The notes under the pieces: model-generated
Databases searched by the model: none
Told to the model about the DNA's origin: nothing
What the model saw: only the letters and a program-made list of their open reading frames with translations
Shown here: positions 1-64,000 of the stretch, in pieces
How the letters are laid out: every line of letters starts with the position of its first letter
Position numbering within the stretch: position 1 is the first letter of the stretch
Made by a program: the position numbers and the translations under genes
DNA from: Clostridia bacterium
GTDB lineage: Bacteria > Bacillota > Clostridia > Oscillospirales > Acutalibacteraceae
NCBI GenBank assembly: GCA_017430535.1
Contig: JAFRMR010000003.1
Location: forward strand, 124,001 to 188,000
Length of the DNA: 64,000 nt
Reading direction: 5' to 3'

Positions 1-157
1 ATTTATCTACAAGTGTGAGATTCCCGTAAATACTGTTCTGTATCTGCCGGTAACCGGAACAGATATTACTATGAACGGAAATTCAATAACACCTGATATT
101 AAAGACGGCAAAGCTGTTATTGAATTATTGCCGGGAAAATACGAGTTTATTCAGTAA
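1..157 (+). CDS. C-terminal end of a GH78-like alpha-L-rhamnosidase (5' end outside window)
   Basis: Open frame from base 2 to a TAA at 155-157, giving 51 residues of a protein whose start lies upstream. The tail reads IPVNTVLYLPVTG...ITMNG, then GKAVIELLPGKYEF. This resembles the C-terminal beta-sandwich of GH78 rhamnosidases, which typically has an IPANTTATVYLP-like strand, a V-x-x-N-G turn and a final G-x-Y-x-F strand. Only this non-catalytic domain is visible, so the family call rests on a short pattern. A strong hairpin terminator follows directly. Confidence 0.6.
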   Translation, partial: FIYKCEIPVNTVLYLPVTGTDITMNGNSITPDIKDGKAVIELLPGKYEFIQ

Positions 158-173
158 TTATTAAAAATCGAAA

Positions 174-201
174 AAAGCTGTTGCAAATATGCAACAGCTT
201 T
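174..201. terminator. Bidirectional intrinsic terminator
   Basis: A perfect 12-bp stem (174-185 with 190-201) around an AATA loop, A-rich on the left and followed by a T-rich run on the right. It can end the rhamnosidase-like transcript on the plus strand and the small membrane protein transcript on the minus strand. Confidence 0.85.
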
Positions 202-204
202 CTT

Positions 205-444
205 TTATTTTTTTATCGGAAGCCACCAGGTAAACCCAAAGCTAAGGCAATTAAGAAATGAAGGAATAATCCCCATTTTATTTGCTTTGCCTACTTTATA
301 TCCGATTACTGTAAATTCAATGATATGCATAGCGGCAAGAACAACAATAGGAATCCATATTCCTTTTGCAAGTAAAGCTGCAAAAACGGCATATAGGATT
401 ACGCAAACCGGTTTACCGTAACCGATTGTAATTTTTCTGAACAT
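205..444 (-). CDS. Small hydrophobic membrane protein, 79 aa, unknown function
   Basis: I chose the ATG at 444 (MFRKITIG...) because a GGGGGAG box sits 6 bases upstream. An upstream ATG at 471 overlaps the stop of the preceding gene (ATGA) but would put this box inside the reading frame. Two to three hydrophobic stretches are visible (about residues 12-28, 31-48 and 60-75), with a lysine-rich C-terminus. A His-x-x-Glu pair (HIIE) in the second stretch faintly recalls the DUF4499 small membrane proteins, but I cannot assign it. It directly follows the PHP phosphatase gene and is probably cotranscribed with it. Confidence 0.65.
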   Translation of the reverse strand: MFRKITIGYGKPVCVILYAVFAALLAKGIWIPIVVLAAMHIIEFTVIGYKVGKANKMGIIPSFLNCLSFGFTWWLPIKK

Positions 445-467
445 ATAATCTCCCCCTGTTTTTATTA

Positions 468-1241
468 TCATAATTGCAGATAATTATTATCGGCAATTTC
501 AATGCCTGTTTGTTTTGCAAAATCAATACATTTGCTGTGGAGTTCTTTGCAGCTCAGCAGCTCAGGGCTGTGAGCATCAATACCGACAACAGCCCTGTTA
601 CCGATTTCTGCTGCAATTTTAAAAAATTTTTTGTTTGGATAATGACGATCATCCGAAAGACCCAAGCAGTTTATTTCAATGGGAATTTCAAGTTTTTTTA
701 TTTCCTTAAGGAACTTACGGGTCTCGGTATTATATATTTCAATATCACCGGTATAATTTATTACATCCGGGTGCGCAATATACAGAAATTTTCCGGTTTT
801 GACCGCCTGAAGCACATTCTTAAAATAGCTTCTGAGTTTTTCCGGGTCATCGCTTTTATGAAATGAAGAAATACCGTCCTCTTCCCTCCATAAAAAATGC
901 TGGCCCAGTATCATATATTCGCACGGGAACTGCGACATATATTCACAGTATAATTCAAATGTGTCGGGATAATACTCTGTTTCAACTCCTATATGAATCT
1001 CAATATCATTTTTATACTCTTTTTTCAGCTCGGATAGAGAATAAAAATAATCATCCGCTTTATCAAGAGGAACCCTGTGCCCCGAATGGTGCCCGCTTGG
1101 AAAAGGCATTGGAGTATGGTCGGAAAATCCAAGCACTTTAAGGCCCGCATTTAATGCTGCTTCAATATATTCTTTATCCTCGCCCACTGCATGGCCGCAC
1201 CTGAATGTGTGTGTATGATAATTAGCAAGTATTCTGTTCAT
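468..1241 (-). CDS. PHP-family phosphoesterase, histidinol-phosphatase type (HisK-like)
   Basis: 257 residues, the usual size for HisK-type histidinol-phosphatases, which release phosphate from L-histidinol phosphate. The PHP metal site is readable: HTH at residues 9-11, H17 in CGH, SDH at 40-42, the Glu of GVETE, the His of GQHF, IAHPD, and GIDAHS near the C-terminus. A GGAG box lies 8 bases before the ATG. No other his gene is in the window, and a second PHP protein of the same type is encoded at 57.9 kb. One or both copies may therefore act on another sugar or polyol phosphate. Confidence 0.8.
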   Translation of the reverse strand: MNRILANYHTHTFRCGHAVGEDKEYIEAALNAGLKVLGFSDHTPMPFPSGHHSGHRVPLDKADDYFYSLSELKKEYKNDIEIHIGVETEYYPDTFELYCEYMSQFPCEYMILGQHFLWREEDGISSFHKSDDPEKLRSYFKNVLQAVKTGKFLYIAHPDVINYTGDIEIYNTETRKFLKEIKKLEIPIEINCLGLSDDRHYPNKKFFKIAAEIGNRAVVGIDAHSPELLSCKELHSKCIDFAKQTGIEIADNNYLQL

Positions 1242-1276
1242 CTGGAATTCTCCGGTTAATTTAGCTTTATACAGGT

Positions 1277-1305
1277 ATTATATTCTTACTTAATAAAACA
1301 GTCAA
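1277..1305 (-). promoter_or_regulatory. Promoter for the PHP phosphatase gene
   Basis: On the minus strand, TTGACT (1300-1305) and TATAAT (1277-1282) are separated by 17 bases, upstream of the gene starting at 1241. It is back to back with the GH3 promoter. Confidence 0.7.
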
Positions 1306-1318
1306 GCATTCATACAGA

Positions 1319-1347
1319 TTGAAAAAAATACAAACAAATGATATAAT
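1319..1347 (+). promoter_or_regulatory. Promoter for the GH3 gene
   Basis: TTGAAA (1319-1324), 17-base spacer ending in TGA, then TATAAT (1342-1347). The TTG at 1319 could be misread as a start codon in the long frame, but here it is the -35 box. This supports translation from the ATG at 1376. Confidence 0.75.
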
Positions 1348-1375
1348 TCATTTCAGTTATTTAGGAGGCGGGATA

Positions 1376-3772
1376 ATGAATAAAGCTAAAAAATCGGTTA
1401 ATAAGTTAATCGGCAAAATAGTTAACAGATTCACATCTGCAACATCACAATCAACAGATAATAAAAGTAAAAAATTTGAAATAAGTGAGTATATGTCTGA
1501 GCTTTGCAGAAAAGCCGGCGCCGAAGGCGCAGTTCTGCTGAAAAATAATAATAATGTTTTACCAATCAAACCTGATGAGGTTATATCTGTTTTCGGCAGA
1601 GTACAAAATGACTTTTTCTTTGTTGGTTACGGCTCGGGCGGTGATGTCAATGCTCCGTACAAGGTCGGCTTTATGGAAGGGCTGCGCAATTCGGAAATTA
1701 AAATCAATGAAAGCCTTGCCTCATATTACGAAAAAGCGTGCACAGATAACCCCGTTGACAATGGGTACTGGGGGCACTGGCCAATGAGCTATGATGAAAT
1801 TGAAATCACCGAAGAAATCTGCAAAGAAGCTGCAAATAACAGTGACAAAGCGGTAGTACTTATCGGCAGATCATCCGGTGAGGACAGAGAACTGAAGCTT
1901 GAAAAAGGCAGTTACCTTTTAAGCGATGAGGAAAAGACTCTTCTTGACCGTGTAACATCATCCTTTGACTCCGTTATACTGCTTCTGAACTGCGGCAGTA
2001 TTATGGATATGGGAGAAATTGAAGCATACGGCGATAAAATATCTGCCATTATGTATATATGGCAAAACGGTATGGAAAGCGGAAATTCCATAGCCGATGT
2101 TTTGTGCGGGAAAGTCACCCCAAGCGGCAAACTTGCGGATACTATAGCAAAATCATATTCAGATTATCCCGGTTCTGAACAGTTCGGTAACAAAGAAGAG
2201 AATTATTATACAGAGGATATCTATGTCGGTTATCGCTACTTTGAAACTTTTGCAAAAAACAAAGTTCTTTATCCTTTCGGCTTCGGACTGAGCTATACAA
2301 CTTTTTCGTTTGAAAACATAAAATTCACAGCTGACGACGAAATAACAATCTCGCTTGATGTAAAAAACACAGGCAATTTCAGCGGTAAGGAAACAGTTCA
2401 AGTCTATTTTGAAGCTCCTCAGGGAAGGCTTGGCAAACCCGCCAGAGTACTCGATACATTCAAAAAGACCAAAGAACTGGCTTCGGGAGAAAGCGAGCAT
2501 CTGATTCTCTCTTTCCCTGTAAGTGAAATGTCATCATACGATGAAGAAAAAAGCGCCTACATAATTGAAAAAGGCATTTACAAAATATACCTTGGTGCCG
2601 ATGTACGCAGCGCAGAATTATGCGGAGAATATGAAGCTGATAAAGATACTGTTACTCAGCAGCTCACACAAAGAGGCGCTCCTGTAAAAACTTTCAACCG
2701 TCTGATAAACGAGAACGGCAAGCCGGTATTTAAAGCTGTTCCTCTGTCAAAACGCAATTTAAAGCATGATATTCTTTCGGGCATTCCCGAAGAAATCAGA
2801 CCTAGCAATAAAAAAATACTATTATCCGATGTAAAAAACGGAAAAGCAACACTGAATGAATTTGTCGGTACCCTTTCTGTTTCTGATCTTGAGGCACTTT
2901 CAAGAGGAGATTTCACAATGAACAGTCCGTTGGGCGCTCCCGGTAACGCCGGAGCTTTCGGCGGAACAACAAAATCATTAAGAGATAAAGGCGTACCTCC
3001 TGTAATAACAACCGACGGTCCAAGCGGGATAAGACTTAATGCAACCTCATCTCTTCTGCCAATAGGCGTAAGCCTTGCCTGCACCTGGAACCCGGATTTA
3101 ATTGAGGCGCTCTACGAGGAAGTTGGCAAAGAAATGAACGCGAGAGGTTCCGACATTCTATTAGCCCCCGGTATGAATATACACCGCAACCCTCTGTGCG
3201 GAAGAAATTTTGAATACTTTTCAGAAGATCCGGTTTTAACAGGTATTTGCGGTGCTGCCGTTGTAAAAGGCGTACAGAATCATGGTTTTTCCGCCTGCCC
3301 GAAGCACTTTGCCTGCAACAATCAGGAAACAAACCGCACCTATGCAGATTCCGTATTATCCGAAAGAGCGCTTCGTGAAATATATCTGCTCGGCTTTGAA
3401 ATATGTGTAAAAACCGCAAAGCCAAAAAATATAATGACCTCATACAACAGAATAAACGGAGTATGGGGACATTATAATTATGAGCTTGTTACCGGTATAC
3501 TAAGAGGTGAATGGAATTTTGACGGCTGTGTAATGACCGATTGGTGGATGAGAAATAAAACATCGCCGGAATATCCCGGGGCAAAAAATCAGGCTTACAG
3601 AGTTAAATCCGGCGTAAATATACTTATGCCCGGCGGCGCAAGAGCCGGCTTTTACAGAAAAAGGTCGGACGGTACATTTGTTTCGGGTTTAAAAGCAAAA
3701 GACGGGCTGACTCTCGGCGAAGCGCAAAACAACGCCAAACAGGTGCTGAATATGTTGCTCGATAAAATATAA
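1376..3772 (+). CDS. GH3 beta-glucosidase-type glycoside hydrolase with reversed domain order
   Basis: 798 residues, started at the ATG 7 bases after AGGAGG. The order is: GH3 C-terminal alpha/beta sandwich (about residues 35-260), fibronectin-III-like domain (about 290-420), then the GH3 N-terminal TIM barrel (about 500-798). Usual GH3 enzymes have the barrel first. The probable acid/base Glu is E169 in SSGEDRE, and the nucleophile Asp is D722 in VMTDWW. The substrate-loop Asp is in TTDGPSG. The reversed order is known in a few rumen GH3 enzymes, such as those of Butyrivibrio and Ruminococcus. No signal peptide is visible, so it probably acts in the cytoplasm on imported beta-linked oligosaccharides. 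Its stop codon abuts the convergent YolD stop with no terminator between. Confidence 0.9.
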   Translation: MNKAKKSVNKLIGKIVNRFTSATSQSTDNKSKKFEISEYMSELCRKAGAEGAVLLKNNNNVLPIKPDEVISVFGRVQNDFFFVGYGSGGDVNAPYKVGFMEGLRNSEIKINESLASYYEKACTDNPVDNGYWGHWPMSYDEIEITEEICKEAANNSDKAVVLIGRSSGEDRELKLEKGSYLLSDEEKTLLDRVTSSFDSVILLLNCGSIMDMGEIEAYGDKISAIMYIWQNGMESGNSIADVLCGKVTPSGKLADTIAKSYSDYPGSEQFGNKEENYYTEDIYVGYRYFETFAKNKVLYPFGFGLSYTTFSFENIKFTADDEITISLDVKNTGNFSGKETVQVYFEAPQGRLGKPARVLDTFKKTKELASGESEHLILSFPVSEMSSYDEEKSAYIIEKGIYKIYLGADVRSAELCGEYEADKDTVTQQLTQRGAPVKTFNRLINENGKPVFKAVPLSKRNLKHDILSGIPEEIRPSNKKILLSDVKNGKATLNEFVGTLSVSDLEALSRGDFTMNSPLGAPGNAGAFGGTTKSLRDKGVPPVITTDGPSGIRLNATSSLLPIGVSLACTWNPDLIEALYEEVGKEMNARGSDILLAPGMNIHRNPLCGRNFEYFSEDPVLTGICGAAVVKGVQNHGFSACPKHFACNNQETNRTYADSVLSERALREIYLLGFEICVKTAKPKNIMTSYNRINGVWGHYNYELVTGILRGEWNFDGCVMTDWWMRNKTSPEYPGAKNQAYRVKSGVNILMPGGARAGFYRKRSDGTFVSGLKAKDGLTLGEAQNNAKQVLNMLLDKI

Positions 3773-4177
3773 TCAGAAATCTATTTCAATTATATCTGTT
3801 ATATCAACCTGCGTACCATCCGACAGAATAATGTGCGCCGGTTCACTCGCTGCTGCTTTGACAGCAGAATAAACTTCAATTATTTCTCCGCCTTCTTTTC
3901 TGCAATCGGGTTTATAATAAACTACTCTCACCTCAGGCTTAATATCCATTTCGGAAACAAGACGGATTGCTGAATTTATCGCATTTTTCTGCTCATCGGT
4001 TATCTCCGGCTTTGACTGAGTAAATCTTGATACTTCGGTAATACGCCCTGCAAAACCGGTGAGTGCCGCAAACGGTGAAAACTGTGCAGCTCTGTCATTC
4101 ATTGACATCTGCGGATGATTTGCTGATTTGTGAGCCGGCAGGTCAATAATATCGCTGTAAGAATTTGTTTCTTTCAT
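3773..4177 (-). CDS. YolD-like protein, partner of the Y-family polymerase
   Basis: 134 residues. The core MNDRAAQFSPFAAL followed by an Arg/Thr-rich helix is typical of the YolD-like family, which in Firmicutes is encoded next to Y-family polymerases and is thought to modulate them. Here it follows the polymerase gene by only 8 bases, so the two are one transcription unit. The C-terminal half contains short beta strands (VVYYKPD, HIILSDG, VDITDI). Its exact biochemical role is not established. Confidence 0.8.
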   Translation of the reverse strand: MKETNSYSDIIDLPAHKSANHPQMSMNDRAAQFSPFAALTGFAGRITEVSRFTQSKPEITDEQKNAINSAIRLVSEMDIKPEVRVVYYKPDCRKEGGEIIEVYSAVKAAASEPAHIILSDGTQVDITDIIEIDF

Positions 4178-4185
4178 ATAAGCTC

Positions 4186-5676
4186 CTATGCTTTGTGTCC
4201 GCCCACCTGCCTGTTACGGTCCTTGGCAGTGGCATCTTCCTGATAATTCATACCTTTAAGAATTGAGTTTTTTCCGAACTTCTGCTTTATATCGAGCATA
4301 ACATTTTGTATTTGCTTTTCCTTTGTTTCATCATCATTATTATCCGAAATATTTGCTTCGGTATCGGTTGTAAAGTTTGTAAAAAAGTTGATTTGTTCAA
4401 AATTCCTGTTCTTTCCTGCTTCTGATTCCGGTATAACATGATTTGCGGTTATGCTTATTCGCCTTATCAGCAGGCTTTTATCAGTAATTCTGTCATAAAG
4501 ACGAAGAGACGTATCAACGAAAGACTTTGTGGATGAAGTCATTTTTCCGAAATTCTCCGTGCCATGAGCTTTTTTCGGAGCAAGCCTTCCGTAATAATCC
4601 TTTTTAACCTCACCCTTATAACCGGACATATTTGATATATCATATCCGATATCCATAACAATACTGTCACACACAACCTTTTTGCTTACAAGGTCGAGTG
4701 AAAGCATATCTGCCATTTCAGCAACAATAATACGGGCCTTGTCATTAGTATAGGGCTTTTGCAGCACCTGCCCGGAACATATGCTGTTATTCTCGGTTTT
4801 ATATGATTTGATATCGGCTATGGTAACCGGTTCCACACCCCAGGCATGATCAATCAGCAATTCGGCATTTATACCGAAAAGTTTATAAAGCAACTCTTCG
4901 TTTTCAAGCGAACATGCGGCAATATCTCCCATTGTATATAGCCCTGCCGACTCCAGCTTTTCTGAATATCCCCTGCCCACTCTCCAGAAATCTCTCAGCG
5001 GTCTGTGGCTCCAGAGTGATTTCCTGTATGTTTTTTCATCCAGCTCAGCAATACGCACCCCGTTTTCATCGGGAGGCATATGCTTTGCCTCAATATCCAT
5101 AGCTATTTTACAAAGATAAAGATTTGAGCCGATACCTGCTGTAGCCGTAATACCGGTTTCGGCAAGCACATCCTTAATCATCATCATTGTAAAATCTCTT
5201 GCTGAAAGATTATATAATTTAAGATATTCTGTTGCGTCAATAAAAACCTCATCAACAGAATAAACATGTATGTCTTCAGGTGCAACATATTTAAGATAAA
5301 TATTATATATTTCGGAGCTTACCATCATATATTTTTTCATCTGCGGCACTGCAACAATATAATCCAGCTCCAGAGCCGGGTCAGAATTCAGTTCCGAAAG
5401 GTAAACCGATTTGCCGCTGAATTTCCTGCCGTGAGCGTTCACAAGCCTTAAAGCATTAACTTCCTTTACCTTTTCTATCACTTCAAACAGCCTGGCTCTT
5501 CCGGGAATACAAAAAGACTTTAATGAGGGAGAAACTGCAAGACAGATTGTTTTTTCAGTTCTGGATAAATCGGCAACAACCAGATTTGCGTCAAGAGGAT
5601 TAAGGCCTCTGTCAACACATTCAACAGAAGCATAAAACGATTTCAGATCAATGGCAATGTATGTCTTATCCTGCAT
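4186..5676 (-). CDS. Y-family DNA polymerase (UmuC/UvrX-like lesion-bypass polymerase)
   Basis: 496 residues from the ATG at 5676, which has an AAGGGGGAG box in front. An in-frame upstream ATG at 5709 lacks one. The palm motif DLKSFYASVE near the N-terminus and YSVDEVFID around residue 120 carry the catalytic Asp/Asp-Glu triad of Y-family enzymes. Helix-hairpin-helix and little-finger regions follow, with a poorly conserved acidic C-terminal tail. It is expected to copy past damaged template bases. It is linked to the YolD-like gene. I saw no clear LexA box upstream, so SOS control is not shown. Confidence 0.88.
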   Translation of the reverse strand: MQDKTYIAIDLKSFYASVECVDRGLNPLDANLVVADLSRTEKTICLAVSPSLKSFCIPGRARLFEVIEKVKEVNALRLVNAHGRKFSGKSVYLSELNSDPALELDYIVAVPQMKKYMMVSSEIYNIYLKYVAPEDIHVYSVDEVFIDATEYLKLYNLSARDFTMMMIKDVLAETGITATAGIGSNLYLCKIAMDIEAKHMPPDENGVRIAELDEKTYRKSLWSHRPLRDFWRVGRGYSEKLESAGLYTMGDIAACSLENEELLYKLFGINAELLIDHAWGVEPVTIADIKSYKTENNSICSGQVLQKPYTNDKARIIVAEMADMLSLDLVSKKVVCDSIVMDIGYDISNMSGYKGEVKKDYYGRLAPKKAHGTENFGKMTSSTKSFVDTSLRLYDRITDKSLLIRRISITANHVIPESEAGKNRNFEQINFFTNFTTDTEANISDNNDDETKEKQIQNVMLDIKQKFGKNSILKGMNYQEDATAKDRNRQVGGHKA

Positions 5677-5707
5677 ATTCACTCCCCCTTTCCGGTATTT
5701 TAAAAAC

Positions 5708-5736
5708 ATTATACATTTTTAAAGAGCATTTCACAA
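5708..5736 (-). promoter_or_regulatory. Promoter for the Y-polymerase/YolD unit
   Basis: Minus strand TTGTGA (5731-5736), 17 bases, TATAAT (5708-5713), about 32 bases before the polymerase start. The adjacent plus-strand promoter for the AlkD gene is weaker: TATAAT at 5750-5755 without a good -35 box. Confidence 0.6.
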
Positions 5737-5774
5737 CCTGTATCTTAATTATAATATAAACCGAGGGAAATATA

Positions 5775-6458
5775 ATGGACATTAAAAAAGAATTATTTGC
5801 AAATAGAGATTTAAAATACAAAGATTTTCACGCATCACTTGTGCCCAATATATCCAAAGAAACAATAATAGGAGTCCGGGTTCCCATACTCAGAAAGCTC
5901 GCTTCAGAGCTTTATAAATCCGGAGAATATAAACAATTTATTGATGATTTGCCTCATAAATACTTTGACGAAAACAGCCTGCACAGCATGATAATTGACA
6001 ATATTAAGGATTATGATGAATGCATAGAAAAGCTGAATACTTTTCTCCCTTATGTAGATAACTGGGCAACCTGTGACGCGCTATCCCCGAAAGTATTTAA
6101 AAAACATAAAAACGAACTTCTGCAGGAAATTGATATCTGGCTCGCATCCGATATGCCATATACAATAAGATTCGGTATTAAAATGCTGATGGATTTTTAT
6201 CTTGATGACGATTTTATAATTGAATATGCAACCGGAGTTGCCGCAATACAGAGCAATGAATACTATGTAAATATGATGATTGCCTGGTATTTTGCAACTG
6301 CACTTACCAAACAATATGATAAGGTAATACATATATTTAAAAACCCGGTTATGTCCCCGTGGGTTCACAACAAAGCAATTCAGAAAGCCAGAGAAAGCTT
6401 CAGAATAAGCAATGATAAAAAAGAATATCTTAAGAGTTTAAAAATTAAAGAGGAATAA
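5775..6458 (+). CDS. AlkD-like DNA alkylation repair protein
   Basis: 227 residues, typical of the AlkD HEAT-repeat DNA glycosylases that remove bulky or cationic N3- and N7-alkylated purines without base flipping. Diagnostic stretches are GVRVPILRKLA near residue 35, YVDNWATCDAL (the Trp/Asp region) near residue 95, and MMIAWYFATAL near residue 175. A GAGGGA box precedes the ATG. It lies divergent from the lesion-bypass polymerase, so two damage-tolerance units share one intergenic region. A terminator follows. Confidence 0.85.
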   Translation: MDIKKELFANRDLKYKDFHASLVPNISKETIIGVRVPILRKLASELYKSGEYKQFIDDLPHKYFDENSLHSMIIDNIKDYDECIEKLNTFLPYVDNWATCDALSPKVFKKHKNELLQEIDIWLASDMPYTIRFGIKMLMDFYLDDDFIIEYATGVAAIQSNEYYVNMMIAWYFATALTKQYDKVIHIFKNPVMSPWVHNKAIQKARESFRISNDKKEYLKSLKIKEE

Positions 6459-6463
6459 CAAAA

Positions 6464-6487
6464 GCCGCTGCAAACTTTAGCAGCGGT
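6464..6487 (+). terminator. Intrinsic terminator after the AlkD-like gene
   Basis: An 8-bp stem, GCCGCTGC with GCAGCGGT, flanked by AAAA and TTTTAC. It lies between the AlkD-like gene and the convergent end of pyrI and may act in both directions. Confidence 0.7.
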
Positions 6488-6497
6488 TTTACTTATA

Positions 6498-6917
6498 TTA
6501 TAAATTTGCTTTTGTTTCGCAATAAACACATCTGTAAACCTTATGTGTTACATCTGTAAGTTTAAAAATATGCTTGAGTTCCTGCTCGGTTGATGTAATA
6601 CATCTCGGATTTTTGCATTTGATAACATCTGTAAGTATTTCCGGCAGGTCAACTCTTTTTTTATCAACTCTGACACCGTCTTTGATAATATTAAGTGTTA
6701 CCCCGGGATCGACAAAACCGATAATATCAAAATCAACGGGAATATCGGCATCAATTTTAATAATATCTTTTTTGCCCATTTTACGGCTGGTTACATTTTT
6801 AATAATTGCAACCGAGCAATCCAGTTTATCAAGCCCGAGAAGGTCATAAAGCTTCATTCCGCTGCCTGCGGTAATATGGTCAATAACAACACCGTTCTGA
6901 ATTGAATCAATATTCAT
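6498..6917 (-). CDS. pyrI: Aspartate carbamoyltransferase regulatory subunit PyrI
   Basis: 139 residues. The allosteric domain begins with [13 protein letters not shown], and the C-terminal zinc domain has the four-Cys pattern CKNPRC ... CVYC. It binds nucleotides and zinc and joins PyrB trimers into the regulated holoenzyme. It is the last gene of the pyrimidine operon and overlaps pyrB by 4 bases (ATGA), so the two subunits are translationally coupled. PyrI is absent from the Bacillus pyr operon but occurs in many Clostridia. Confidence 0.93.
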
Positions 6918-7834
6918 TTTGCAGCCTCCTGAAGAAGTTTGAGAATAAGTGCCATACGGATATATTTGCCGTTAAGCACCTGCTTGAAATAGCAGGCTCT
7001 CGGGTCACTGTCTATTGCCGTGCTTATTTCATTAACCCTGGGCAGCGGATGCATAATTGCAAGATCGCTCTTTGCATTTTTAAGTTTAGGCGGGTCAAGA
7101 ATATAACTGTCCTTCAGTCTTAAATAATCCTCTTCGTTAAAGAAGCGCTCTCTCTGCACTCTGGTCATATAAAGTATATCAAGATCAGGTATCGCTTCTT
7201 CAAGTGAAGTGGTCTGAGTATAAGGTATCTTATTCTCTTTAAGAATATCCTTTTTGATATAACTGGGCAGTTTCAATTCAACAGGAGAAATAAGCACAAC
7301 ATTAAGCCCGCTGTACCTTGAAAGCGCCTGAATAAGAGAATGAACGGTTCTGCCGAATTTCAAGTCACCGCAGAAACCGATTGTAATATTTTCAAATCCG
7401 CCTTTTTCGCGGTAAATGGTAAGTAAATCAGCAAGTGTCTGTGTCGGGTGATTATGGCCTCCGTCGCCGGCGTTAATTACAGGAATTGTTGCATTCTGTG
7501 CCGCAACATAAGGGGCGCCCTCTTTAAAATGGCGCATTGCGATAATATCGGCATAACAGCTTACTGTTTTAGCGGTATCGGCAACACTTTCGCCTTTTGC
7601 AGCAGAAGAACTGTTTGCTTCCGAGAACCCGAGAACTGAGCCGCCCAGTTCAAGCATAGCCGCTTCAAAGCTGAGGCGCGTTCTTGTTGAGGGCTCAAAA
7701 AAAAGTGTGGCAAGCTTTTTATATCTGCACGCTTCCCTGTATTTATCAGGGTTTGCAATTATGTCATTTGCAGTGCTTATAAGCTCAAGAATTTCATCTG
7801 TTGAAAGGTCAAGGATACTGATAAGGCTTTTCAT
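6914..7834 (-). CDS. pyrB: Aspartate carbamoyltransferase catalytic subunit PyrB
   Basis: 306 residues, normal length. It condenses carbamoyl phosphate with L-aspartate to give carbamoyl aspartate. The carbamoyl-phosphate loop [13 protein letters not shown] is near residue 50, and the aspartate-domain signatures [12 protein letters not shown] and MTRVQRERF are present. It starts one base into the pyrE stop region and overlaps pyrI, so it belongs to the operon. Confidence 0.96.
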
Positions 7835-8472
7835 CAGCTGTTACCCCCAATCCAGCTTTCATCGGACGGATTATCCCTGAACTTGATAAGGCGCTGAACA
7901 TCATCGGGTCTTATATATCCCATCTCCGCAGCAACCTCAACCACCGTATCAAGATCGGTAAGTGATATGTTTTTAACTTCTGCCTGAGCCAGTCTTTCTA
8001 TCCCCTTTTTCATTCCATAAGTGTATATTGAAACTATACCCAGCACATCTGCACCGGCTTCTCTGAGAACATTTACAACCTCAATTACACTGCCTGCAGT
8101 GGAAATCAAGTCCTCTACAACAACTACCTTCTGCCCTTTTTCAAGTTTGCCTTCAATCTGATTCTGCCTGCCGTGGTCCTTGGCGCCGGAACGGACATAA
8201 CCCATGGGAAGCCCCAGAATGTGCCCGGTAATTGCAGCATGAGCAATGCCAGCAGTTGATGTACCCATAAGAACTTCGCAATCGGGATAGTATTCTTTTA
8301 CAAGCTGAGCAAGTCCGTTTTCCACATCGGTTCTAACATCAGGCGCAGTCAGAGTAAGTCTGTTATCGCAGTATATGGGGCTTTTTATTCCGCTGGCCCA
8401 GATAAAAGGCTCATCCGGCCTTAAAAATACAGCTTTGATTTTAAGTAAATCTTCCGCAATCTTTTTCTTCAT
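7834..8472 (-). CDS. pyrE: Orotate phosphoribosyltransferase PyrE
   Basis: 212 residues. It transfers phosphoribose from PRPP to orotate, giving orotidine 5'-phosphate. The PRPP-binding motif [13 protein letters not shown] is at about residues 117-129, and the flexible-loop region [11 protein letters not shown] precedes it. It sits between pyrF (26-base gap) and pyrB (one-base overlap). Confidence 0.95.
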
Positions 8473-8498
8473 AACAGTCTCCTTAATTCATTTATTAA

Positions 8499-9197
8499 TC
8501 AATCAATAAATTCTTTTAAACATCTTTCATATGCTTCAACCGGATTATCAGCAGCTGTTATCGGTCTGCCTACAACTATGTAATCGGAGCCGATTTCTTT
8601 TGCCTGAGCCGGCGTCATAACTCTTTTCTGGTCTCCGATATCTCCGTCTGCAAATCTTACACCCGGAGTTACGGTGATAAAATCCCGGCCGCAGATTTCG
8701 TGCACCTTTCCGGCTTCAAGGGGTGAACATACAACCCCGTCAAGCCCTGCTTTTTTTGCGTTGGAAGCATAGTGCATAACAACTTTATCAATCGGCTCTT
8801 TAATCAGCAAATCGTTTTCCATAGTCTGCTGATCTGTTGAGGTAAGCTGAGTAACGGCGATTAAAAGCGGTCTTGTTCCGTCGGGTCTTGTCAAGCCCTC
8901 AACAGCCGCTTTCATCATAGGTATTGCTCCGCCGGCGTGAAGGTTTGTAATATCAACATCAAGAGCAGAAAGAACAGCCATTGATTTTTTTACTGTATTC
9001 GGAATATCGTGAAGCTTTAAATCAAGAAAAATACGGTGTCCGCGCTTTTTTATCTCTCTTACAATATCCGGGCCTTCCGAGTAAAAAAGCTCCATGCCAA
9101 TTTTAACAAACGGCTTTTTATCCTTGAAATTGTCAAGAAATTCAAGTGTGCGGGCCTTGCTGTCAAAATCACAGGCAATTATTACATCTTTACCCAT
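8499..9197 (-). CDS. pyrF: Orotidine 5'-phosphate decarboxylase PyrF
   Basis: 232 residues, TIM-barrel decarboxylase that converts OMP to UMP. The catalytic Asp/Lys tetrad motif FLDLKLHDIPNT is near residue 57, and the phosphate-binding end PGVRFADGD and VVGRPIT is in the C-terminal third. It is adjacent to pyrD with a one-base junction at 9197, in operon order with pyrE. Confidence 0.95.
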   Translation of the reverse strand: MGKDVIIACDFDSKARTLEFLDNFKDKKPFVKIGMELFYSEGPDIVREIKKRGHRIFLDLKLHDIPNTVKKSMAVLSALDVDITNLHAGGAIPMMKAAVEGLTRPDGTRPLLIAVTQLTSTDQQTMENDLLIKEPIDKVVMHYASNAKKAGLDGVVCSPLEAGKVHEICGRDFITVTPGVRFADGDIGDQKRVMTPAQAKEIGSDYIVVGRPITAADNPVEAYERCLKEFID

Positions 9198-10108
9198 CAG
9201 TGAGCACCTCCGATTATTTCGCTTAAGCCGGAAATACCGTACTCAGCCATACATTCCGGCAAATCCTCAATTATCTGTTTACAGGCATATGGATTAACAA
9301 GATTTGCAGCGCCGACTTCAACTGCTGTTGCGCCGGCAAGCATCATTTCAATTACATCGCGTGCAGATGAAATGCCACCCATACCTACAACCGGTATCTT
9401 CACCGCCTCATAAACCTGATACACCATTCTCAATGCAACAGGAAGAATAGCCGGGCCGGAAAAACCGCCCATTTTATTATGAATAACAGGCCTTTTGGTT
9501 TTTAAATCAATACGCATACCAAGCAGCGTGTTGATAAGGCTTATTCCATCTGCTCCGGCATCCTCACAGGCTTTGGCAATCTGCGCAATATCGGTAACAT
9601 TCGGCGAAAGTTTAATAATTACGGGCTTGGTTGTAACCGCCTTAACAGTTTTTGTTACCTCAGCCGCTGCCGACGGTGAAGTACCGAAGCTCATTCCTCC
9701 GCCGTGAACATTGGGGCAGCTTATATTTACTTCAATCCACCCTACCTGATCGCAGGCATCCAGTTTACTGCTTGTATAAGCGTATTCATCAAGCGAAAAT
9801 CCGCTGACATTCGCCATTACTTTTTTTGAAAAACATTTGCTGAGTTTAACAAGCTCAGTATCAATTACTTTTTCAACTCCGGGGTTCTGAAGACCTACAG
9901 AATTTATCATTCCCCCGCTGCACTCGGCAATTCTCGGTGTAGGATTGCCGAATCTGGACTCTTTTGTAGTGCCTTTGAATGAAAAGGTGCCAAGGCAGTT
10001 AATATCGTAGAGCTCGGCGAATTCATAACCGAAACCGAAAGTTCCGGATGCGGGTATAACAGGATTATCAAGCTCAATACCGCATAAATTGACATTCATT
10101 TTTCCCAC
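9197..10108 (-). CDS. pyrD: Dihydroorotate dehydrogenase B catalytic subunit PyrD
   Basis: 303 residues, FMN-dependent oxidation of dihydroorotate to orotate. NISCPNVHGGG near residue 130 holds the catalytic Cys used by class 1B enzymes, and GGISSARD and VGAANL form the FMN phosphate site. The gene overlaps the end of pyrK (10096). This pairing makes it the NAD-linked heterotetrameric PyrDB-PyrK form. Confidence 0.95.
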   Translation of the reverse strand: MGKMNVNLCGIELDNPVIPASGTFGFGYEFAELYDINCLGTFSFKGTTKESRFGNPTPRIAECSGGMINSVGLQNPGVEKVIDTELVKLSKCFSKKVMANVSGFSLDEYAYTSSKLDACDQVGWIEVNISCPNVHGGGMSFGTSPSAAAEVTKTVKAVTTKPVIIKLSPNVTDIAQIAKACEDAGADGISLINTLLGMRIDLKTKRPVIHNKMGGFSGPAILPVALRMVYQVYEAVKIPVVGMGGISSARDVIEMMLAGATAVEVGAANLVNPYACKQIIEDLPECMAEYGISGLSEIIGGAH

Positions 10109-10830
10109 AGTATTTCCTCCTTCCGGAGTACGGGGCCTTCTTTGCAGATGCGTTTATACCCCGTAACTGTTTTGCAACTACAGCCCATGCAGGCGCCGAA
10201 ACCGCAGCCCATTCTTTCCTCAAAAGAAAACTGACCGTCTGTATTGCAGGCTTTATAAACTGCCTTAAGCATAGGTTCGGGACCGCAGGTGTAAAAATAT
10301 GTATAAGGCATATTAACAGCATCAGTCACAAATCCCTTTGTTCCGTATGAGCCGTCAACAGTTGTTACATATACATCTGCGCCGAGATTTCTGAACTCTT
10401 CCTCGCAGAACACTTCGCTTTTTGTGTTAAATCCAAGAATTACGGCTACGCTTTTTCCCTCGGCAACAAGCTTTTTGGCAAGCATATAGAGCGGCGGAAC
10501 ACCTACCCCTCCGCCTATAAGCAAGGGTTTATCTCCGCTTACGGTAGTATCATAACCATTGCCGAGGCCTGTTAAAATATCAAGGGTATCGCCTTTAGAA
10601 AGAGAACTCATCTTTTTTGTTCCCTCACCTACTACCTTGTATATAATTGTAACCGTTTCATTATCGCAGTCATATACGGAAATAGGCCTTCTCAGGTAAC
10701 AGCCCTTAAGCTTGATATTGATAAATTGACCCGGAGCCGTAATTGCTGATGTATCGCCCGAAAGCTTCATTTTCAGTACATTTTCAGTAAGAAATTCGTT
10801 TGAACAAATCGTAAAAAGTGATTGTTTCAT
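10096..10830 (-). CDS. pyrK: Dihydroorotate dehydrogenase electron transfer subunit PyrK
   Basis: 244 residues from the ATG at 10830. A TGAGGTG box in the tail of carB precedes it; a longer frame from 10884 runs inside carB and lacks this support. FAD binding is indicated by RRPISVYD, the NAD-binding lobe by GGGVGVPPLYML, and the 2Fe-2S cluster by the Cys series CGFGACMGCSCK plus a later Cys in the C-terminal third. It carries electrons from PyrD to NAD+. Confidence 0.94.
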   Translation of the reverse strand: MKQSLFTICSNEFLTENVLKMKLSGDTSAITAPGQFINIKLKGCYLRRPISVYDCDNETVTIIYKVVGEGTKKMSSLSKGDTLDILTGLGNGYDTTVSGDKPLLIGGGVGVPPLYMLAKKLVAEGKSVAVILGFNTKSEVFCEEEFRNLGADVYVTTVDGSYGTKGFVTDAVNMPYTYFYTCGPEPMLKAVYKACNTDGQFSFEERMGCGFGACMGCSCKTVTGYKRICKEGPVLRKEEILWEK

Positions 10831-10837
10831 ACACACC

Positions 10838-13800
10838 TCAGGAATCAATGGTGGAAACAGTAAGTGTGGTTTCTTCAAGAACATCCAGAAGCACCCTTAC
10901 AGTATCAAGGGATGTAAACAGGGTTACATTGTTTTCCGTTGCGCAGCGGCGTATTGCAATGCCGTCTTCATAATGAACACCGGACATTATTGCTCTTGTA
11001 TTTATAACATACCTTACATATCCGCTTCTGATTGCCTCAAGTACATCATCACTGCCTTCGCTGGGTTTCATCCTTCTCTTGCAGCGTATGCCGTGAGTTT
11101 TCAGATAATCAACGGTAAGGCCTGTTGCCTCAATATTAAAGCCCATATCATAGAATCTCTTTATAAGCGGGAATCCTTCTTCCTTATCCTCATCGGCAAG
11201 GGTAACAAGGATTGTGCCGTAGTTTTTAAGGGTCATACCGGAAGCAACCATTGCCTTATACATCGCTCTTGAAAGCTTGTTATCATAGCCGATTGCTTCT
11301 CCTGTTGATTTCATTTCAGGAGAAAGGTATGCGTCAAGACCTTTAATCTTATTGTAAGAGAATACGGGGACTTTAACATAGTGGCGCTTTTTCTCTTCGG
11401 GATAAATCTCAAATATTCCCTGTTCCTTCAAAGTTTTACCGAGTATTACTTCAGTTGCAATATCCGCAAGTGAATAGCCGGTGGATTTTGAAAGGAAAGG
11501 AACGGTTCTTGATGACCTGGGATTAACCTCGATAATATAAACATCATCATTTTTATCAACAATGAACTGAATATTATAAAGACCAACTATACCTATACCG
11601 AGGCCGAGTTTTTTTGCATATTGCAGGATAGTGCCCTTAACTTTATCCGAAACGCTGAAGGTGGGATAAACGCTGATAGAGTCGCCGGAATGAACACCCG
11701 TTCTTTCAACAAGCTCCATAATACCGGGCACAAATACATCGTGACCGTCACATATTGCGTCAACTTCAAGCTCTTTGCCGATAATGTATTTATCAACAAG
11801 TACGGGCTTATCCTCATCAATTTCAACGGCGCTCTTAAGGTAATGTTTAAGATCCTCATCTTTTGAAACAATCTGCATTGCCCTGCCGCCGAGGACGAAT
11901 GAGGGACGCACAAGCACCGGGTAGCCGATTTCGTTTGCCGCTTTTATACCATCCTCAATCTTTGTAACCGCTCTGCCCTTGGGCTGAGGAATATTAAGGT
12001 CAAGAAGAACCTTCTCAAATGAATCTCTGTTTTCGGCTTTTTCAATTGCGGCGCAGTCTGTGCCGATTATATTTACACCTCTGTCCATAAGAGGCTGTGC
12101 AAGATTGATTGCAGTCTGTCCGCCGAGAGAAGCAATAACACCTTCGGGTTTTTCAAAATTGATTATTGCCATTACATCCTCGGGAGTAAGGGGCTCAAAA
12201 TAAAGCTTATCGCCGGTTGTGTAGTCTGTTGAAACGGTTTCGGGGTTGTTATTTATAATTATTGCCTCATAGCCTGCTCTCTTGATGGTTTGGACGGCGT
12301 GAACGGTGGAGTAGTCAAATTCAACACCCTGGCCTATTCTTATGGGACCGGCGCCCAGAACAATAATCTTCTTTTTATCGGTAAGCTGGGATTGATTTTT
12401 GCCGGTATATGATGAGTAAAGATATGCTATATATTTGCCTGTATGGAGAGTATCAACCATCCTGAAAATAGGTGTAATACCTGCATCAATTCTTGTTTTG
12501 TAAACAGATATTTCATCTTTCTTCCAGAGAGAAGCAATATATTTATCGGAAAATCCCATTATTTTTGCTTCTTTAAGCACGTCAATATTATCTGGATTTG
12601 CTGCGATTTTATTCTCCATATCCACAATTTTCCTGAAGGAATCAAGGAACAGCTCGGTAATCATTGTTACCTTATGGAGTTTTTCCATATCAGCTCCGCG
12701 GCGGATAAGTTCAAATATGGCATAAACATTATCATCTTTGAATTCGGAAATATAATCAAACAGCTCATCATCGGTGTAATTATCAAATTTTGCAAGCCTG
12801 AAATGGCAAACGCCGGTTTCAAGGGAGCGAACAGATTTGAGCATACACTCCTCAAGAGATGAACCAATACCCATTACTTCGCCTGTTGCTTTCATCTGCG
12901 TACCGAGATTGTTGGGAGCTTCGGAAAACTTATCAAATGGGAATCTGGGAAATTTTGCAACAATATAATCAAGGGAAGGTTCAATGGCTGCTGTACCGCC
13001 GGCAACAGGTATATCCTCAAGAAGCATACCCATGGCTATTTTTGCAGTAACCCTTGCAATGGGGTATCCGCTTGCCTTTGATGCAAGTGCGGAGGAACGG
13101 GATACTCTGGGATTTACTTCTATAAGGAAATATTCTGAGGTTTCGGGATGAAGAGCAAACTGAACATTACAGCCGCCCTCGATTTTCAGCTCTTTAATAA
13201 TCTTGATTGCGCTGTCATTAAGCATTTTGAGGTCATGGTCATTAAGTGAAAGAATGGGGGCAACAACAATTGAGTCGCCGGTATGAACACCGACGGGGTC
13301 AACATTTTCCATGCCGCAGATTGTAATTGCGTGGTCGCTGGAATCGCGCATAACCTCAAACTCAATCTCTTTATATCCCTTTACGCTCTTTTCAATAAGA
13401 ACCTGATGAACAGGAGAAAGTTTGAAAGCATTAAGGCCAACCTCAATAAGTTCCTCTTCATTATTGGCAAATCCGCCACCTGTACCGCCGAGAGTAAATG
13501 CAGGTCGGAGTACAACAGGGTAGCCTATATCCAGCGCTGCTTTTTTGGCTTCATCAAGGCTGTAAGTTATTTCCGAAGGAATAACAGGCTCGCCGATTGA
13601 TTCGCACATCTCTTTGAAAAGTTCACGGTCCTCGGCTCTCTCAATACTTTCTCTCGGGGTGCCGAAAAGCTGACATCCGCATTCTTTGAGTATGCCTTTC
13701 TTTTCAAGCTGAACGGCAAGGTTTAGACCTGTCTGGCCGCCGATGCCGGGCACAATACAGTCCGGTCTCTCTTTACGGAGAATTTTTGCAACATACTCCA

Positions 13801-14011
13801 GGGTAAGGGGCTCCATATAAACCTTATCGGCAATTGATGTGTCGGTCATTATTGTTGCGGGATTTGAGTTGCAGAGAATAACCTCATATCCTTCCTCTTT
13901 AAGCGCAAGGCAGGCCTGAGTACCGGCATAGTCAAATTCCGCTGCCTGGCCGATAACTATAGGACCCGAGCCGATAATAAGTACCTTTTTAACATCTGTT
14001 CGTTTTGCCAT
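10838..14011 (-). CDS. carB: Carbamoyl-phosphate synthase large subunit CarB
   Basis: 1057 residues with the normal duplicated layout: two ATP-grasp synthetase halves (GSGPIVIGQAAEFDYAG near the start, GAGPIRIGQGVEFDYS near residue 560), then a C-terminal MGS-like allosteric domain. I preferred the ATG at 14011 because GGAGG lies 9 bases upstream; the ATG at 14017 is only 3 bases from it. It makes carbamoyl phosphate from bicarbonate, ATP and ammonia. The small glutaminase subunit CarA, normally adjacent, is not encoded in this window. Confidence 0.96.
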   Translation of the reverse strand: MAKRTDVKKVLIIGSGPIVIGQAAEFDYAGTQACLALKEEGYEVILCNSNPATIMTDTSIADKVYMEPLTLEYVAKILRKERPDCIVPGIGGQTGLNLAVQLEKKGILKECGCQLFGTPRESIERAEDRELFKEMCESIGEPVIPSEITYSLDEAKKAALDIGYPVVLRPAFTLGGTGGGFANNEEELIEVGLNAFKLSPVHQVLIEKSVKGYKEIEFEVMRDSSDHAITICGMENVDPVGVHTGDSIVVAPILSLNDHDLKMLNDSAIKIIKELKIEGGCNVQFALHPETSEYFLIEVNPRVSRSSALASKASGYPIARVTAKIAMGMLLEDIPVAGGTAAIEPSLDYIVAKFPRFPFDKFSEAPNNLGTQMKATGEVMGIGSSLEECMLKSVRSLETGVCHFRLAKFDNYTDDELFDYISEFKDDNVYAIFELIRRGADMEKLHKVTMITELFLDSFRKIVDMENKIAANPDNIDVLKEAKIMGFSDKYIASLWKKDEISVYKTRIDAGITPIFRMVDTLHTGKYIAYLYSSYTGKNQSQLTDKKKIIVLGAGPIRIGQGVEFDYSTVHAVQTIKRAGYEAIIINNNPETVSTDYTTGDKLYFEPLTPEDVMAIINFEKPEGVIASLGGQTAINLAQPLMDRGVNIIGTDCAAIEKAENRDSFEKVLLDLNIPQPKGRAVTKIEDGIKAANEIGYPVLVRPSFVLGGRAMQIVSKDEDLKHYLKSAVEIDEDKPVLVDKYIIGKELEVDAICDGHDVFVPGIMELVERTGVHSGDSISVYPTFSVSDKVKGTILQYAKKLGLGIGIVGLYNIQFIVDKNDDVYIIEVNPRSSRTVPFLSKSTGYSLADIATEVILGKTLKEQGIFEIYPEEKKRHYVKVPVFSYNKIKGLDAYLSPEMKSTGEAIGYDNKLSRAMYKAMVASGMTLKNYGTILVTLADEDKEEGFPLIKRFYDMGFNIEATGLTVDYLKTHGIRCKRRMKPSEGSDDVLEAIRSGYVRYVINTRAIMSGVHYEDGIAIRRCATENNVTLFTSLDTVRVLLDVLEETTLTVSTIDS

Positions 14012-14037
14012 TTTCATAAACCTCCATATATAATGAA

Positions 14038-15252
14038 TTATTTTTTATAAACTGTTTTACCGTTACAAACTGTTGCGTAACATACGCCGTGAAAAGAATT
14101 TCCTTCAAAAGGCGTAGCTCTGCCGAGAGATAAAAAATAATCGGGATTCATAATTTCCTCTTCTTCAAGGTTCCAGATGCAGAAGCTCTTATCCATCTTT
14201 ATCCCAAACCGTTCTCTGGGGTTTACGCACATAAGATCAATCAAACGGTCGAGTGATATTATATCTTTTTTAACGAGCCCTGTATAAAGCGACGGAAAGG
14301 CGGTTTCCAGACCCACTATACCAAATGCGCTTTTTTCAAGACCCTGGGATTTTTCTTCAGCAGAATGGGGTGCGTGATCTGTTGCAATCATATCTATCGT
14401 ACCGTCTGTTAGACCCTCAAGGAGAGCCTCACGGTCCTCTGCAGAGCGCAGAGGCGGATTCATTTTGAATTTACCATCTTCTTTAAGATTGTTTTCATCA
14501 AGAAGCAGATAATGAGGAGCTGTTTCGCAAGTAACATCAACACCTGCCGACTTAGACTTGCGGATAAGGTCAACACTTTCTTTAGTTGAAATATGGCAAA
14601 CATGATATGCGCATCCGGTTTCCGAGGCGAGCTTTAAATCTCTTTCAACCTGCTTCCACTCGCTTTCACTGCATATACCTCTGTGTCCGTGAACCCGGGC
14701 ATAGTTCCCGGCGTGAATATATCCGGCATTCAGCAAAGAATTGACTTCACAGTGAGCTGTTATTATTTTACCGAGCGACTTCGCTTTAATCATAGCTGAG
14801 CGCATCATTTCATCGCTCTGAACTCCCCTGCCGTCATCGGAAAATGCAATTACCTTTGAAGCCATTGCTTCCATATCGGAAAGCTCTTCGCCTTTTTGCC
14901 CAACGGTGATAGCGCCGTAAGGATAAACATTGATAACGGCATCCATATCAATTATACCCAGCTGCAGCTCAAGGTTTGAGCGGCAATCAGGCACCGGATT
15001 AAGATTCGGCATAGTGCAAACTGCGGTGTATCCGCCGTGAGCCGCTGCCAGGGAACCGGTTTTTATGGTTTCTTTATAAGAAAAACCCGGCTCGCGAAAA
15101 TGCACATGCACATCACAAAAGCCGGGAAATACAGTAAAATGAGAATTATTGAAGGCGAAAAAGGAGCTGTCAACAGAAAGGCACTTTGAGAAAGATGCCT
15201 CTGCAATATCGGAATATTTGTTGTTATGAATGTTAGCACAAATGCCTTTCAT
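14038..15252 (-). CDS. pyrC: Dihydroorotase PyrC
   Basis: 404 residues, slightly shorter than the usual 420-430. It cyclises carbamoyl aspartate to dihydroorotate. The binuclear metal motif DVHVHFREPG is near residue 48, and ATDHAPHSAEEK near residue 293 supplies the catalytic Asp. The N-terminal beta-sandwich is reduced: the metal motif comes about 10 residues earlier than usual. It is the first gene of the operon, with GGAGGAAGAGTA before the ATG and a leader terminator just upstream. Confidence 0.93.
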   Translation of the reverse strand: MKGICANIHNNKYSDIAEASFSKCLSVDSSFFAFNNSHFTVFPGFCDVHVHFREPGFSYKETIKTGSLAAAHGGYTAVCTMPNLNPVPDCRSNLELQLGIIDMDAVINVYPYGAITVGQKGEELSDMEAMASKVIAFSDDGRGVQSDEMMRSAMIKAKSLGKIITAHCEVNSLLNAGYIHAGNYARVHGHRGICSESEWKQVERDLKLASETGCAYHVCHISTKESVDLIRKSKSAGVDVTCETAPHYLLLDENNLKEDGKFKMNPPLRSAEDREALLEGLTDGTIDMIATDHAPHSAEEKSQGLEKSAFGIVGLETAFPSLYTGLVKKDIISLDRLIDLMCVNPRERFGIKMDKSFCIWNLEEEEIMNPDYFLSLGRATPFEGNSFHGVCYATVCNGKTVYKK

Positions 15253-15270
15253 TACTCTTCCTCCGAAAAT

Positions 15271-15296
15271 AAAAAATCCTGCCTAATATGGCAGGA
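15271..15296 (-). terminator. Leader terminator (attenuator) upstream of pyrC
   Basis: On the minus strand, TCCTGCC pairs with GGCAGGA around a 6-base loop (15277-15296), followed by TTTTTTATTTT. It lies between the pyr promoter and the pyrC ribosome binding site, so transcription must pass it before reaching any gene of the operon. Confidence 0.8.
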
Positions 15297-15400
15297 CAAT
15301 ACAGTTCAGGATACAACTACCCCAAAGGTAATTGCATAACCCGATATTTATCGCCCTTGCCGACATCACAATATCGCCACAAAGATCCTTTACTGTAGAT
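15297..15400 (-). promoter_or_regulatory. Structured pyr operon leader RNA
   Basis: About 100 bases of 5' leader can form several hairpins: CGATAT with ATGTCG (15361-15376), a short CGATA stem near 15343-15353, and a 9-bp stem at 15313-15335. GGCAAGG (15355-15361, minus strand) could pair with the CCTGCC arm of the terminator and act as an antiterminator. I did not find the known PyrR-binding loop consensus. The control signal is unknown; the pairings were done by eye. Confidence 0.5.
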
Positions 15401-15430
15401 ATAATAGCACCGTACCCGATATTTTGTCAA
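15401..15430 (-). promoter_or_regulatory. Promoter of the pyrimidine operon
   Basis: Minus strand TTGACA (15425-15430), 18 bases, TATTAT (15401-15406). The leader RNA and attenuator start just after it. Confidence 0.75.
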
Positions 15431-15542
15431 TAACAATTATGATTTTTTTAACAGACACTTTTTGCGCTTTTCTTCCGGCGGAGAGAAAGAAATTTGAGCA
15501 CTCAAACTATTTCGGGCATTTACATTTATATAATTTATAATC

Positions 15543-15571
15543 TTGAAAGCACCTGTCTTATATGATAAAAT
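15543..15571 (+). promoter_or_regulatory. Promoter of the secreted lipase-like gene, with a flanking inverted repeat
   Basis: TTGAAA (15543-15548), 17-base spacer ending in TGA, TAAAAT (15566-15571). A perfect 9-bp inverted repeat, CACCTGTCT at 15550-15558 and AGACAGGTG at 15586-15594, brackets the -10 region. Its right arm includes the ribosome binding site AGGTGG. The left arm lies upstream of the likely transcription start, so a DNA operator is more likely than an RNA hairpin. Confidence 0.65.
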
Positions 15572-15602
15572 TAACACAATTTAATAGACAGGTGGTTATA
15601 CA

Positions 15603-16994
15603 ATGAAGAAAAATATTGCAATAAGAGTCTTATGTATATTATTAACCGCAGTATTGCTTATATCTTCTTCGATAATATGCTTTGCCGACAAAGATGAAAA
15701 AGGCAGAGAAATGAACTCTGCAGATTTTCCTACAATTATTATAACGGGTTATTTTATGCCCGGATTATATACAGATTACGGCACTGAGAATCAAAAAGAG
15801 ATGTGGGCTCAAAAGAAAACAATTCCTAAAATGCTCGGAGTTGTTTCTGCTGCTCTTGCGGTTTCACCGGTGTTATTTTTCCCCGGCGGTGAAGAAATAT
15901 GCGGTAAAGTCGCTGCAAAAACATTCTCAAACTTGTTTGAATTCAGCAAAGGCTCATACGATTATGATACCCACAGTCAGAAGCCGAGTGAGGCGAGTCT
16001 TACTTACTATAACGAAAACGGCCTGAAGTTCATTGATGAAAAATTGAGCAAATCACTCAGCGAGAAACAAGGAACTGATAATGTTTTCACATTTGCTTAT
16101 GACTGGCGTAAAAACGTTTTGGATACAGTTGAAGAGCTCTATACTTTTATTGACGGAGTAATTGAATATACCGGAACTGCAAAAGTAAATCTTTTCGGGC
16201 TCAGCTTCGGAGGACTTATTGCCGGATCATACCTGAGCAAATACGGCACAAACAGAAAAATTAACAATGCAGTTCTTGATGTTCCTGCTTTGAGAGGTAC
16301 AGAAGCAATCGGAAACTTTTTTGATAATCCCGAGATCCAGTTGAATGAAGCTATAAATTTTTTCGGAGATTTACTGGGAATCAGTATAAATATCAAGAAA
16401 CTTTCTCTTCCTTCCGGCGTTAATAAAGCTGTTAAAGTATTCGCGGAAAATACAGCAGATATTACTCTTTCATGGGGAAGTTTCTGGGGCCTTATGAAAA
16501 CCGATGATTATGAAAAATTGAAAGCTGCTTATCCCGATACTCCCGCTGAAATATTCAAAAAAAGCGATGAGTTGCATTATGAGATAATGCCGAACTATAA
16601 AGATGCTTTTTCACGGTGCAAAGAAAGCGGCACATCTGTCTCAATTGTATCTGATTATACCGATTACCCAACATTATTCGGAGGAAATGAAAGAGGAGAT
16701 ATTCTGATTGAAACATATCTCGAAACAGGCGCGCATGTAGCTCCTGTCAATAAAACACTCGGAGAAAATTACAGACAGTCAGACGAATGTTGCGGCAAAA
16801 ATCATATTTCCGGGGACAAGATTATAGACGCATCCTGTTCGTATCTTCCGGATAACACATGGTTTATAAAAAACCATTATCACGGCACTTATGAAAAAGA
16901 TAAAAAAAGCCTTTCACTGATTATTGAACTGCTGTTGACGGATAAAGATATAACTGTTTTCTCCGATTCTAACTATCCGCAGTTTATTATTTAA
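15603..16994 (+). CDS. Secreted LCAT/lipase-like alpha/beta-hydrolase
   Basis: 463 residues with an N-terminal signal peptide (about residues 1-28, LLTAVLLISSSIICFA). TFAYDWRKN followed by the nucleophile elbow GLSFGG (Ser near residue 202) is the pattern of lecithin:cholesterol acyltransferase-like and related lipases. A C-terminal block with S-x(4)-PD-x-x-W, a His and a final YP-x-F is shared with the protein at 53.0-54.9 kb. The likely activity is hydrolysis of an extracellular lipid or ester; the substrate is unknown. It has its own promoter and terminator and stands alone. Confidence 0.72.
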   Translation: MKKNIAIRVLCILLTAVLLISSSIICFADKDEKGREMNSADFPTIIITGYFMPGLYTDYGTENQKEMWAQKKTIPKMLGVVSAALAVSPVLFFPGGEEICGKVAAKTFSNLFEFSKGSYDYDTHSQKPSEASLTYYNENGLKFIDEKLSKSLSEKQGTDNVFTFAYDWRKNVLDTVEELYTFIDGVIEYTGTAKVNLFGLSFGGLIAGSYLSKYGTNRKINNAVLDVPALRGTEAIGNFFDNPEIQLNEAINFFGDLLGISINIKKLSLPSGVNKAVKVFAENTADITLSWGSFWGLMKTDDYEKLKAAYPDTPAEIFKKSDELHYEIMPNYKDAFSRCKESGTSVSIVSDYTDYPTLFGGNERGDILIETYLETGAHVAPVNKTLGENYRQSDECCGKNHISGDKIIDASCSYLPDNTWFIKNHYHGTYEKDKKSLSLIIELLLTDKDITVFSDSNYPQFII

Positions 16995-17014
16995 TAGGAT
17001 TCAGGTATAAAGAG

Positions 17015-17038
17015 AAAGAGCCGCTTGTGCGACTCTTT
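17015..17038 (+). terminator. Intrinsic terminator after the lipase-like gene
   Basis: A 10-bp stem with one mismatch (AAAGAGCCGC with GCGACTCTTT) followed by TTTCTTTAT. It also lies just past the 3' end of tRNA-Ser on the other strand. Confidence 0.7.
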
Positions 17039-17045
17039 TTCTTTA

Positions 17046-17137
17046 TGGCGGAGAGCAAGGGATTCGAACCCTCGAACCGTTTTAGGCGGTTACACGATTT
17101 CCAGTCGTGCTCCTTCGACCAACTCGGACAACTCTCC
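17046..17137 (-). tRNA. tRNA-Ser (anticodon GGA), CCA encoded
   Basis: On the minus strand the acceptor GGAGAGT pairs with GCTCTCC, discriminator G, then CCA. The anticodon loop CTGGAAA gives GGA, reading UCC/UCU serine codons. A long variable arm typical of class II tRNAs is present (GTAACCGCC...GGCGGTT-like pairing), and the T loop is GGTTCGAATCC. Confidence 0.96.
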
Positions 17138-17161
17138 ATACCGTCTTTATTGACCTTGTGT

Positions 17162-17190
17162 ATTATACTTTATGAATTAAAAAAAATCAA
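17162..17190 (-). promoter_or_regulatory. Promoter of tRNA-Ser
   Basis: Minus strand TTGATT (17185-17190), 17 bases, TATAAT (17162-17167), about 25 bases before the tRNA 5' end. Confidence 0.7.
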
Positions 17191-17217
17191 GTAATTTTTT
17201 AAATTTTATATTGCCAT

Positions 17218-17253
17218 AAAAAAAGGCCGCATTAAATCTGATTTAATGCGGCC
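17218..17253 (-). terminator. Terminator of trpB
   Basis: A perfect 13-bp stem (17225-17237 with 17241-17253) followed on the minus strand by TTTTTTT, just after the trpB stop codon. Confidence 0.9.
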
Positions 17254-17260
17254 GGATATT

Positions 17261-18628
17261 TTATACCTGAGGTAAAGTTTTTATGCTTTCCGCAAGTTCC
17301 TCATCGGTGGGAATATAATCATCCATAACGCCGTCGTTGAACTTTTCATAAGCAACCATATCAAAGTAGCCTGTACCGGTAAGGCCGAATACAATATTCT
17401 TTTCTTCGCCGGTTTCTTTGCACTTAAGAGCTTCATCAATGGCAACCCTGATAGCATGTGAGCTTTCGGGAGCGGGAAGAATACCCTCAACCCTTGCAAA
17501 CATTTCGGCTGCTTCGAACACCTTAGTCTGAGGAACTGCAACAGCTTCCATATATCCGTCATGATAAAGCTGAGATAATACAGTGCTCATACCGTGGAAT
17601 CTGAGACCGCCTGCATGGTTGGGCGCGGGAATATAGTTGCTGCCTATTGTGTACATCTTGGCAAGTGGGCAGATTCTGCCGGTATCGCAGAAATCATATG
17701 CAAAAGTGCCTCTTGTAAAGCTGGGGCAGGAAGCGGGCTCAACAGCAATAATTCTGTAATCATTCTCCCCTCTCAGCTTTTCACCCATAAAGGGAGCGAT
17801 AAGACCGCCGAGGTTTGAACCGCCGCCGGCACATCCGATAATTATGTCGGGCTTAACTCCATATTTATCAAGAGCGGTTTTGGTTTCAAGGCCTATTATG
17901 CTCTGATGCAGCAGCACCTGATTAAGAACAGAACCGAGAACATATCTGTAGCCCTCGTTCTTGGTTGCAACTTCAACCGCTTCGGAAATAGCGCATCCGA
18001 GAGAACCGGTGGTACCGGGATGCTCTTTAAGAATCGCTCTTCCTATTTCAGTTGTTTCAGAGGGAGAAGGAGTTACCGATGCACCGTAAGTTCTCATTAC
18101 TTCCCTTCTGAAAGGCTTCTGCTCATAAGATACTTTAACCATAAACACTTTAAGGTCAAGGCCGAGATATGCGCAGGCCATTGATAAAGCTGTACCCCAC
18201 TGACCGGCGCCTGTTTCTGTAGTGACGCCTTTAAGGCCCTGGTTCTTTGCATAATATGCCTGAGCTATTGCGGAATTAAGCTTATGGGAACCGCTGGTAT
18301 TGTTGCCTTCAAATTTATAATAGATTTTTGCGGGAGTGCCCAGTTTTTCTTCAAGGCAATAAGCTCTTACAAGAGGTGAAGGTCTGTACATCTTGTAAAA
18401 ATCTCTGATTTCCTGAGGAATTTCCACATAGGCGGTATCATTGTCAAGTTCTTGCTTTATAAGCTCTTCACAGAAAATAGGAGCAAGATCTTCAGCGGTC
18501 AGGGGCTGATGTGTGCCGGGGTTAAGAAGAGGAGCGGGCTTGGTTTTCATATCCGCCCTGACATTATACCAATACTTGGGTATCTCAGTTTCATCAAGAT
18601 AAATTTTGTAAGGGATTTTTTCTTTCAT
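17261..18628 (-). CDS. trpB: Tryptophan synthase beta chain, TrpB2 type
   Basis: 455 residues, longer than the classical TrpB (about 400) and typical of the TrpB2 group. It joins indole and serine to make tryptophan using PLP. The Schiff-base Lys is in NTSGSHKLNSA near residue 114, and the PLP phosphate loop is CAGGGSNLGG near residue 234. No trpA or other trp gene is in the window, so it may use free indole, as proposed for TrpB2 enzymes. It is preceded by a T-box leader with a tryptophan specifier. Confidence 0.92.
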   Translation of the reverse strand: MKEKIPYKIYLDETEIPKYWYNVRADMKTKPAPLLNPGTHQPLTAEDLAPIFCEELIKQELDNDTAYVEIPQEIRDFYKMYRPSPLVRAYCLEEKLGTPAKIYYKFEGNNTSGSHKLNSAIAQAYYAKNQGLKGVTTETGAGQWGTALSMACAYLGLDLKVFMVKVSYEQKPFRREVMRTYGASVTPSPSETTEIGRAILKEHPGTTGSLGCAISEAVEVATKNEGYRYVLGSVLNQVLLHQSIIGLETKTALDKYGVKPDIIIGCAGGGSNLGGLIAPFMGEKLRGENDYRIIAVEPASCPSFTRGTFAYDFCDTGRICPLAKMYTIGSNYIPAPNHAGGLRFHGMSTVLSQLYHDGYMEAVAVPQTKVFEAAEMFARVEGILPAPESSHAIRVAIDEALKCKETGEEKNIVFGLTGTGYFDMVAYEKFNDGVMDDYIPTDEELAESIKTLPQV

Positions 18629-18660
18629 TTTCAGTTCTTCCTTTCCATTTTGGTTTTGAT

Positions 18661-18702
18661 AATAATAAAAATATCCTGCCCCGGAATTTGCCGGGACAGG
18701 AT
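18661..18702 (-). terminator. T-box regulated terminator
   Basis: On the minus strand ATCCTGTCCCGG pairs with CCGGGGCAGGAT around a 6-base loop and is followed by ATTTTTATTATTATT. It lies between the T-box motif and the trpB ribosome binding site. It is the default off state, relieved when uncharged tRNA-Trp binds. Confidence 0.85.
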
Positions 18703-18932
18703 TTATTATTCCTGCGGTGCCACCTGGCTTGGTGCATTACTGCACCCACTCACGTATGCTAACACATACCGACTTTTGTTTACGGAGAGTCCTGCTCCGT
18801 CTCACATACTCGAAAAATCTTTCTGCTCGCCCTCAGAAGTCCATTCAAACCTGGGTTTCATACTGCAATCTCACCATCTGCAGCTCTCTTTAAGGAAACT
18901 GGCAAGTTCTACTCACTCTTCCTCAACGGTTT
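18703..18932 (-). promoter_or_regulatory. T-box leader, tryptophan specifier UGG
   Basis: The minus strand carries the T-box motif AGGTGGCACCGCAGG (18711-18725). Upstream is a Stem I region with AGAG and a GAA-UGG-A specifier loop, whose UGG falls at 18841-18843. In UGGC of the T-box, the C matches a G discriminator base, as in bacterial tRNA-Trp, which agrees with the specifier. It senses the charging state of tRNA-Trp to control trpB. Confidence 0.92.
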
Positions 18933-18937
18933 AGTCG

Positions 18938-18966
18938 ATTATAAATCCATTTTTCTGATTTGTCAA
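18938..18966 (-). promoter_or_regulatory. Consensus promoter of the T-box/trpB unit
   Basis: Minus strand TTGACA (18961-18966), exactly 17 bases, TATAAT (18938-18943): a perfect sigma-A consensus. It means that trpB expression is limited mainly by the T-box. Confidence 0.85.
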
Positions 18967-18984
18967 TACCCAAAATCAAATTTT

Positions 18985-20256
18985 TTATTTCAGGCCGAGA
19001 TCGGGATGCCTGGACGCAACAACGCCGAACGCATCCTCAGCAATATCAACAGCAAGAGCAATATCCTCTTCTGTTACAGATGCGTTAATAAAGTGATTAT
19101 GATGGGAAGCAAGGAACAGGCCTCTGCTTACGCACTCTGAAATCCACTCCTGATGAAGCATAAGGCTGTTATCATTTGCTATCCTCAGATAGAAGAGCGC
19201 GGGCTCGCCGCTTACTACAAGATCAAATCCGTGTTCCTTACCGGCGGCTTTAAAGCCCTCGGTAAGCTTGGTGCCGAGCTCTCTGAACATTACGGGAATA
19301 TTCAGCTTCTTCATCTTGGGGATACAGGCAAGGCAAGCTGCAAAAGGCTCTGCGCTCATCCAGTAAGAACCCGTATAAACAACAGATGAAGCTGTTGCTT
19401 TCATATGTTCGCCGCCGCAAACGGAAGACATATTATAACCGTTAGCGAGGGCTTTGCAGAAGCAGATAAGATCCGCTTTTATTCCGTAATAATGGTCTGA
19501 GCCGGCAATATCAAGCCTGAATCCGGTTCTTACATCATCAAAGATAAGAACCATTCCGTGATCGTCACAGAATTTGCGCACAGCTGCCCACTGCTCTTTG
19601 GTAGCACACTTGTTATCATAGAAATTACCGTGGTCATAGGGCTGAGCAATAAGGCCGGCAACATCGCCGCCGCAGGCATCATAAGCCTGCTGCATTGCAT
19701 CAAGATCAAACCAGGGAACAACAATATTGTTGCATACATCTTCGGGAGTAATACCGGGATAGTCGGCTTTCTGGGCCCACTGGAAATCACCGTGATAATA
19801 ACCTCTGAAGAACATCATTTTCTTTTTACCGGTATGGGCACGAGCGCACATTACGGAGAATGTTGTTGCATCTGAACCGTTCTTCATAAAGAAAGCCCAA
19901 TCTGCAGAAGCAACGGTATCAATAAGCATTTCAGCGCACTCAACCATCTTGTAGGAAGGAGAAGTAGTGCAGTTGCCTATCTTTAACTGCTCAATAGCAG
20001 CAGCATCAACATCATCGTCACAGTAGCCGAGAACATTGGGACCGTAAGCGCACATAAAGTCAAGGTATTTATTGCCGTCTACATCCCAGAAATAGGTTCC
20101 CTTAGCATGGTCGCCCAAAAGAGGCCATTTGGTTATGGGAAGGAACAAACCTTCTGAAGGACCGAGGTGGCCGTAAACGCCCGAAGGAATTGCATTAAGA
20201 GCGCGGCTGAACCATTCCTTGGATTTTTCATGTGTATATTCGGGATATTTACTCAT
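18985..20256 (-). CDS. Class III PLP aminotransferase (glutamate-1-semialdehyde aminomutase-like fold)
   Basis: 423 residues. The N-terminal region with FWDVDGNKYLDF, NGSDATTFS, the cofactor Asp in LIFDDVRTGFR and the PLP Lys in CFCKALANGYN (near residue 272) define a class III aminotransferase related to HemL. The usual Asp-Glu-Val is Asp-Asp-Val here. No other haem biosynthesis gene is nearby, and the protein is linked to an SCP2-like protein rather than to hem genes, so a true HemL role is unlikely. The amino donor and substrate cannot be read from the sequence. Confidence 0.85.
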   Translation of the reverse strand: MSKYPEYTHEKSKEWFSRALNAIPSGVYGHLGPSEGLFLPITKWPLLGDHAKGTYFWDVDGNKYLDFMCAYGPNVLGYCDDDVDAAAIEQLKIGNCTTSPSYKMVECAEMLIDTVASADWAFFMKNGSDATTFSVMCARAHTGKKKMMFFRGYYHGDFQWAQKADYPGITPEDVCNNIVVPWFDLDAMQQAYDACGGDVAGLIAQPYDHGNFYDNKCATKEQWAAVRKFCDDHGMVLIFDDVRTGFRLDIAGSDHYYGIKADLICFCKALANGYNMSSVCGGEHMKATASSVVYTGSYWMSAEPFAACLACIPKMKKLNIPVMFRELGTKLTEGFKAAGKEHGFDLVVSGEPALFYLRIANDNSLMLHQEWISECVSRGLFLASHHNHFINASVTEEDIALAVDIAEDAFGVVASRHPDLGLK

Positions 20257-20269
20257 TATTCTCTCCTCC

Positions 20270-21034
20270 TTAACCTAAGTATACAGCAACTCTGTCAAGA
20301 ATTCTGTTAACATTATCTATCATATTGCACATACCGCTCATATAGATATTTCCGGCGCAAAGTTCAGCCATAGTTGAAGCGGTACCGTTGAAAAGTCCGT
20401 TTGCAAGATCAATGGTCTTGAACTCCATAATAGCTCTGGGATTGGCAGCCTTTTCCTTCTTAAGGGTCAGGTAATGGTTGCGGGCACTAACGGTAACATA
20501 AACAACATCGGTAATGCCCATTGAAATATCACCATCGCATATATAAGAAGCCGAAAGCTTGCTGATGGAATCGTTATTGCCCAATGCGCAGATTGCGCCG
20601 GCAATAGTATAAAGGGTAAGGATTGTGGATTTTTCAAAGAATTCTCTGTTTTTAAGGTCCTCTTCTTTCGGCATAAGATATTTAGTTAGAATATCTGTAA
20701 GCTTGGTGAAAGGCCCAAGAAGGAATTTAAGCACCTGAGCAACACCTTTAACAGGAATGCCGGGTTTGGCATTATCAATTAAGTCATTGAACTTTTCAGG
20801 TGAAGAGAATATCATTTTGCAGGTGCATCCCTTGTCACCTTCGGTTAATTTACAGCCCTTATCCGAAAAATTAAGGGTGATGCAGGGACCGTTTTTTACG
20901 TCAAAGCAAAGAGAAACAGGGTCTTTCAATCCCTTGCATATTGCCTGTGCCTCGGAGTCAAGATCACAAAGATTCTCAAGCGTACCGAGAATACCATAGG
21001 CGTTGACGAATGCTAATGCTTTTGCTTCTTTCAA
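20270..21034 (-). CDS. SCP2-like small-molecule-binding protein (putative)
   Basis: 254 residues, starting at a TTG 7 bases after AGGAGG. Residues about 35-110 (SLCFDVKNG...CKMIFSSPEKFNDLI...PVKGVAQVLKFL) resemble the SCP2 sterol-carrier-like fold: a strand pair around a short ligand phrase, a helix, then a G-x-V-x-G-like turn. The C-terminal half is helical and unassigned. It is cotranscribed with the class III aminotransferase and may present or sense a hydrophobic or CoA-type ligand. The function is not established. Confidence 0.5.
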   Translation of the reverse strand: MKEAKALAFVNAYGILGTLENLCDLDSEAQAICKGLKDPVSLCFDVKNGPCITLNFSDKGCKLTEGDKGCTCKMIFSSPEKFNDLIDNAKPGIPVKGVAQVLKFLLGPFTKLTDILTKYLMPKEEDLKNREFFEKSTILTLYTIAGAICALGNNDSISKLSASYICDGDISMGITDVVYVTVSARNHYLTLKKEKAANPRAIMEFKTIDLANGLFNGTASTMAELCAGNIYMSGMCNMIDNVNRILDRVAVYLG

Positions 21035-21076
21035 AATTATTCCTCCTTTATATGCGCTTATTAAATTTATAAAATC

Positions 21077-21105
21077 ATATTATCATTTATAACAAACTCT
21101 GTCAA
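21077..21105 (-). promoter_or_regulatory. Promoter of the SCP2-like/aminotransferase pair
   Basis: Minus strand TTGACA (21100-21105), 17 bases ending in TGA, TAATAT (21077-21082). It starts 4 bases after the alr stop codon and separates this pair from the upstream operon. Confidence 0.75.
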
Positions 21106-21108
21106 CAT

Positions 21109-22260
21109 TCAATTAAGATAATTGACAGATTTTACAATTTTTCCTTCTTTGAAATACACACGGGGTACTCTCCTGGCTACTCTGCAAGGCAACTCATAAT
21201 TAAAAGAATAAGCCATCTCAGATACTTCTTCCATAGTCAGAACAGCATCACCCATTGTTCCTACAAGAACAACTTCATCACCCACATTACAATCAATTCC
21301 GGTTACATCAACCATAAACTGATCCATACACACCCTGCCCAGAATAGGAGCAAAACAGCCGTTGATTATTACCCTGCCCCTGTTGGAAAGGCACCTTGGG
21401 TAGCCGTCTGCGTACCCCACAGGTATTGTAGCTACTTTTGTCGGCTTTTCGGTCTTGAATGTTCCTCCGTAAGAAATCTCTCTGCCCGGTTCCAGTATCT
21501 TCAGATGTGATATTTTTGTGTGCCAGCTCATAACAGGTTTAATATCGAGTAAAGATTTGTCAACTACCTCTGATGGATAGAGCCCGTAAGTTATTATACC
21601 CATACGGCACATATCAAAATAATCTGTAAAATTCATTATGCCGGCGCTGTTATTGAGATGTTTAACGGGAATAGAAATGCCTCTATCTTCAAGCATTCCG
21701 CAAAAAGCTTTATACTTTTCTCTCTGGGCTTCAGCTTTGCTTAAATCAAATTGATCGGCAGTTGCAAAATGAGAAAAAAGACCTTCTGCATATATACCGG
21801 GTAAAGCAGTGATTTCTTTGCATATATCAGCGCTCTCTTCGTTTACCTGAAAACCGATTCTGCTCATTCCCGTATCAATACAAAAATGAAACGGTACGGT
21901 TTTCCCCTGCTTAACCGCAGCAGCAGACAACGCCTTTGCATCTTCAATACCGAAAATGGGAATACGGATTTCATATTTTACAACCGTTTCATAATCCCAG
22001 GGAAACACTCTGCCGAGAATAAGAACGGGATTTTTTATTCCCGATTTCTTAAGTTCTACTGCCTCTTCAATACAGGCAACGCCGAAAAAATCACACTTAT
22101 CATCAAGAAATCTGCCGAGCTCAACTGCACCGTGACCGTAAGCATCGGCTTTGATAACAGCAAGAATTTTAACAGCAGCAGGCAGCTTATTCCTTACACT
22201 GTTGTAATTATATTCAACAGCATCAAGGTCAATAGCCGCGTAAGTTCTTAAATTTATCAT
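21109..22260 (-). CDS. alr: Alanine racemase
   Basis: 383 residues, PLP-dependent interconversion of L- and D-alanine. The cofactor Lys is in AVIKADAYGHGA near residue 38, the opposite-face catalytic Tyr is in ISYGGTF in the C-terminal domain, and RVCMDQFMVDVT is present. It overlaps pxpA by 4 bases and is the last gene of the D-amino-acid/5-oxoproline operon. A broader racemase specificity is possible but not visible. Confidence 0.93.
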   Translation of the reverse strand: MINLRTYAAIDLDAVEYNYNSVRNKLPAAVKILAVIKADAYGHGAVELGRFLDDKCDFFGVACIEEAVELKKSGIKNPVLILGRVFPWDYETVVKYEIRIPIFGIEDAKALSAAAVKQGKTVPFHFCIDTGMSRIGFQVNEESADICKEITALPGIYAEGLFSHFATADQFDLSKAEAQREKYKAFCGMLEDRGISIPVKHLNNSAGIMNFTDYFDMCRMGIITYGLYPSEVVDKSLLDIKPVMSWHTKISHLKILEPGREISYGGTFKTEKPTKVATIPVGYADGYPRCLSNRGRVIINGCFAPILGRVCMDQFMVDVTGIDCNVGDEVVLVGTMGDAVLTMEEVSEMAYSFNYELPCRVARRVPRVYFKEGKIVKSVNYLN

Positions 22261-23012
22261 TTTACAACCTCGGAAAGACTTGCAGTTTCAATTCCATTCA
22301 ATGCAAATTCTTCTCTTAATGCTTTTACAAAAGCAAGTGCTTTAGGGCCGTCACCGTGAACACATACGGAATGAGCTTCAATTGAAATATCCTCTCCGGT
22401 ATAAGCCCTGACTTTGCCTTCTCTTATCATCCTTATTACTCTTGCTTTAGCTTCATTTTCATCTGTTATCATAGAGCCCTCTTTGGTCCTGGCCCTGAGA
22501 GTGCCGTCGACTTCATAAGCCCTGTCCGCAAATATTTCACAAGCGTATTTCAGCCCGTATTTTTTTGCAGAATTAACCATCTCTGAGCCGGACAAAGCAA
22601 GAAAGATAAGGCTGCTGTCAAAATCATGAATTGCTTTGGCAATTGCATCGGCAAGGGCGGGATTTTTTGCAGCGGCATTATACATTGCGCCGTGAGGCTT
22701 AACATGCTGAAGCTTAACGCCCTGAGCACATGCAACAGCGGCAATAGCGCCAAGCTGGTACAAAGTGAAATTATATACCTGCTCAGGTGTAACATCCATA
22801 TTTGTACGCCCGAAGTTTTCTTTATCAGGATAACCCGGATGGGCTCCGAAAGCAGTGCCGTTATCCTTACAAAGCTTAACAGTCTCAGCAATAAGGTCAG
22901 AATCCCCTGCGTGAAAACCGCAGGCAATATTTGCACCTGTTATAAGAGGTATAATATCGGCATCAAAAAGTGCCCCTTCACCTAAATCGGAGTTCAGATC
23001 AATCTTATACAT
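22257..23012 (-). CDS. pxpA: 5-oxoprolinase subunit A (LamB/YcsF family)
   Basis: 251 residues, the normal size. DLNSDLGEG at the N-terminus and NIACGFHAGD near residue 30 are the YcsF signature. With PxpB and PxpC it forms the ATP-dependent bacterial 5-oxoprolinase that opens 5-oxo-L-proline to L-glutamate. The three subunit genes are in the same operon here, interrupted by a DUF1445 gene. Confidence 0.93.
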   Translation of the reverse strand: MYKIDLNSDLGEGALFDADIIPLITGANIACGFHAGDSDLIAETVKLCKDNGTAFGAHPGYPDKENFGRTNMDVTPEQVYNFTLYQLGAIAAVACAQGVKLQHVKPHGAMYNAAAKNPALADAIAKAIHDFDSSLIFLALSGSEMVNSAKKYGLKYACEIFADRAYEVDGTLRARTKEGSMITDENEAKARVIRMIREGKVRAYTGEDISIEAHSVCVHGDGPKALAFVKALREEFALNGIETASLSEVVK

Positions 23013-23023
23013 AAATAACCACC

Positions 23024-23809
23024 TCAGTACTTCAGGTTTGAATTTTTAACATCGGTAATAAACATGTGGCCGGGAGCATGGGTAATTGCAAAATAAGGCT
23101 TTGTTTGCATAAGCGCATTCTGAGGCGTCACTCCGCAGGCCCAGAAAACAGGTACTTCACCCTCATTTATTGTAACGGCATCCCCGTAATCCGGTTTGTT
23201 TATATCTTTAATTCCGATTGATTCCGGGCTGCCGATATGAACAGGTGCTCCGTGTACTCTCGGCATAGCGTTTGTAACATTAACTGCTTTAACAACAAGA
23301 TTTTCGGGAATCGGTCTCATTGAAACAACCATATTGCCGTGAAAAGCTCCGGCACTGTTAAGAACAATATTTGTATTGAACATGGGTACATTTCTGCCCA
23401 TTTCAATATGCCTTACGGGAATATCGGCCTCAATCATTTCACTTTCAAAGCTGAAAGAACAGCCTATAAGGAAATACACAAGATCATCTCGCCAGTAATC
23501 GGTAATATCGGTTACCTCTTTTTCAAGCACGCCGTTTTTCCATATCCGGTATTTCGGGAAATCAGTGCATATATCGCCGAACTCTGCCATTGATTTAATA
23601 CTCTTATCGCCGACATCGCCAACTTCAAGTATAGGACACGGCTTTGGATTTCTCATACAAAAAAGCAAAAAATCAAACGCATACTCAGCAGGCAGTATAC
23701 ACAGATTTGCCTGGGCATAACCGTCACACATTCCCGAGGTCTGAAAATCAACCTCCCCTGTGCGGATTAGTCTTTTTACTTCCTGGGGTTTCATTTTGGA
23801 ATAATCCAT
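23024..23809 (-). CDS. DUF1445/UPF0317 family hydro-lyase, N-terminal half of D-glutamate cyclase (YcsI-like)
   Basis: 261 residues from the ATG at 23809, which has AGGAG 5 bases upstream. The in-frame TTG at 23824 overlaps pxpC and lacks a box. The opening RTGEVDFQTSGMCDGYAQAN is the DUF1445 signature, and FLIGCSFSFE holds the conserved Cys/Ser core. In animals this domain is fused to DUF4392 to make DGLUCY, which converts D-glutamate to 5-oxo-D-proline. Here the DUF4392 protein is encoded two genes upstream in the same operon. Confidence 0.85.
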   Translation of the reverse strand: MDYSKMKPQEVKRLIRTGEVDFQTSGMCDGYAQANLCILPAEYAFDFLLFCMRNPKPCPILEVGDVGDKSIKSMAEFGDICTDFPKYRIWKNGVLEKEVTDITDYWRDDLVYFLIGCSFSFESEMIEADIPVRHIEMGRNVPMFNTNIVLNSAGAFHGNMVVSMRPIPENLVVKAVNVTNAMPRVHGAPVHIGSPESIGIKDINKPDYGDAVTINEGEVPVFWACGVTPQNALMQTKPYFAITHAPGHMFITDVKNSNLKY

Positions 23810-23810
23810 A

Positions 23811-24731
23811 CTAACTCCTCGCAAGTTTCTTAATATATTTTTTCTCTTTCAGGGCAAGCTTTTCAGCTTTTTTAACACTTATAAGCTTAAACTTAATCAT
23901 ATCATTCTGCTTAACCTGAGCTAGCCTTCCAAGGTCAACGGAAATTACATTTACAATTTTGGCGTATCCGCCGGCAGTCTGGTGATCTGCCATAAGGATT
24001 ATAGGCATACCGGAGCGCGCAATCTGAATTGAACCGAAACAAATACCGTCTGAAATAATATCCAGCCCGTCTTTGCCTTTAAGCGCAATACCGTTTAGCC
24101 TTATCCCCATTCTGTCAAGATAAGGGGTAACACAATATGTCTGGCTGAAAAAGAGCTTCTTATCCGTTTCTGTAAACATATCATACTGAGGCCCCTGAAC
24201 TACTCTGATTTCAACAGATTTTTCATAAGTCTCGCATTCAGTTTCTTTTTCAGAATTACACTCAGACGCTTTTCCTGTATTAAGTACATCTCCCCGCTTA
24301 AGAGCTCTGCCTTCATAACCGCCGAGATGAAGCTTGAGGTTTGTAGATGCGCTTCCCATAATTGGCGGAACATCAATTCCGCCGGAAACTGCAAGGTAAA
24401 TACGCATACCGTTTTTGCAGTTTGAAACAGTTAATACATCGCCGGCTTTTGCCGTAAAGCATTTATTATTTGAAATAGGCCGCCCGTTTAATGTGCTGTT
24501 GAATGTGCCTCCGCTCAGACAGAATCTGTGTTCATCGGTAAATTTAGCGGTAATACCGACCATGGTCATCTCAACAACCGGCGCATCGGGTGAATTGCCG
24601 CATATTATATTGGCAACCTGCATAGAGTGCCTGTCCATAGCGCCGCTTTGCGTGAAGCCGGTTTTCATAACACCGAATCTGCCGTAATCCTGAACGGTAG
24701 AAAGCATTCCGCCGTTAATAATCTCAATCAT
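23811..24731 (-). CDS. pxpC: 5-oxoprolinase subunit C (KipA/biotin-dependent carboxyltransferase-like)
   Basis: 306 residues. GMLSTVQDYGRFG at the N-terminus and the C-terminal HQTAGGYAKI motif are typical of the KipA/urea-amidolyase-related family. It forms a pair with PxpB; both resemble carboxyltransferase halves but are the B/C subunits of bacterial 5-oxoprolinase. It overlaps pxpB by 4 bases. Confidence 0.92.
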   Translation of the reverse strand: MIEIINGGMLSTVQDYGRFGVMKTGFTQSGAMDRHSMQVANIICGNSPDAPVVEMTMVGITAKFTDEHRFCLSGGTFNSTLNGRPISNNKCFTAKAGDVLTVSNCKNGMRIYLAVSGGIDVPPIMGSASTNLKLHLGGYEGRALKRGDVLNTGKASECNSEKETECETYEKSVEIRVVQGPQYDMFTETDKKLFFSQTYCVTPYLDRMGIRLNGIALKGKDGLDIISDGICFGSIQIARSGMPIILMADHQTAGGYAKIVNVISVDLGRLAQVKQNDMIKFKLISVKKAEKLALKEKKYIKKLARS

Positions 24732-25453
24732 ATTTCGGACTCCCTGCTTTTAACTTGAAATGTGCCGGCATTTATCTCTGCTTCAATACTGTCATACTCT
24801 TGTTCGGAAATACTGTAGAACTTAATATAGTCTCCGGCCTTATACAGAATAGGCGATTCTCTGCCGGGGTCAAAAACTTTAACAGGAGTTTTGCCTATAA
24901 GCTGCCATCCTCCCGGGGAGGCAATGGGATATATACCGGTCTGCTCGCCGCCTATACCAACAGCCCCCTGAAAAATCTCAGTACGCGGATTGCTGAGCCT
25001 TGGAGTAAACAGTTTTTCGCTCATTCCGCCAAGGTAAGCAAATCCCGGCAAAAAACCGAGCATATAAATAAGATAAGGCTCCGACGTATGCAGGGCAATT
25101 ATTTCTTCCTCGCTGAGCCCGGTATGGTTAATGACATTATCCATATCAAGGGCATACTTTCTGCTGTAACAAACGGGAATATCCCATATAACAGAAACGG
25201 AAGAATCATTTGCCTTAATGCTGCTTCCCAGAGCCGTAATAATCTTTTTAAGTTTTGATGAAGAGATAACCGTACAGTCATAGAGCACCGTAAGTGAGCA
25301 AAATGCAGGTATCAATTCAATAACGCCGGAAATCTGCCTGTCAGTAACCGCTTTTTCAAGGGCAACAACACAGGCATTGATTTCCTTGCTTATCTTCTTT
25401 TCAAACTGTACTGTCAGGGCAGAATCGCCGCTTTGCAAAATCTGAAAGTTCAT
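24728..25453 (-). CDS. pxpB: 5-oxoprolinase subunit B (KipI-like)
   Basis: 241 residues. The C-terminal block LGFLPGFAYLGG followed by PRLSNPRTEIFQGAVGIGG and PGGWQLIG is the KipI/PxpB signature. It acts with PxpC and PxpA in opening 5-oxoproline. In Bacillus the homologue also inhibits the KinA sporulation kinase, but the operon here points to the enzymatic role. It shares a base with the end of the DUF4392 gene. Confidence 0.93.
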   Translation of the reverse strand: MNFQILQSGDSALTVQFEKKISKEINACVVALEKAVTDRQISGVIELIPAFCSLTVLYDCTVISSSKLKKIITALGSSIKANDSSVSVIWDIPVCYSRKYALDMDNVINHTGLSEEEIIALHTSEPYLIYMLGFLPGFAYLGGMSEKLFTPRLSNPRTEIFQGAVGIGGEQTGIYPIASPGGWQLIGKTPVKVFDPGRESPILYKAGDYIKFYSISEQEYDSIEAEINAGTFQVKSRESEI

Positions 25454-26511
25454 CAGTTAAAGAATCCTTTATCAAGTGTTTTTTCAAACCATTTTTCAGT
25501 TTTATCCGCAACTGTAGGCGGATATTCGATAAGACTCTTCATAAGCGATATCATAGGCAGCACTATATTTTTGCCTATCCCGTCAATATACGGCCTTGCT
25601 TCGCCGTACATATCAAGCATGCCTGCTTCGGCAGCCGCATCCATCACTGCAGACTGAACATCTTTGCTGTGGAACAATGATGTATCGCCAAGCATAAATG
25701 CAGCGGCCGCCATAATGGCGTTACAGCCCCAATCGGAAACCGTAGCGGTAAGAATATTATCGGCTTTGGAATCAACAACAATTCCGTAACCTGTACCGGC
25801 GCGGCATCCCCCTTCTTCTGCGTAAGGAATATACTTTCTGATATGCGGCTCAATTGCGCCCATACCTATTTCATTGCCCAGATCACCGATAGAAAGATTA
25901 TAGATGCCGAGTTTTTTACATTTTTCAAATAATACATCGTACTTCGGTTCTATATCGGTTGTATTTAGTCCGGTGGCATTATGATAAATGCCGTTTTTAT
26001 TCCTGCCGGGAGCTTCATTTGTAAAGCAAACGCAGGGCAAGCCGTGGGATAAAATATCATCGGCCTGTTTTTCAGCCTGTGAATCATCAACTGTAAATGA
26101 AATTGCGCAAACAGTATTCTGTGCATCGGAGTCAATATCTTCGGTGTAACCGATTCCGAGCACGGGGCACATAGCTTTAATTGCCTTTAAGCACTGCTCC
26201 GGTACTATCATTACCGGTTTTGCATTAAAAGCTTTTATTACAAAACTTGCAAAAACGGTTGAAGATATAATACCATCCGTTTCAGCTTCGTTCCACGGCG
26301 GAAGAACAAAGCCGGTAAGTATAAAAACTTTTTTACCCGGCTTTAAATTCTCAACAAGACCGCGGGCCGCATGAACAGATAGAGGTTCCCCTGTAAACTT
26401 CCTTGCCCCGGAATACAGAATACGGCACACGCCGTAACCTCTGGGATCCAGATTCATAAGTGTATCAAGATTATCGCCGAGATTAAGTAAAGTAAGTTCT
26501 TTTTTATCCAT
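25453..26511 (-). CDS. DUF4392 protein, C-terminal half of D-glutamate cyclase
   Basis: 352 residues. GVCRILYSGARKFTGEPLS, ILTGFVLPPWNEAETDG and IGDLGNEIGMG match the DUF4392 domain, which makes up the C-terminal part of the animal mitochondrial D-glutamate cyclase DGLUCY. It sits in the same operon as the DUF1445 protein, so the two probably form a split version of that enzyme. It lies 18 bases after the aminotransferase gene. Confidence 0.85.
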   Translation of the reverse strand: MDKKELTLLNLGDNLDTLMNLDPRGYGVCRILYSGARKFTGEPLSVHAARGLVENLKPGKKVFILTGFVLPPWNEAETDGIISSTVFASFVIKAFNAKPVMIVPEQCLKAIKAMCPVLGIGYTEDIDSDAQNTVCAISFTVDDSQAEKQADDILSHGLPCVCFTNEAPGRNKNGIYHNATGLNTTDIEPKYDVLFEKCKKLGIYNLSIGDLGNEIGMGAIEPHIRKYIPYAEEGGCRAGTGYGIVVDSKADNILTATVSDWGCNAIMAAAAFMLGDTSLFHSKDVQSAVMDAAAEAGMLDMYGEARPYIDGIGKNIVLPMISLMKSLIEYPPTVADKTEKWFEKTLDKGFFN

Positions 26512-26529
26512 TTTGCACCTGCTTATTTA

Positions 26530-27375
26530 TCAGTCAGCTTTGCACTGCTCTTCAAAGTCCTTTACAAGAGCATCCTGTATTGTTTTAAGCATTTCGGGCG
26601 CTTTTCCGCCTACAGGTTTGCCGTCAACATGCTTAACGGGAATACAGAACGAACCGGTTGAATGAATAACAACTTCATCTGCATTAAACAGCTCATCAAG
26701 AGTATAGTCTCTCTCCTCTGTTTCAAAGCCCAGTTTTTCAGCAAAAGCAAGAAGTCTGATTCTTGCCGTGCCGGGCAGAACCTTATCATCAAGGGGATGG
26801 GTAATCACTTTACCATCCTTGAATATGGAAACATTTGAGTGAGCGCATTCGGTTACAATGTCCCCTCTGTGGAATATAGCTTCGTGGCAGCCTGCGCGGC
26901 TTGCAGCGGTTGCAGCAAGCACCGATGGGATAAGGTTAAGAGTTTTACAGTTACAATAGAAAAATCTCTTATCCTCAAATGTTATTACATCAATGGGTTT
27001 ATATGTATCCTGAACAGCGCAGGGGGTTAAAGTAATCCAAAGGTTACCTACACTGTTTTCAGGGTAAGCGTGCTCTCTTAACCCGCTGCCCCTTGTGCAC
27101 TGCATATATACAAACTGATCGCCGTCATCAACTTTCAGAACAAGCTCTTTAAGCAGCTCAGCAAGTTCATCCTTGGCAATGGGAATGTTTATATCCAGTA
27201 TTCTGGCGCTGTTATAAAATCTTCTCAGGTGATTTTCAATATCAAAAATTTTATGATTATGAGCATAGGTAGCATCATAAATGCCGTCGCCGTACCAGCA
27301 GACTCTGTCGAGCATGGGGATTGACATTTTTTCAATTTCATCATATTTGCCGTTGTAGTAGCCTAAATTTTGCAT
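26530..27375 (-). CDS. Class IV aminotransferase, D-amino-acid aminotransferase type
   Basis: 281 residues. The start DRVCWYGDGIYDATY corresponds to the DRG-x-x-FGDGVYE motif, and the Schiff-base Lys is in CKTLNLIPSVLA near residue 145. TRGSGLREHAYPE carries the R-x-H-x-(F/Y)P pattern that positions the carboxylate in D-amino-acid aminotransferases and is missing from branched-chain enzymes. This makes a D-Ala + 2-oxoglutarate to pyruvate + D-Glu reaction the best guess. It is the first gene of the seven-gene operon, with AGGAGTGA before its ATG. Confidence 0.85.
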   Translation of the reverse strand: MQNLGYYNGKYDEIEKMSIPMLDRVCWYGDGIYDATYAHNHKIFDIENHLRRFYNSARILDINIPIAKDELAELLKELVLKVDDGDQFVYMQCTRGSGLREHAYPENSVGNLWITLTPCAVQDTYKPIDVITFEDKRFFYCNCKTLNLIPSVLAATAASRAGCHEAIFHRGDIVTECAHSNVSIFKDGKVITHPLDDKVLPGTARIRLLAFAEKLGFETEERDYTLDELFNADEVVIHSTGSFCIPVKHVDGKPVGGKAPEMLKTIQDALVKDFEEQCKAD

Positions 27376-27410
27376 AAAAAATCACTCCTAATTAAATATT
27401 TACGCATAAA

Positions 27411-27439
27411 ATTTTAATACTAAAAAAGTAAATTGTAAA
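27411..27439 (-). promoter_or_regulatory. Promoter of the D-amino-acid/5-oxoproline operon
   Basis: Minus strand TTTACA (27434-27439), 17 bases, TAAAAT (27411-27416), 35 bases upstream of the aminotransferase start. No terminator is visible between the genes down to alr. Confidence 0.65.
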
Positions 27440-27454
27440 GTACTGTATTGCAAA

Positions 27455-29908
27455 TTATTTTACCGTACCTTCAAGAAAATCGGTTTCAAGCGCATAACCG
27501 TTTTCATCAATTCTGAATGTTTTTATTTCAAACGGCCTGAAATCAGCGTAAAAACCTGCATTTATGATATTGCAAACAACAGAAACCTTAACGGATTTAC
27601 CCGCAGTTTCGGCAAGACGGATTATATAGCCGGCACCGCCGTCTTCACATTTTTTAAAAGCCATAAGCCTGATATTATCTTTATCAATGTGAATAAATGA
27701 TGTTCTCCGGCTGAATTCACCTTTATGATAACCTGCGGGAACAGTCACCGGCTTATTGTTAAGTAAATCGGCATAGTACTGAACCCTGCTGTTTTCAATA
27801 TTACCTGCGTGGGGATAAACAGCATATTCAAACCTCTGAAGACCTTCATCACAGTATTCAAAATCCGCATCGGGCCTGTCAGAATAGTGATCCGCAAAAA
27901 TGGAATTCCTGACAGCAGTCATTCTGAGGGTATTGCCTTTGCAATCATAACTGTACTTTGCATCCGATATAACAGAAACACCGCAATCCCCTGCCGTGAC
28001 ATCTGCCCAGGTAAGCGCAGGTTCTTCATAACCGTTGCATTTTCTGTAAATGAATCCGCCGGGTATTTCGTAGGCCGCCTGAGGGTTATCTCCCTGCACA
28101 GAAACAGGTAATTTAACAATCGTAAGAGGTTCCTGCCAGAGAATACGGACCTTGCTCCTGATTACTTCGGATTCAGATTCAAGAATATAATCCTGCGATA
28201 TATAGGAATTTTTATATCTGTGTTTAACTCTTACTACTGCCCTTACCCCTGATCTTTCAACAACTTTAACAGAATCAAGATCGGCATCGGAAATAACCTT
28301 ATCAAATTTAAAAACATTATGTGCCCAGGTATCCGTAGCGGAATCATCAATAATCTGCGGTACAAATGATACACGGGACAGATGCTCTCTGTTATCCGCT
28401 TTATTTATGATTGAAGCTATACCACCGGTTTTTTCATCAAATGTTACTTTAAGGTACCTGTTTTCAATTGTAAGACCATTAACGGAAATATCGGAAGAAT
28501 TAACCGTGACTTCATCTGAATCTGTCAGGTTCCAGAGCCAATAAACAGAATACCCGAGGGGCGGTAAATCGGCATAAAAAACAGTATCAAGGTGAGAATC
28601 GTTTGATCGGGATGATCTGACATTGCTGAATACTGTATCATTCCCGTCGCAATCCGTTACCCTGCGGGATGGATGATATACCCTCACCGCAGTTCTTACC
28701 GGGTAAGAAAGCGGATTAAAAACCGCAACCGGCTTGGGAAATTCCGGATTATTGCAGTAATGCCTCTCGTTAAAAGACACCGAATCTGAAACGCCGTCAA
28801 TCCATGTATCAATTTTATCCGTTATTCTCAGCAAAGCATCCGTCCGGGCTTTTCCGGCAAAAGCAGTTGCAGAACTCATTTCCGCAAAAGCATCATCATA
28901 TGCCTCACGGATACTGCAGCCGCAAAGAATATCGTGAAACTGATTATAGCAGACATTTAACCAGGCGTTTTTAAACCCGGCTGTATTTCCGGCAGAAAGA
29001 CCAAGGGCATCGGAAACGGTATTCCATTTCTCGGCGTTTGTAAGCGCATTTTCAGCTTTTCTGTTTAATTGTTTTATTCTTGAAGTTGCAGAATAACATC
29101 CGCTGGCGTGGTGCTGCATTTCTTCTGACCAGGCAGGTATATCCAAAGGCCGGTTAAGTACTTCTCTGAAATACTCATCAGGCGAAGAAAAACGGATGCT
29201 ATCATCCTTTGAAATAATACTTTTCAAGTATTCGATATCGCCTTTTGTAGGTCCGCCGCCGTGATTGCCGACACCGTAAAACAGCATTGATGAGCAATCA
29301 TTTTTTTCGGACAATTCTCTAATAGTATTAAGAGACCTGTTTATATCATCTATACCGTTTGCGGCATAAGTATCGGGAATATGAAAAACAAGTACCCTTG
29401 AGCCATCGGGAGAATCCCACCAGAATAAGCCCTGCGGAATATCTCCGTTCTCATTTTTATTCGGTCTCATCATCACATAACAATCCATACCGCTTTTCTT
29501 TACAAACTGCGGTATCATTGCGCAGTGGCCGAAAGAATCAACATTATAACCGGTTTTGCAAATAATGCCGAACTTTTCGTAATAATAAAGCTGGCTGTAA
29601 AGGGCCTGCCTTGCAAAACTTTCCGCCGAGGGCATATTACAGTCCGGTTGAACCCACCATCCGTTAACCGGAACCCATCTTCCTTCGGCAACATATTTCT
29701 TTATTTCTTCAAAAAGCTCAGGTTTCAGTTCTTCAACCCACATATAATAGCAGGCAGATGAACATGTAAAAACGAAACCGTCATATTCTTTCAGCCTGTC
29801 TGCAGCCGACTGAAAAGTCTGCAGCACTTCCGCGCATCCCTCCTGCTTTTTCCAGAGCCAGGTAGGGTCAAGATGCGCATTACCGATAAGGTGAATTTTA
29901 TTATCCAT
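27455..29908 (-). CDS. GH38 alpha-mannosidase
   Basis: 817 residues from the ATG at 29908, which has GGAG 7 bases upstream; an in-frame start at 29932 overlaps the preceding gene. HLIGNAHLDPTWLW at the N-terminus carries the zinc ligands His and Asp, and GYNVDSFGH near residue 122 holds the nucleophile Asp. The four-helix and beta-sandwich domains follow. No signal peptide is seen, so it would trim alpha-mannosides in the cytoplasm. It is cotranscribed with the 599-residue gene upstream (16-base gap). Confidence 0.92.
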   Translation of the reverse strand: MDNKIHLIGNAHLDPTWLWKKQEGCAEVLQTFQSAADRLKEYDGFVFTCSSACYYMWVEELKPELFEEIKKYVAEGRWVPVNGWWVQPDCNMPSAESFARQALYSQLYYYEKFGIICKTGYNVDSFGHCAMIPQFVKKSGMDCYVMMRPNKNENGDIPQGLFWWDSPDGSRVLVFHIPDTYAANGIDDINRSLNTIRELSEKNDCSSMLFYGVGNHGGGPTKGDIEYLKSIISKDDSIRFSSPDEYFREVLNRPLDIPAWSEEMQHHASGCYSATSRIKQLNRKAENALTNAEKWNTVSDALGLSAGNTAGFKNAWLNVCYNQFHDILCGCSIREAYDDAFAEMSSATAFAGKARTDALLRITDKIDTWIDGVSDSVSFNERHYCNNPEFPKPVAVFNPLSYPVRTAVRVYHPSRRVTDCDGNDTVFSNVRSSRSNDSHLDTVFYADLPPLGYSVYWLWNLTDSDEVTVNSSDISVNGLTIENRYLKVTFDEKTGGIASIINKADNREHLSRVSFVPQIIDDSATDTWAHNVFKFDKVISDADLDSVKVVERSGVRAVVRVKHRYKNSYISQDYILESESEVIRSKVRILWQEPLTIVKLPVSVQGDNPQAAYEIPGGFIYRKCNGYEEPALTWADVTAGDCGVSVISDAKYSYDCKGNTLRMTAVRNSIFADHYSDRPDADFEYCDEGLQRFEYAVYPHAGNIENSRVQYYADLLNNKPVTVPAGYHKGEFSRRTSFIHIDKDNIRLMAFKKCEDGGAGYIIRLAETAGKSVKVSVVCNIINAGFYADFRPFEIKTFRIDENGYALETDFLEGTVK

Positions 29909-29924
29909 AATTTTCTCCGTAAGT

Positions 29925-31724
29925 CTATTCAATAAATCCGAAATAGCGGCCTATCCAGTAAGCAAAAGTATATACAAAACAGCTTTCAACGCACATATTA
30001 CCGCCGGAGTCAACATTTGTATATCTCAGCGGATCCCTGTCATATTTTGAGATGAATCTTTCGTCGGGAGGAAGCAAAACAGAAATCTGATTATAATTAT
30101 CTCTCAGTTCTTTAACCGCCACATCGTGCCTGCCGATAAGCGACACCCCGGATGCAAGCCTGCTGAGATTAAAGCGCAAAAACCACTCCCGTATTCTTTC
30201 CATATCAATATCATCGTCGGGATTTGCAAGCGCATAAAGGAAATCATAACCGGGATTGTGCTCAGGGCCTATTGACGAGCGCCAGGCTTCATATCCTTTA
30301 CGGTATTTTCTAAGCAGCTTTTCATCTTTTTCCATTGTGCAAAGGCCGAAAAATGAGCAGGTTGCAAGCATATGATCACCGTACATAATTTCTGACTGAT
30401 AATCAACGCCCAAAGCAAGGCACATCTGGTAAAGGCGGTCAAAATGCTTTTCGGTTAAATCGGCGTAACCGTGTTCATTTATAAGCGACTCATAGGTCTG
30501 AAGCCATTTACCCTTTTCTCCGGTAATCTCCATAACGGTTTTAAGATAAAACAATATTTCTGCGGCATTAAGCGGTGCATCTGCCCAGCCCTCAACCTGA
30601 CCGTTAAAATAGTCATTATCCCATCTGGCCCATGTTGTGGGACCGCCGTGAAAATCCTTCAGAACAAAACCGTTATCAATTATATGGTTTACAATTCCCT
30701 TTACAGATTCTTTTATCAGATTATCAAGTTCCGGCTCATCTTCTGTAAGATACTTATGAGCAAAAAGGCAATTCAGCAGCTGAATTGTAACCTCATCACT
30801 GCTTGTATCAGCTTTATAAATAATATCATCAAGTGTTTTTCCTTTATCCTCATAAAGGTATCTCAACCTTTCGGGTACTTCAGCCGAGCAGTCGGAAACC
30901 GCTCCCACAACGCCCTTTTCAACTGATTCGGAATTAGCAACACATACCGCTTTATTACCCTGACGCTTAAAGAAAAATCCGTCATCGGGTACAGGTTCAC
31001 CGTCAAACAAATATGTTCTCGCTATAAAGCCGTCTCCCCTGCCGTGAATATACATAAGCAGCAGGCAGGCCTCAAGGGCTTTTACCGCAACAGCTTTTGC
31101 TTCTCTTGTCTTTTCTGATTCAGTCCCGAATTCTTTTTTGTAACAGGCATATCTCATTATCTCTGCAATTGAAAACAGAGCAGTAAAGCCGCCGTCATTA
31201 TCTGAATTTGCATGTGGAAGCGCAGTATCAAGCTCACCGGCTTTTGCAAGGTATCTCTGGCTCACCATACCCTGGCGCTCAACTATGCTTAAGGTTTCAT
31301 CAAGCAGTTTTGCTGCAACATCCTCCGGGGAAAGCATAACCATTTCAATATGAGTTATGCCCGTTTCCGTAAGAACCCAGGCACCTTCTCCATCAGCAGC
31401 AACAGCCTTTACATTATTATCAGGCAAATCCCTGTCGGCAGAAAAATACATTACTCTGTCAAAATCAAATTCTGCATCCGGATCAATTCTTGTTACGCCG
31501 CAATCTGAGCCAAGCCACAAAACACCGTTATCCGATTTATCACAGCAGCAATATCTGCTTTTTTCACAGGGAAGCGGAAAAGGAAAATCCGAAAGATCAG
31601 GTACATTATTCACGGTATTGAAAATCTTTTCCGGCGCAACGCCCTTCTCAATACTATAAAATATGCTCTGCCTGTACAGATGTTTATTCAGTGTTATTTT
31701 TTTCAAAATATCATTCCTTATCAT
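29925..31724 (-). CDS. Unrecognised 599-aa protein with a beta-propeller-like segment and a helical domain
   Basis: I cannot place this protein in a family. Residues about 55-130 contain two propeller-type blades: GVLWLGSDCGVTRIDP, then NNVKAVAADGEGAWVLTETGITHI, similar to the sensor repeats of hybrid two-component systems. The remaining 460 residues are mostly helical, rich in aromatic and acidic residues (HGGPTTWARWDNDYFNG, SSIGPEHNPGYDFLYALANP), and could be an alpha/alpha barrel as in several glycoside hydrolases. No signal peptide. The ATG at 31724 has a weak box; a TTG at 31706 with AAGGA 8 bases upstream is an alternative. Its place in front of a GH38 gene suggests a role in the same glycan. 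Confidence 0.6.
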   Translation of the reverse strand: MIRNDILKKITLNKHLYRQSIFYSIEKGVAPEKIFNTVNNVPDLSDFPFPLPCEKSRYCCCDKSDNGVLWLGSDCGVTRIDPDAEFDFDRVMYFSADRDLPDNNVKAVAADGEGAWVLTETGITHIEMVMLSPEDVAAKLLDETLSIVERQGMVSQRYLAKAGELDTALPHANSDNDGGFTALFSIAEIMRYACYKKEFGTESEKTREAKAVAVKALEACLLLMYIHGRGDGFIARTYLFDGEPVPDDGFFFKRQGNKAVCVANSESVEKGVVGAVSDCSAEVPERLRYLYEDKGKTLDDIIYKADTSSDEVTIQLLNCLFAHKYLTEDEPELDNLIKESVKGIVNHIIDNGFVLKDFHGGPTTWARWDNDYFNGQVEGWADAPLNAAEILFYLKTVMEITGEKGKWLQTYESLINEHGYADLTEKHFDRLYQMCLALGVDYQSEIMYGDHMLATCSFFGLCTMEKDEKLLRKYRKGYEAWRSSIGPEHNPGYDFLYALANPDDDIDMERIREWFLRFNLSRLASGVSLIGRHDVAVKELRDNYNQISVLLPPDERFISKYDRDPLRYTNVDSGGNMCVESCFVYTFAYWIGRYFGFIE

Positions 31725-31810
31725 AATTTAGCAATATCCGAAATATTCGTAAGCCGGTTTTTTCTGTTTTTTCCAGATGTTAAAAGAACATGCATACAAT
31801 ATTTTATTTC

Positions 31811-31839
31811 AGTATATCACTGTAATAAGTTATATTCAA
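31811..31839 (-). promoter_or_regulatory. Promoter of the 599-aa protein/GH38 operon
   Basis: Minus strand TTGAAT (31834-31839), 17 bases ending in GTGA, TATACT (31811-31816). It leaves a leader of about 80 bases with no obvious known riboswitch. Confidence 0.65.
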
Positions 31840-31850
31840 TAATATACATT

Positions 31851-31893
31851 AAAAAATATTAAAGAGCTTTCAGCAATCCTCTGAAAGCTCTTT
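31851..31893 (-). terminator. Terminator after the GH28 gene
   Basis: A perfect 13-bp stem (31861-31873 with 31881-31893) followed on the minus strand by AATATTTTTT. It ends the five-gene unit that begins at 38.2 kb. Confidence 0.88.
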
Positions 31894-31906
31894 AAAACAG
31901 ATTTGT

Positions 31907-33265
31907 TTAATTGATTTTTATACTTTCATATCCGTCAAACGCCGCTTCCCCTTTGAAGCGCTCAAGCATAATATTATCCGCTTTTTCAGAATAAAGTGCA
32001 TGGCCGTAATCTTCACAGGTTTCAAGCCAATTAACTTCGCTTTTTTCAATAAATATATCTTTAGCGAATTTAATATAAAAGCCGGAGTTCAGTTCTTTTT
32101 CAACTCCGTAATCAAGGCAGGGCCTGAGGTCATACAGCCCGCAATCCCATTTACTGGATTTGCCTATTGTAATACGGCAGTTTTCAAACACAACATCGGA
32201 AATATAATTATCTTTATTCCCGTGAATAAGCACGCCGTTTTCACCTGTTGCGGTTACATTAAAGAACCTTATGTTGCTTACTTTGCCGCATACAGTATTT
32301 TCATCACGGTTAAGGACTGTTATAACAACCGGCTCGGCAGTACCCCACCAATCGGGGCAGAAGCGACGCGTTTCTATAATTATATTTGAATATGTAACAT
32401 TGCTTACATTGCCGCAATCGCGCACCTGTATTGAAAGGCCTCTGTTTGATTTTGAAATAACACAGTCAGAAACAATAATATTCCTGAAATCATCAATACC
32501 TTCGGTGCCTATTTTTATTGCTGCAGAAGTTGAAATAAGAGTACAGCCGGTAATAACAATGTTTTCACACGGACCGTATTCCGAATTGCCTTTGCTGTTT
32601 TTAAGGCATATACAATCATCTGCGCACTCTATATGGCATCCCGTGATTCTTACATTTGTGCAGTGATCCGGGTCAATCCCGTCGGAATTAGCTACATCAA
32701 GATCGTTGAGAATTCTGATTTTATCAATGAGCACATCATTACAGCCCGCAGGGTGAAGAGTCCAGAACGGCGCATCTTTTACTCTGAAATCTCTGAATGT
32801 AATATGATTGCAGCACTCAAAATATAAAACCGTGGGCCTTGGGTAAAAATCACCGGTAACATAATATTTATCTTTCCGCTTAACAAACGAATGGCCGTTG
32901 GCATCTATAAGACCATCACCGGATACGGAGCAGTTATCCGCCTTATAACCATAAATAAAAACGAAGCTTGGTTTTCCGGTTACCGGGTTGCCGATAAGGG
33001 CGGTTTTGGGATCGTTAATCATTTTATTCGGCCTGAAGTATCCGTCTATATCCGAAGTTGCTTTCAGCGTCGCTCCCTTTTGAATATGCAAATCTACATT
33101 GCTTTTAAGAAAAATTGAGTCACTGTAATAAATATGTCCGCTTTCAAGCACTACAGTTCCGCCGCCGTTTTCAAAACAGCAATCTATTGCTTTTTGAATT
33201 GAGACGGCGTCATTTGTAACGCCGTCTCCTTTTGCTCCGAAATCAAATACATTGTATTCTTTCAT
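31907..33265 (-). CDS. GH28 polygalacturonase-family enzyme
   Basis: 452 residues from the ATG at 33265 (MKEYNVFDFGAKGDGVTND), which overlaps the phosphoesterase stop as TGAAATG. The longer frame to 33382 lies inside the upstream gene. The opening FGAKGDGVTND, then NSDGIDPDHC and the DD of CADDCICLKN are GH28 catalytic features, and the right-handed beta-helix repeats are evident. No signal peptide is present, so it probably cleaves galacturonic-acid-containing or related oligosaccharides inside the cell. Confidence 0.88.
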   Translation of the reverse strand: MKEYNVFDFGAKGDGVTNDAVSIQKAIDCCFENGGGTVVLESGHIYYSDSIFLKSNVDLHIQKGATLKATSDIDGYFRPNKMINDPKTALIGNPVTGKPSFVFIYGYKADNCSVSGDGLIDANGHSFVKRKDKYYVTGDFYPRPTVLYFECCNHITFRDFRVKDAPFWTLHPAGCNDVLIDKIRILNDLDVANSDGIDPDHCTNVRITGCHIECADDCICLKNSKGNSEYGPCENIVITGCTLISTSAAIKIGTEGIDDFRNIIVSDCVISKSNRGLSIQVRDCGNVSNVTYSNIIIETRRFCPDWWGTAEPVVITVLNRDENTVCGKVSNIRFFNVTATGENGVLIHGNKDNYISDVVFENCRITIGKSSKWDCGLYDLRPCLDYGVEKELNSGFYIKFAKDIFIEKSEVNWLETCEDYGHALYSEKADNIMLERFKGEAAFDGYESIKIN

Positions 33266-33266
33266 T

Positions 33267-34556
33267 TCAGCTTTGTGCCTCTTCTGTAATTTCAACAGGG
33301 GTAATTTCCTGCATTGTAACAGGCTCTTTTTCGTAAAGGGACTTATACTTATCCTGATAATAAGATTCAGCCTTATAATCAAAGGTTCCGTCCGGTTTTA
33401 CGGTAATAACGGTACAGCCTCTCTGGGTGCCCAGTTTGTATATACCTATATAAGCAAGGTAATCAATGCTCTTACCGTATGTTAAACGAATTCCTTTGTA
33501 ATCAACCGAGAAATAATTCAAATGATCATGACCGCAGAATACGCCTTTTGTTGAGCCGAGCTCCTGTATGGTTTCAAACATGTTGTCATCGCCTATTCCG
33601 CAGTAAACAACCTTTTTGCTCTCTCCGGCGGTACCGTAAACAAGTTTAACATCATCGGTATCTTTAAAACCGTTGTCGGCAAATTCATACCAGGCATCCT
33701 TATATTCGGTAAGAGGAATATGGAAGAACATCAGTGACTTTATGCTTGTATCGGCGGCATTTATACCGGCTTTCTTACAGAAATCATCATTTATCTTATT
33801 GTATTTCTGAACGCTTTCTTTATACCAGTCAATCTGATTCTGATGTATATTGTCATATTTCCACAAAGCGCCGAAATAATCACCGTCGGTATAAGAATGG
33901 CTGTCAAGAATATAAAGAGACTGAGTAATAACACCCTTTGTATTCTTAACATTTATTATCTGATTGCCGCAGCCGTCAATATCATCCGGGCCGGCAGTAT
34001 AAATGCAGTATTTGAACCCGCTGTTTTCATAATAATCGGAGATATATTCTCTGTCAAAATAGCTGTAAACTTCGGTATCATGATTGCCGAATGCAAGTGA
34101 CCAGTATACGCCGAGAGTATCCATAAGCTCTGCAAAAATTTTTGCGGGCATTTTATTGTTGAATGAACCGGACTGGAAAGGAACGGGGTAAGCAATATCT
34201 CCGGTAACAATTACAAGATCCGGCTTTTCTGCCGTAATCATTGCGGCAACGGTATTTATTGCCATTGCATCCTTTTTAAGTGAAAGAAAACCGCCGCCGA
34301 TATGAACATCGGTAAGCTGAAGAACTTTTAAATCCGAATCACTTTCAAAGGTCCAGTTTCCGAGCTCATCTTTAACGGGAACAATCTGATTCTCGTACTC
34401 AACTTTATCAAATGAGCGCGCTTTGCCGAGATTTGCGTTATTGCCTATTACATTTATAATGGCACATACAGCAAAGCAGGCAATCAGCACACAGAGAATT
34501 ATACCCAGTATTTTAAGAGCTTTTTTCCCTCTCTTTTTGTTGGTTTTTTCTTTCAT
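33267..34556 (-). CDS. Membrane-anchored calcineurin-like metallophosphoesterase
   Basis: 429 residues. A Lys/Arg-rich N-terminus and one hydrophobic segment (about residues 15-38) anchor the protein with the enzyme outside. The metal motifs are in order: QLTDVHIGG, VTGDIAYP, FGNHDTE and CGHDHLN. It resembles class III metallophosphatases acting on nucleotides or sugar phosphates. It sits between a cation transporter and a GH28 enzyme in one operon; the substrate cannot be told. Confidence 0.85.
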   Translation of the reverse strand: MKEKTNKKRGKKALKILGIILCVLIACFAVCAIINVIGNNANLGKARSFDKVEYENQIVPVKDELGNWTFESDSDLKVLQLTDVHIGGGFLSLKKDAMAINTVAAMITAEKPDLVIVTGDIAYPVPFQSGSFNNKMPAKIFAELMDTLGVYWSLAFGNHDTEVYSYFDREYISDYYENSGFKYCIYTAGPDDIDGCGNQIINVKNTKGVITQSLYILDSHSYTDGDYFGALWKYDNIHQNQIDWYKESVQKYNKINDDFCKKAGINAADTSIKSLMFFHIPLTEYKDAWYEFADNGFKDTDDVKLVYGTAGESKKVVYCGIGDDNMFETIQELGSTKGVFCGHDHLNYFSVDYKGIRLTYGKSIDYLAYIGIYKLGTQRGCTVITVKPDGTFDYKAESYYQDKYKSLYEKEPVTMQEITPVEITEEAQS

Positions 34557-34558
34557 GG

Positions 34559-35377
34559 TTATTCCTCCGAATTTATAATTTTAACCCTGATGCCGGATTC
34601 ATTATATACTTTTTTAACAAATGATGCCATGCTGTCTTTATCAGCAACCGAAGCAGTTACAAAAGCAAATGTACAGCCATTCTCAACATAATAATCAATT
34701 GATTTAACCTTAACAGAATCACCGTAATCGAGAATAATACTTTCAACTCTTTCTTTATCGCCGGGAGAAACATAATTTATCAGCTCTTTACCCCCGGAAA
34801 TGATGATTCTGAAAGCAGAAACAATTATTATTGCGCTTATAATAAGTCCAAACAGCGCATCAAATGAAAATGAACCGTATTGCGACAGAAAAAGCGATAA
34901 AACAGTAATTGATGTAATAAAGAAATCAAGAATGCAATCGGTTTTCATAACGGCAACAACAGAGGAGCCCGATTTATTTGCCATACTGCGAAACAGCAGG
35001 TACATTATTATTTTTGCAAGAGCAGTACCGCACAGAATGATTACATAAGTATAGCTGAACCAGATTCTTGTGGGGTACATAAACCTTTCAACGGAACAAT
35101 ATGCAAAATAAAGCCCGGCTCCCATTACCGTAAGGGAAATCAAAAATGAAAAAAGCTGTTCTCCTTTATTTGCCGCCGATTTGTTTCTGTATAAGATTAT
35201 ATACAAGGATACAAGAGAAATCAAGCCGGATAATGAATCCAGCAGATTGTTAAATGAATCTGAAAAAATGCTTATTGAGTTGGAACGAAGCCCTACATAA
35301 AGCTTAACAGCAAACAATATAAAGTTTGCCGAAAAGCCTATACCGCAGGCCAGCAAAACAATTTTATTCTTATTCAT
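34559..35377 (-). CDS. Cation diffusion facilitator (CDF) transporter
   Basis: 272 residues with five or six membrane segments. SDSFNNLLDSLSGL near residue 40 contains the Asp/Asp pattern of the CDF transport site. A short cytoplasmic C-terminal domain begins at VSPGDKERVE. CDF proteins export Zn2+, Fe2+, Mn2+ or Co2+ in exchange for protons. The second transport motif (usually His/Asp in TM5) is DCILDFFITS here, with one Asp but no clear His, so the metal preference is uncertain. Confidence 0.83.
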   Translation of the reverse strand: MNKNKIVLLACGIGFSANFILFAVKLYVGLRSNSISIFSDSFNNLLDSLSGLISLVSLYIILYRNKSAANKGEQLFSFLISLTVMGAGLYFAYCSVERFMYPTRIWFSYTYVIILCGTALAKIIMYLLFRSMANKSGSSVVAVMKTDCILDFFITSITVLSLFLSQYGSFSFDALFGLIISAIIIVSAFRIIISGGKELINYVSPGDKERVESIILDYGDSVKVKSIDYYVENGCTFAFVTASVADKDSMASFVKKVYNESGIRVKIINSEE

Positions 35378-35391
35378 AATTCATCCTTATA

Positions 35392-37002
35392 TCAAGGCGC
35401 AATATCTATTCTTTCATCTCCAAGCACAGCATGAGCGCATTTTATTCCGTCAACCGCCGCAGATACAATACCGCCGGCGTAACCTGCGCCTTCACCGCAA
35501 GGGTATATACCGCTTATATTGCTTTGGAAATAATCATTTCTGATTATTCTAACAGGCGATGATGAACGGGTTTCAGGTGCGGTAAGCACCGCTTCAGAAA
35601 ATGCAAAACCGTTAAGCATACGGTCCATTTTTAATATAGCCGCGCGCATTGTTTCTGTAATCTTTTCCGGAAGTGTAAGAGAAATATCGCCGGGAGTAAC
35701 TCCGCCGGTACAGGAGGGTTTTACGGAAAGAAGGCTTTTGGTCGGTCTATTATTAAGAAAATCACCTACAAGCTGGCAGGGGCAGGAATAATCCCCTCCG
35801 CCGGCAAGGAAAGCTTTATGCTCAATTTTTCGTTGCAAATCGATTCCCGCAAGCGGATGTGTGCTGCCGAAATTCTCCGGCTCAATGCCTACCAGTAAAG
35901 CGGAATTGGAGTTTTCGCCATCCCGTGCATATTTGCTCATTCCGTTAACAACGCACATCTCTTTTTCACTTGCTGCAGATACTACCGTTCCTCCGGGGCA
36001 CATGCAGAAGGTATATGCGCCTCTGCCGTGAGGCGGATGACACGCCATTTTATAAACAGCCGCCCCAAGTTTCGGATGGCCGGCAAAATTGCCGTACTGT
36101 GCTTTATCTATAAGCTCCCTCGGGTGCTCAATTCTTGCACCGACTGAAAACGGCTTCTGCATCATCTCAACGCCTTTTTCATAAAGCATATTAACTGTAT
36201 CTCTTGCAGAGTGGCCGATGCACAGAAGCAAAGTGTCTGTTTCAATATCAAATGATTTATTATTACTGAAAAGCGTAACGCCCTGGATTGCATTATTTGC
36301 AACTATGATTTCCGTAAGCTTTGTATTAAACAGAATTTCTCCGCCGAGTGATATTATTTCTTCTCTTATTTTTTTAACAACATCCGGCAATCTGTCTGTG
36401 CCTATATGAGGAGTGGCGGAGTATAGTATTTCTTCGGGAGCTCCGTGAGCAACCAGCTCGGAAATCACCTTGAAGCAAAGCGGATCTTTTATGCCGGTGG
36501 TTAATTTCCCGTCCGAAAATGTTCCGGCTCCGCCCTCTCCGAACTGAACATTACTCTCGGTATTTAAGACTTTGTTATTCCAAAAATTATTAACATGCCC
36601 GGTTCTTGTATCTACATCGGCTCCCCTCTCCACTACAAGAGGCTTAAGCCCGGCCCTTGCAAGAATAAGTCCCGCAAAAAATCCCGCAGGGCCAAAGCCG
36701 GCAATTACAGGCCTCAGATTGCTTTTTCGCCTGTTTTCTGGCATCTCATACTTCGGCAAATCAAAGAGCTCAACCTTACTGTTATGAGATTTTTTTACAA
36801 TGGACTGTTCATCAGACTTTACATCCGCAAGAACATTACACACAAAGAAAACATTGTTTTTATTTCTGGAGTCAACTGCTTTTTTGATTACCCTTATACT
36901 TCTGAATTCATCAGCACTGCATCTCAGAGCTTTTGCAGATAATCTCAAAAGTTCATTTTCATCTGAATCAAGCGGCAGTTTCAGTTCTTTGATTCTTATC
37001 AT
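35392..37002 (-). CDS. FAD-dependent oxidoreductase (COG2509 type)
   Basis: 536 residues from the ATG at 37002, which overlaps the stop of the previous gene (ATGA) and has GGAG upstream. A FAD-binding GFGPAGFFAGLILARAG motif lies near residue 100, FGEGGAGTFSDGKLTTG near residue 160, and a C-terminal IYPCGEGAGYAGGIVSAAVDG dinucleotide motif. The N-terminal 90 residues form a small RNA-binding-like domain usual in this family. The reaction is unknown. Confidence 0.85.
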   Translation of the reverse strand: MIRIKELKLPLDSDENELLRLSAKALRCSADEFRSIRVIKKAVDSRNKNNVFFVCNVLADVKSDEQSIVKKSHNSKVELFDLPKYEMPENRRKSNLRPVIAGFGPAGFFAGLILARAGLKPLVVERGADVDTRTGHVNNFWNNKVLNTESNVQFGEGGAGTFSDGKLTTGIKDPLCFKVISELVAHGAPEEILYSATPHIGTDRLPDVVKKIREEIISLGGEILFNTKLTEIIVANNAIQGVTLFSNNKSFDIETDTLLLCIGHSARDTVNMLYEKGVEMMQKPFSVGARIEHPRELIDKAQYGNFAGHPKLGAAVYKMACHPPHGRGAYTFCMCPGGTVVSAASEKEMCVVNGMSKYARDGENSNSALLVGIEPENFGSTHPLAGIDLQRKIEHKAFLAGGGDYSCPCQLVGDFLNNRPTKSLLSVKPSCTGGVTPGDISLTLPEKITETMRAAILKMDRMLNGFAFSEAVLTAPETRSSSPVRIIRNDYFQSNISGIYPCGEGAGYAGGIVSAAVDGIKCAHAVLGDERIDIAP

Positions 37003-38213
37003 TTTAATTCTCCGGCAGTGAGCCCTGATGCAAAAGCCCAATGCAGATTATAACCTCCGCATCTGCCGTCCACATCAAGTATTTCACCGCAAAAATATAA
37101 ACCATCAACCAGCCGGGATTCCATAGTAGATTCATTAACCTCACGCGTATCAACACCGCCGCAGGTAACCTGTGAAAAATTATAACCTTTTGTACCCGTC
37201 AGCAAAATTGAATATGATTTAACGCTGTTTAATATCTTTTCTGCAGCAGATGAATCAACATCGCTGAATTTGCAGTTGCCGCTGTATATACCGGCATCTT
37301 TAAGCAATGCGGCAGATATGGGTTTCGGCAAAACACCGGTAAGCAGATAATCAACAGCTCTTTCGGGATATTTTTCAACTGATAATGTTATATACTCATG
37401 CAGCTTTTCTCTGCTGTAATCCGGCAAAAAGTCAATAGTCAGCACCGGGTTCTTGCCGTTTACTTTAGCTTTTTCGGTAAAAGAAGCAAGCTCCATAGCA
37501 GCAATACCCGATACACCGTTTTCGGTAAAAAGTACTTCTCCCTGCGAAGATAAACTGCTTTTTCCGTCTGTTACGGTAAGATAAGCGTTATTTGCCCTTA
37601 TACCTTTCATAGACTTAACCGCAGCAGAACCGCAAGTTAAGGGAACTAGAGACGGAAACAAACCGGTAATACTATGCCCCAGCATTTCGGCAAGCTTATA
37701 ACCACTGCCGTCGCTGCCCTGGGCGGGAGATGACTTTCCGCCTGTTGAAATTATAAGCTTAGCAGATTTGAATTCATCATTAACAATAAAACCTTTATCT
37801 GAATGATAAACGATTTTAACTTCACAATCGGTAAAAACATCCGTATCGCTTTCATCAACTTCGAGCCTCAGTGAGTCCAAAAGAGAGGCAGCAGTATTGC
37901 TTCTTGGATAGACACGGCCTGCTGAATCTGAATAACTTTCAAGCCCCAGTGATTTAAAAAAATCAATTATATTTTCAGGCGGATATTCCCCCAAAACCGC
38001 AGTTACAAAAGAATTGCCGTAATAATCCTGAGGTGTAATACTGAGGTTGGTAAAATTGCATCTGCCGTTACCGGTAGACAGCAGTTTTTTCCCGACACGC
38101 GGTAATTTTTCAAGCAGCGCAATTTTGATACCCGGATATTCTCTTTTTGCCTGTATTGCAGCAGCAAGGCCTGAGGCGCATCCGCCTGCAATTATGAGAT
38201 CATACTCTTTCAT
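36999..38213 (-). CDS. HI0933/BaiN-like NAD(P)/FAD-dependent oxidoreductase
   Basis: 404 residues. The N-terminal FAD motif is IIAGGCASGLAAAIQA (the consensus GGGASG has a Cys here), then RVGKKLLSTGNGRCNFTN, the family signature, and a C-terminal GRCGGYNLHWAFASG that closes the FAD site. It is the first gene of the five-gene unit. BaiN itself acts on bile acids in some gut Clostridia, but most family members have no known substrate. Confidence 0.87.
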   Translation of the reverse strand: MKEYDLIIAGGCASGLAAAIQAKREYPGIKIALLEKLPRVGKKLLSTGNGRCNFTNLSITPQDYYGNSFVTAVLGEYPPENIIDFFKSLGLESYSDSAGRVYPRSNTAASLLDSLRLEVDESDTDVFTDCEVKIVYHSDKGFIVNDEFKSAKLIISTGGKSSPAQGSDGSGYKLAEMLGHSITGLFPSLVPLTCGSAAVKSMKGIRANNAYLTVTDGKSSLSSQGEVLFTENGVSGIAAMELASFTEKAKVNGKNPVLTIDFLPDYSREKLHEYITLSVEKYPERAVDYLLTGVLPKPISAALLKDAGIYSGNCKFSDVDSSAAEKILNSVKSYSILLTGTKGYNFSQVTCGGVDTREVNESTMESRLVDGLYFCGEILDVDGRCGGYNLHWAFASGLTAGELK

Positions 38214-38246
38214 TTATCCTGAATCCTCTTTTAATTTCTGTGTTTG

Positions 38247-38275
38247 ATTATACATTACATCCGTGCTAATTTCAA
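38247..38275 (-). promoter_or_regulatory. Promoter of the flavoprotein/CDF/phosphoesterase/GH28 operon
   Basis: Minus strand TTGAAA (38270-38275), 17 bases, TATAAT (38247-38252). The gene start is at 38213 with AGGAT and GAGGA boxes upstream. Confidence 0.72.
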
Positions 38276-38343
38276 TAACGCAACTACAGTATTGAAAAAA
38301 AAATAAAGATATGTAATAATTATACACATCAAGAGGTATATAT

Positions 38344-39030
38344 ATGAAAAAACAAATCGGAAACAGGTTAATAACTGCGGCATCTTTTGTGAGGCCCGGA
38401 TCAAGGGTAGCCGATATCGGCACGGATCACGCATATCTTCCCATTTATCTTGCCGAGAATAAGATTGCCTGCAGAATTATTGCAACGGATATAAAAAAAG
38501 GTCCGCTGCTAAATGCTCAGATAAATATTGAGAGAATTGGCGTTGAAGATAAAATTGAACTCAGACTCTCGGACGGGCTCAACTGCATATTCCCCGACGA
38601 GTTTGATGACCTTATAATCTGCGGTATGGGCGGAATACTCATAGCCGAAATCCTTACAAAAGCCCCCTGGATAAAAAATGAAAAATACAGGCTTATAATT
38701 CAGCCGCAGTCTCACAGTGAAGAGGTCAGAAAATATCTTGTCGATAACCAGTTTCATATTATTGAAGAAAAAGCCTGTGAAGACCACGGAAAATATTATC
38801 ATTTTATCATAGCTCAATACACCGGCCTTCGCGAGGAGCACCCTCTCCTCTATTATTATTTCGGAAATCTGATTAATGATAAAAGTGATGAATCACGGAT
38901 AATCTGCGAAAGACATCTTAAATACATCAAAACACTGTGTGATGCTGATAAAGACTATAAATCCGGTGTAAAATATAGGGAATATAAAACTATCATAGAT
39001 GAAGCGGAGAGAATACTGAATGATAATTAA
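38344..39030 (+). CDS. trmK: tRNA (adenine22-N1)-methyltransferase TrmK
   Basis: 228 residues. VADIGTDHAYLPIYLAE near residue 20 is the SAM-binding motif I of TrmK, ICGMGGILIAEIL follows near residue 90, and the C-terminal coiled helices end in KYREYKTIIDEAERIL. It methylates N1 of A22 in tRNA. The AGAGG box is 9 bases before the ATG. It overlaps the Nif3-like gene by 11 bases, the conserved Firmicutes trmK-nif3 pair. Confidence 0.9.
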   Translation: MKKQIGNRLITAASFVRPGSRVADIGTDHAYLPIYLAENKIACRIIATDIKKGPLLNAQINIERIGVEDKIELRLSDGLNCIFPDEFDDLIICGMGGILIAEILTKAPWIKNEKYRLIIQPQSHSEEVRKYLVDNQFHIIEEKACEDHGKYYHFIIAQYTGLREEHPLLYYYFGNLINDKSDESRIICERHLKYIKTLCDADKDYKSGVKYREYKTIIDEAERILNDN

Positions 39031-39778
39031 AGATATTTATGATTATATCAATTCCTTTGCACCGTTTGCAAGTATGTGCGAATGGGATAACAGCGGTATC
39101 TTAGTCGGAGACCTTAACAAAAGCGTAAACAAAATCGGTCTTGCCCTTGATGCAGATTCAGCTGCAATAAGAGTTGCCGCAGAATCCGGCTGCGATCTGC
39201 TTATCACCCATCATCCGGTAATTTTTAAACCGCTGAAAAATATATGCTTTGAATCAGGGGTTTCAAAAGCGCTTAAAGCCGGGCTCACTATATTATGCGC
39301 ACATACAAATCTGGATAAATCCGCTCCGGGCACTAATACCGCTTTAGCGGAACTGCTTGGATTATCGGATGATTTCTTCCCTGATTGTGATACAGATGCC
39401 GCAATGTGCAGAATAGGATATCTTAAAGATACAATAAATTCACTCACCTTTTCAAAAATAATTTCAGCAAAGCTTAACACCGTTGTAAAGTATGCCGATT
39501 CCGGCAGGCTCATTAAAAAAGTTGCCGTTTGCGGCGGAGCAGGCGGAGAATTTATTTACGACCCGTCCCTTTCGGATATTGACGCATTTGTTACCGGTGA
39601 AGTTAAGCATCACGAATTTATTGACGCAAAAGAGAACGGAATAAGCATTTTTTCAGCCGGGCACTATGAAACAGAGTTCCCTGTAATAAAAATGCTTAAA
39701 AACAAAATTGAAACCGATTTGCAGGCTGAGTGCGTTATAGTAAATGATAAAGCGCCTGCTGATTATTACGGAGAGTAA
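39020..39778 (+). CDS. Nif3-like dinuclear metal centre protein
   Basis: 252 residues. The metal ligands are visible in order: ITHHPVIF near residue 63, CAHTNLDKSAPG near residue 96, and the C-terminal GHYETE. Members form toroidal hexamers and may be GTP cyclohydrolase-like or structural; the role is unsettled. It is translated from an ATG inside the trmK tail. Confidence 0.9.
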   Translation: MIIKDIYDYINSFAPFASMCEWDNSGILVGDLNKSVNKIGLALDADSAAIRVAAESGCDLLITHHPVIFKPLKNICFESGVSKALKAGLTILCAHTNLDKSAPGTNTALAELLGLSDDFFPDCDTDAAMCRIGYLKDTINSLTFSKIISAKLNTVVKYADSGRLIKKVAVCGGAGGEFIYDPSLSDIDAFVTGEVKHHEFIDAKENGISIFSAGHYETEFPVIKMLKNKIETDLQAECVIVNDKAPADYYGE

Positions 39779-39781
39779 GCC

Positions 39782-41548
39782 ATGCCTTTGGACGGTTTAA
39801 CAACCCATCAGCTTGTTAAAGAATTACAGGCTGAGATAACGGGATATAAAATTGACAAAATAAATCAGTATTCAAAAAACGATTTCATTTTTACTCTCAG
39901 AGGAAAAAGCGCAAACAAAAAGCTGTTTATTTCATCATCATCAAATTCCCCAAGAATTAATATTACAGATAAACAGCCGGAAAACCCCGCAGTGCCCCCT
40001 ATGCTTTGTATGTTCCTCAGAAAAAGGCTTTACGGCTGCACTGTTACCGGAATTAACCAGGCAGGGCTTGACAGAGTGGTTTTCATTGAGCTTGAAGGAA
40101 CAAATGAAATCGGCGATTATGTCAAGTATAAAATCTGCCTTGAGCTTATACCGAAACGCAGTAATTTTATTTTACTGGACAGTGAAGATATAATACTTGA
40201 ATCAACCCGGAAAACATTCGAGACCGCTAACGAAGACAGGCAGGTTTCACCGGGATTCAGATATATACTGCCCGGTGTATTCCAAAACAAGTTGAATATC
40301 CTTGAAACATATACGAATATTATAATCGATACAGTTAAATCAAACGCAGATAAAAGAATTGCCGATGCTCTGCTCAATACTCTTCAGGGCGCCTCCCCTC
40401 TTATATGCAGGGAAATTGCACTTCAGGCAAATTGTGAAGAGATAACTGTAAATGAAATCGATGAAAGTCAAATTAAACAATTATCCGAATGTATTGATAA
40501 TCTGCGCAATCTGATTATATCGGGCGGCAAACCGGTAATGATTATCCGCGATGAAAAGCCCTTTGATATTTCATTTGCGGATATCAGACAATACGGCACT
40601 GCTGTAACATTAAAAGAATATGAATCATTCTCAGAACTGATTGATAAATATTATGCTGAAAGCCCTGATAAAGATTCATCATATACTCAAAACAAAGAAT
40701 TAAATAAAACACTGACAAATCACCTTAACCGAGCTACAAGAAAACTGGAAATAAGAAAAAAAGAGCTAGAAGATTGCGCCGAAAAAGATAAATACAGAGT
40801 ATACGGAGAATTGATTACAACAAATCAATACAGCCTTGAAAAAGGTGCTCTCTTTTATGATTTGCCGAATTATTATGATGATTATAAAGAAATCAGAATA
40901 AATGTTGATCCCGCGCTCTCTCCCGGACAGAATGCCCAGAAATTCTTTAAGGAATATAACAAACTGAAAACTGCCGAAACGCTGCTTGCTCAGTTAATAA
41001 ATGAAAGTGAAACAGAAATAGAATATTTAAAGAGTGTAATCGATTCATTAAGCAGAGCGGTAAATTATTCCGATATAAATGAAATCAAAACTGAACTTGC
41101 AGAGCAAGGTTATCTGAAAAAGGCGGGTAAGAATAACAGAAAAAAAGCAAAACCCCTGCCTCCGCTTATGTATCTGTCAGATGACGGTTATATAATCCTT
41201 GCCGGCAAAAACAATATCCAGAATGAAGAAATTTCTTTCAGAACTGCTGATAAATCCGATTCCTGGTTTCACACAAAATCCTTCCCGGGTTCTCATGTAG
41301 TTGTTTTAGGCAACGGAGATATAATACCGGAAGACACCTGCAGACAGGCTGCAGTAATTGCTGCCACCAACAGTTCTGCAGATGGCTCCGGAAAAGTAGC
41401 CGTTGATTATACCGAAATAAGAGAGCTTAAAAAGCCGAAAGGCGGCAAACCCGGTATGGTAATATACAAAAAATACAATACAATGTGGGCCGCTCCGGAT
41501 AAAGAACTGTGTGAAAGGCTTAAAAAGAATTACAACAATATCAAATAA
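39782..41548 (+). CDS. rqcH: Ribosome quality control protein RqcH (NFACT/FbpA family)
   Basis: 588 residues. GLTTHQLVKELQAE at the N-terminus starts the NFACT-N domain, a long coiled-coil region lies at about 290-430, and the C-terminal NFACT-R/DUF814 domain has DSWFHTKSFPGSHVVV. In Bacillus, RqcH adds alanine tails to nascent chains on obstructed 50S subunits. It was formerly named fibronectin-binding protein. It follows the Nif3-like gene by 3 bases and is ended by a strong hairpin. Confidence 0.92.
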   Translation: MPLDGLTTHQLVKELQAEITGYKIDKINQYSKNDFIFTLRGKSANKKLFISSSSNSPRINITDKQPENPAVPPMLCMFLRKRLYGCTVTGINQAGLDRVVFIELEGTNEIGDYVKYKICLELIPKRSNFILLDSEDIILESTRKTFETANEDRQVSPGFRYILPGVFQNKLNILETYTNIIIDTVKSNADKRIADALLNTLQGASPLICREIALQANCEEITVNEIDESQIKQLSECIDNLRNLIISGGKPVMIIRDEKPFDISFADIRQYGTAVTLKEYESFSELIDKYYAESPDKDSSYTQNKELNKTLTNHLNRATRKLEIRKKELEDCAEKDKYRVYGELITTNQYSLEKGALFYDLPNYYDDYKEIRINVDPALSPGQNAQKFFKEYNKLKTAETLLAQLINESETEIEYLKSVIDSLSRAVNYSDINEIKTELAEQGYLKKAGKNNRKKAKPLPPLMYLSDDGYIILAGKNNIQNEEISFRTADKSDSWFHTKSFPGSHVVVLGNGDIIPEDTCRQAAVIAATNSSADGSGKVAVDYTEIRELKKPKGGKPGMVIYKKYNTMWAAPDKELCERLKKNYNNIK

Positions 41549-41552
41549 AAAC

Positions 41553-41581
41553 AATCCGGCTTGTTTAATGCAAGCCGGATT
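41553..41581. terminator. Bidirectional terminator between rqcH and the HerA-like gene
   Basis: An 11-bp stem, AATCCGGCTTG with CAAGCCGGATT, around a 7-base loop, flanked by AAAAAC and ATTATTAT. The two genes converge on it. Confidence 0.85.
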
Positions 41582-41603
41582 ATTATATAATTCTTCAGAA
41601 CAA

Positions 41604-43250
41604 TTATTTCATATTACCGAAAAGGCCCCTGAGTATGCTGTTGGCGCTGTTTCTCATAACGGATGATAAAGCAGTGGTGGCAACCTGCTTACCAATGGCC
41701 TTTGCGCTCTTCTTTTTGCCGCCGGTTACTGAATTAACAGCGTTTGTTGCAAGTGATCTTGTAAGGGAAGAAGCTGCGCTCTTTACGGCTCTTTCGGCTG
41801 TTTTGGATACAGCGGTATTTACGGGGTTCTTGCCGGATGAACCTTTTCTGTAGTTGGTAAGGCGCTTGCCGTTTGCTTTTTCTTCAGCTTCTTTTTCTTT
41901 TTCGGCTTTTGCCTGAGCCAATGCTTCAGCTTCCGCCTGAGCTTCAGCCTCCTGCTGTGCTTTTATTTCTTCGTTGGCTTTTACAATTATTTCGTATGCA
42001 GACTCTCTGTCTACAGGCTCTCTGTATTTAAGCTCAAACTCATCGGAAACAATAATCGAATTCACCTTATCTGAAGGAGCAGGACCCATAAGGCTCTGGG
42101 GAGGAAGTATCCTGGCCTTTTCAACTATTGAGGGAACGCCCTTTTCATCAAGGAAGCTTACAAGTGCTTCGCCTGTTCCGAGGGCCATAAGCTCCTCTTC
42201 GGAATCAAAGGCAGGGTTAGCTCTGAAAGCGTTTGCCGCCGCCTTAACCGCCTTCAGTTCGGAAGGAGTATATGCTCTGAGACCGTGCTGAACTCTGTTT
42301 GAAAGCTGAGCCAGAACCTCATTGGGAATATCGGAAGGTGACTGTGTTACAAAATACACGCCCACGCCCTTTGAACGGATCAGTTTAACAACCTGAACAA
42401 TCTTCTGTACAAGAGCCTTGGGGGCGTCTGTAAACAGCATATGCGCTTCATCAAAGAAGAATATCATGCGGGGTTTATCAAGATCGCCTACTTCAGGCAG
42501 TTTTTCAAACAGCTCTGAAAGCATCCAGAGAAGGAAGGTTGAGTAAACAGTGGGGCTCTGAATAAGGCGTGTGCTTGTGAGTATATTTATATATCCTCTG
42601 CCTTCAATATCGGTTCTCATCCAGTCTCTTATATCAAGAGCAGGTTCACCGAACATATCGGCACCGCCTTCATCCTCAAAAGCAAGAAGGGCTCTCTGAA
42701 TTGCGCCTATGCTGGCAGTGGTAACATTGCCGTACATTGTGGTAAATTCTGCTCTGTTTTCACCCACAAACTGAAGCATGGCTCTTAAATCTTTGAAGTC
42801 AAGTATAGGCATACCGTGTTCATCGGCAACTTTGAAAACAACATTGAGCACACCGCTCTGAACATCGGTAAGGTTAAAAAGCCTTGAGAGAAGCTGAGGG
42901 CCCATATCGGAAACAGTGCATCTTACAGGATGGCCTGTTTCGCCGAAAATATCCCAGAATCTTGTGGGGTAGCCTTTATAACTGAAATTTTCTATTCCGA
43001 ATCTTCTGATACGATTCTGCATATCCTCGGTATCGTTACCGGGAACACACATACCCGAAAGGTCGCCTTTAACATCACTGAAAAATACGGGAACTCCCAT
43101 ATCGGAAAAAGATTCGGCAATAACCTTCATAGTAATTGTTTTACCTGTTCCGGTAGCGCCGGCAATAAGCCCGTGCCTGTTCGCCATCTTTGGCAGAATA
43201 AACAAATTTTTATCTGACTGAGCAGCCCATATTTTGCCTTCACTGTACAT
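41604..43250 (-). CDS. DUF853 HerA-like ATPase (YjgR type)
   Basis: 548 residues. Walker A GATGTGKT near residue 34, Walker B MIFFFDEAHML near residue 267, and a C-terminal Ala/Glu-rich coiled coil followed by a Lys/Ser-rich tail. The family is widespread, with a HerA/FtsK-type motor core, but has no firmly assigned role. GGGAGGATATTTT precedes the ATG. It is a single-gene unit. Confidence 0.85.
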   Translation of the reverse strand: MYSEGKIWAAQSDKNLFILPKMANRHGLIAGATGTGKTITMKVIAESFSDMGVPVFFSDVKGDLSGMCVPGNDTEDMQNRIRRFGIENFSYKGYPTRFWDIFGETGHPVRCTVSDMGPQLLSRLFNLTDVQSGVLNVVFKVADEHGMPILDFKDLRAMLQFVGENRAEFTTMYGNVTTASIGAIQRALLAFEDEGGADMFGEPALDIRDWMRTDIEGRGYINILTSTRLIQSPTVYSTFLLWMLSELFEKLPEVGDLDKPRMIFFFDEAHMLFTDAPKALVQKIVQVVKLIRSKGVGVYFVTQSPSDIPNEVLAQLSNRVQHGLRAYTPSELKAVKAAANAFRANPAFDSEEELMALGTGEALVSFLDEKGVPSIVEKARILPPQSLMGPAPSDKVNSIIVSDEFELKYREPVDRESAYEIIVKANEEIKAQQEAEAQAEAEALAQAKAEKEKEAEEKANGKRLTNYRKGSSGKNPVNTAVSKTAERAVKSAASSLTRSLATNAVNSVTGGKKKSAKAIGKQVATTALSSVMRNSANSILRGLFGNMK

Positions 43251-43315
43251 AAAATATCCTCCCGGTTTTTATTATGAATTTATGATAACACAGCAGATAA
43301 AAAAAGTAAATATAA

Positions 43316-43344
43316 TTGTTCAATTTAAAACTATGTGTTATAAT
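43316..43344 (+). promoter_or_regulatory. Possible promoter of the HAD hydrolase/methyltransferase pair
   Basis: TTGTTC (43316-43321), 17 bases, TATAAT (43339-43344). The predicted start site would fall at the GGAGG box (43350-43354), giving an extremely short 5' leader, so an alternative start site is possible. Confidence 0.4.
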
Positions 43345-43362
43345 GTACCGGAGGTGTTCAGA

Positions 43363-44118
43363 TTGCAGAAATATGCGTTTTTCATAGATATTGACGGAAC
43401 TTTGTATACCGACGGAACGGTATGCGGCAAAAACAAGGAAGCAATAAGAAATTGCATCAGCAAAGGCCATCTTGTTTTTATCAACACAGCCCGTTCAATG
43501 AGCATTATTCCCGATGAAGTCAGCGCTGTTGATTTCAGCGGGTATGTATCGGCTCTCGGCTGCTACATTGTGCTGGGAAAGGAAATAATATTTGAAACAG
43601 TTATTCCGTTACCCGAAGTTGCGGAAATATTTGATTATTTCAATAATTCCGGCAGACTGATTCATCTTGAAGGCAACAGATTGTTTTTCTCAAACAGAGA
43701 AGAAAACTCCGACAAAATCACAACTGTAAAAAACGGGAAAGAACTTCTTGAAAAATACCCGGGTGAAAAAATTGGAAAAATATATGTTCCCGGTACACTG
43801 AATAAAGAAGAAAACGAATGGCTCGGTACCAAATATAACCTTTACTGCCACCCGAATTACGCTGAATTCTGCGTTAAGGGAAACTCCAAGGCAACCGGTA
43901 TTGCCAAGGTAATGGATTATCTGGGGCTTGATATAAAAAACAGTGTTGCAATCGGTGACAGCATAAATGATATTGAAATGATGGAAGCCGCGGGAATCGC
44001 CGCCGCAATGGGTAACTCAGCTGATCAAGTATTGAAATGCGCAGATATAATTACCTGCGAGGCCCGGGACGGCGGAGTTGCGCAGGCAATAAATGAAATA
44101 ACAGGTGAAAAAATATGA
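43363..44118 (+). CDS. Cof-type HAD-superfamily hydrolase
   Basis: 251 residues, starting at a TTG (43363) 8 bases after GGAGGTG. The frame extends upstream to 43234 but runs through the promoter. DIDGTLYTDG is HAD motif I with the nucleophile Asp near residue 9, and AIGDSINDIEMM is motif IV near residue 200. Cof-type members dephosphorylate sugar phosphates or nucleotides. It overlaps the methyltransferase gene by 4 bases. Confidence 0.88.
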   Translation: MQKYAFFIDIDGTLYTDGTVCGKNKEAIRNCISKGHLVFINTARSMSIIPDEVSAVDFSGYVSALGCYIVLGKEIIFETVIPLPEVAEIFDYFNNSGRLIHLEGNRLFFSNREENSDKITTVKNGKELLEKYPGEKIGKIYVPGTLNKEENEWLGTKYNLYCHPNYAEFCVKGNSKATGIAKVMDYLGLDIKNSVAIGDSINDIEMMEAAGIAAAMGNSADQVLKCADIITCEARDGGVAQAINEITGEKI

Positions 44119-44945
44119 CGGATATCATACATATAACCGGTCTGGATATTCCCGAACTAAGTGTTTACACAAAGTTAAATGAAAAACAGCTGTTAAACAG
44201 GGATAAGCCGGAGGAAGGATTATTCATTTCAGAAAGCCCTAAAGTAATAGAAAGAGCTCTTGAAGCCGGATATGTGCCTGTTTCATTTCTTGTTGAAACA
44301 AAAAGATTTGAAGCAGAGGCAAAAGATATAATTTCAAAAATAACCGATGCTAAAGTATATACCGCCGACGAAAGCATACTGACAGAACTAACAGGCTTCA
44401 AACTTACAAGAGGCATGCTCTGCGCAATGAAAAGAAAGCCACTGCTTTCTCCCGAGTCTCTGCTTTGTAATGCGCACAGAGTTGTAATACTTGAAAACAT
44501 TATGAACCCTACAAATGTGGGGGCTCTTTTCCGCTCCGCTGCAGCGCTTAACCTTGATGCGGTTATACTTACCTCAAATTGCAGCAATCCTCTTTACAGA
44601 AGAGCTATAAGAGTAAGTATGGGTGCAGTATTCAAAATCCCTTGGACAATTGCCGACGAAGAATTATCCGGCGGAGGCAAACTTGCGGCCTTATGTAAGG
44701 AACACGGTTTTTGCACTGCCGCTTTTGCGCTTGACAGCGATACCGTAAGTGTAACCAGCCCTGAGCTTAAAAAGTCGGAAAAGCTTGCCTTCTTCCTCGG
44801 CAGCGAGGGAAACGGGCTGAGCAAAGCAACGATTCAGAACTGCAATTTCAGAGTTAAAATACCAATTTATAATGATATTGATTCCCTGAATGTTTCCGTT
44901 GCCGGGGCAATAGCATTTTATGAACTGAGCGGCCGTGATACCTAA
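44115..44945 (+). CDS. SpoU/TrmH-family RNA methyltransferase
   Basis: 276 residues. A short N-terminal substrate-binding domain (NEKQLLNRDKPEEGLFISES) precedes the SPOUT core: LENIMNPTNVGALFRSA, LGSEGNGLS and IPIYNDIDSLNVSVAGAIAFYE, the three TrmH motifs with the trefoil knot. It methylates 2'-O in rRNA or tRNA; the target is not assignable. Confidence 0.88.
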   Translation: MTDIIHITGLDIPELSVYTKLNEKQLLNRDKPEEGLFISESPKVIERALEAGYVPVSFLVETKRFEAEAKDIISKITDAKVYTADESILTELTGFKLTRGMLCAMKRKPLLSPESLLCNAHRVVILENIMNPTNVGALFRSAAALNLDAVILTSNCSNPLYRRAIRVSMGAVFKIPWTIADEELSGGGKLAALCKEHGFCTAAFALDSDTVSVTSPELKKSEKLAFFLGSEGNGLSKATIQNCNFRVKIPIYNDIDSLNVSVAGAIAFYELSGRDT

Positions 44946-44964
44946 AATTATTATAAACTGAATA

Positions 44965-44993
44965 TTGACTTTTAATATCCGCTGTGATAAAAT
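44965..44993 (+). promoter_or_regulatory. Promoter of tRNA-Gly/tRNA-Arg
   Basis: TTGACT (44965-44970), 17 bases ending in TGA, TAAAAT (44988-44993), 19 bases before the first tRNA. Confidence 0.75.
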
Positions 44994-45012
44994 AGCTCAG
45001 CGTACAACAGGT

Positions 45013-45087
45013 GCGGGTGTAGTTCAATGGTTAGAATTCCAGCCTTCCAAGCTGGCTGTGTGGGTTCGATTCCCATCACCCGCTCCA
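45013..45087 (+). tRNA. tRNA-Gly (anticodon TCC), CCA encoded
   Basis: Acceptor GCGGGTG with CACCCGC, discriminator T, CCA at 45085-45087. The anticodon loop CTTCCAA gives TCC (glycine GGA/GGG). The T arm is GGGTTCGATTCCC. Confidence 0.96.
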
Positions 45088-45094
45088 ATTATTT

Positions 45095-45171
<77 letters not shown>

Positions 45172-45177
45172 TAATAT

Positions 45178-45212
45178 AACTCGAACATCTCTGAAATAAG
45201 GATGTTCGAGTT
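45178..45212 (+). terminator. Hairpin after the tRNA-Gly/Arg pair
   Basis: A perfect 12-bp stem, AACTCGAACATC with GATGTTCGAGTT, around an 11-base loop. The U tract is poor (ATTCTATTATA), so read-through into the cupin gene is possible. Confidence 0.6.
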
Positions 45213-45240
45213 ATTCTATTATATGAAAAGGAGAATATAA

Positions 45241-45588
45241 ATGGTAATTAAATCATCGGACTGCAAAACAGAAAACAGAGAGAATATGCGCGGTGGTAAC
45301 GGTACCGTTAAAATCACGAATTTTGTAGGCAAAGAAGAGCTTTACGGCAAGGGAAGATTATTTGCAAGAATCACTCTCGAGCCCGGCTGTTCCATAGGCG
45401 AGCATATTCACGAGGGAGACAGTGAAATATTTGTAGTTGAGCGTGGCTGCCCTACATATAACGACGGCGGTAAAACAATTGAAGCAAAACCCGGTGATGT
45501 GCTTATCTGCCCTGCAGAAACCGGCCACTCTGTTGCCAATAATACAGATGAAACCGTGGATTTAATTGCTCTTATAGTTTACGCCTGA
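45241..45588 (+). CDS. Single-domain cupin protein
   Basis: 115 residues, compact beta-barrel. Cupin motif 1 is G-x5-HIHEGDSEIFVVERG near residue 55 and motif 2 is PGDVLICPAETGHSVAN near residue 85, giving His/His/Glu/His metal ligands. An AAGGAGAATATAA box precedes the ATG. It is probably a small sugar- or metabolite-binding isomerase or sensor; the substrate is unknown. The GH36 gene starts 28 bases later, so the two may be cotranscribed. Confidence 0.85.
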   Translation: MVIKSSDCKTENRENMRGGNGTVKITNFVGKEELYGKGRLFARITLEPGCSIGEHIHEGDSEIFVVERGCPTYNDGGKTIEAKPGDVLICPAETGHSVANNTDETVDLIALIVYA

Positions 45589-45616
45589 TTCAATATAAAA
45601 AAGGAAAGGTGATTAA

Positions 45617-47695
45617 ATGCTCCGCCTTAAATCCGCACTTTGCATTATACAGGCATTGCTTATTATTGTTTCATCATTTGCCGTCTATGATTCAAATTTT
45701 AAATTCTGGGTTGACAGAGGTGCTATGGAATTGACATCGGTTACGGATTTCGGATTTGACAGTATAAATTCTGCTTCTCTTGAAATATCATCAGCAGAAA
45801 AAGCAAAATGCCGGGAATGGTTTAATGCAAATATACTTACCGATAATTCTCCTGCTTATGATTTCAAAGCAGGCGGCAAAAGCCTGCGCAATAATACAGC
45901 TGACTGGCAGATAAGCATAGGCCCGGAAAGTAAAAAAGGTGAATTTTTCAGAAACGGCAAAACATCATACATTTATCTTAAGCACAAAAAAAGCAGCCTT
46001 ACCGCAATGGTTGAGGCTACAATTTATGAAGACTATGCGACCTGTGAATGGACCGTGTATATAAAAAATGGAGGTACAGAAATTTCCGATAAAATAACCG
46101 GTTTATTTGCCTGCGATTGTACTATGCCTGCCGGTCTTTCCGATATATATTTCAGCAAAGGCAGTGATCCCGCCCCCGATGACTTTGAGCTTATGAAATC
46201 CGCTGTTTCAACTACCGAAATGGTGTTTAATGCCAACGGAGGCAGAAGCCGCTCTTTTCTCCCCTACTTTAATATCAGCGGAGCTGATTACGGGATAGTG
46301 GCATCTGTCGGTTGGACAGGGCAATGGTACACATCCGTCAGGCAGACGCTTGCCGGCGTAAAATTCAAAGCAAAGCAGGAATATTTCAGCGCAACACTTG
46401 AGCCCGGTGAAGAAATACGCACTCCCCTTGTTTCATTTTCATTTTATGAGGGAAATCACCTCAAAGGTTTTAACTCTTTCAGAAAATGGGAAAAAGACTG
46501 TGTTTACCCCGAAAATATAACAACCCTTAACGGCTATGTAATCGCCAATGAATTCAACACAAAAACCTGTGATGAACTAATTGATGAAGTTAACGCAATA
46601 GATGATGACATCATTGAAGGAACAGACTATTTCTGGATGGATGCCGGCTGGTATGAATACAACGAAGGCTGGTATGACGGAGTCGGAAACTGGACTGCAA
46701 ATAAAAAACGGTTCCCCGACGGGCTTAAACCTCTCTCTGATGCAATGGCGGAAAAAGGCAAAAGATTCCTGCTCTGGTATGAACCTGAAAGAGTTAGAGA
46801 AGGAACCATCCTTTGCAACGAAGGCAAAAAACATAAAGACTGGCTGGTTCGTGACGGGGATAATATACTATGGAATTTAGGCAGTAATGAGGCCTGCGAT
46901 TATCTGAGCAAATATATAACCGGTTCACTTGCTGAAAACGGAGTTTCCGTTTACCGTCAGGATTTCAACTTTGATCCTCTTAAATATTGGCAGAAAGCTG
47001 ATAAAGAATTCTACGGCGGCAGAGAAGGTATATGCGAAAACCACTATGTTACAAATCTGTACAGATACCTTGACTGCCTGCTTGATAATACAAATGACCT
47101 GATAATAGATAACTGCGCAAGCGGAGGCAAACGCCTTGATACTGAAATGTGCAAGCGAAGTATTCCCCTTTGGAGAAGTGATTATAACTGCGGTAATTCC
47201 GACGGTACACTTAAGCCCGATGTTCTGGAGTCAACCCAGGCAAACACTTACGGACTATCATTCTGGCTTGTTTATTCAGGCACAAACAGGCATTTTCACT
47301 CTGAATATGCTTCACGCAGCGCAATACTAACCAATCAATCTGTTTATCAGCCGACTGATGAATATACGGCATACAGCGATATAAGCCGGTATATGACAGA
47401 AAACTATTTTCCGCTTAATTACGGCGGAACAGATGCCGAAAAAATCCTTGCCATGCAGTTCGGTTCTGCAGATGAAGGCGCAGCCCTTATTTACAAGCGG
47501 GAAAATGCGTCTGATAACGAATACCTGCTGAAACTCAACGGCCTTGATGAAAGCGCTTTTTATACTGTAACGGATTTTGACAAGCCGAATTTCGCCGTAA
47601 GAAAATCCGGCAGGGAACTGATGGATGCCGGAATAACGCTTAGAATAAAAGAATCACCTGCCGCGGTTATAATTAAGTATTCGGCTGATAAATGA
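45617..47695 (+). CDS. GH36 alpha-galactosidase with N-terminal membrane or signal segment
   Basis: 692 residues. WMDAGWYEYNEGW near residue 335, the nucleophile Asp in VYRQDFNFDP near residue 450, and the acid/base Asp in LWRSDYN near residue 520 identify GH36. A hydrophobic N-terminus (CIIQALLIIVSSFAVY) suggests export or anchoring, unlike most cytoplasmic GH36 enzymes. It would remove terminal alpha-galactose from raffinose-type or galactomannan side chains. An AAGGAAAGGTGA box precedes the ATG. Confidence 0.92.
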   Translation: MLRLKSALCIIQALLIIVSSFAVYDSNFKFWVDRGAMELTSVTDFGFDSINSASLEISSAEKAKCREWFNANILTDNSPAYDFKAGGKSLRNNTADWQISIGPESKKGEFFRNGKTSYIYLKHKKSSLTAMVEATIYEDYATCEWTVYIKNGGTEISDKITGLFACDCTMPAGLSDIYFSKGSDPAPDDFELMKSAVSTTEMVFNANGGRSRSFLPYFNISGADYGIVASVGWTGQWYTSVRQTLAGVKFKAKQEYFSATLEPGEEIRTPLVSFSFYEGNHLKGFNSFRKWEKDCVYPENITTLNGYVIANEFNTKTCDELIDEVNAIDDDIIEGTDYFWMDAGWYEYNEGWYDGVGNWTANKKRFPDGLKPLSDAMAEKGKRFLLWYEPERVREGTILCNEGKKHKDWLVRDGDNILWNLGSNEACDYLSKYITGSLAENGVSVYRQDFNFDPLKYWQKADKEFYGGREGICENHYVTNLYRYLDCLLDNTNDLIIDNCASGGKRLDTEMCKRSIPLWRSDYNCGNSDGTLKPDVLESTQANTYGLSFWLVYSGTNRHFHSEYASRSAILTNQSVYQPTDEYTAYSDISRYMTENYFPLNYGGTDAEKILAMQFGSADEGAALIYKRENASDNEYLLKLNGLDESAFYTVTDFDKPNFAVRKSGRELMDAGITLRIKESPAAVIIKYSADK

Positions 47696-47705
47696 AAATG
47701 ATAAT

Positions 47706-47736
47706 AAAAAAGACTTGCCTGAGCAAGTCTTTTTTT
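47706..47736. terminator. Shared bidirectional terminator of GH36 and tRNA-Leu
   Basis: An 8-bp core stem AGACTTGC with GCAAGTCT (47711-47730), extended by A and T runs on both sides. The right-hand T run touches the CCA of the opposing tRNA-Leu. Confidence 0.85.
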
Positions 47737-47822
47737 GGTGCCGGTGGCGGGGGTCGAACCCGCACCCTGTCGCCAGGACCGGATTTTGAGTCCGGCACGT
47801 CTGCCAATTCCATCACACCGGC
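47736..47822 (-). tRNA. tRNA-Leu (anticodon CAA), CCA encoded
   Basis: On the minus strand the acceptor GCCGGTG pairs with CACCGGC, discriminator A, CCA at 47736-47738. The anticodon loop CTCAAAA gives CAA (leucine UUG). A long variable arm fits class II. T loop GGGTTCGACCCC. Confidence 0.95.
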
Positions 47823-47835
47823 TTATTACCACGCT

Positions 47836-47864
47836 ATTATATATTGAATAGTTTCAAAAATCAA
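47836..47864 (-). promoter_or_regulatory. Promoter of tRNA-Leu
   Basis: Minus strand TTGATT (47859-47864), 17 bases, TATAAT (47836-47841). Confidence 0.68.
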
Positions 47865-47868
47865 GAGT

Positions 47869-47896
47869 AAAAAAAAGCCGCAGGAAAACCTGCGGC
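47869..47896 (-). terminator. Terminator of the P-type ATPase gene
   Basis: GCCGCAGG and CCTGCGGC form an 8-bp GC-rich stem with a 4-base loop, followed on the minus strand by TTTTTTTT. Confidence 0.9.
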
Positions 47897-47902
47897 ATAA
47901 TA

Positions 47903-50590
47903 TTATTTATTCTTTGCCATCTTTCTCTGGCAGGCTTTAACAATTTCTACTATGGGAATAATTGCAAATGCAAGGCCAAGTGAAATACCATATGCTTTGG
48001 CATCAAGCTCTGCAAAGCCGAAAAGATTTGCGAAGAACGGTATTTCAATTATTGCGGTTGTAAGAGCAAGAGAAGCTGCCATAGCAAGGTAAAGCGCAAT
48101 ATTATGGCTCTTTCTTGCAATCATACCGAAAACTGACGCTCTTTGTGAACGCATATTGAACGAGTGGAATATTTCACACATAGACATTGTGAAAAACGCC
48201 ATAGTCATGCCTTCACTGCATTCTGAAATATTTCTGAATACCCAGGTGCCGGTATCAAGAAACTCACCGATATAAAAAGCAATAACCGTAAGTACGGTAA
48301 CTATTATACCCTGATAGAGACAATCTATACCGAGACCTCCGGCAAAAATACCATCATTCTTGCTTCTGGGCTGTCTTTTCATAATATCAGCCTCGGGCTT
48401 TTCAAGGCCGAGAGCAAGAGCCGGGAAGCAGTCTGTAACAAGGTTTATAAACAGAAGGTGCGTGGCAGAAAGAATATTGAAATTCATTATTGATGCGAAG
48501 AATATTGAAAGTACCTCAGCAAGGTTTGAGCCGAGAAGAAACTGAATGGCTTTACGGATATTATCATATATTCTTCTGCCTTCGCCAACGGCGGAAACAA
48601 TTGTGGCAAAGTTATCATCCGCAAGCACCATATCGGCAACATTCTTGGTAACATCGGTTCCGGTAATACCCATTCCAACACCGATATCCGCACTTTTTAT
48701 TGAAGGAGCATCATTAACTCCGTCGCCTGTCATTGCGGTTACATAGCCCTTATCCTGCCAGGCGTTCACTATTCTTGTTTTATGCTCAGGCTGAACCCTT
48801 GCGTAAACATGAATATTTTCAACAGTTTTTTCAAAATCTTCATCGGATATTTTATCAAGTTCAGCGCCCATTATAGCTTGAGAATCATCGGAAAGAATTC
48901 CCAGTTCTTTTGCAATAGCTTTTGCAGTATTGATATGGTCGCCGGTTATCATAATAGGAGTGATTCCGGCGGTTCTGCATTCTTCAATAGCTGCTTTAAC
49001 CTCAGGTCTTACTGGATCGATCATTCCGGTAAGGCCTATAAAAATCAAATCATTTTCACATTTTTCTGGAGTGTATTCATTAAGCTCTGCCGGATATGTT
49101 TTATAAGCGCAAGCAAAAACGCGCAGGGCCTTATTGCCCATTCTGGCGTTTTCAGCCATAATCTTATCGGTAATTTCATCGGTCAGCGAAACCACTTCAC
49201 CGTTGAGGTATGCAAAATTGCATTTTTTAAGTATTTCATCGGGTGCGCCCTTTGTGTACTGGGTAACAGCTCCATCGCTGATATGAATTGTACTCATCAT
49301 CTTTCTGCCGGAGTCAAACGGTATTTCACCTATTCTTGGGTTTGCGGCAACAAGCTCGGATTTTTTCATACCCAAAGTGCCGGCGTAATTGATAAGCGCA
49401 ATTTCATCAGGCTCACCGGTCTGAGAGCCGTCAGAGCCGATTTCGGCATTGGTACAAAGAGCCATTGCCTTAGCAAGCTTATCCTCATCGTCCGCAAAAT
49501 GATCAACAACAGTCATCACATTCTGGGTAAGAGTACCGGTTTTATCTGAGCAGATAATCTGAGTACATCCAAGAGTTTCAACAGCAGTCATCTTGCGTAT
49601 AATTGCATTGCGTTTTGACATATTTGTTACGCCTATGGCAAGCACAATAGTCATAACCGCGACAAGGCCCTCGGGAATTGCAGCAACAGCCAGGGCAATT
49701 GCAGTAATAAAGCTGCTCAGCGCAAGGCTGAGAAAAGGCGGTTTATCGGCAACCATAAAATACTTGGTAACAATATCAAAAGCAAAAATGAATATACAAA
49801 CGCCGACAACAAGCTTTGTGAGTATTTTTGAAAGCTGCTCAAGTTTAAGCTCAAGCGGTGTTTTGCCGTCTTCGGCAAGTGAAATGGCATTGGCTATTTT
49901 ACCCATTTCAGTATCCATACCGGTAGCGGTAACTACTGCTTTGCCGCGGCCGAATACGAGAGTAGAGCCGGAATAAGCCATATTTTTTCTGTCGCCAAGG
50001 GTAATATCTTCGCCGCTTTCAAGCATAAGCGCTTTCACGATTTTACTTACAGGTACAGACTCACCGGTGAGAGCGGCTTCTTCAATCTTCATACTGTTGC
50101 ATTCAATAATGCGGCAGTCGGCAGGAATCGAATCACCTGCCTCAAGCAGAATAATATCGCCAACAACAAGATCTTCGCTCTTTATATTTACAATTTTACC
50201 GTCACGCATAACTTTGCTCATTGAAGCCGACATTTCCTGAAGAGCCTCGATGGCCTTTTCAGCTTTGCTCTCCTGCATAACACCAAGAACGGCATTGACA
50301 ATAACAACAAAAAGAATAATGAATGTATCGGTAGGAAGGGTAAACTTAAAGCTGCCTGTGGAAAACATATCGGTAACTGCGTTGATAACTGCGGCAACAA
50401 GCAGAATAACAATCATCGGGTCCTTCATCTGATCAAAGAATCTTTTGATCAAAGGCTCTTTTTTTGCTTCTTCAAGCTTGTTCTTTCCGTTTTCGCTGAG
50501 CCTTTTTTCTGCTTCGGCGCTTGAAAGACCGTTTCCGGTTGTATTAAGATCCTTCAGTACAACATCAACGCTTTCAAGATAATACTTCAT
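47903..50590 (-). CDS. P-type cation-transporting ATPase (P2A; probable Mn2+/Ca2+ exporter)
   Basis: 895 residues from the ATG at 50590, with GGAG 8 bases upstream. DKTGTLTQNVM near residue 340 is the phosphorylation site. AAIPEGLVAVM in TM4 and NLVTDCFPALALG in TM6 are the cation-site motifs of SERCA/PMR1-like pumps, and TGDGVNDAPSIK is the hinge. About ten membrane segments are visible. The gene is placed under a yybP-ykoY Mn2+-sensing riboswitch, which argues for Mn2+ efflux in addition to or instead of Ca2+. It forms a single-gene unit ended by a strong hairpin. Confidence 0.93.
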   Translation of the reverse strand: MKYYLESVDVVLKDLNTTGNGLSSAEAEKRLSENGKNKLEEAKKEPLIKRFFDQMKDPMIVILLVAAVINAVTDMFSTGSFKFTLPTDTFIILFVVIVNAVLGVMQESKAEKAIEALQEMSASMSKVMRDGKIVNIKSEDLVVGDIILLEAGDSIPADCRIIECNSMKIEEAALTGESVPVSKIVKALMLESGEDITLGDRKNMAYSGSTLVFGRGKAVVTATGMDTEMGKIANAISLAEDGKTPLELKLEQLSKILTKLVVGVCIFIFAFDIVTKYFMVADKPPFLSLALSSFITAIALAVAAIPEGLVAVMTIVLAIGVTNMSKRNAIIRKMTAVETLGCTQIICSDKTGTLTQNVMTVVDHFADDEDKLAKAMALCTNAEIGSDGSQTGEPDEIALINYAGTLGMKKSELVAANPRIGEIPFDSGRKMMSTIHISDGAVTQYTKGAPDEILKKCNFAYLNGEVVSLTDEITDKIMAENARMGNKALRVFACAYKTYPAELNEYTPEKCENDLIFIGLTGMIDPVRPEVKAAIEECRTAGITPIMITGDHINTAKAIAKELGILSDDSQAIMGAELDKISDEDFEKTVENIHVYARVQPEHKTRIVNAWQDKGYVTAMTGDGVNDAPSIKSADIGVGMGITGTDVTKNVADMVLADDNFATIVSAVGEGRRIYDNIRKAIQFLLGSNLAEVLSIFFASIMNFNILSATHLLFINLVTDCFPALALGLEKPEADIMKRQPRSKNDGIFAGGLGIDCLYQGIIVTVLTVIAFYIGEFLDTGTWVFRNISECSEGMTMAFFTMSMCEIFHSFNMRSQRASVFGMIARKSHNIALYLAMAASLALTTAIIEIPFFANLFGFAELDAKAYGISLGLAFAIIPIVEIVKACQRKMAKNK

Positions 50591-50613
50591 TTGCATCACT
50601 CCAAATCTTTAAT

Positions 50614-50651
50614 AAAAAACCTTTAACATAGCAAAAGCGCTATGTTAAAGG
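50614..50651 (-). terminator. Riboswitch expression-platform terminator
   Basis: On the minus strand CCTTTAACATAGC pairs with GCTATGTTAAAGG around a 6-base loop and is followed by TTTTTTATT. Its 5' arm overlaps the 3' end of the aptamer (GACCTTTAACA), so ligand binding prevents terminator formation. Confidence 0.85.
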
Positions 50652-50735
50652 TCTTGCTAACATAATAATGCACCGCGAGCCAGCCGTAAAGGCGGTTGTT
50701 GACTTGTCGGTTAAAAGCTACTCCCCTCTAACGAG
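50645..50735 (-). promoter_or_regulatory. yybP-ykoY manganese riboswitch aptamer
   Basis: The minus-strand leader contains the conserved parts of this family: GAGGGGAGTAGC near its 5' end (the loop region that contacts Mn2+), an internal stem (GCCTTTACGGC), and TAGCAAGACCTTTAACA at the 3' end. The aptamer is followed by the overlapping terminator and the ATPase ribosome binding site. Known members turn on Mn2+ export genes when Mn2+ is high. Confidence 0.88.
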
Positions 50736-50742
50736 TGTATTT

Positions 50743-50771
50743 ATTTTACAATGAAAAATATAAACTGTCAA
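50743..50771 (-). promoter_or_regulatory. Promoter of the riboswitch/P-type ATPase unit
   Basis: Minus strand TTGACA (50766-50771), 17 bases, TAAAAT (50743-50748). Confidence 0.8.
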
Positions 50772-50777
50772 GTTTAT

Positions 50778-50806
50778 TTGATTTTTTTATATACCTATGA
50801 TAGTAT
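50778..50806 (+). promoter_or_regulatory. Promoter of the GH51 gene
   Basis: TTGATT (50778-50783), 17 bases ending in TGA, TAGTAT (50801-50806). Its -35 box is only 6 bases from the -35 box of the divergent ATPase promoter. Confidence 0.68.
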
Positions 50807-50835
50807 CAGTAACAACAAAAAGCAGGAGGAAATAA

Positions 50836-52965
50836 ATGAAAAAACTTAAAACAGGCTTATGCCTGCTGGCAGCTCTTGCTGTTCTGCTGCCTGTTCACAT
50901 AACAGGTGCGGCGCAGCAAAGCGAACACCCCGTAATAGATATTGATCTTAGCGGCAATTATACGCCGATAAGCGATAATCTTTTCGGAATATTTTTTGAG
51001 GATATAAACTATGCTGCAGACGGAGGAATATGTGCAAACTTGATACGCAACAACTCCTTTGAGCAGAAGCTTGCCTGGCACCCTGAAGGCGATTACCGTA
51101 TGACGGGCTGGGAAGTAACAAGCGGAGAAACAGAACTATCGGATGAATCCCCTCTTAATGATAATAACCTCAATTATATTCATTTCAACAGCGACAGCGT
51201 AATAAGAAACTCGGGATACCCTGAGGATGAAAAACAGAACGGAATTTACCTTGAAAGAAACACGTTATATGACTTTTCTTTTTATGCAAGAAATCCGGAC
51301 GGTAAAACAGCTGAAGTATCCGTAATAAATGAAAATGACAAATCAACACCTGTCGGTTCTTTTGAGTTAACAGCGGAATTCAAAAAGTATACTTCATCTT
51401 TTTCTGTAACCGGCACGGGTTATTATTGCCTTGAGATAAAAGGCAAAGCCGGCACAGACTCGGACATGTATTCGCTTGTTTCACAAAACAGCTTCGGCTA
51501 CGGTGATAAAACCTGGAAATACTCTTACCTCCGGAAGGACCTTGTTTCGGCGCTCAAAGAGCTTAATCCTTCATTTATGAGATTCCCCGGCGGTTGCCTT
51601 GCAGAGGGCGCTTATAACTGGGATTTTGCTTATAACTGGAAGGAAACAATAGGCCCTCTTGATCAAAGGAAACAAATACCTAACCTCTGGGGATACAATC
51701 AAAGCAGAGAACTGGGATTCTATGAATATTTCTGCCTTTGTGAATATCTCGGAGCAACTCCCGTGCCTGTAGTTCATGCAGGGCTTATGTGTCAGAGCAG
51801 AGGCAGCTGGACTATGCCGACAGACAGCGAAGAATTCAGAAACCACATTCAGGATATCAAGGACCTTATTGAATACGCCAACGGCTCAAAAGAAACTGAA
51901 TGGGGCGCTGTAAGGGCTGAAAACGGTCATCCTGAGCCGTTCAATATGAAATACCTTGCCATCGGCAATGAAAACTGGATGGAGGATTACTGGGAACGCT
52001 TTGACATCATATATAATGAGATTAAAGCGGTATACCCGGAAATAAAAATAATTACTTCTTCCGGGGCCTGGCCGGACGGTAAAGAATTTGACTACGCCTG
52101 GAAGCAGATTAACAGCAAATACAGAGATACAATAGTCGATGAGCATTATTATGTTGCTACCTGGTGGCCCTATGTTAACTTTGAGAGATATGATAAATAT
52201 GACAGAAGCGGTGCAAAAGTATTTGTAGGCGAATACGCCGTGCACAGAAGCGGCGGCGAGCAGATAACAAAAAACAACCTGCAAGTTGCCGTGGATGAAG
52301 GCGTGCACATGCTGTCACTTGTCAGGAACGGCGATATAGTTGAAATGGCCTGTTACGCTCCCCTGTTTGCCCGTAACGGCTATACTCAGTGGGCACCTAA
52401 TCTTATATGGTTCAACTCAAAAGAGGTTGTAAAAACACCAAGCTATTATGTGCAGCAGCTGTTTATGAACAACACCGGCTCTGCTTATGTTAAAAGCGAA
52501 TTAAGCGGAAAAACAGATGATGTATTTCAGGTAACATCAATTAACGAAAGTAAAAAACAGATATATGTTTCTGTTGTAAACGCTTCATCTGAAATCAAAA
52601 AATGCGAAATAAACTTTAACGGAGTTGATAATATTGATAAAACTGCTGAGCAGAGATATGTAGGCAGCGGACTTTTCAACCTGGCAAACAGATTAAGCCC
52701 CCTTAACAATCTTGTAACACCAAGGTACCGAAAAGTCAGCGTAAATAACAATACTCTCACGCAAAACATACCGCCGCATTCCGTAAATATTTTCTGCATA
52801 AGTTACGGCGGAGAAAACACATACTCATCTTTGGGCAGCAGCAGCGGATATAAACCCGGTTCTTCTGCCGAAGATACCTTCCTTAAACTGCTTGCAGATT
52901 TCATTGTATGGTTTACTGAAACAGATTTTTATCATACAGTAAGCGGAATTTTTAAAAAACAGTAA
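50836..52965 (+). CDS. Secreted GH51 alpha-L-arabinofuranosidase-type enzyme
   Basis: 709 residues with a signal peptide (residues 1-26, ending ITGAA). IFFEDINYAADGG near residue 50 and RFPGGCLAEG near residue 250 belong to the GH51 barrel; the acid/base Glu is in IGNENWMEDYW near residue 378 and the nucleophile Glu in FVGEYAVHRSGG near residue 468. An inserted carbohydrate-binding-like beta sandwich spans about 80-220. A hydrophobic and amphipathic C-terminal stretch (TFLKLLADFIVWFTETDF) may bind the envelope. It removes arabinose from arabinan or arabinoxylan outside the cell. Confidence 0.92.
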   Translation: MKKLKTGLCLLAALAVLLPVHITGAAQQSEHPVIDIDLSGNYTPISDNLFGIFFEDINYAADGGICANLIRNNSFEQKLAWHPEGDYRMTGWEVTSGETELSDESPLNDNNLNYIHFNSDSVIRNSGYPEDEKQNGIYLERNTLYDFSFYARNPDGKTAEVSVINENDKSTPVGSFELTAEFKKYTSSFSVTGTGYYCLEIKGKAGTDSDMYSLVSQNSFGYGDKTWKYSYLRKDLVSALKELNPSFMRFPGGCLAEGAYNWDFAYNWKETIGPLDQRKQIPNLWGYNQSRELGFYEYFCLCEYLGATPVPVVHAGLMCQSRGSWTMPTDSEEFRNHIQDIKDLIEYANGSKETEWGAVRAENGHPEPFNMKYLAIGNENWMEDYWERFDIIYNEIKAVYPEIKIITSSGAWPDGKEFDYAWKQINSKYRDTIVDEHYYVATWWPYVNFERYDKYDRSGAKVFVGEYAVHRSGGEQITKNNLQVAVDEGVHMLSLVRNGDIVEMACYAPLFARNGYTQWAPNLIWFNSKEVVKTPSYYVQQLFMNNTGSAYVKSELSGKTDDVFQVTSINESKKQIYVSVVNASSEIKKCEINFNGVDNIDKTAEQRYVGSGLFNLANRLSPLNNLVTPRYRKVSVNNNTLTQNIPPHSVNIFCISYGGENTYSSLGSSSGYKPGSSAEDTFLKLLADFIVWFTETDFYHTVSGIFKKQ

Positions 52966-52970
52966 AAATA

Positions 52971-52999
52971 TCCCGGTTCGTTATTACAGCGAACCGGGA
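52971..52999. terminator. Terminator between GH51 and the convergent lipase-like gene
   Basis: A 10-bp stem, TCCCGGTTCG with CGAACCGGGA, around a 9-base loop. The T run on the right is imperfect; on the minus strand it is followed by TATTTTTACTG. Confidence 0.75.
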
Positions 53000-53010
53000 A
53001 TTCTGTATTA

Positions 53011-54912
53011 TTATTTGCCGAAAAGCTTATCTCTGAACCCTTTTGGACCTACCAGCCTGTAAGTGGTATCATTCATGGATTTGAGAACCTTTGTGCCGGC
53101 GCTTTCGCCTTTATCTTCCGATTTTTCATATACGCCGAGAGTCACAAGCATATTATAATAATTCTCGATAACCTTGTCATCGGCTTCTCTGTCATTTACA
53201 ACAGAATCCATCATCTTATTGACTGCCTCAGTGTTTTCATCAATAAGCTTCTGCTGCGCAGCTGTGGGTTTATTGCTCTCAAGCCATTTTTCAAGGTCGG
53301 GTATATAATTTCTCTTAAGGGGTTTAAGGTCTCTTGAGCCGTTGAATCTGGGATAAATGTTATTTTCATCCTTAGTGCTGTCAATCCTGCCAAGAGCAAG
53401 GTCAAATGCAAGCTTCAGTGCTGTATTGTTGTTTTCAAGCTCGTGTTTCTGCTTTTCAAAAAGCCATACTCTGTCAGGGAAGAAACAGGTTGAAATATCA
53501 ACGGATTTATCCGGCGTAATATATTCCGCATCGTGAGATGAAAGGTAGCTGTCACTGAACTGTGTGCCTCTTGTAACAAATGAAGCGCCTGTGGCTGTTG
53601 AAGATATTTCAATAATTTCATCGGAATTGGTTTTATCCGCAGTTGCAAGGAACTGGAAAAATTCATAATCACTGCTGAACTCACCAAAGCCGAGACCGTA
53701 ACCGGCAATATAGAAGAAATCAACGCCGTAATCTTTATTAAGCTTCATAACAGTATCTTTAAGTTCGCACTGAACCTTATAGTATCTGTCAGTCTGGTTC
53801 ATAATATACTCAAGCTCAGGCTTTCCTTCAAGGCGCGAAGCGCGGATACTTTTATATCTTTCTGTGGGTACTATTCCGAAAAGAGAAGGAGTTTTCAACA
53901 CCAGATTTTCAACAACAGAATTCAGAATCTCATCAATTATGCTTCTGAGTGTTGCTTTTGGGAAAAGGTGCAAAATTACATTCACAAGATAACCCCAGGG
54001 CTCACCGATAAGATCGGAAACAATGCCGTTATAAAGCTTCTCGGGGGCATCCTCGGCGTAAGCAAGGTCAATAAGGTCTGCAATAACATTGCTGCCCTCC
54101 CAGGCGCCTACAATGCTTACAACCTTATCCACTCTGCCTTTAGTGCCGTAATCATGAAGGTATGCGCTAACAACGCTTGCGCCCATGCTCATGGGAATAA
54201 GCACAACCTTATCTTTGCCGGTCTGCGGCAGTACAGATTTCTCAATGAATTTATCAAGATCATCTGAATTATTAAAGGTAAAGGAAAATGCCGAATAATT
54301 GAAACAATAAAGCATATCCTCGCCGATATCGCCTATAACATCTGCGCAGGGAATGGATCTGTAAAAATTATCTCTCTGCTCCTGTGTATATTTTGAAACA
54401 GGATAGTCCATTCTCGGGGTTACAACATTTGCGGGCAGATTGCCGTTTTCATCAACCGTATTATACCTGAACAGGGTTTTAACAAGGCTGTCCACAGACC
54501 TCTTGCTTATGCAGTTAAAACCTGTAATCAGCGAAGCAAACAATCCACCGGCAACAGAAAGAATATCAATATAAGTTTTCGGCTCTTTGAAAGCAAAGCT
54601 GAAATCGTTGCAGAAAAGGTTCCACCTTGCAACAGCTCTGTCCGTGCTGTTATCGGCAACATCGGCCTTGGCATCGGCTTCATTTTCATACAGATAACTG
54701 TAGGACTGCCCGATACCGGTAACAAAAACTATAGGATATATACCTTCATTAGCTGTTTTATTACCCGATGCGGGCGCATTTGCCGTTTCACCGGTTGCAG
54801 GTTCAGCTGCGGCTGTTTCGGATGAATCATCGGCATAAGCCAGCGCCGCAACAACAGAAGCGGTGATTGAAACACATAATATCAGGGCAATAATTTTCTT
54901 TATTTTTTTCAT
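53011..54912 (-). CDS. Secreted LCAT/lipase-like protein with altered nucleophile elbow
   Basis: 633 residues from the ATG at 54912, with GGGGGA 9 bases upstream. It has a signal peptide (1-28) and then a low-complexity Ala/Thr/Glu linker to about residue 55. IYPIVFVTGIGQSYSYLYE opens an alpha/beta-hydrolase fold. The elbow reads VLIPMSMGASV: the expected first Gly of G-x-S-x-G is Pro. The C-terminal block (STCFFPDRVW...KH...YPRF) aligns with that of the secreted protein at 15.6-17.0 kb, so they are paralogues. Substrate unknown. Confidence 0.7.
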   Translation of the reverse strand: MKKIKKIIALILCVSITASVVAALAYADDSSETAAAEPATGETANAPASGNKTANEGIYPIVFVTGIGQSYSYLYENEADAKADVADNSTDRAVARWNLFCNDFSFAFKEPKTYIDILSVAGGLFASLITGFNCISKRSVDSLVKTLFRYNTVDENGNLPANVVTPRMDYPVSKYTQEQRDNFYRSIPCADVIGDIGEDMLYCFNYSAFSFTFNNSDDLDKFIEKSVLPQTGKDKVVLIPMSMGASVVSAYLHDYGTKGRVDKVVSIVGAWEGSNVIADLIDLAYAEDAPEKLYNGIVSDLIGEPWGYLVNVILHLFPKATLRSIIDEILNSVVENLVLKTPSLFGIVPTERYKSIRASRLEGKPELEYIMNQTDRYYKVQCELKDTVMKLNKDYGVDFFYIAGYGLGFGEFSSDYEFFQFLATADKTNSDEIIEISSTATGASFVTRGTQFSDSYLSSHDAEYITPDKSVDISTCFFPDRVWLFEKQKHELENNNTALKLAFDLALGRIDSTKDENNIYPRFNGSRDLKPLKRNYIPDLEKWLESNKPTAAQQKLIDENTEAVNKMMDSVVNDREADDKVIENYYNMLVTLGVYEKSEDKGESAGTKVLKSMNDTTYRLVGPKGFRDKLFGK

Positions 54913-54926
54913 TTTCAATTCCCCCG

Positions 54927-55934
54927 TTAATGATTGAACAGTTTATACATTTTATCGGGAACATCTGTAATAATACAGTCAGCTCCGATATCGCTGAGCC
55001 TTTTAATCTCATCAATTTCATCAATGGTCCAGTACTGCACTGCAATTCCGAGAGAGTGGCAGTACCTTATAAATCTTTCGGTACCACATCTGATAACCTT
55101 AAACTGGTTAGCGGGCAGCTGAACAACATTGAAAGGAATTTTATCTTTATTCAGTTTAATATTAAAAGCGTGTGCAAAATAGAAAAGTATTCCTTCAAGC
55201 ACACCCATTGACCTTTGCTCTTCCGGATATTTTTTTGTAAGATATCTTGTAATATCTGTGTTGAAGGAAGCAATGATCACACGGTTTGCAATACCTTTAT
55301 CGTTAATAAGTTTAACAAGCAGGTCGGCGGCTTTTTTGCCGGTCTCACCCTTATCTTTAATATCTATGCTGTAAAGATAAGTGCCGTGGGATTCTATCAT
55401 ATCAATAATATCCTCAAGCAGCGGGATACTGAGCCCATCGGGGATATCATCGCCTCTCAGGCCCTTGAACGGCATCTCACCGGAATCGGTAACAAAGCTT
55501 TCGCCCGGGTTAAGGCTCTTGATTTCATCATAAGTAAGGTCCGATGGCAGTATGCCTTCTCTGCCGTATTTTTCGGTTGCATCTGTGGTGCGGTCAAGAG
55601 ATTTATCGTGCAATATTATCAGCTTGCCGTCCTTGGTCATATGCAGGTCAAATTCAAGCTCTTCAACCTTGAATTCTTTTGCATTGAGGCAGATATCAAA
55701 TGCCATCGGCGTATTTTCCGGAGCAATACCCGCCCCTGCCCTGTGAGCGCCTATCTGTGAATGGCCTTTATCTGCAAACAGTTCGCCTGTATTCTCAAAA
55801 TCTTTCCTAAGATTCTTCGGTATATAAAAACCTGCAACAATTCCTATAAGAAGCAAAAGCAGTGCGGCAAAAGCAGCAATCAAAACTGCAATAATTATGA
55901 TTTTAATAATTAACAGCAATACAGTAATCAACAT
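54927..55934 (-). CDS. Membrane-anchored glycerophosphodiester phosphodiesterase
   Basis: 335 residues if started at the ATG at 55934; a GTG three codons upstream is possible, and the ribosome binding site is weak for both. A long hydrophobic N-terminus (about residues 1-37) anchors it. GAHRAGAGIAPENT, ELEFDLHMTKDG and LHDKSLDRTT are the GDPD motifs, and WTIDEIDEI and CIITDVPDKMY close the barrel. It hydrolyses glycerophosphodiesters to glycerol 3-phosphate. It is followed at 14 bases by the lipase-like gene, consistent with joint lipid use. Confidence 0.9.
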   Translation of the reverse strand: MLITVLLLIIKIIIIAVLIAAFAALLLLLIGIVAGFYIPKNLRKDFENTGELFADKGHSQIGAHRAGAGIAPENTPMAFDICLNAKEFKVEELEFDLHMTKDGKLIILHDKSLDRTTDATEKYGREGILPSDLTYDEIKSLNPGESFVTDSGEMPFKGLRGDDIPDGLSIPLLEDIIDMIESHGTYLYSIDIKDKGETGKKAADLLVKLINDKGIANRVIIASFNTDITRYLTKKYPEEQRSMGVLEGILFYFAHAFNIKLNKDKIPFNVVQLPANQFKVIRCGTERFIRYCHSLGIAVQYWTIDEIDEIKRLSDIGADCIITDVPDKMYKLFNH

Positions 55935-55953
55935 AATAATCACCGGGTAGCAA

Positions 55954-55981
55954 AGGGGCTAATGCAAACGCAGAAGCCCCT
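55954..55981 (-). terminator. Weak hairpin after the Idh-like gene
   Basis: A 7-bp stem, AGGGGCT with AGCCCCT, around a 14-base loop with only TTTG after it on the minus strand. It may slow but not fully end transcription into the GDPD gene. Confidence 0.4.
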
Positions 55982-55990
55982 GAATTTTAA

Positions 55991-57001
55991 TTATATTTCG
56001 CTTACCTTTACAGGACGGCCTTCGGCAACAGATTTCTTTGCGGCAAGAGCAACAAGAATTGAATTAAGGCCGTCTGCGCCTGTTGTGGGTGTGGGTTTAT
56101 CATTAAGCACCGCATCAACAAACTGCATCATTTCATCTCTGAAGGACTGCATATATCTTTCAAGGAAGAAATATAGCGGTTTGTCTGCCACAACACCCTC
56201 TTCGCCCATAAACACTACGTTTGTAGGCGTATCGTTTGAGGCAACAGCTGCGCCCTTGCTGCCGAATACTTCTATTCTCTGGTCGTAACCGTAAGCAGCT
56301 CTTCTGCTGTTATCAATAACGCCTACTGCGCCGTTTTCAAACTTAAGGCTTATAACTGCGGTGTCAACATCACCTGCTGCGCCGATTGCGGGGTCAACAA
56401 GGCAGGTGGCGTTGGCATAAACCTCGGTAACCTCGCTGCCTGCAAGGAACCTTGCCATATCAAAATCATGAATTGTCATATCAAGAAACATACCGCCGCT
56501 TACTGCAGAATACTCAGCCGGAGGCGGAGCAGGGTCTCTTGATGTGATTTTAACAATATGTACATCTCCGATTTTGCCGTCATTGACCATTGCTTTTACA
56601 TTGGCAAAGTTGTGGTCAAACCTGCGGTTGAAACCTACCTGAAGCTTAACGCCGGCCTCTTTAACAGCGGCAATAACTGCATTTACCTTTTCGGGGGTAA
56701 GGTCAACCGGCTTTTCACAGAATATATGCTTGCCGGCTTTTGCGGCCTCAATAGCTATATCTGCATGAGTATCTGTTGATGAGCAGACAAGCACCGCCTC
56801 AACTTCGGGATCTGCAAGCATTTCTTTGTAGTCACCGTAAACCTTGGGAATATTAAGGTCCCCGGCAACTTTAAGAGCATTATCCTTAAAAACATCTGTT
56901 ATACCCACTACGGTAGCGGTGGGCACATTATACGCTATGGACTTAGCGTGGAGGGAGCCGATACGGCCGGCGCCGATAATGCCGACTTTTAACTGTGCCA
57001 T
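55991..57001 (-). CDS. iolG: Gfo/Idh/MocA-family inositol 2-dehydrogenase-like enzyme
   Basis: 336 residues. The NAD-binding GIIGAGRIGSLHA near residue 10, the catalytic EKPVDL near residue 95, and GGMFLDMTIHDFDMARFL near residue 170, with the His/Asp pair characteristic of inositol dehydrogenases (IolG). It probably oxidises myo-inositol or a related polyol to a keto sugar. No other iol gene is in the window, so the name is by family only. An AAAGGAA box precedes the ATG. Confidence 0.78.
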   Translation of the reverse strand: MAQLKVGIIGAGRIGSLHAKSIAYNVPTATVVGITDVFKDNALKVAGDLNIPKVYGDYKEMLADPEVEAVLVCSSTDTHADIAIEAAKAGKHIFCEKPVDLTPEKVNAVIAAVKEAGVKLQVGFNRRFDHNFANVKAMVNDGKIGDVHIVKITSRDPAPPPAEYSAVSGGMFLDMTIHDFDMARFLAGSEVTEVYANATCLVDPAIGAAGDVDTAVISLKFENGAVGVIDNSRRAAYGYDQRIEVFGSKGAAVASNDTPTNVVFMGEEGVVADKPLYFFLERYMQSFRDEMMQFVDAVLNDKPTPTTGADGLNSILVALAAKKSVAEGRPVKVSEI

Positions 57002-57054
57002 TAAATCATTCCTTTCACAAACAGCGTTATTAAACAGCCGTTTTATTCTTATTT

Positions 57055-57083
57055 ATGGTATCACAAACAATCCTTTAATTCAA
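57055..57083 (-). promoter_or_regulatory. Promoter of the Idh-like gene
   Basis: Minus strand TTGAAT (57078-57083), 17 bases ending in GTGA, TACCAT (57055-57060). Confidence 0.55.
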
Positions 57084-57129
57084 TAAAAATTATGAATTAA
57101 ACATATACAAAATTTTATAGATAAAAGTA

Positions 57130-57158
57130 TTGACAATCACAAAAAAATATATTATTAT
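57130..57158 (+). promoter_or_regulatory. Promoter of tRNA-Lys
   Basis: TTGACA (57130-57135), 17 bases, TATTAT (57153-57158), 23 bases before the tRNA. Confidence 0.8.
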
Positions 57159-57181
57159 GTTTGAGCGCTTAAACCGAATAT

Positions 57182-57257
57182 GATCCACTAGCTCAGGCGG
57201 TAGAGCACTTGACTTTTAATCAAGGTGTCCGGGGTTCGAGTCCCCGGTGGATCACCA
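57182..57257 (+). tRNA. tRNA-Lys (anticodon TTT), CCA encoded
   Basis: Acceptor GATCCAC with GTGGATC, discriminator A, CCA at 57255-57257. The anticodon loop CTTTTAA gives TTT. T arm GGGGTTCGAGTCCCC. Confidence 0.97.
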
Positions 57258-57266
57258 GACACACAT

Positions 57267-57293
57267 AACCCGAACTTATTTTAAGTTTGGGTT
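57267..57293 (+). terminator. Terminator of tRNA-Lys
   Basis: A 12-bp stem, AACCCGAACTTA with TAAGTTTGGGTT (one G-T pair), a 3-base loop, then ATCTTTTTTATTTTT. Confidence 0.85.
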
Positions 57294-57378
57294 ATCTTTT
57301 TTATTTTTGAATTTTACTGCATATTATTGCAAAAACCCATATATAAGTGTATTATCTGTTTATGAAATATTACCGGGA

Positions 57379-57876
57379 GTGAGTAACACGGATAAATTTG
57401 AATACCTGAAAATGTATGATAAAATATACGGCCTGCTCCGGGATACAACTCCCCTGCTTGCGGATTGCGGCATTCTGTGCAACCACCGTTGCTGCAGAGG
57501 CACAGAAGATGAAGGCATGCTGCTTTTTCCGGGTGAAAGAACAACTCTGGATGTAAGGGAAAGCGAAGGCAGACGGCTTGCTGTGTGCGAAGGGCAATGC
57601 AACAGAAATAACCGTCCCCTTTCCTGCATGCTGTTTCCGTTTTTCCCGCTTATCGGCAAAGACGGCAAAATAACAATTGATTTTGATTTCAGGGGCGTTT
57701 ACGTATGTCCACTTATACTTAACAGCGATGTTACATCATTTAACAGGAAGTTTATAAAAAACGCCCTTAAAGCAGGAAAACTGCTTACAAAAGATGATGA
57801 ATGCAGGCGCTTTCTTGAGGAAATAACTGAAGAAATAAACGAAGCAAAAGAGCTTTACCAAAAACTGAAAGGCTGA
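57379..57876 (+). CDS. Cys-rich conserved hypothetical protein, 165 aa
   Basis: Start uncertain. A GTG at 57379 gives VSNTDKFEYLKMYDK; an ATG at 57412 is possible but lacks a box. The frame continues upstream through the tRNA and cannot be coding there. Seven Cys cluster at residues 28-75 (CGILCNHRCCRG, then CEGQCNRNNRPLSCM) with a later Cys, and may bind a metal or Fe-S cluster, somewhat like YkgJ-type proteins. The frame ends 5 bases before the second PHP phosphatase, so the two are cotranscribed. Confidence 0.65.
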   Translation: MSNTDKFEYLKMYDKIYGLLRDTTPLLADCGILCNHRCCRGTEDEGMLLFPGERTTLDVRESEGRRLAVCEGQCNRNNRPLSCMLFPFFPLIGKDGKITIDFDFRGVYVCPLILNSDVTSFNRKFIKNALKAGKLLTKDDECRRFLEEITEEINEAKELYQKLKG

Positions 57877-57881
57877 AATAT

Positions 57882-58679
57882 ATGTTCAAAGAAAATTTTC
57901 ACACCCACACAAAATACTGTGACGGTAAAAACACCGTTGAGGAAATGGTTGAATCCGCTTACAAGCTCGGCTTTACGGCTCTGGGCTTTTCCGGTCACTC
58001 CTATCTTGATTTTGCCTGTGATTGGTGCATGACCCGCGAAGATACCGAAAAATATAAAAACGAAATCAACACTTTCAAGCAGCAATACAAGGGCAAAATG
58101 GATATTTACTGCGGAACGGAGCTTGACTGCTACTCGGATACTGTAAATCCCGCTGACTTTGATTTCACAATAGGTTCTGTTCACTATATTAAAGCCGGTA
58201 ATGAATATTTGCCGGTTGATTCAAGTATTGATGAGCAGAAAAAAGCGGCAGATAAATACTTTGGCGGCTCACTTATTGAATATGCCGTCGCATACTTTGA
58301 TATAGTTGCCAATGTGCTTGATATGACAGGTGCGGACATTATCGGCCACTTTGACCTTGTAACCAAGTTTAACGAAAATGATATTTACTTTAATACAAAA
58401 GATACACGGTATATTTCTGCCTGGAAAAAAGCGGTTGATAAGCTTATAGAATATAAAAAGCCCTTTGAGATAAATACCGGCGCAATTGCAAGAGGAGTCA
58501 GAAAAACCCCGTACCCTGCAATGGATATTGCCAAGTATATCGACTCAAAAGGCGGTTATTTTATTGTTACATCCGACTGCCATAACTGCAATATGCTGGA
58601 TTTCGGATTTGAAGAAGCATACAGCAACTATTCCGATTTCAGAATTGTAAGTTTTTCGGATATTATGAGAAACAAATAA
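57882..58679 (+). CDS. PHP-family phosphoesterase, histidinol-phosphatase type (second copy)
   Basis: 265 residues. NFHTHTKYCDGKNT at the N-terminus, GFSGHSYLDF near residue 40, YCGTELDC near residue 85, IGSVHYI, IGHFDLV near residue 155, and TSDCHN near the C-terminus form the PHP metal site. It is the same type as the protein at 0.5-1.2 kb but clearly diverged. It follows the Cys-rich gene. The substrate could be histidinol phosphate or another phosphate ester. Confidence 0.82.
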   Translation: MFKENFHTHTKYCDGKNTVEEMVESAYKLGFTALGFSGHSYLDFACDWCMTREDTEKYKNEINTFKQQYKGKMDIYCGTELDCYSDTVNPADFDFTIGSVHYIKAGNEYLPVDSSIDEQKKAADKYFGGSLIEYAVAYFDIVANVLDMTGADIIGHFDLVTKFNENDIYFNTKDTRYISAWKKAVDKLIEYKKPFEINTGAIARGVRKTPYPAMDIAKYIDSKGGYFIVTSDCHNCNMLDFGFEEAYSNYSDFRIVSFSDIMRNK

Positions 58680-59741
58680 TCAAATCAGGTTTTTATCCAC
58701 GGCGTAAAGATTGGTATCCCAGCAAGGAAAATAGGGATGATGCCTTATTTCCAGCAGGTAATCAGGGTTAAGCTTTTTAACGGCAAGCGGGATTCTGAAT
58801 ATATCCGCCGACCTGTGATAGAGCGCAATATTAAGCTTCGGTCTGCACCGGGCAATTGTGTTACCGGCGCCCCTGAGCATATTCATCTCCTCGCCCTCTA
58901 CATCGGCTTTAAGATAAGTGATTGTTTCTTTGCCGCAAAGGTCATCAACACTTACGCATTTTCTTGCTTTACCTTTTGAACTTACCGAAGAGTTTCTGCC
59001 TGCCGATTCGCTGAACAGAACTTCACCGGTACTGCCGGAAATTGCTTTGTTAACAGGCGTAAAGTTTTTAAGACAATTACAGTTTTCAACCAGTTTCTTA
59101 TAGTTCTTTTCATCCGGCTCAACAGCAATAATTCTGTTGTAACTGCCGCCGGTATATTTCAGGAACTCCTCAACGGTATCACCCTTATATGCGCCAAGGT
59201 CAAGGTATGATTCTTTACTGCCAAGGTGCAGGAAGCTCTCAAATATTTCGTTTTTTGATGTTGTAATTTTAAGCAGGTCTTTTAAGTCACCGCCGAAAAT
59301 AAAATTGATACATCCCGCAAATATTTTTTTTGATTTTTCACCGAAACAATTATAAGCCAGGCTGATTTCATTTTTATTTTTTTCAAGGAATTCTCTGTTA
59401 AATATTTCGTTGCCGTAAACGGGAACGACGGGAAAAATCACATTATAATTGTTGCTCAGCTCTTTAATATGTTCTATTACTTCCGGCCTTCCGCTACCGA
59501 AAGCAACAGCAAGTATGAAATCGCCGCTGAATTCCCTGAGTTTTTTTACTGTAAAACCTCTGAAGCTTTGGCCTCTCACAAATTCATCGCCGGCTGTTAC
59601 TCCCTTAACGGGTATTTCAAGTTTTTTAAACTCATCAAGCACTTTATCGGCGCCGTTGCCCATGCCGTAAATTACAACGGGCAATCCGCTTCTTTTTATT
59701 CTCTCCCACGAGGAGTATTCGCAAATATCAAATCCGAGCAT
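58680..59741 (-). CDS. FkbM-family SAM-dependent methyltransferase with N-terminal Rossmann domain
   Basis: 353 residues. Residues 1-110 form a small nucleotide-binding-like domain (VVIYGMGNGADKVLDEFK). SAM motif I is YLDLGAYKGDTVEEF near residue 160, followed by IIAVEPDEKNYKKL, and the FkbM end YLKADVEGEEMNMLRGA near residue 280. Such proteins O-methylate sugars or lipids of surface glycans. Its stop codon meets the stop of the convergent PHP gene with no terminator between. Confidence 0.82.
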   Translation of the reverse strand: MLGFDICEYSSWERIKRSGLPVVIYGMGNGADKVLDEFKKLEIPVKGVTAGDEFVRGQSFRGFTVKKLREFSGDFILAVAFGSGRPEVIEHIKELSNNYNVIFPVVPVYGNEIFNREFLEKNKNEISLAYNCFGEKSKKIFAGCINFIFGGDLKDLLKITTSKNEIFESFLHLGSKESYLDLGAYKGDTVEEFLKYTGGSYNRIIAVEPDEKNYKKLVENCNCLKNFTPVNKAISGSTGEVLFSESAGRNSSVSSKGKARKCVSVDDLCGKETITYLKADVEGEEMNMLRGAGNTIARCRPKLNIALYHRSADIFRIPLAVKKLNPDYLLEIRHHPYFPCWDTNLYAVDKNLI

Positions 59742-59771
59742 CTTTTCACCTTGATTATATTTTGATAATTT

Positions 59772-59809
59772 ATTCTACCAAATTTATTCCGTTTCATCAA
59801 CAGAAACGG
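59772..59809 (-). promoter_or_regulatory. FkbM promoter overlapped by a palindrome
   Basis: Minus strand TTGATG (59795-59800), 17 bases, TAGAAT (59772-59777). A 7-bp inverted repeat, CCGTTTC (59789-59795) and GAAACGG (59803-59809), encloses the -35 box and looks like a repressor site. Confidence 0.5.
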
Positions 59810-59829
59810 GATACTATTTTATAATATTC

Positions 59830-59858
59830 TTGTAAAGAGCACTATGCTATGATATAAT
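59830..59858 (+). promoter_or_regulatory. Promoter of the SGNH/PTS_EIIC_2/ceramidase-like unit
   Basis: TTGTAA (59830-59835), 17 bases ending in TGA, TATAAT (59853-59858). Confidence 0.7.
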
Positions 59859-59886
59859 AACTTAATAAATTTTGCGGGGTGATTTT

Positions 59887-60507
59887 TTGAAAATTCTTTT
59901 TCAGGGCGATTCCATAACCGATGCAGGCCGTGACAGAAGCGACTGCCACCTTCTGGGTGAAGGGTACCCTCATTATGCCGCCGAATATATTAAACTCCGT
60001 TTTCCCGATGAAAACTTTGAATTTATAAATTTGGGAATAAGCGGTGACAGGACCGAAAGCCTTGTTGCAAGGTTACAAAGCGACTTTATAGATATAAACC
60101 CCGATGTAACATCAATCCACATCGGTATAAATGATACCTGGCACAGAGCCGAGAGCCGGGACTGGCTGCCGGATGATATATTTGAAACTCAATACAGAAC
60201 CGTGCTTGAATCTATCAGAAAAAACACAGATTCAAAAATCATTATGATTGAACAGTTTTTACTGCCTGCTCCTGATAAACTGTATTTCCGTGAAGATTTA
60301 AACGGTAAAATTGATATTACCAGAAAGCTTGCAAGGGAGTACGCCGATGTTTATGTTCCCCTTGACGGCATAATGGCAAAGGCCTGTGTAGGCACGCCTT
60401 ACACACACTGGTCGGATGACGGTGTGCATCCAAATAAAAACGGTGCAGAATATATCGGTATGATTTATACCGAAGCATTTGAAGAATTGATGGGTAAGAT
60501 AAAATGA
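59887..60507 (+). CDS. SGNH/GDSL-family hydrolase
   Basis: 206 residues, starting at a TTG (59887) after a GGGGTG box; the TTG at 59872 lies in front of the box. Block I is LFQGDSITDAGR at the very N-terminus with Ser 9, block III is IGINDTWH near residue 78, and block V is DDGVHPNKNGA near the C-terminus with Asp and His. No signal peptide. It is probably a cytoplasmic carbohydrate esterase or acyl esterase. It overlaps the transporter gene by 4 bases. Confidence 0.88.
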   Translation: MKILFQGDSITDAGRDRSDCHLLGEGYPHYAAEYIKLRFPDENFEFINLGISGDRTESLVARLQSDFIDINPDVTSIHIGINDTWHRAESRDWLPDDIFETQYRTVLESIRKNTDSKIIMIEQFLLPAPDKLYFREDLNGKIDITRKLAREYADVYVPLDGIMAKACVGTPYTHWSDDGVHPNKNGAEYIGMIYTEAFEELMGKIK

Positions 60508-61571
60508 AAAAATTCAAAGAAATATTAAGTTATATTTTTGTTGACGGACTTTCGGGAATGGCTCTCGGACTGTTTGCAACACTGATTATCGGCACAATAC
60601 TTGATCAGATAGCAGGCTTTATACCCGGAATTGTCGGCACTTACCTGGGATTTGCCGCCGCGGTTGCTAAATCACTTACAGGCGCAGGTATCGGTGCAGG
60701 TATGTCCTTCAAATACAAAACCTCTCCCCTTACAGGTGTTTCTGCCTGTGTTGCAGGTATGGTAGGTGCTTTTGCTTCAAAACTTATTGCCGGCACGGTT
60801 ATCTCCTCTGCAGGGCTTCTGTATTCCGGCCCCGGTGACCCGCTGGGTGCGTTTATCGGTGCTTTTTGCGCAATACAGATCGGCAGGCTGGTAAGCGGCA
60901 AAACAAAGGTTGATATTATACTCACCCCTGCCTGTTCAATTATAGCCGGCTCAGCTGCCGGGCTGCTTCTTGGGCCGCCAATAAGCAGCGTTACAACCAA
61001 AATCGGCGAACTCATTGCCTGGGGCACTGAGAGGCAGCCTGTTATGATGGGAATAATTGTCAGCGTTATAATGGGCATCTGCCTTACACTGCCCATAAGC
61101 AGCGCAGCCCTCGGAATTATCCTTGGGCTTAACGGCATAGCCGGCGGCGCCGCTGTAGTCGGCTGCTGCTGCCAGATGATAGGTTTTGCCGTACAGAGCT
61201 ACAGAGAAAACAAAGTAGGCGGCCTTCTCGCTCAGGGAATTGGCACATCTATGCTTCAGATGCCGAATATTGTAAAGCATCCGCAGATATGGATTCCACC
61301 CATAATTGCTTCGGCAATTTTAGGCCCGATTTCAACTAAGGTGCTGGGTATGACCTGCAATGCCTCAGGCTCCGGAATGGGAACATCCGGCCTGGTAGGT
61401 CAGTTTATGACCTTCCAGTCAATGTCGGAAGCGGGTGTTGACACAAAAATAATCATTATTGAAATGCTGATTATGCACTTTATAGCTCCCGCGGTAATCT
61501 GCTTTGTGATATCGGAGCTTATGCGCAAGAAGAACTTTATTGAATCCGGCGATATGAAACTTGACCTTTGA
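60504..61571 (+). CDS. PTS_EIIC_2-family membrane protein
   Basis: 355 residues with about ten membrane segments and many Gly-rich turns (GAGIGAGMSFKYKTSPLTGVSA; PITGVSACVAG-like region near residue 85). It belongs to the PTS_EIIC_2 family, which is annotated as a phosphotransferase IIC component but is usually encoded without IIA or IIB, as here. Substrate and phosphorylation are unproven. It is coupled to the SGNH hydrolase and followed at 15 bases by the secreted ceramidase-like protein. Confidence 0.82.
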   Translation: MKKFKEILSYIFVDGLSGMALGLFATLIIGTILDQIAGFIPGIVGTYLGFAAAVAKSLTGAGIGAGMSFKYKTSPLTGVSACVAGMVGAFASKLIAGTVISSAGLLYSGPGDPLGAFIGAFCAIQIGRLVSGKTKVDIILTPACSIIAGSAAGLLLGPPISSVTTKIGELIAWGTERQPVMMGIIVSVIMGICLTLPISSAALGIILGLNGIAGGAAVVGCCCQMIGFAVQSYRENKVGGLLAQGIGTSMLQMPNIVKHPQIWIPPIIASAILGPISTKVLGMTCNASGSGMGTSGLVGQFMTFQSMSEAGVDTKIIIIEMLIMHFIAPAVICFVISELMRKKNFIESGDMKLDL

Positions 61572-61586
61572 TACGGAGGAAGCAAA

Positions 61587-63197
61587 ATGAAAAAGAAAAT
61601 TGCCATAATCATAACAGCATGTATTTTAATTTCATCCTTAGTTCTCCCCTGTTACGCAAACACCGATGTTGAAGATCCCTCAAAGCAGCAGTTATATACA
61701 TTCCTCGATAAAACGGTAAACGCTCTTGTAGGCGGAATTGCCGCTATGATAAAAACCCCGTACAGCTGGAAAGATAAAAAAGATTTCAAATCCGAAAACT
61801 TTTATCCCGGTTACTCAAAAGATGAATTCATTGATGAGCCGGCAGATAACGCCGCCTGGTCGCTGGGCTATGCAAATGCTTCTCTGCTTACCGGCAAGGA
61901 AGTCGGCGGCGGTGATTATTATGTAGGCGGAAGCCTTTCTGTTACCAAAAAGCTGGCTACAAAACAGCACGATGACCAGAAGGTAAGAACCGTTGCAATT
62001 TCAGACGGCAGAGGCGTAACTATTTTTTCTGTGCTGGATGCTTACGGACTTGCCAATAGTGATGTAAGAGCCATCAGGGGCGAATTTGCAAAATGGGCCG
62101 AAAAAGAAGGTATTAAACTCACTGCCGTAAACATCTCCGTTCTTCATCAGCATTCCTGCGTTGATACTTTCGGCATGAACGGCGATATTGTAAGCGCCCT
62201 TTTCCTCTCAAGCATTAAAAGCCTGCTGGGCATCAAACTCCCCAGCGGCCAGAATCCCGAATATATGGACCACCTTTACGATGTTACCATAGGCTCAATG
62301 AAGGATGCCGTAAAAAATATGGAAACAGGCATACTGTATTACGGTAAAGTTGATGTAAAAGAGTATATTTATGATAAGCGCGATCCGCAGGTATTTGAAA
62401 ACAATATGAACCGTTTCCGTTTTGTGCCGGATAACGCAGAATCAAAAGAAACCTGGATTGCAAACTGCGGAATTCACTGTGTAGGCCACGGTGCCGCCGG
62501 AACGGAATTAACCGGCGACTACCCCTACTATATGGAAGAATATATTAACAAAAATGATAATGCAAACCTTCTGTATATTGAGGGCGCTGAACTTGCGCTC
62601 ACTCTTGAAACCGACAACATCAAGCCGGATGCCACAACCGTAGAAAAAGTAGGCGAAGACTGCGCTACCCTTGCGGAATACGGATATACCATCGCAAAGA
62701 AACTTGAATCCATTACTCCCGATGATGAAACAGTTGTTGAGCCGATTCTGAACATTGCATTCAAAGAAGTATGGGTTGAGATTGAAAACAATATACTTGT
62801 GCTCGCCGCTAAAGGCGGATTGCTTGTAAATAATGTTGCAAAAGACGGAATAGGCAAATATGCCATTCTTACCGAAGTCGGTTACGCAGAGTTCGGCAAG
62901 GGTATTGCCGTGCCGATTATCCCCGGTGAGCTTGCTCCTGAAATTGCATTCGGAGGAGCAAATGAAGGTTTTATATCCTGGAATAACAGCAAATGGGAAG
63001 TACCCGCTTTCAATGAGCTCTGCGGCGATAAACAGCTGATTGTATTCGGCCTCACAAATGATCAGGTAGGTTACCTTATCAACGAAAACAACTGGCACTC
63101 TTATTTTACCGAAAACGAAGAAATCGTATCCTGCGGAAAATCCGCAGCAACAACCATAGCAAATACTTATGTTGACCTTTACAAAGAATATAACTGA
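61587..63197 (+). CDS. Secreted neutral-ceramidase-like protein
   Basis: 536 residues with a signal peptide (1-25, ending PCYA). NISVLHQHSCVDT near residue 190 and CGIHCVGHGA near residue 296 resemble the His-x-His and His zinc motifs of neutral/alkaline ceramidases, and GYANASLLTG and the Ala/Gly-rich core near VRTVAISDG fit the family opening. A GGAGG box precedes the ATG. If active it would hydrolyse an amide lipid outside the cell. It is the third gene of the unit and is followed by rodA at 5 bases. Confidence 0.6.
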   Translation: MKKKIAIIITACILISSLVLPCYANTDVEDPSKQQLYTFLDKTVNALVGGIAAMIKTPYSWKDKKDFKSENFYPGYSKDEFIDEPADNAAWSLGYANASLLTGKEVGGGDYYVGGSLSVTKKLATKQHDDQKVRTVAISDGRGVTIFSVLDAYGLANSDVRAIRGEFAKWAEKEGIKLTAVNISVLHQHSCVDTFGMNGDIVSALFLSSIKSLLGIKLPSGQNPEYMDHLYDVTIGSMKDAVKNMETGILYYGKVDVKEYIYDKRDPQVFENNMNRFRFVPDNAESKETWIANCGIHCVGHGAAGTELTGDYPYYMEEYINKNDNANLLYIEGAELALTLETDNIKPDATTVEKVGEDCATLAEYGYTIAKKLESITPDDETVVEPILNIAFKEVWVEIENNILVLAAKGGLLVNNVAKDGIGKYAILTEVGYAEFGKGIAVPIIPGELAPEIAFGGANEGFISWNNSKWEVPAFNELCGDKQLIVFGLTNDQVGYLINENNWHSYFTENEEIVSCGKSAATTIANTYVDLYKEYN

Positions 63198-63202
63198 TTA
63201 AA

Positions 63203-64000
63203 ATGAACAACAGACTGAAACAATTTATAAAAGGTACAGATTTTATCCTGTATATAATCTGCATACTGACCTCGGCTTTCGGGTGCCTTATGGTTTATTC
63301 TGCCACCAGAAATGAAGCGATTACCAACGGGCTGCTTATCGGCAGAGAATGCCTTATTATGATTATTGCATCTGCCATAGGCATAGCGCTTTGCATTGTA
63401 ATCTCAATGATAGATTACAACTCGGTGGTAAGAATCTGGCCGATTATAGGGGGCGTGTGCCTCCTGCTCATAGGTGCCCTGTTTATCTGGGGCAAAGCCC
63501 CGGCTGACAGACCGGATGCGAGATGCTGGTTGCCTATTATTGAAACAAACTCATTTTCAGTTGATTTTCAGCCCTCCGAGCTTGCAAAAGTCGGATTTCT
63601 GGTTACTTTTGCAGCGCATATTGATATGGTAAAAAATGAAATCAACAAACTTAAAAACATATTGCTTTTAACAATTCACGCCCTTATTCCCATCGGCCTG
63701 ATTATACTTACAGACGATTTGGGTTCGGCAATGATTTTCGGCTTTATGTTTATAGGTATGATGTTTGCAGCCGGGCTTAAAATAAGATATTTTGCCATGG
63801 CGGCAGGTGCTTTTGCCGCAGTATCACCCATATTATGGACAAAGTTCCTCTCAAACTTCCACAGGCAGAGAATACTTGCCGTTTATTATCCGGAAGCACT
63901 CAGTGAAAGCGTTTACAAAGCAAAAATATACCAGCAGCAGAGAGCCGTAAACGCTATAGGCAGCGGCGGTCTGCTTGGCGACGGGCTTTTTAAAGGCACC
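63203..64000 (+). CDS. rodA: RodA/FtsW-family peptidoglycan polymerase, 3' end outside window
   Basis: The open frame from the ATG at 63203 runs to the window end: 266 residues without a stop. Several membrane segments; FQPSELAKVGFLV near residue 128, the DDLGSAMIFG segment near residue 170, and QQQRAVNAIGSGGLLGDGLF near the end are SEDS family motifs. It polymerises glycan strands with a class B PBP partner. It directly follows the ceramidase-like gene. Confidence 0.88.
   Translation, partial: MNNRLKQFIKGTDFILYIICILTSAFGCLMVYSATRNEAITNGLLIGRECLIMIIASAIGIALCIVISMIDYNSVVRIWPIIGGVCLLLIGALFIWGKAPADRPDARCWLPIIETNSFSVDFQPSELAKVGFLVTFAAHIDMVKNEINKLKNILLLTIHALIPIGLIILTDDLGSAMIFGFMFIGMMFAAGLKIRYFAMAAGAFAAVSPILWTKFLSNFHRQRILAVYYPEALSESVYKAKIYQQQRAVNAIGSGGLLGDGLFKGT

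Follow-up and report, generated by a model that had tools for sequence, protein, structure and literature searches.

An operon of Clostridia with candidate arms for D-glutamate synthesis and disposal

Gene content and proposed role of the operon

Why would enzymes that could supply D-alanine and D-glutamate share an operon with enzymes that could turn D-glutamate into 5-oxoproline and then into L-glutamate? The question is raised by seven genes that lie on the minus strand from 27375 to 21109 in the ORF calls of the window, the whole 64,000-nucleotide stretch of Clostridia bacterium DNA analyzed here (Table 1). An earlier note on this DNA had listed these genes, their order, their single strand, and their overlaps or short gaps; all of this holds, and each gene has a Pfam match. 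In transcription order from Dat to Alr, the intergenic gaps are 18, -1, -4, 1, 11, and -4 bases, with the DUF1445 start placed at the ATG at 23809 (its longest reading frame begins with TTG at 23824).

Table 1. Genes of the operon and the promoter-like site preceding it, in window coordinates
Feature	Position	Strand	Basis
Promoter-like site upstream of Dat	27411..27439	-	TTTACA, 17 bases, TAAAAT
Dat, class IV (fold IV) aminotransferase, D-amino-acid transaminase type	26530..27375	-	First operon gene; PF01063 (Aminotran_4) 2.5e-41
DUF4392 / GLUCM-like_C protein of the long type (352 aa), candidate Mn-dependent D-glutamate cyclase	25453..26511	-	PF14336 7.1e-84
PxpB, 5-oxoprolinase subunit	24728..25453	-	PF02682 (CT_C_D) 9.2e-71
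PxpC-like carboxyltransferase-family subunit	23811..24731	-	PF02626 (CT_A_B) 7.6e-91
DUF1445 / UPF0317, "putative hydro-lyase", Pfam "D-Glu_cyclase"	23024..23809	-	PF07286 1.7e-69
PxpA, 5-oxoprolinase subunit	22257..23012	-	PF03746 (LamB_YcsF) 1.5e-91
Alr, alanine racemase	21109..22260	-	Ala_racemase_N 1.2e-64, Ala_racemase_C 5.8e-47

We propose, at about even odds (roughly 0.5), that this is a D-glutamate homeostasis operon with a synthesis arm and a disposal arm. Alr would make D-alanine, and Dat would move its amino group onto 2-oxoglutarate, supplying the wall with D-glutamate although MurI is undetected in this genome. Surplus or recycled D-glutamate would be cyclized to 5-oxo-D-proline by DUF4392, with metal ions bound by six acidic residues; the C-alpha configuration would be inverted, most plausibly by DUF1445 with its three invariant cysteines; and PxpABC, using ATP, would open 5-oxo-L-proline to L-glutamate. 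Because this final step costs ATP, flow through the disposal arm would be unidirectional, and D-glutamate could therefore be held low without a reversible glutamate racemase. The enzyme activities, the direction of flow, and the identity of the inverting protein are all predicted from sequence. The chain from L-alanine through D-alanine, D-glutamate, and 5-oxoproline to L-glutamate that the earlier note had drawn fits the gene anatomy and the conservation of the set, its activities being likewise predicted.

Recurrence across Clostridia

A search across Clostridia for the co-occurrence that had been suggested for these families found the whole seven-gene set, in two gene orders, in 43 of the nearest 80 DUF4392 loci (247 in all), with Dat immediately upstream of DUF4392 in 73 of these 80. 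Dat, DUF4392, and PxpABC also occur together in 4 of 13 other loci fetched from the class. Among 391 genomes of the class, DUF4392 is over its cut-off in 13, DUF1445 in 23, and both in 12 (Fisher P value = 7.6e-16, kinship ignored). Given this co-occurrence and the recurrence in the 80 loci, the gene set is far beyond chance, and the operon is present in many gut and environmental Clostridia.

Active-site conservation

The closest PDB matches of Dat are the D-amino acid aminotransferases 3lqs and 1daa (4e-46). Because it scores 214.4 bits against the D-amino-acid transaminase equivalog TIGR01121 (NCBIfam), under the cut-off of 277.45, we class it as D-transaminase-like only. The R-x-H-x-YP motif reported for it earlier is present, with R100 and H102 kept in all 83 aligned Dat rows (80 distinct), as are Y33, A35, Y90-x-Q92, K144, and E176. 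Marks of bsDAAT-type enzymes include a carboxylate trap of Y31, R98, and H100, together with F26, V or A at 33, K, R, P, or T at 35, xYxQ, and RxH (PMC10003956). All 83 rows have the trap together with A at 33, YxQ, and RxH. At position 26, 77 rows have F and 6, the Dat of the window among them, have Y; position 35 deviates, being Y in 76 of the 83 rows and K, R, P, or T in none.

The DUF4392 protein is a homologue of TON_0340 from Thermococcus (PDB 4dwz, 4fc5, and 5gl2), whose six metal ligands all have acidic counterparts here (E77, D79, E166, D210, E214, and D310), retained in 90/90 aligned rows (88 distinct). TON_0340 differs in having been characterized as a weak Mn-dependent phosphatase, and the accessible text of that study describes no lactam or amino-acid substrate for it (PMC5132392).

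DUF1445 scores 422.9 bits against NF003969 (cut-off, 324), has PDB matches to 3db9 and 2pif, and carries three cysteines (C58, C117, and C225) that are invariant in 90/90 aligned rows (89 distinct). Scores for the 5-oxoprolinase subunits are over cut-off for PxpB (TIGR00370; 209.8 bits versus 145.55), PxpC (against the broader model TIGR00724; 318.7 versus 230.2), and PxpA (NF003814; 318.4 versus 226), and PxpC is under the cut-off of its equivalog NF045499 (267 versus 500).

D-Glutamate supply and MurI

Alr (361 bits against TIGR00492; cut-off, 168) is the single alanine racemase match in its own genome, and the two class IV aminotransferases found there are Dat and a branched-chain enzyme (IlvE-II). 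MurD is present, and TIGR00067, the MurI model, which matches in 10/14 control genomes, has no match at E <= 0.001 in this assembly (96.9% complete). Because MurD is present, MurI undetected, and the sole Alr and D-type aminotransferase lie here, the operon is probably the genome's source of D-alanine and D-glutamate besides a disposal route. In 6 of the 13 genomes searched (G000, G393, G398, G458, G494, and G173), the single over-cut-off Alr is in the operon. Transaminase supply has a precedent in Staphylococcus aureus, in which a delta-murI delta-dat strain serves as an example for MurI-independent provision of D-glutamate by D-amino-acid transaminase (PMC9963018). Our genome resembles that route in having Alr and Dat, with MurI undetected, and differs from it in that Alr and Dat share an operon with a likely D-glutamate disposal route.

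In a 150-genome sample of the same family, with related genomes treated as independent and no species tree, MurI is over cut-off in 2/13 DUF4392 carriers versus 103/137 others (P value = 3.2e-5). This association is cut-off dependent and vanishes when weak TIGR00067 matches are counted as MurI (9/13 versus 107/137; P value = 0.49). Seven DUF4392 carriers have weak matches only, and the three of these scanned proved in every case to hold cysteate/aspartate-racemase-type proteins, which may themselves be a D-glutamate source. Because the operon, whole or cut, coexists with MurI in five genomes (G168, G336, G243, G393, and G422), replacement of MurI is not general. Other D-glutamate sources must also exist, since 33 of the 150 family genomes have neither MurI nor DUF4392 over cut-off and no Dat; DapF is one such source in Chlamydia (PMC5885031).

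Possible salvage from peptidoglycan and the Pseudoalteromonas cluster

The alternative that survives best is pure salvage or catabolism, in which the operon would degrade D-amino acids from peptidoglycan turnover: Dat would gather amino groups, from D-alanine and others, onto 2-oxoglutarate as D-glutamate, which would pass through the ring to L-glutamate while Alr feeds or drains D-alanine. We take this possibility seriously but consider it unlikely. It is consistent with the coexistence of operon and MurI in two Clostridium-type genomes (G168 and G336) and with an Lrp/AsnC-type regulator close to the operon in 13/80 loci (grouped by clustering, with one member identified by Pfam). Support also comes from another phylum, through a cluster that speaks for the two-arm proposal as well. 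In all five Pseudoalteromonas records viewed, DUF1445, PxpA, DUF4392, and Dat adjoin a NagZ-like GH3 gene, and in one record an M20 dipeptidase gene lies slightly beyond the cluster. The three records aligned keep the six metal ligands, the three DUF1445 cysteines, and the Dat RxH of this four-enzyme core, although the sequences are distant from those of the window (Dat, 29 to 31% identical; DUF4392, 22 to 23%), Dat has H in place of Q92 of the canonical motif, and no PxpB, PxpC, or Alr is listed in the stretches viewed. In other Proteobacteria, DUF4392 was found in unrelated gene contexts; this, the H at position 92, and the lack of PxpB and PxpC in the stretches viewed weigh against the two-arm proposal.

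Against salvage, the GH3 scores of 190.9 and 181.5 fall just under the beta-N-acetylhexosaminidase cut-off of 207. Within 5 kb of the clostridial loci, clear transporter families reach at most 7/80 loci among the 22 largest neighbor clusters (most named by eye), a mixed cluster of ABC-type ATPases (33/80) aside. In this genome, with MurI undetected and Alr and the D-type aminotransferase each single-copy, these two enzymes should also be biosynthetic, barring D-glutamate import or another source. The salvage role put forward in the earlier note is thus only partly sustained: recycling gains support from the NagZ-like neighbor, but salvage alone is unlikely in a genome that has MurD, a sole Alr, and, as its other class IV aminotransferase, a branched-chain enzyme.

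A proposed inversion step

If synthesis and disposal are combined as we propose, the disposal arm must cross a stereochemical gap. The mouse DUF1445-DUF4392 protein is a D-glutamate cyclase whose product is 5-oxo-D-proline, and the available text of that study describes no inversion of configuration (PMC5339696); the PxpABC substrate on record is the L form of 5-oxoproline (PMC13274462). In 11 of the 23 DUF1445-bearing genomes of the class, DUF4392 is below cut-off or absent, and in 7 of these 11 DUF1445 sits about 4 kb or less from PxpB/PxpC. DUF1445, being close to PxpB/PxpC in these genomes, may therefore belong to the 5-oxoproline end of the route, and we propose that it works on 5-oxoproline, possibly as a racemase. 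Cofactor-independent two-cysteine racemases, in which two active-site cysteines face each other across the substrate, offer an analogy. The split cyclase of the earlier note therefore stands as to the presence of both domains, but DUF1445 and DUF4392 need not be halves of one enzyme, DUF1445 often occurring where DUF4392 is not over cut-off.

PxpABC might instead accept the D form directly, leaving DUF1445 as a merely accessory cyclase half, as in animal DGLUCY. The fusion of DUF1445 and DUF4392 in higher eukaryotes (PMC5132392) and the presence of DUF1445 in 12 of the 13 class genomes with DUF4392 are in keeping with this, as are the PxpC score under its equivalog cut-off and the PxpBC tree, in which main-type and Clostridium-type operons form separate clades among 39 chosen rows (16 main, 13 Clostridium-type, 9 with PxpABC without DUF4392, and L023). 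We do not claim that the two gene-order types recruited PxpBC independently, because the tree test does not reject a single common clade (p-AU 0.28). We nevertheless find direct use of the D form improbable, not only for the recorded L substrate but because other Clostridia and, as annotated, a Lactiplantibacillus plasmid combine DUF1445 with PxpABC and lack DUF4392 there; the two clostridial cases read gene by gene also have an Nramp-type gene. Bacillus subtilis, a control genome, also has a PF07286 match for DUF1445, which we take to be its YcsI, and no DUF4392 match.

Synthesis through the ring, with DUF1445 and DUF4392 reversed from 5-oxoproline to D-glutamate and PxpABC trimming the L form, is very improbable despite the lack of over-cut-off MurI in all four short-type DUF4392 carriers of the family sample (among them G401, with a completeness of 79%, and G431, which has Dat elsewhere): D-glutamate would already be supplied by Dat and Alr, and lactam opening without ATP is unfavorable. 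The mouse enzyme was, moreover, demonstrated in the lactam-forming direction (PMC5339696). Those four carriers had also prompted the idea of DUF4392 as a direct MurI substitute, to which we give low odds because 6/7 short-type carriers in the class sample have MurI (the seventh, G364, is 77% complete); the same count argues against ring synthesis.

A bolder form of the two-arm proposal would make DUF1445 a cofactor-independent cysteine racemase acting on 5-oxoproline and DUF4392, DUF1445, and PxpABC an ATP-driven one-way inverter of D- to L-glutamate that, with Alr and Dat, allows life without glutamate racemase in some Clostridia, part of this logic having arisen separately in Gammaproteobacteria for muropeptide recycling. 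Taken whole, we offer it as a speculation that is rather unlikely to hold in every part.

Relation to known systems

No description of the seven-gene operon was found in the open literature searched. Animal DGLUCY (C14orf159 / 9030617O03Rik) shares the DUF1445 and DUF4392 domains, both over Pfam cut-off here, but is one fused chain, whereas here the domains are separate genes of predicted activity and the operon adds 5-oxoprolinase, D-aminotransferase, and alanine racemase. A preprint table gives "0" and "6" in its row for GLUCM_HUMAN, which, going by the surrounding text, denotes no full-length homologue and six split homologues from near-adjacent gut-bacterial genes (PMC11580864). Split homologues from gut bacteria have therefore already been documented, and the available text of that preprint gives no operon content, link to Dat, PxpABC, or Alr, or pathway. 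The B. subtilis operon pxpA-ycsG-ycsI-pxpB-pxpC (ycsFGI-kipIA) likewise unites PxpA, PxpB, and PxpC with YcsI (PMC10448178). It differs in that its genome has no DUF4392 and in that the available text names neither Dat nor Alr as one of its genes, while the window operon has no counterpart of the Nramp-family gene ycsG.

If true, our reading would give both halves of the animal D-glutamate cyclase a bacterial role, suggest what the widespread "putative hydro-lyase" DUF1445 acts on, and bridge the difference in configuration that separates D-glutamate from the substrate of 5-oxoprolinase. A further implication would be a way for some Clostridia to regulate the D-glutamate of their walls in the absence of MurI, which is a recognized antibacterial target. 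In mammals, gut flora are cited as a D-glutamate source, and 5-oxo-D-proline is an excreted product (PMC5339696).

Operon boundaries and regulatory sites

Neighboring genes were considered as further members. By tblastn at 1e-8, the gene at 20270-21034 (no family found) matched in 0/80 related loci and the glutamate-1-semialdehyde-aminomutase-like gene at 18985-20256 in 1/80 (L073), so both were left out of the operon; the upstream alpha-mannosidase gene (27455-29932) was excluded as functionally unrelated. An Rfam search gave no match inside or adjoining the operon, the five tRNAs of the window lying in other parts of it. Scans of the region for promoters and terminators returned site numbers close to chance expectation (for promoters, 21 versus 18.6 expected), and the site before Dat is weak taken alone. 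Its TTTAC is retained in 6/7 aligned upstream regions.

Gene organization of the operon

The seven genes of the operon were found on the minus strand where the earlier note had placed them, separated by gaps of 18, -1, -4, 1, 11, and -4 bases. Their names (class IV aminotransferase, DUF4392, PxpB, PxpC, DUF1445, PxpA, and alanine racemase) are backed by Pfam and NCBIfam models, with no NCBIfam model matching the window DUF4392, whose current Pfam name is GLUCM-like_C. DUF1445 is now named D-Glu_cyclase in Pfam and "putative hydro-lyase" in NCBIfam. The aminotransferase (Dat) scored 214.4, below the TIGR01121 equivalog cutoff of 277.45, and PxpC scored 267, below its equivalog cutoff of 500, while passing the cutoff of the broader TIGR00724. 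The two genes listed directly after the operon in the table are probably a pair separate from it.

Coordinates of the operon, of other genes in the window, and of DUF4392 contexts in proteobacterial stretches
Stretch	Coordinates	Strand	Feature
Window	27375 to 21109	minus	Seven-gene operon
Window	20270-21034		254-residue protein; no match in Pfam or NCBIfam
Window	18985-20256		Glutamate-1-semialdehyde-aminomutase-like aminotransferase, 13 bases past the gene for the 254-residue protein
Window	17261-18628		PLP enzyme near the operon; TrpB-like in NCBIfam
Window	29925-31724		599-residue protein; no Pfam match; flanked by GH38 alpha-mannosidase and GH28 genes
L178 (Sinorhizobium)	4857-8310		Annotated selenocysteine synthase flanked by two DUF4392 genes
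L179 (Paraburkholderia)	4917-8304		Annotated selenocysteine synthase flanked by two DUF4392 genes
L180	4899-6649		DUF4392, then directly an aspartate/glutamate racemase-family gene; UbiD and ABC transporter nearby

Conservation and gene order among relatives

A scan of genome contigs for the long type of DUF4392 recovered 247 relatives, and in the best 80 of these loci the operon genes were counted by tblastn with the window proteins. Dat was present in 73 of these 80 loci, in every case with no other mapped gene between it and the DUF4392 downstream of it, and at a distance of no more than 300 bases in 71 of the 73; PxpB was present in 76, PxpC in 73, DUF1445 in 67, PxpA in 62, and alanine racemase (Alr) in 47. 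The complete seven-gene set lies on one strand in 43 of these best 80 loci. Mapped genes reach to within 600 bases of the start of the stretch or 1,200 bases of its end in 27 loci, and among the 53 lying away from the edges, the set is complete in 37 and lacks Alr alone in 10. Two gene orders account for the complete sets: Dat-DUF4392-PxpB-PxpC-DUF1445-PxpA-Alr (33 of 43, including the window) and a Clostridium-type order, Dat-DUF4392-DUF1445-PxpA-Alr-PxpB-PxpC (10 of 43; e.g., the Clostridium tyrobutyricum locus L086). By record title, the 80 loci belong to Clostridia or other Bacillota, one being just "uncultured bacterium."

Thirteen further loci from the class with a DUF4392 match comprise four with Dat, DUF4392, and PxpABC, one with DUF1445-DUF4392-PxpABC, seven with a shorter DUF4392 without operon-type neighbors, and one with nothing (a weak match). 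The 13 loci from the same family comprise four complete seven-gene sets, two cut by a contig end, one with Dat-DUF4392 alone, one with DUF4392-Alr, four with a solitary short DUF4392, and one with nothing (again a weak match). These locus sets overlap partly with the 80, the proteins of L018 and L086 being identical, as are those of L119 and L094.

Other genes recur near the operon. A cluster of Lrp/AsnC-type regulator genes, its identity checked by Pfam for one member, lies near the operon in 13 of the 80 loci (L056, L057, L059, L062, L064, L065, L067, L069, L078, L086, L098, L101, and L105), nearly always upstream and on the same strand. At 5 of the 80 loci (L062, L067, L069, L072, and L086), Clostridium-type operons continue downstream of PxpC with biotin carrier protein and biotin carboxylase genes, each of the two clusters having been checked by Pfam for one member, and these neighbors suggest a biotin-linked form of the lactamase.

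Sources of D-alanine and D-glutamate

The assembly to which the window belongs (2.41 Mb, 96.9% complete) has a single DUF4392 and one alanine racemase, which is the Alr of the operon, and glutamate racemase (MurI) was not found in it at an E value of ≤0.001. It has MurD and two class IV aminotransferases, the second being the branched-chain type IlvE-II. Judged from sequence, the Alr and Dat of the operon would be the only recognizable source of D-Ala and D-Glu in this genome among the families searched (alanine racemase, glutamate racemase, and class IV aminotransferases), with the caveat that 3% of the assembly is missing. Here the operon is probably both source and drain of D-glutamate. The earlier note, which had proposed a D-glutamate salvage or peptidoglycan-turnover route, made a real observation and interpreted it correctly in outline, but its interpretation was incomplete.

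In a survey of Alr location in 13 genomes, the sole Alr over the cutoff sits in the operon in six (G000, G393, G398, G458, G494, and G173), adjoins DUF4392 in G432, lies ~8 kb off in G436, and is on a different contig in G422 and G528, where contig ends cut both operons. A second Alr is present in G168 and G336, and G243 has two, both outside the operon.

Across 150 genomes of the same family, in comparisons that all ignore kinship, MurI over the TIGR00067 cutoff was found in 2 of 13 DUF4392 carriers versus 103 of 137 others (P = 3.2e-5), in 4 of 12 carriers of Dat (E ≤ 1e-30) versus 101 of 138 others (P = 0.007), in 2 of 8 genomes in which Dat adjoins DUF4392 versus 103 of 142 others (P = 0.009), and in 2 of 9 carriers of the long-type DUF4392 (P = 0.003). 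When weak TIGR00067 matches were counted as MurI, no difference was left (9 of 13 versus 107 of 137, P = 0.49); seven carriers had weak matches only, and those scanned in three of them were of the cysteate/aspartate-racemase type. MurI and the operon occur together in G393, G422 (its operon cut by a contig end), G168, G336, and G243, and MurI is absent from G173. MurI over the cutoff, Dat, and DUF4392 over the cutoff are all missing from 33 of the 150 genomes, some of which are incomplete or have a fragmented MurI. Two genomes from the genus of the window differ here: MurI occurs without Dat and DUF4392 in G405, and all three are missing from G529. The association between MurI and the operon is suggestive, not general.

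Conserved residues and the role of DUF1445

The metal ligands of the Thermococcus DUF4392 protein TON_0340 (Glu59, Asp61, Glu115, Asp157, Glu161, and Asp246; PMC5132392) correspond to E77, D79, E166, D210, E214, and D310 of the window protein, and all six are kept in 90 of 90 DUF4392 rows (88 distinct). Set against the residues given in PMC10003956 as defining canonical D-transaminases, Dat keeps YxQ, RxH, the trap residues, and an alanine at position 33 in all 83 rows (80 distinct) and departs at position 35, which is Y in 76 of the 83 and K, R, P, or T in none; position 26 is F in 77 rows and Y in 6, including the window.

In a sample of 391 genomes of the class, DUF4392 was over the cutoff in 13 and DUF1445 in 23, with 12 in common (P = 7.6e-16). 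Among the 11 genomes with DUF1445 and without DUF4392 over the cutoff, PxpB/PxpC lie within ~4 kb in 7, and the fetched stretch has no Pxp gene in 4. A Nramp-type protein follows PxpA in two DUF1445 loci read gene by gene (L154, by Pfam; L160, by eye). Where DUF1445 lies apart from a short DUF4392 (six genomes of the class), PxpABC is beside DUF1445 in L162 and L163 and not beside it within the stretch in L164-L167. The DUF1445 genes without a Pxp gene in the stretch are those of L151, L155, L156, L157, and L164-L167, and that of L164 adjoins an amidohydrolase. As annotated, Lactiplantibacillus and Rhizobium plasmids (2 of 33 matching records) carry DUF1445 with PxpA, Nramp, carboxyltransferase-family, and biotin-carboxylase genes; the biotin carrier/carboxylase pairing also occurs on the Lactiplantibacillus plasmid (L174), with PxpA, DUF1445, and PxpBC-type genes. 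Ariyoshi et al. (PMC5339696) place DUF4392 in vertebrates and invertebrates and DUF1445 in vertebrates only.

This occurrence pattern of DUF1445, DUF4392, and Pxp genes suggests, without proving it, that DUF4392 acts on the D-Glu side of the pathway and DUF1445 on the 5-oxoproline side. The substrate whose ring PxpABC opens is described as 5-oxo-L-proline (PMC13274462), and therefore a 5-oxoproline racemase would complete the chain. C58, C117, and C225 of DUF1445 are present in all 90 rows (89 distinct). Fifteen of the 17 stretches taken from outside Dat operons for their DUF1445 (L151-L167) are represented among these rows, and the same cysteines are kept in three Pseudoalteromonas proteins. 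These three invariant cysteines would permit a cysteine-based mechanism, and racemases working through two cysteines are known.

The open-license titles and abstracts listed, a scope outside which papers on the Bacillus subtilis 5-oxoprolinase and Clostridioides difficile Pxp fall, do not describe the operon or a 5-oxoproline racemase. A preprint (PMC11580864) apparently lists six split homologues of human GLUCM in gut microbes and no full-length one, so that the split cyclase is already on record. The parts are known; as far as the literature was searched, the combination, the extent to which it is conserved, and the role proposed for DUF1445 appear to be new.

Pseudoalteromonas and other DUF4392 contexts

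All five matching Pseudoalteromonas records, from a second phylum, contain a run of GH3, DUF1445, PxpA, DUF4392, and Dat genes; in one of them, L185, PxpA is unlisted, and its incomplete gene table has a PxpA-sized gap. PxpB and PxpC are unlisted in the stretches viewed, which are parts of these genomes. In three aligned records, identity to the window proteins is 29 to 31% for Dat, 22 to 23% for DUF4392, 49 to 53% for DUF1445, and 35 to 38% for PxpA, and the metal ligands, the cysteines, and RxH are kept, with Q92 of Dat replaced by H. The run supports Dat, DUF4392, DUF1445, and PxpA as a functional unit. The closest NCBIfam model to the GH3 protein is beta-N-acetylhexosaminidase, which we take to be NagZ, with scores in two records (190.9 and 181.5) slightly below the cutoff of 207, and one record has an MFS transporter, a GntR regulator, and an M20 dipeptidase beyond the run. 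The unit is perhaps linked to muropeptide recycling.

DUF4392 is a broad family, and the family name is no proof of D-Glu cyclase activity. In six other proteobacterial DUF4392 records (among 65 and 59 matching), the contexts include paired DUF4392 genes around an annotated selenocysteine synthase and a neighboring aspartate/glutamate racemase-family gene (see the table), as well as a neighboring arylmalonate decarboxylase and others; in one of the six (L182), a "putative hydro-lyase" gene lies ~4 kb from DUF4392.
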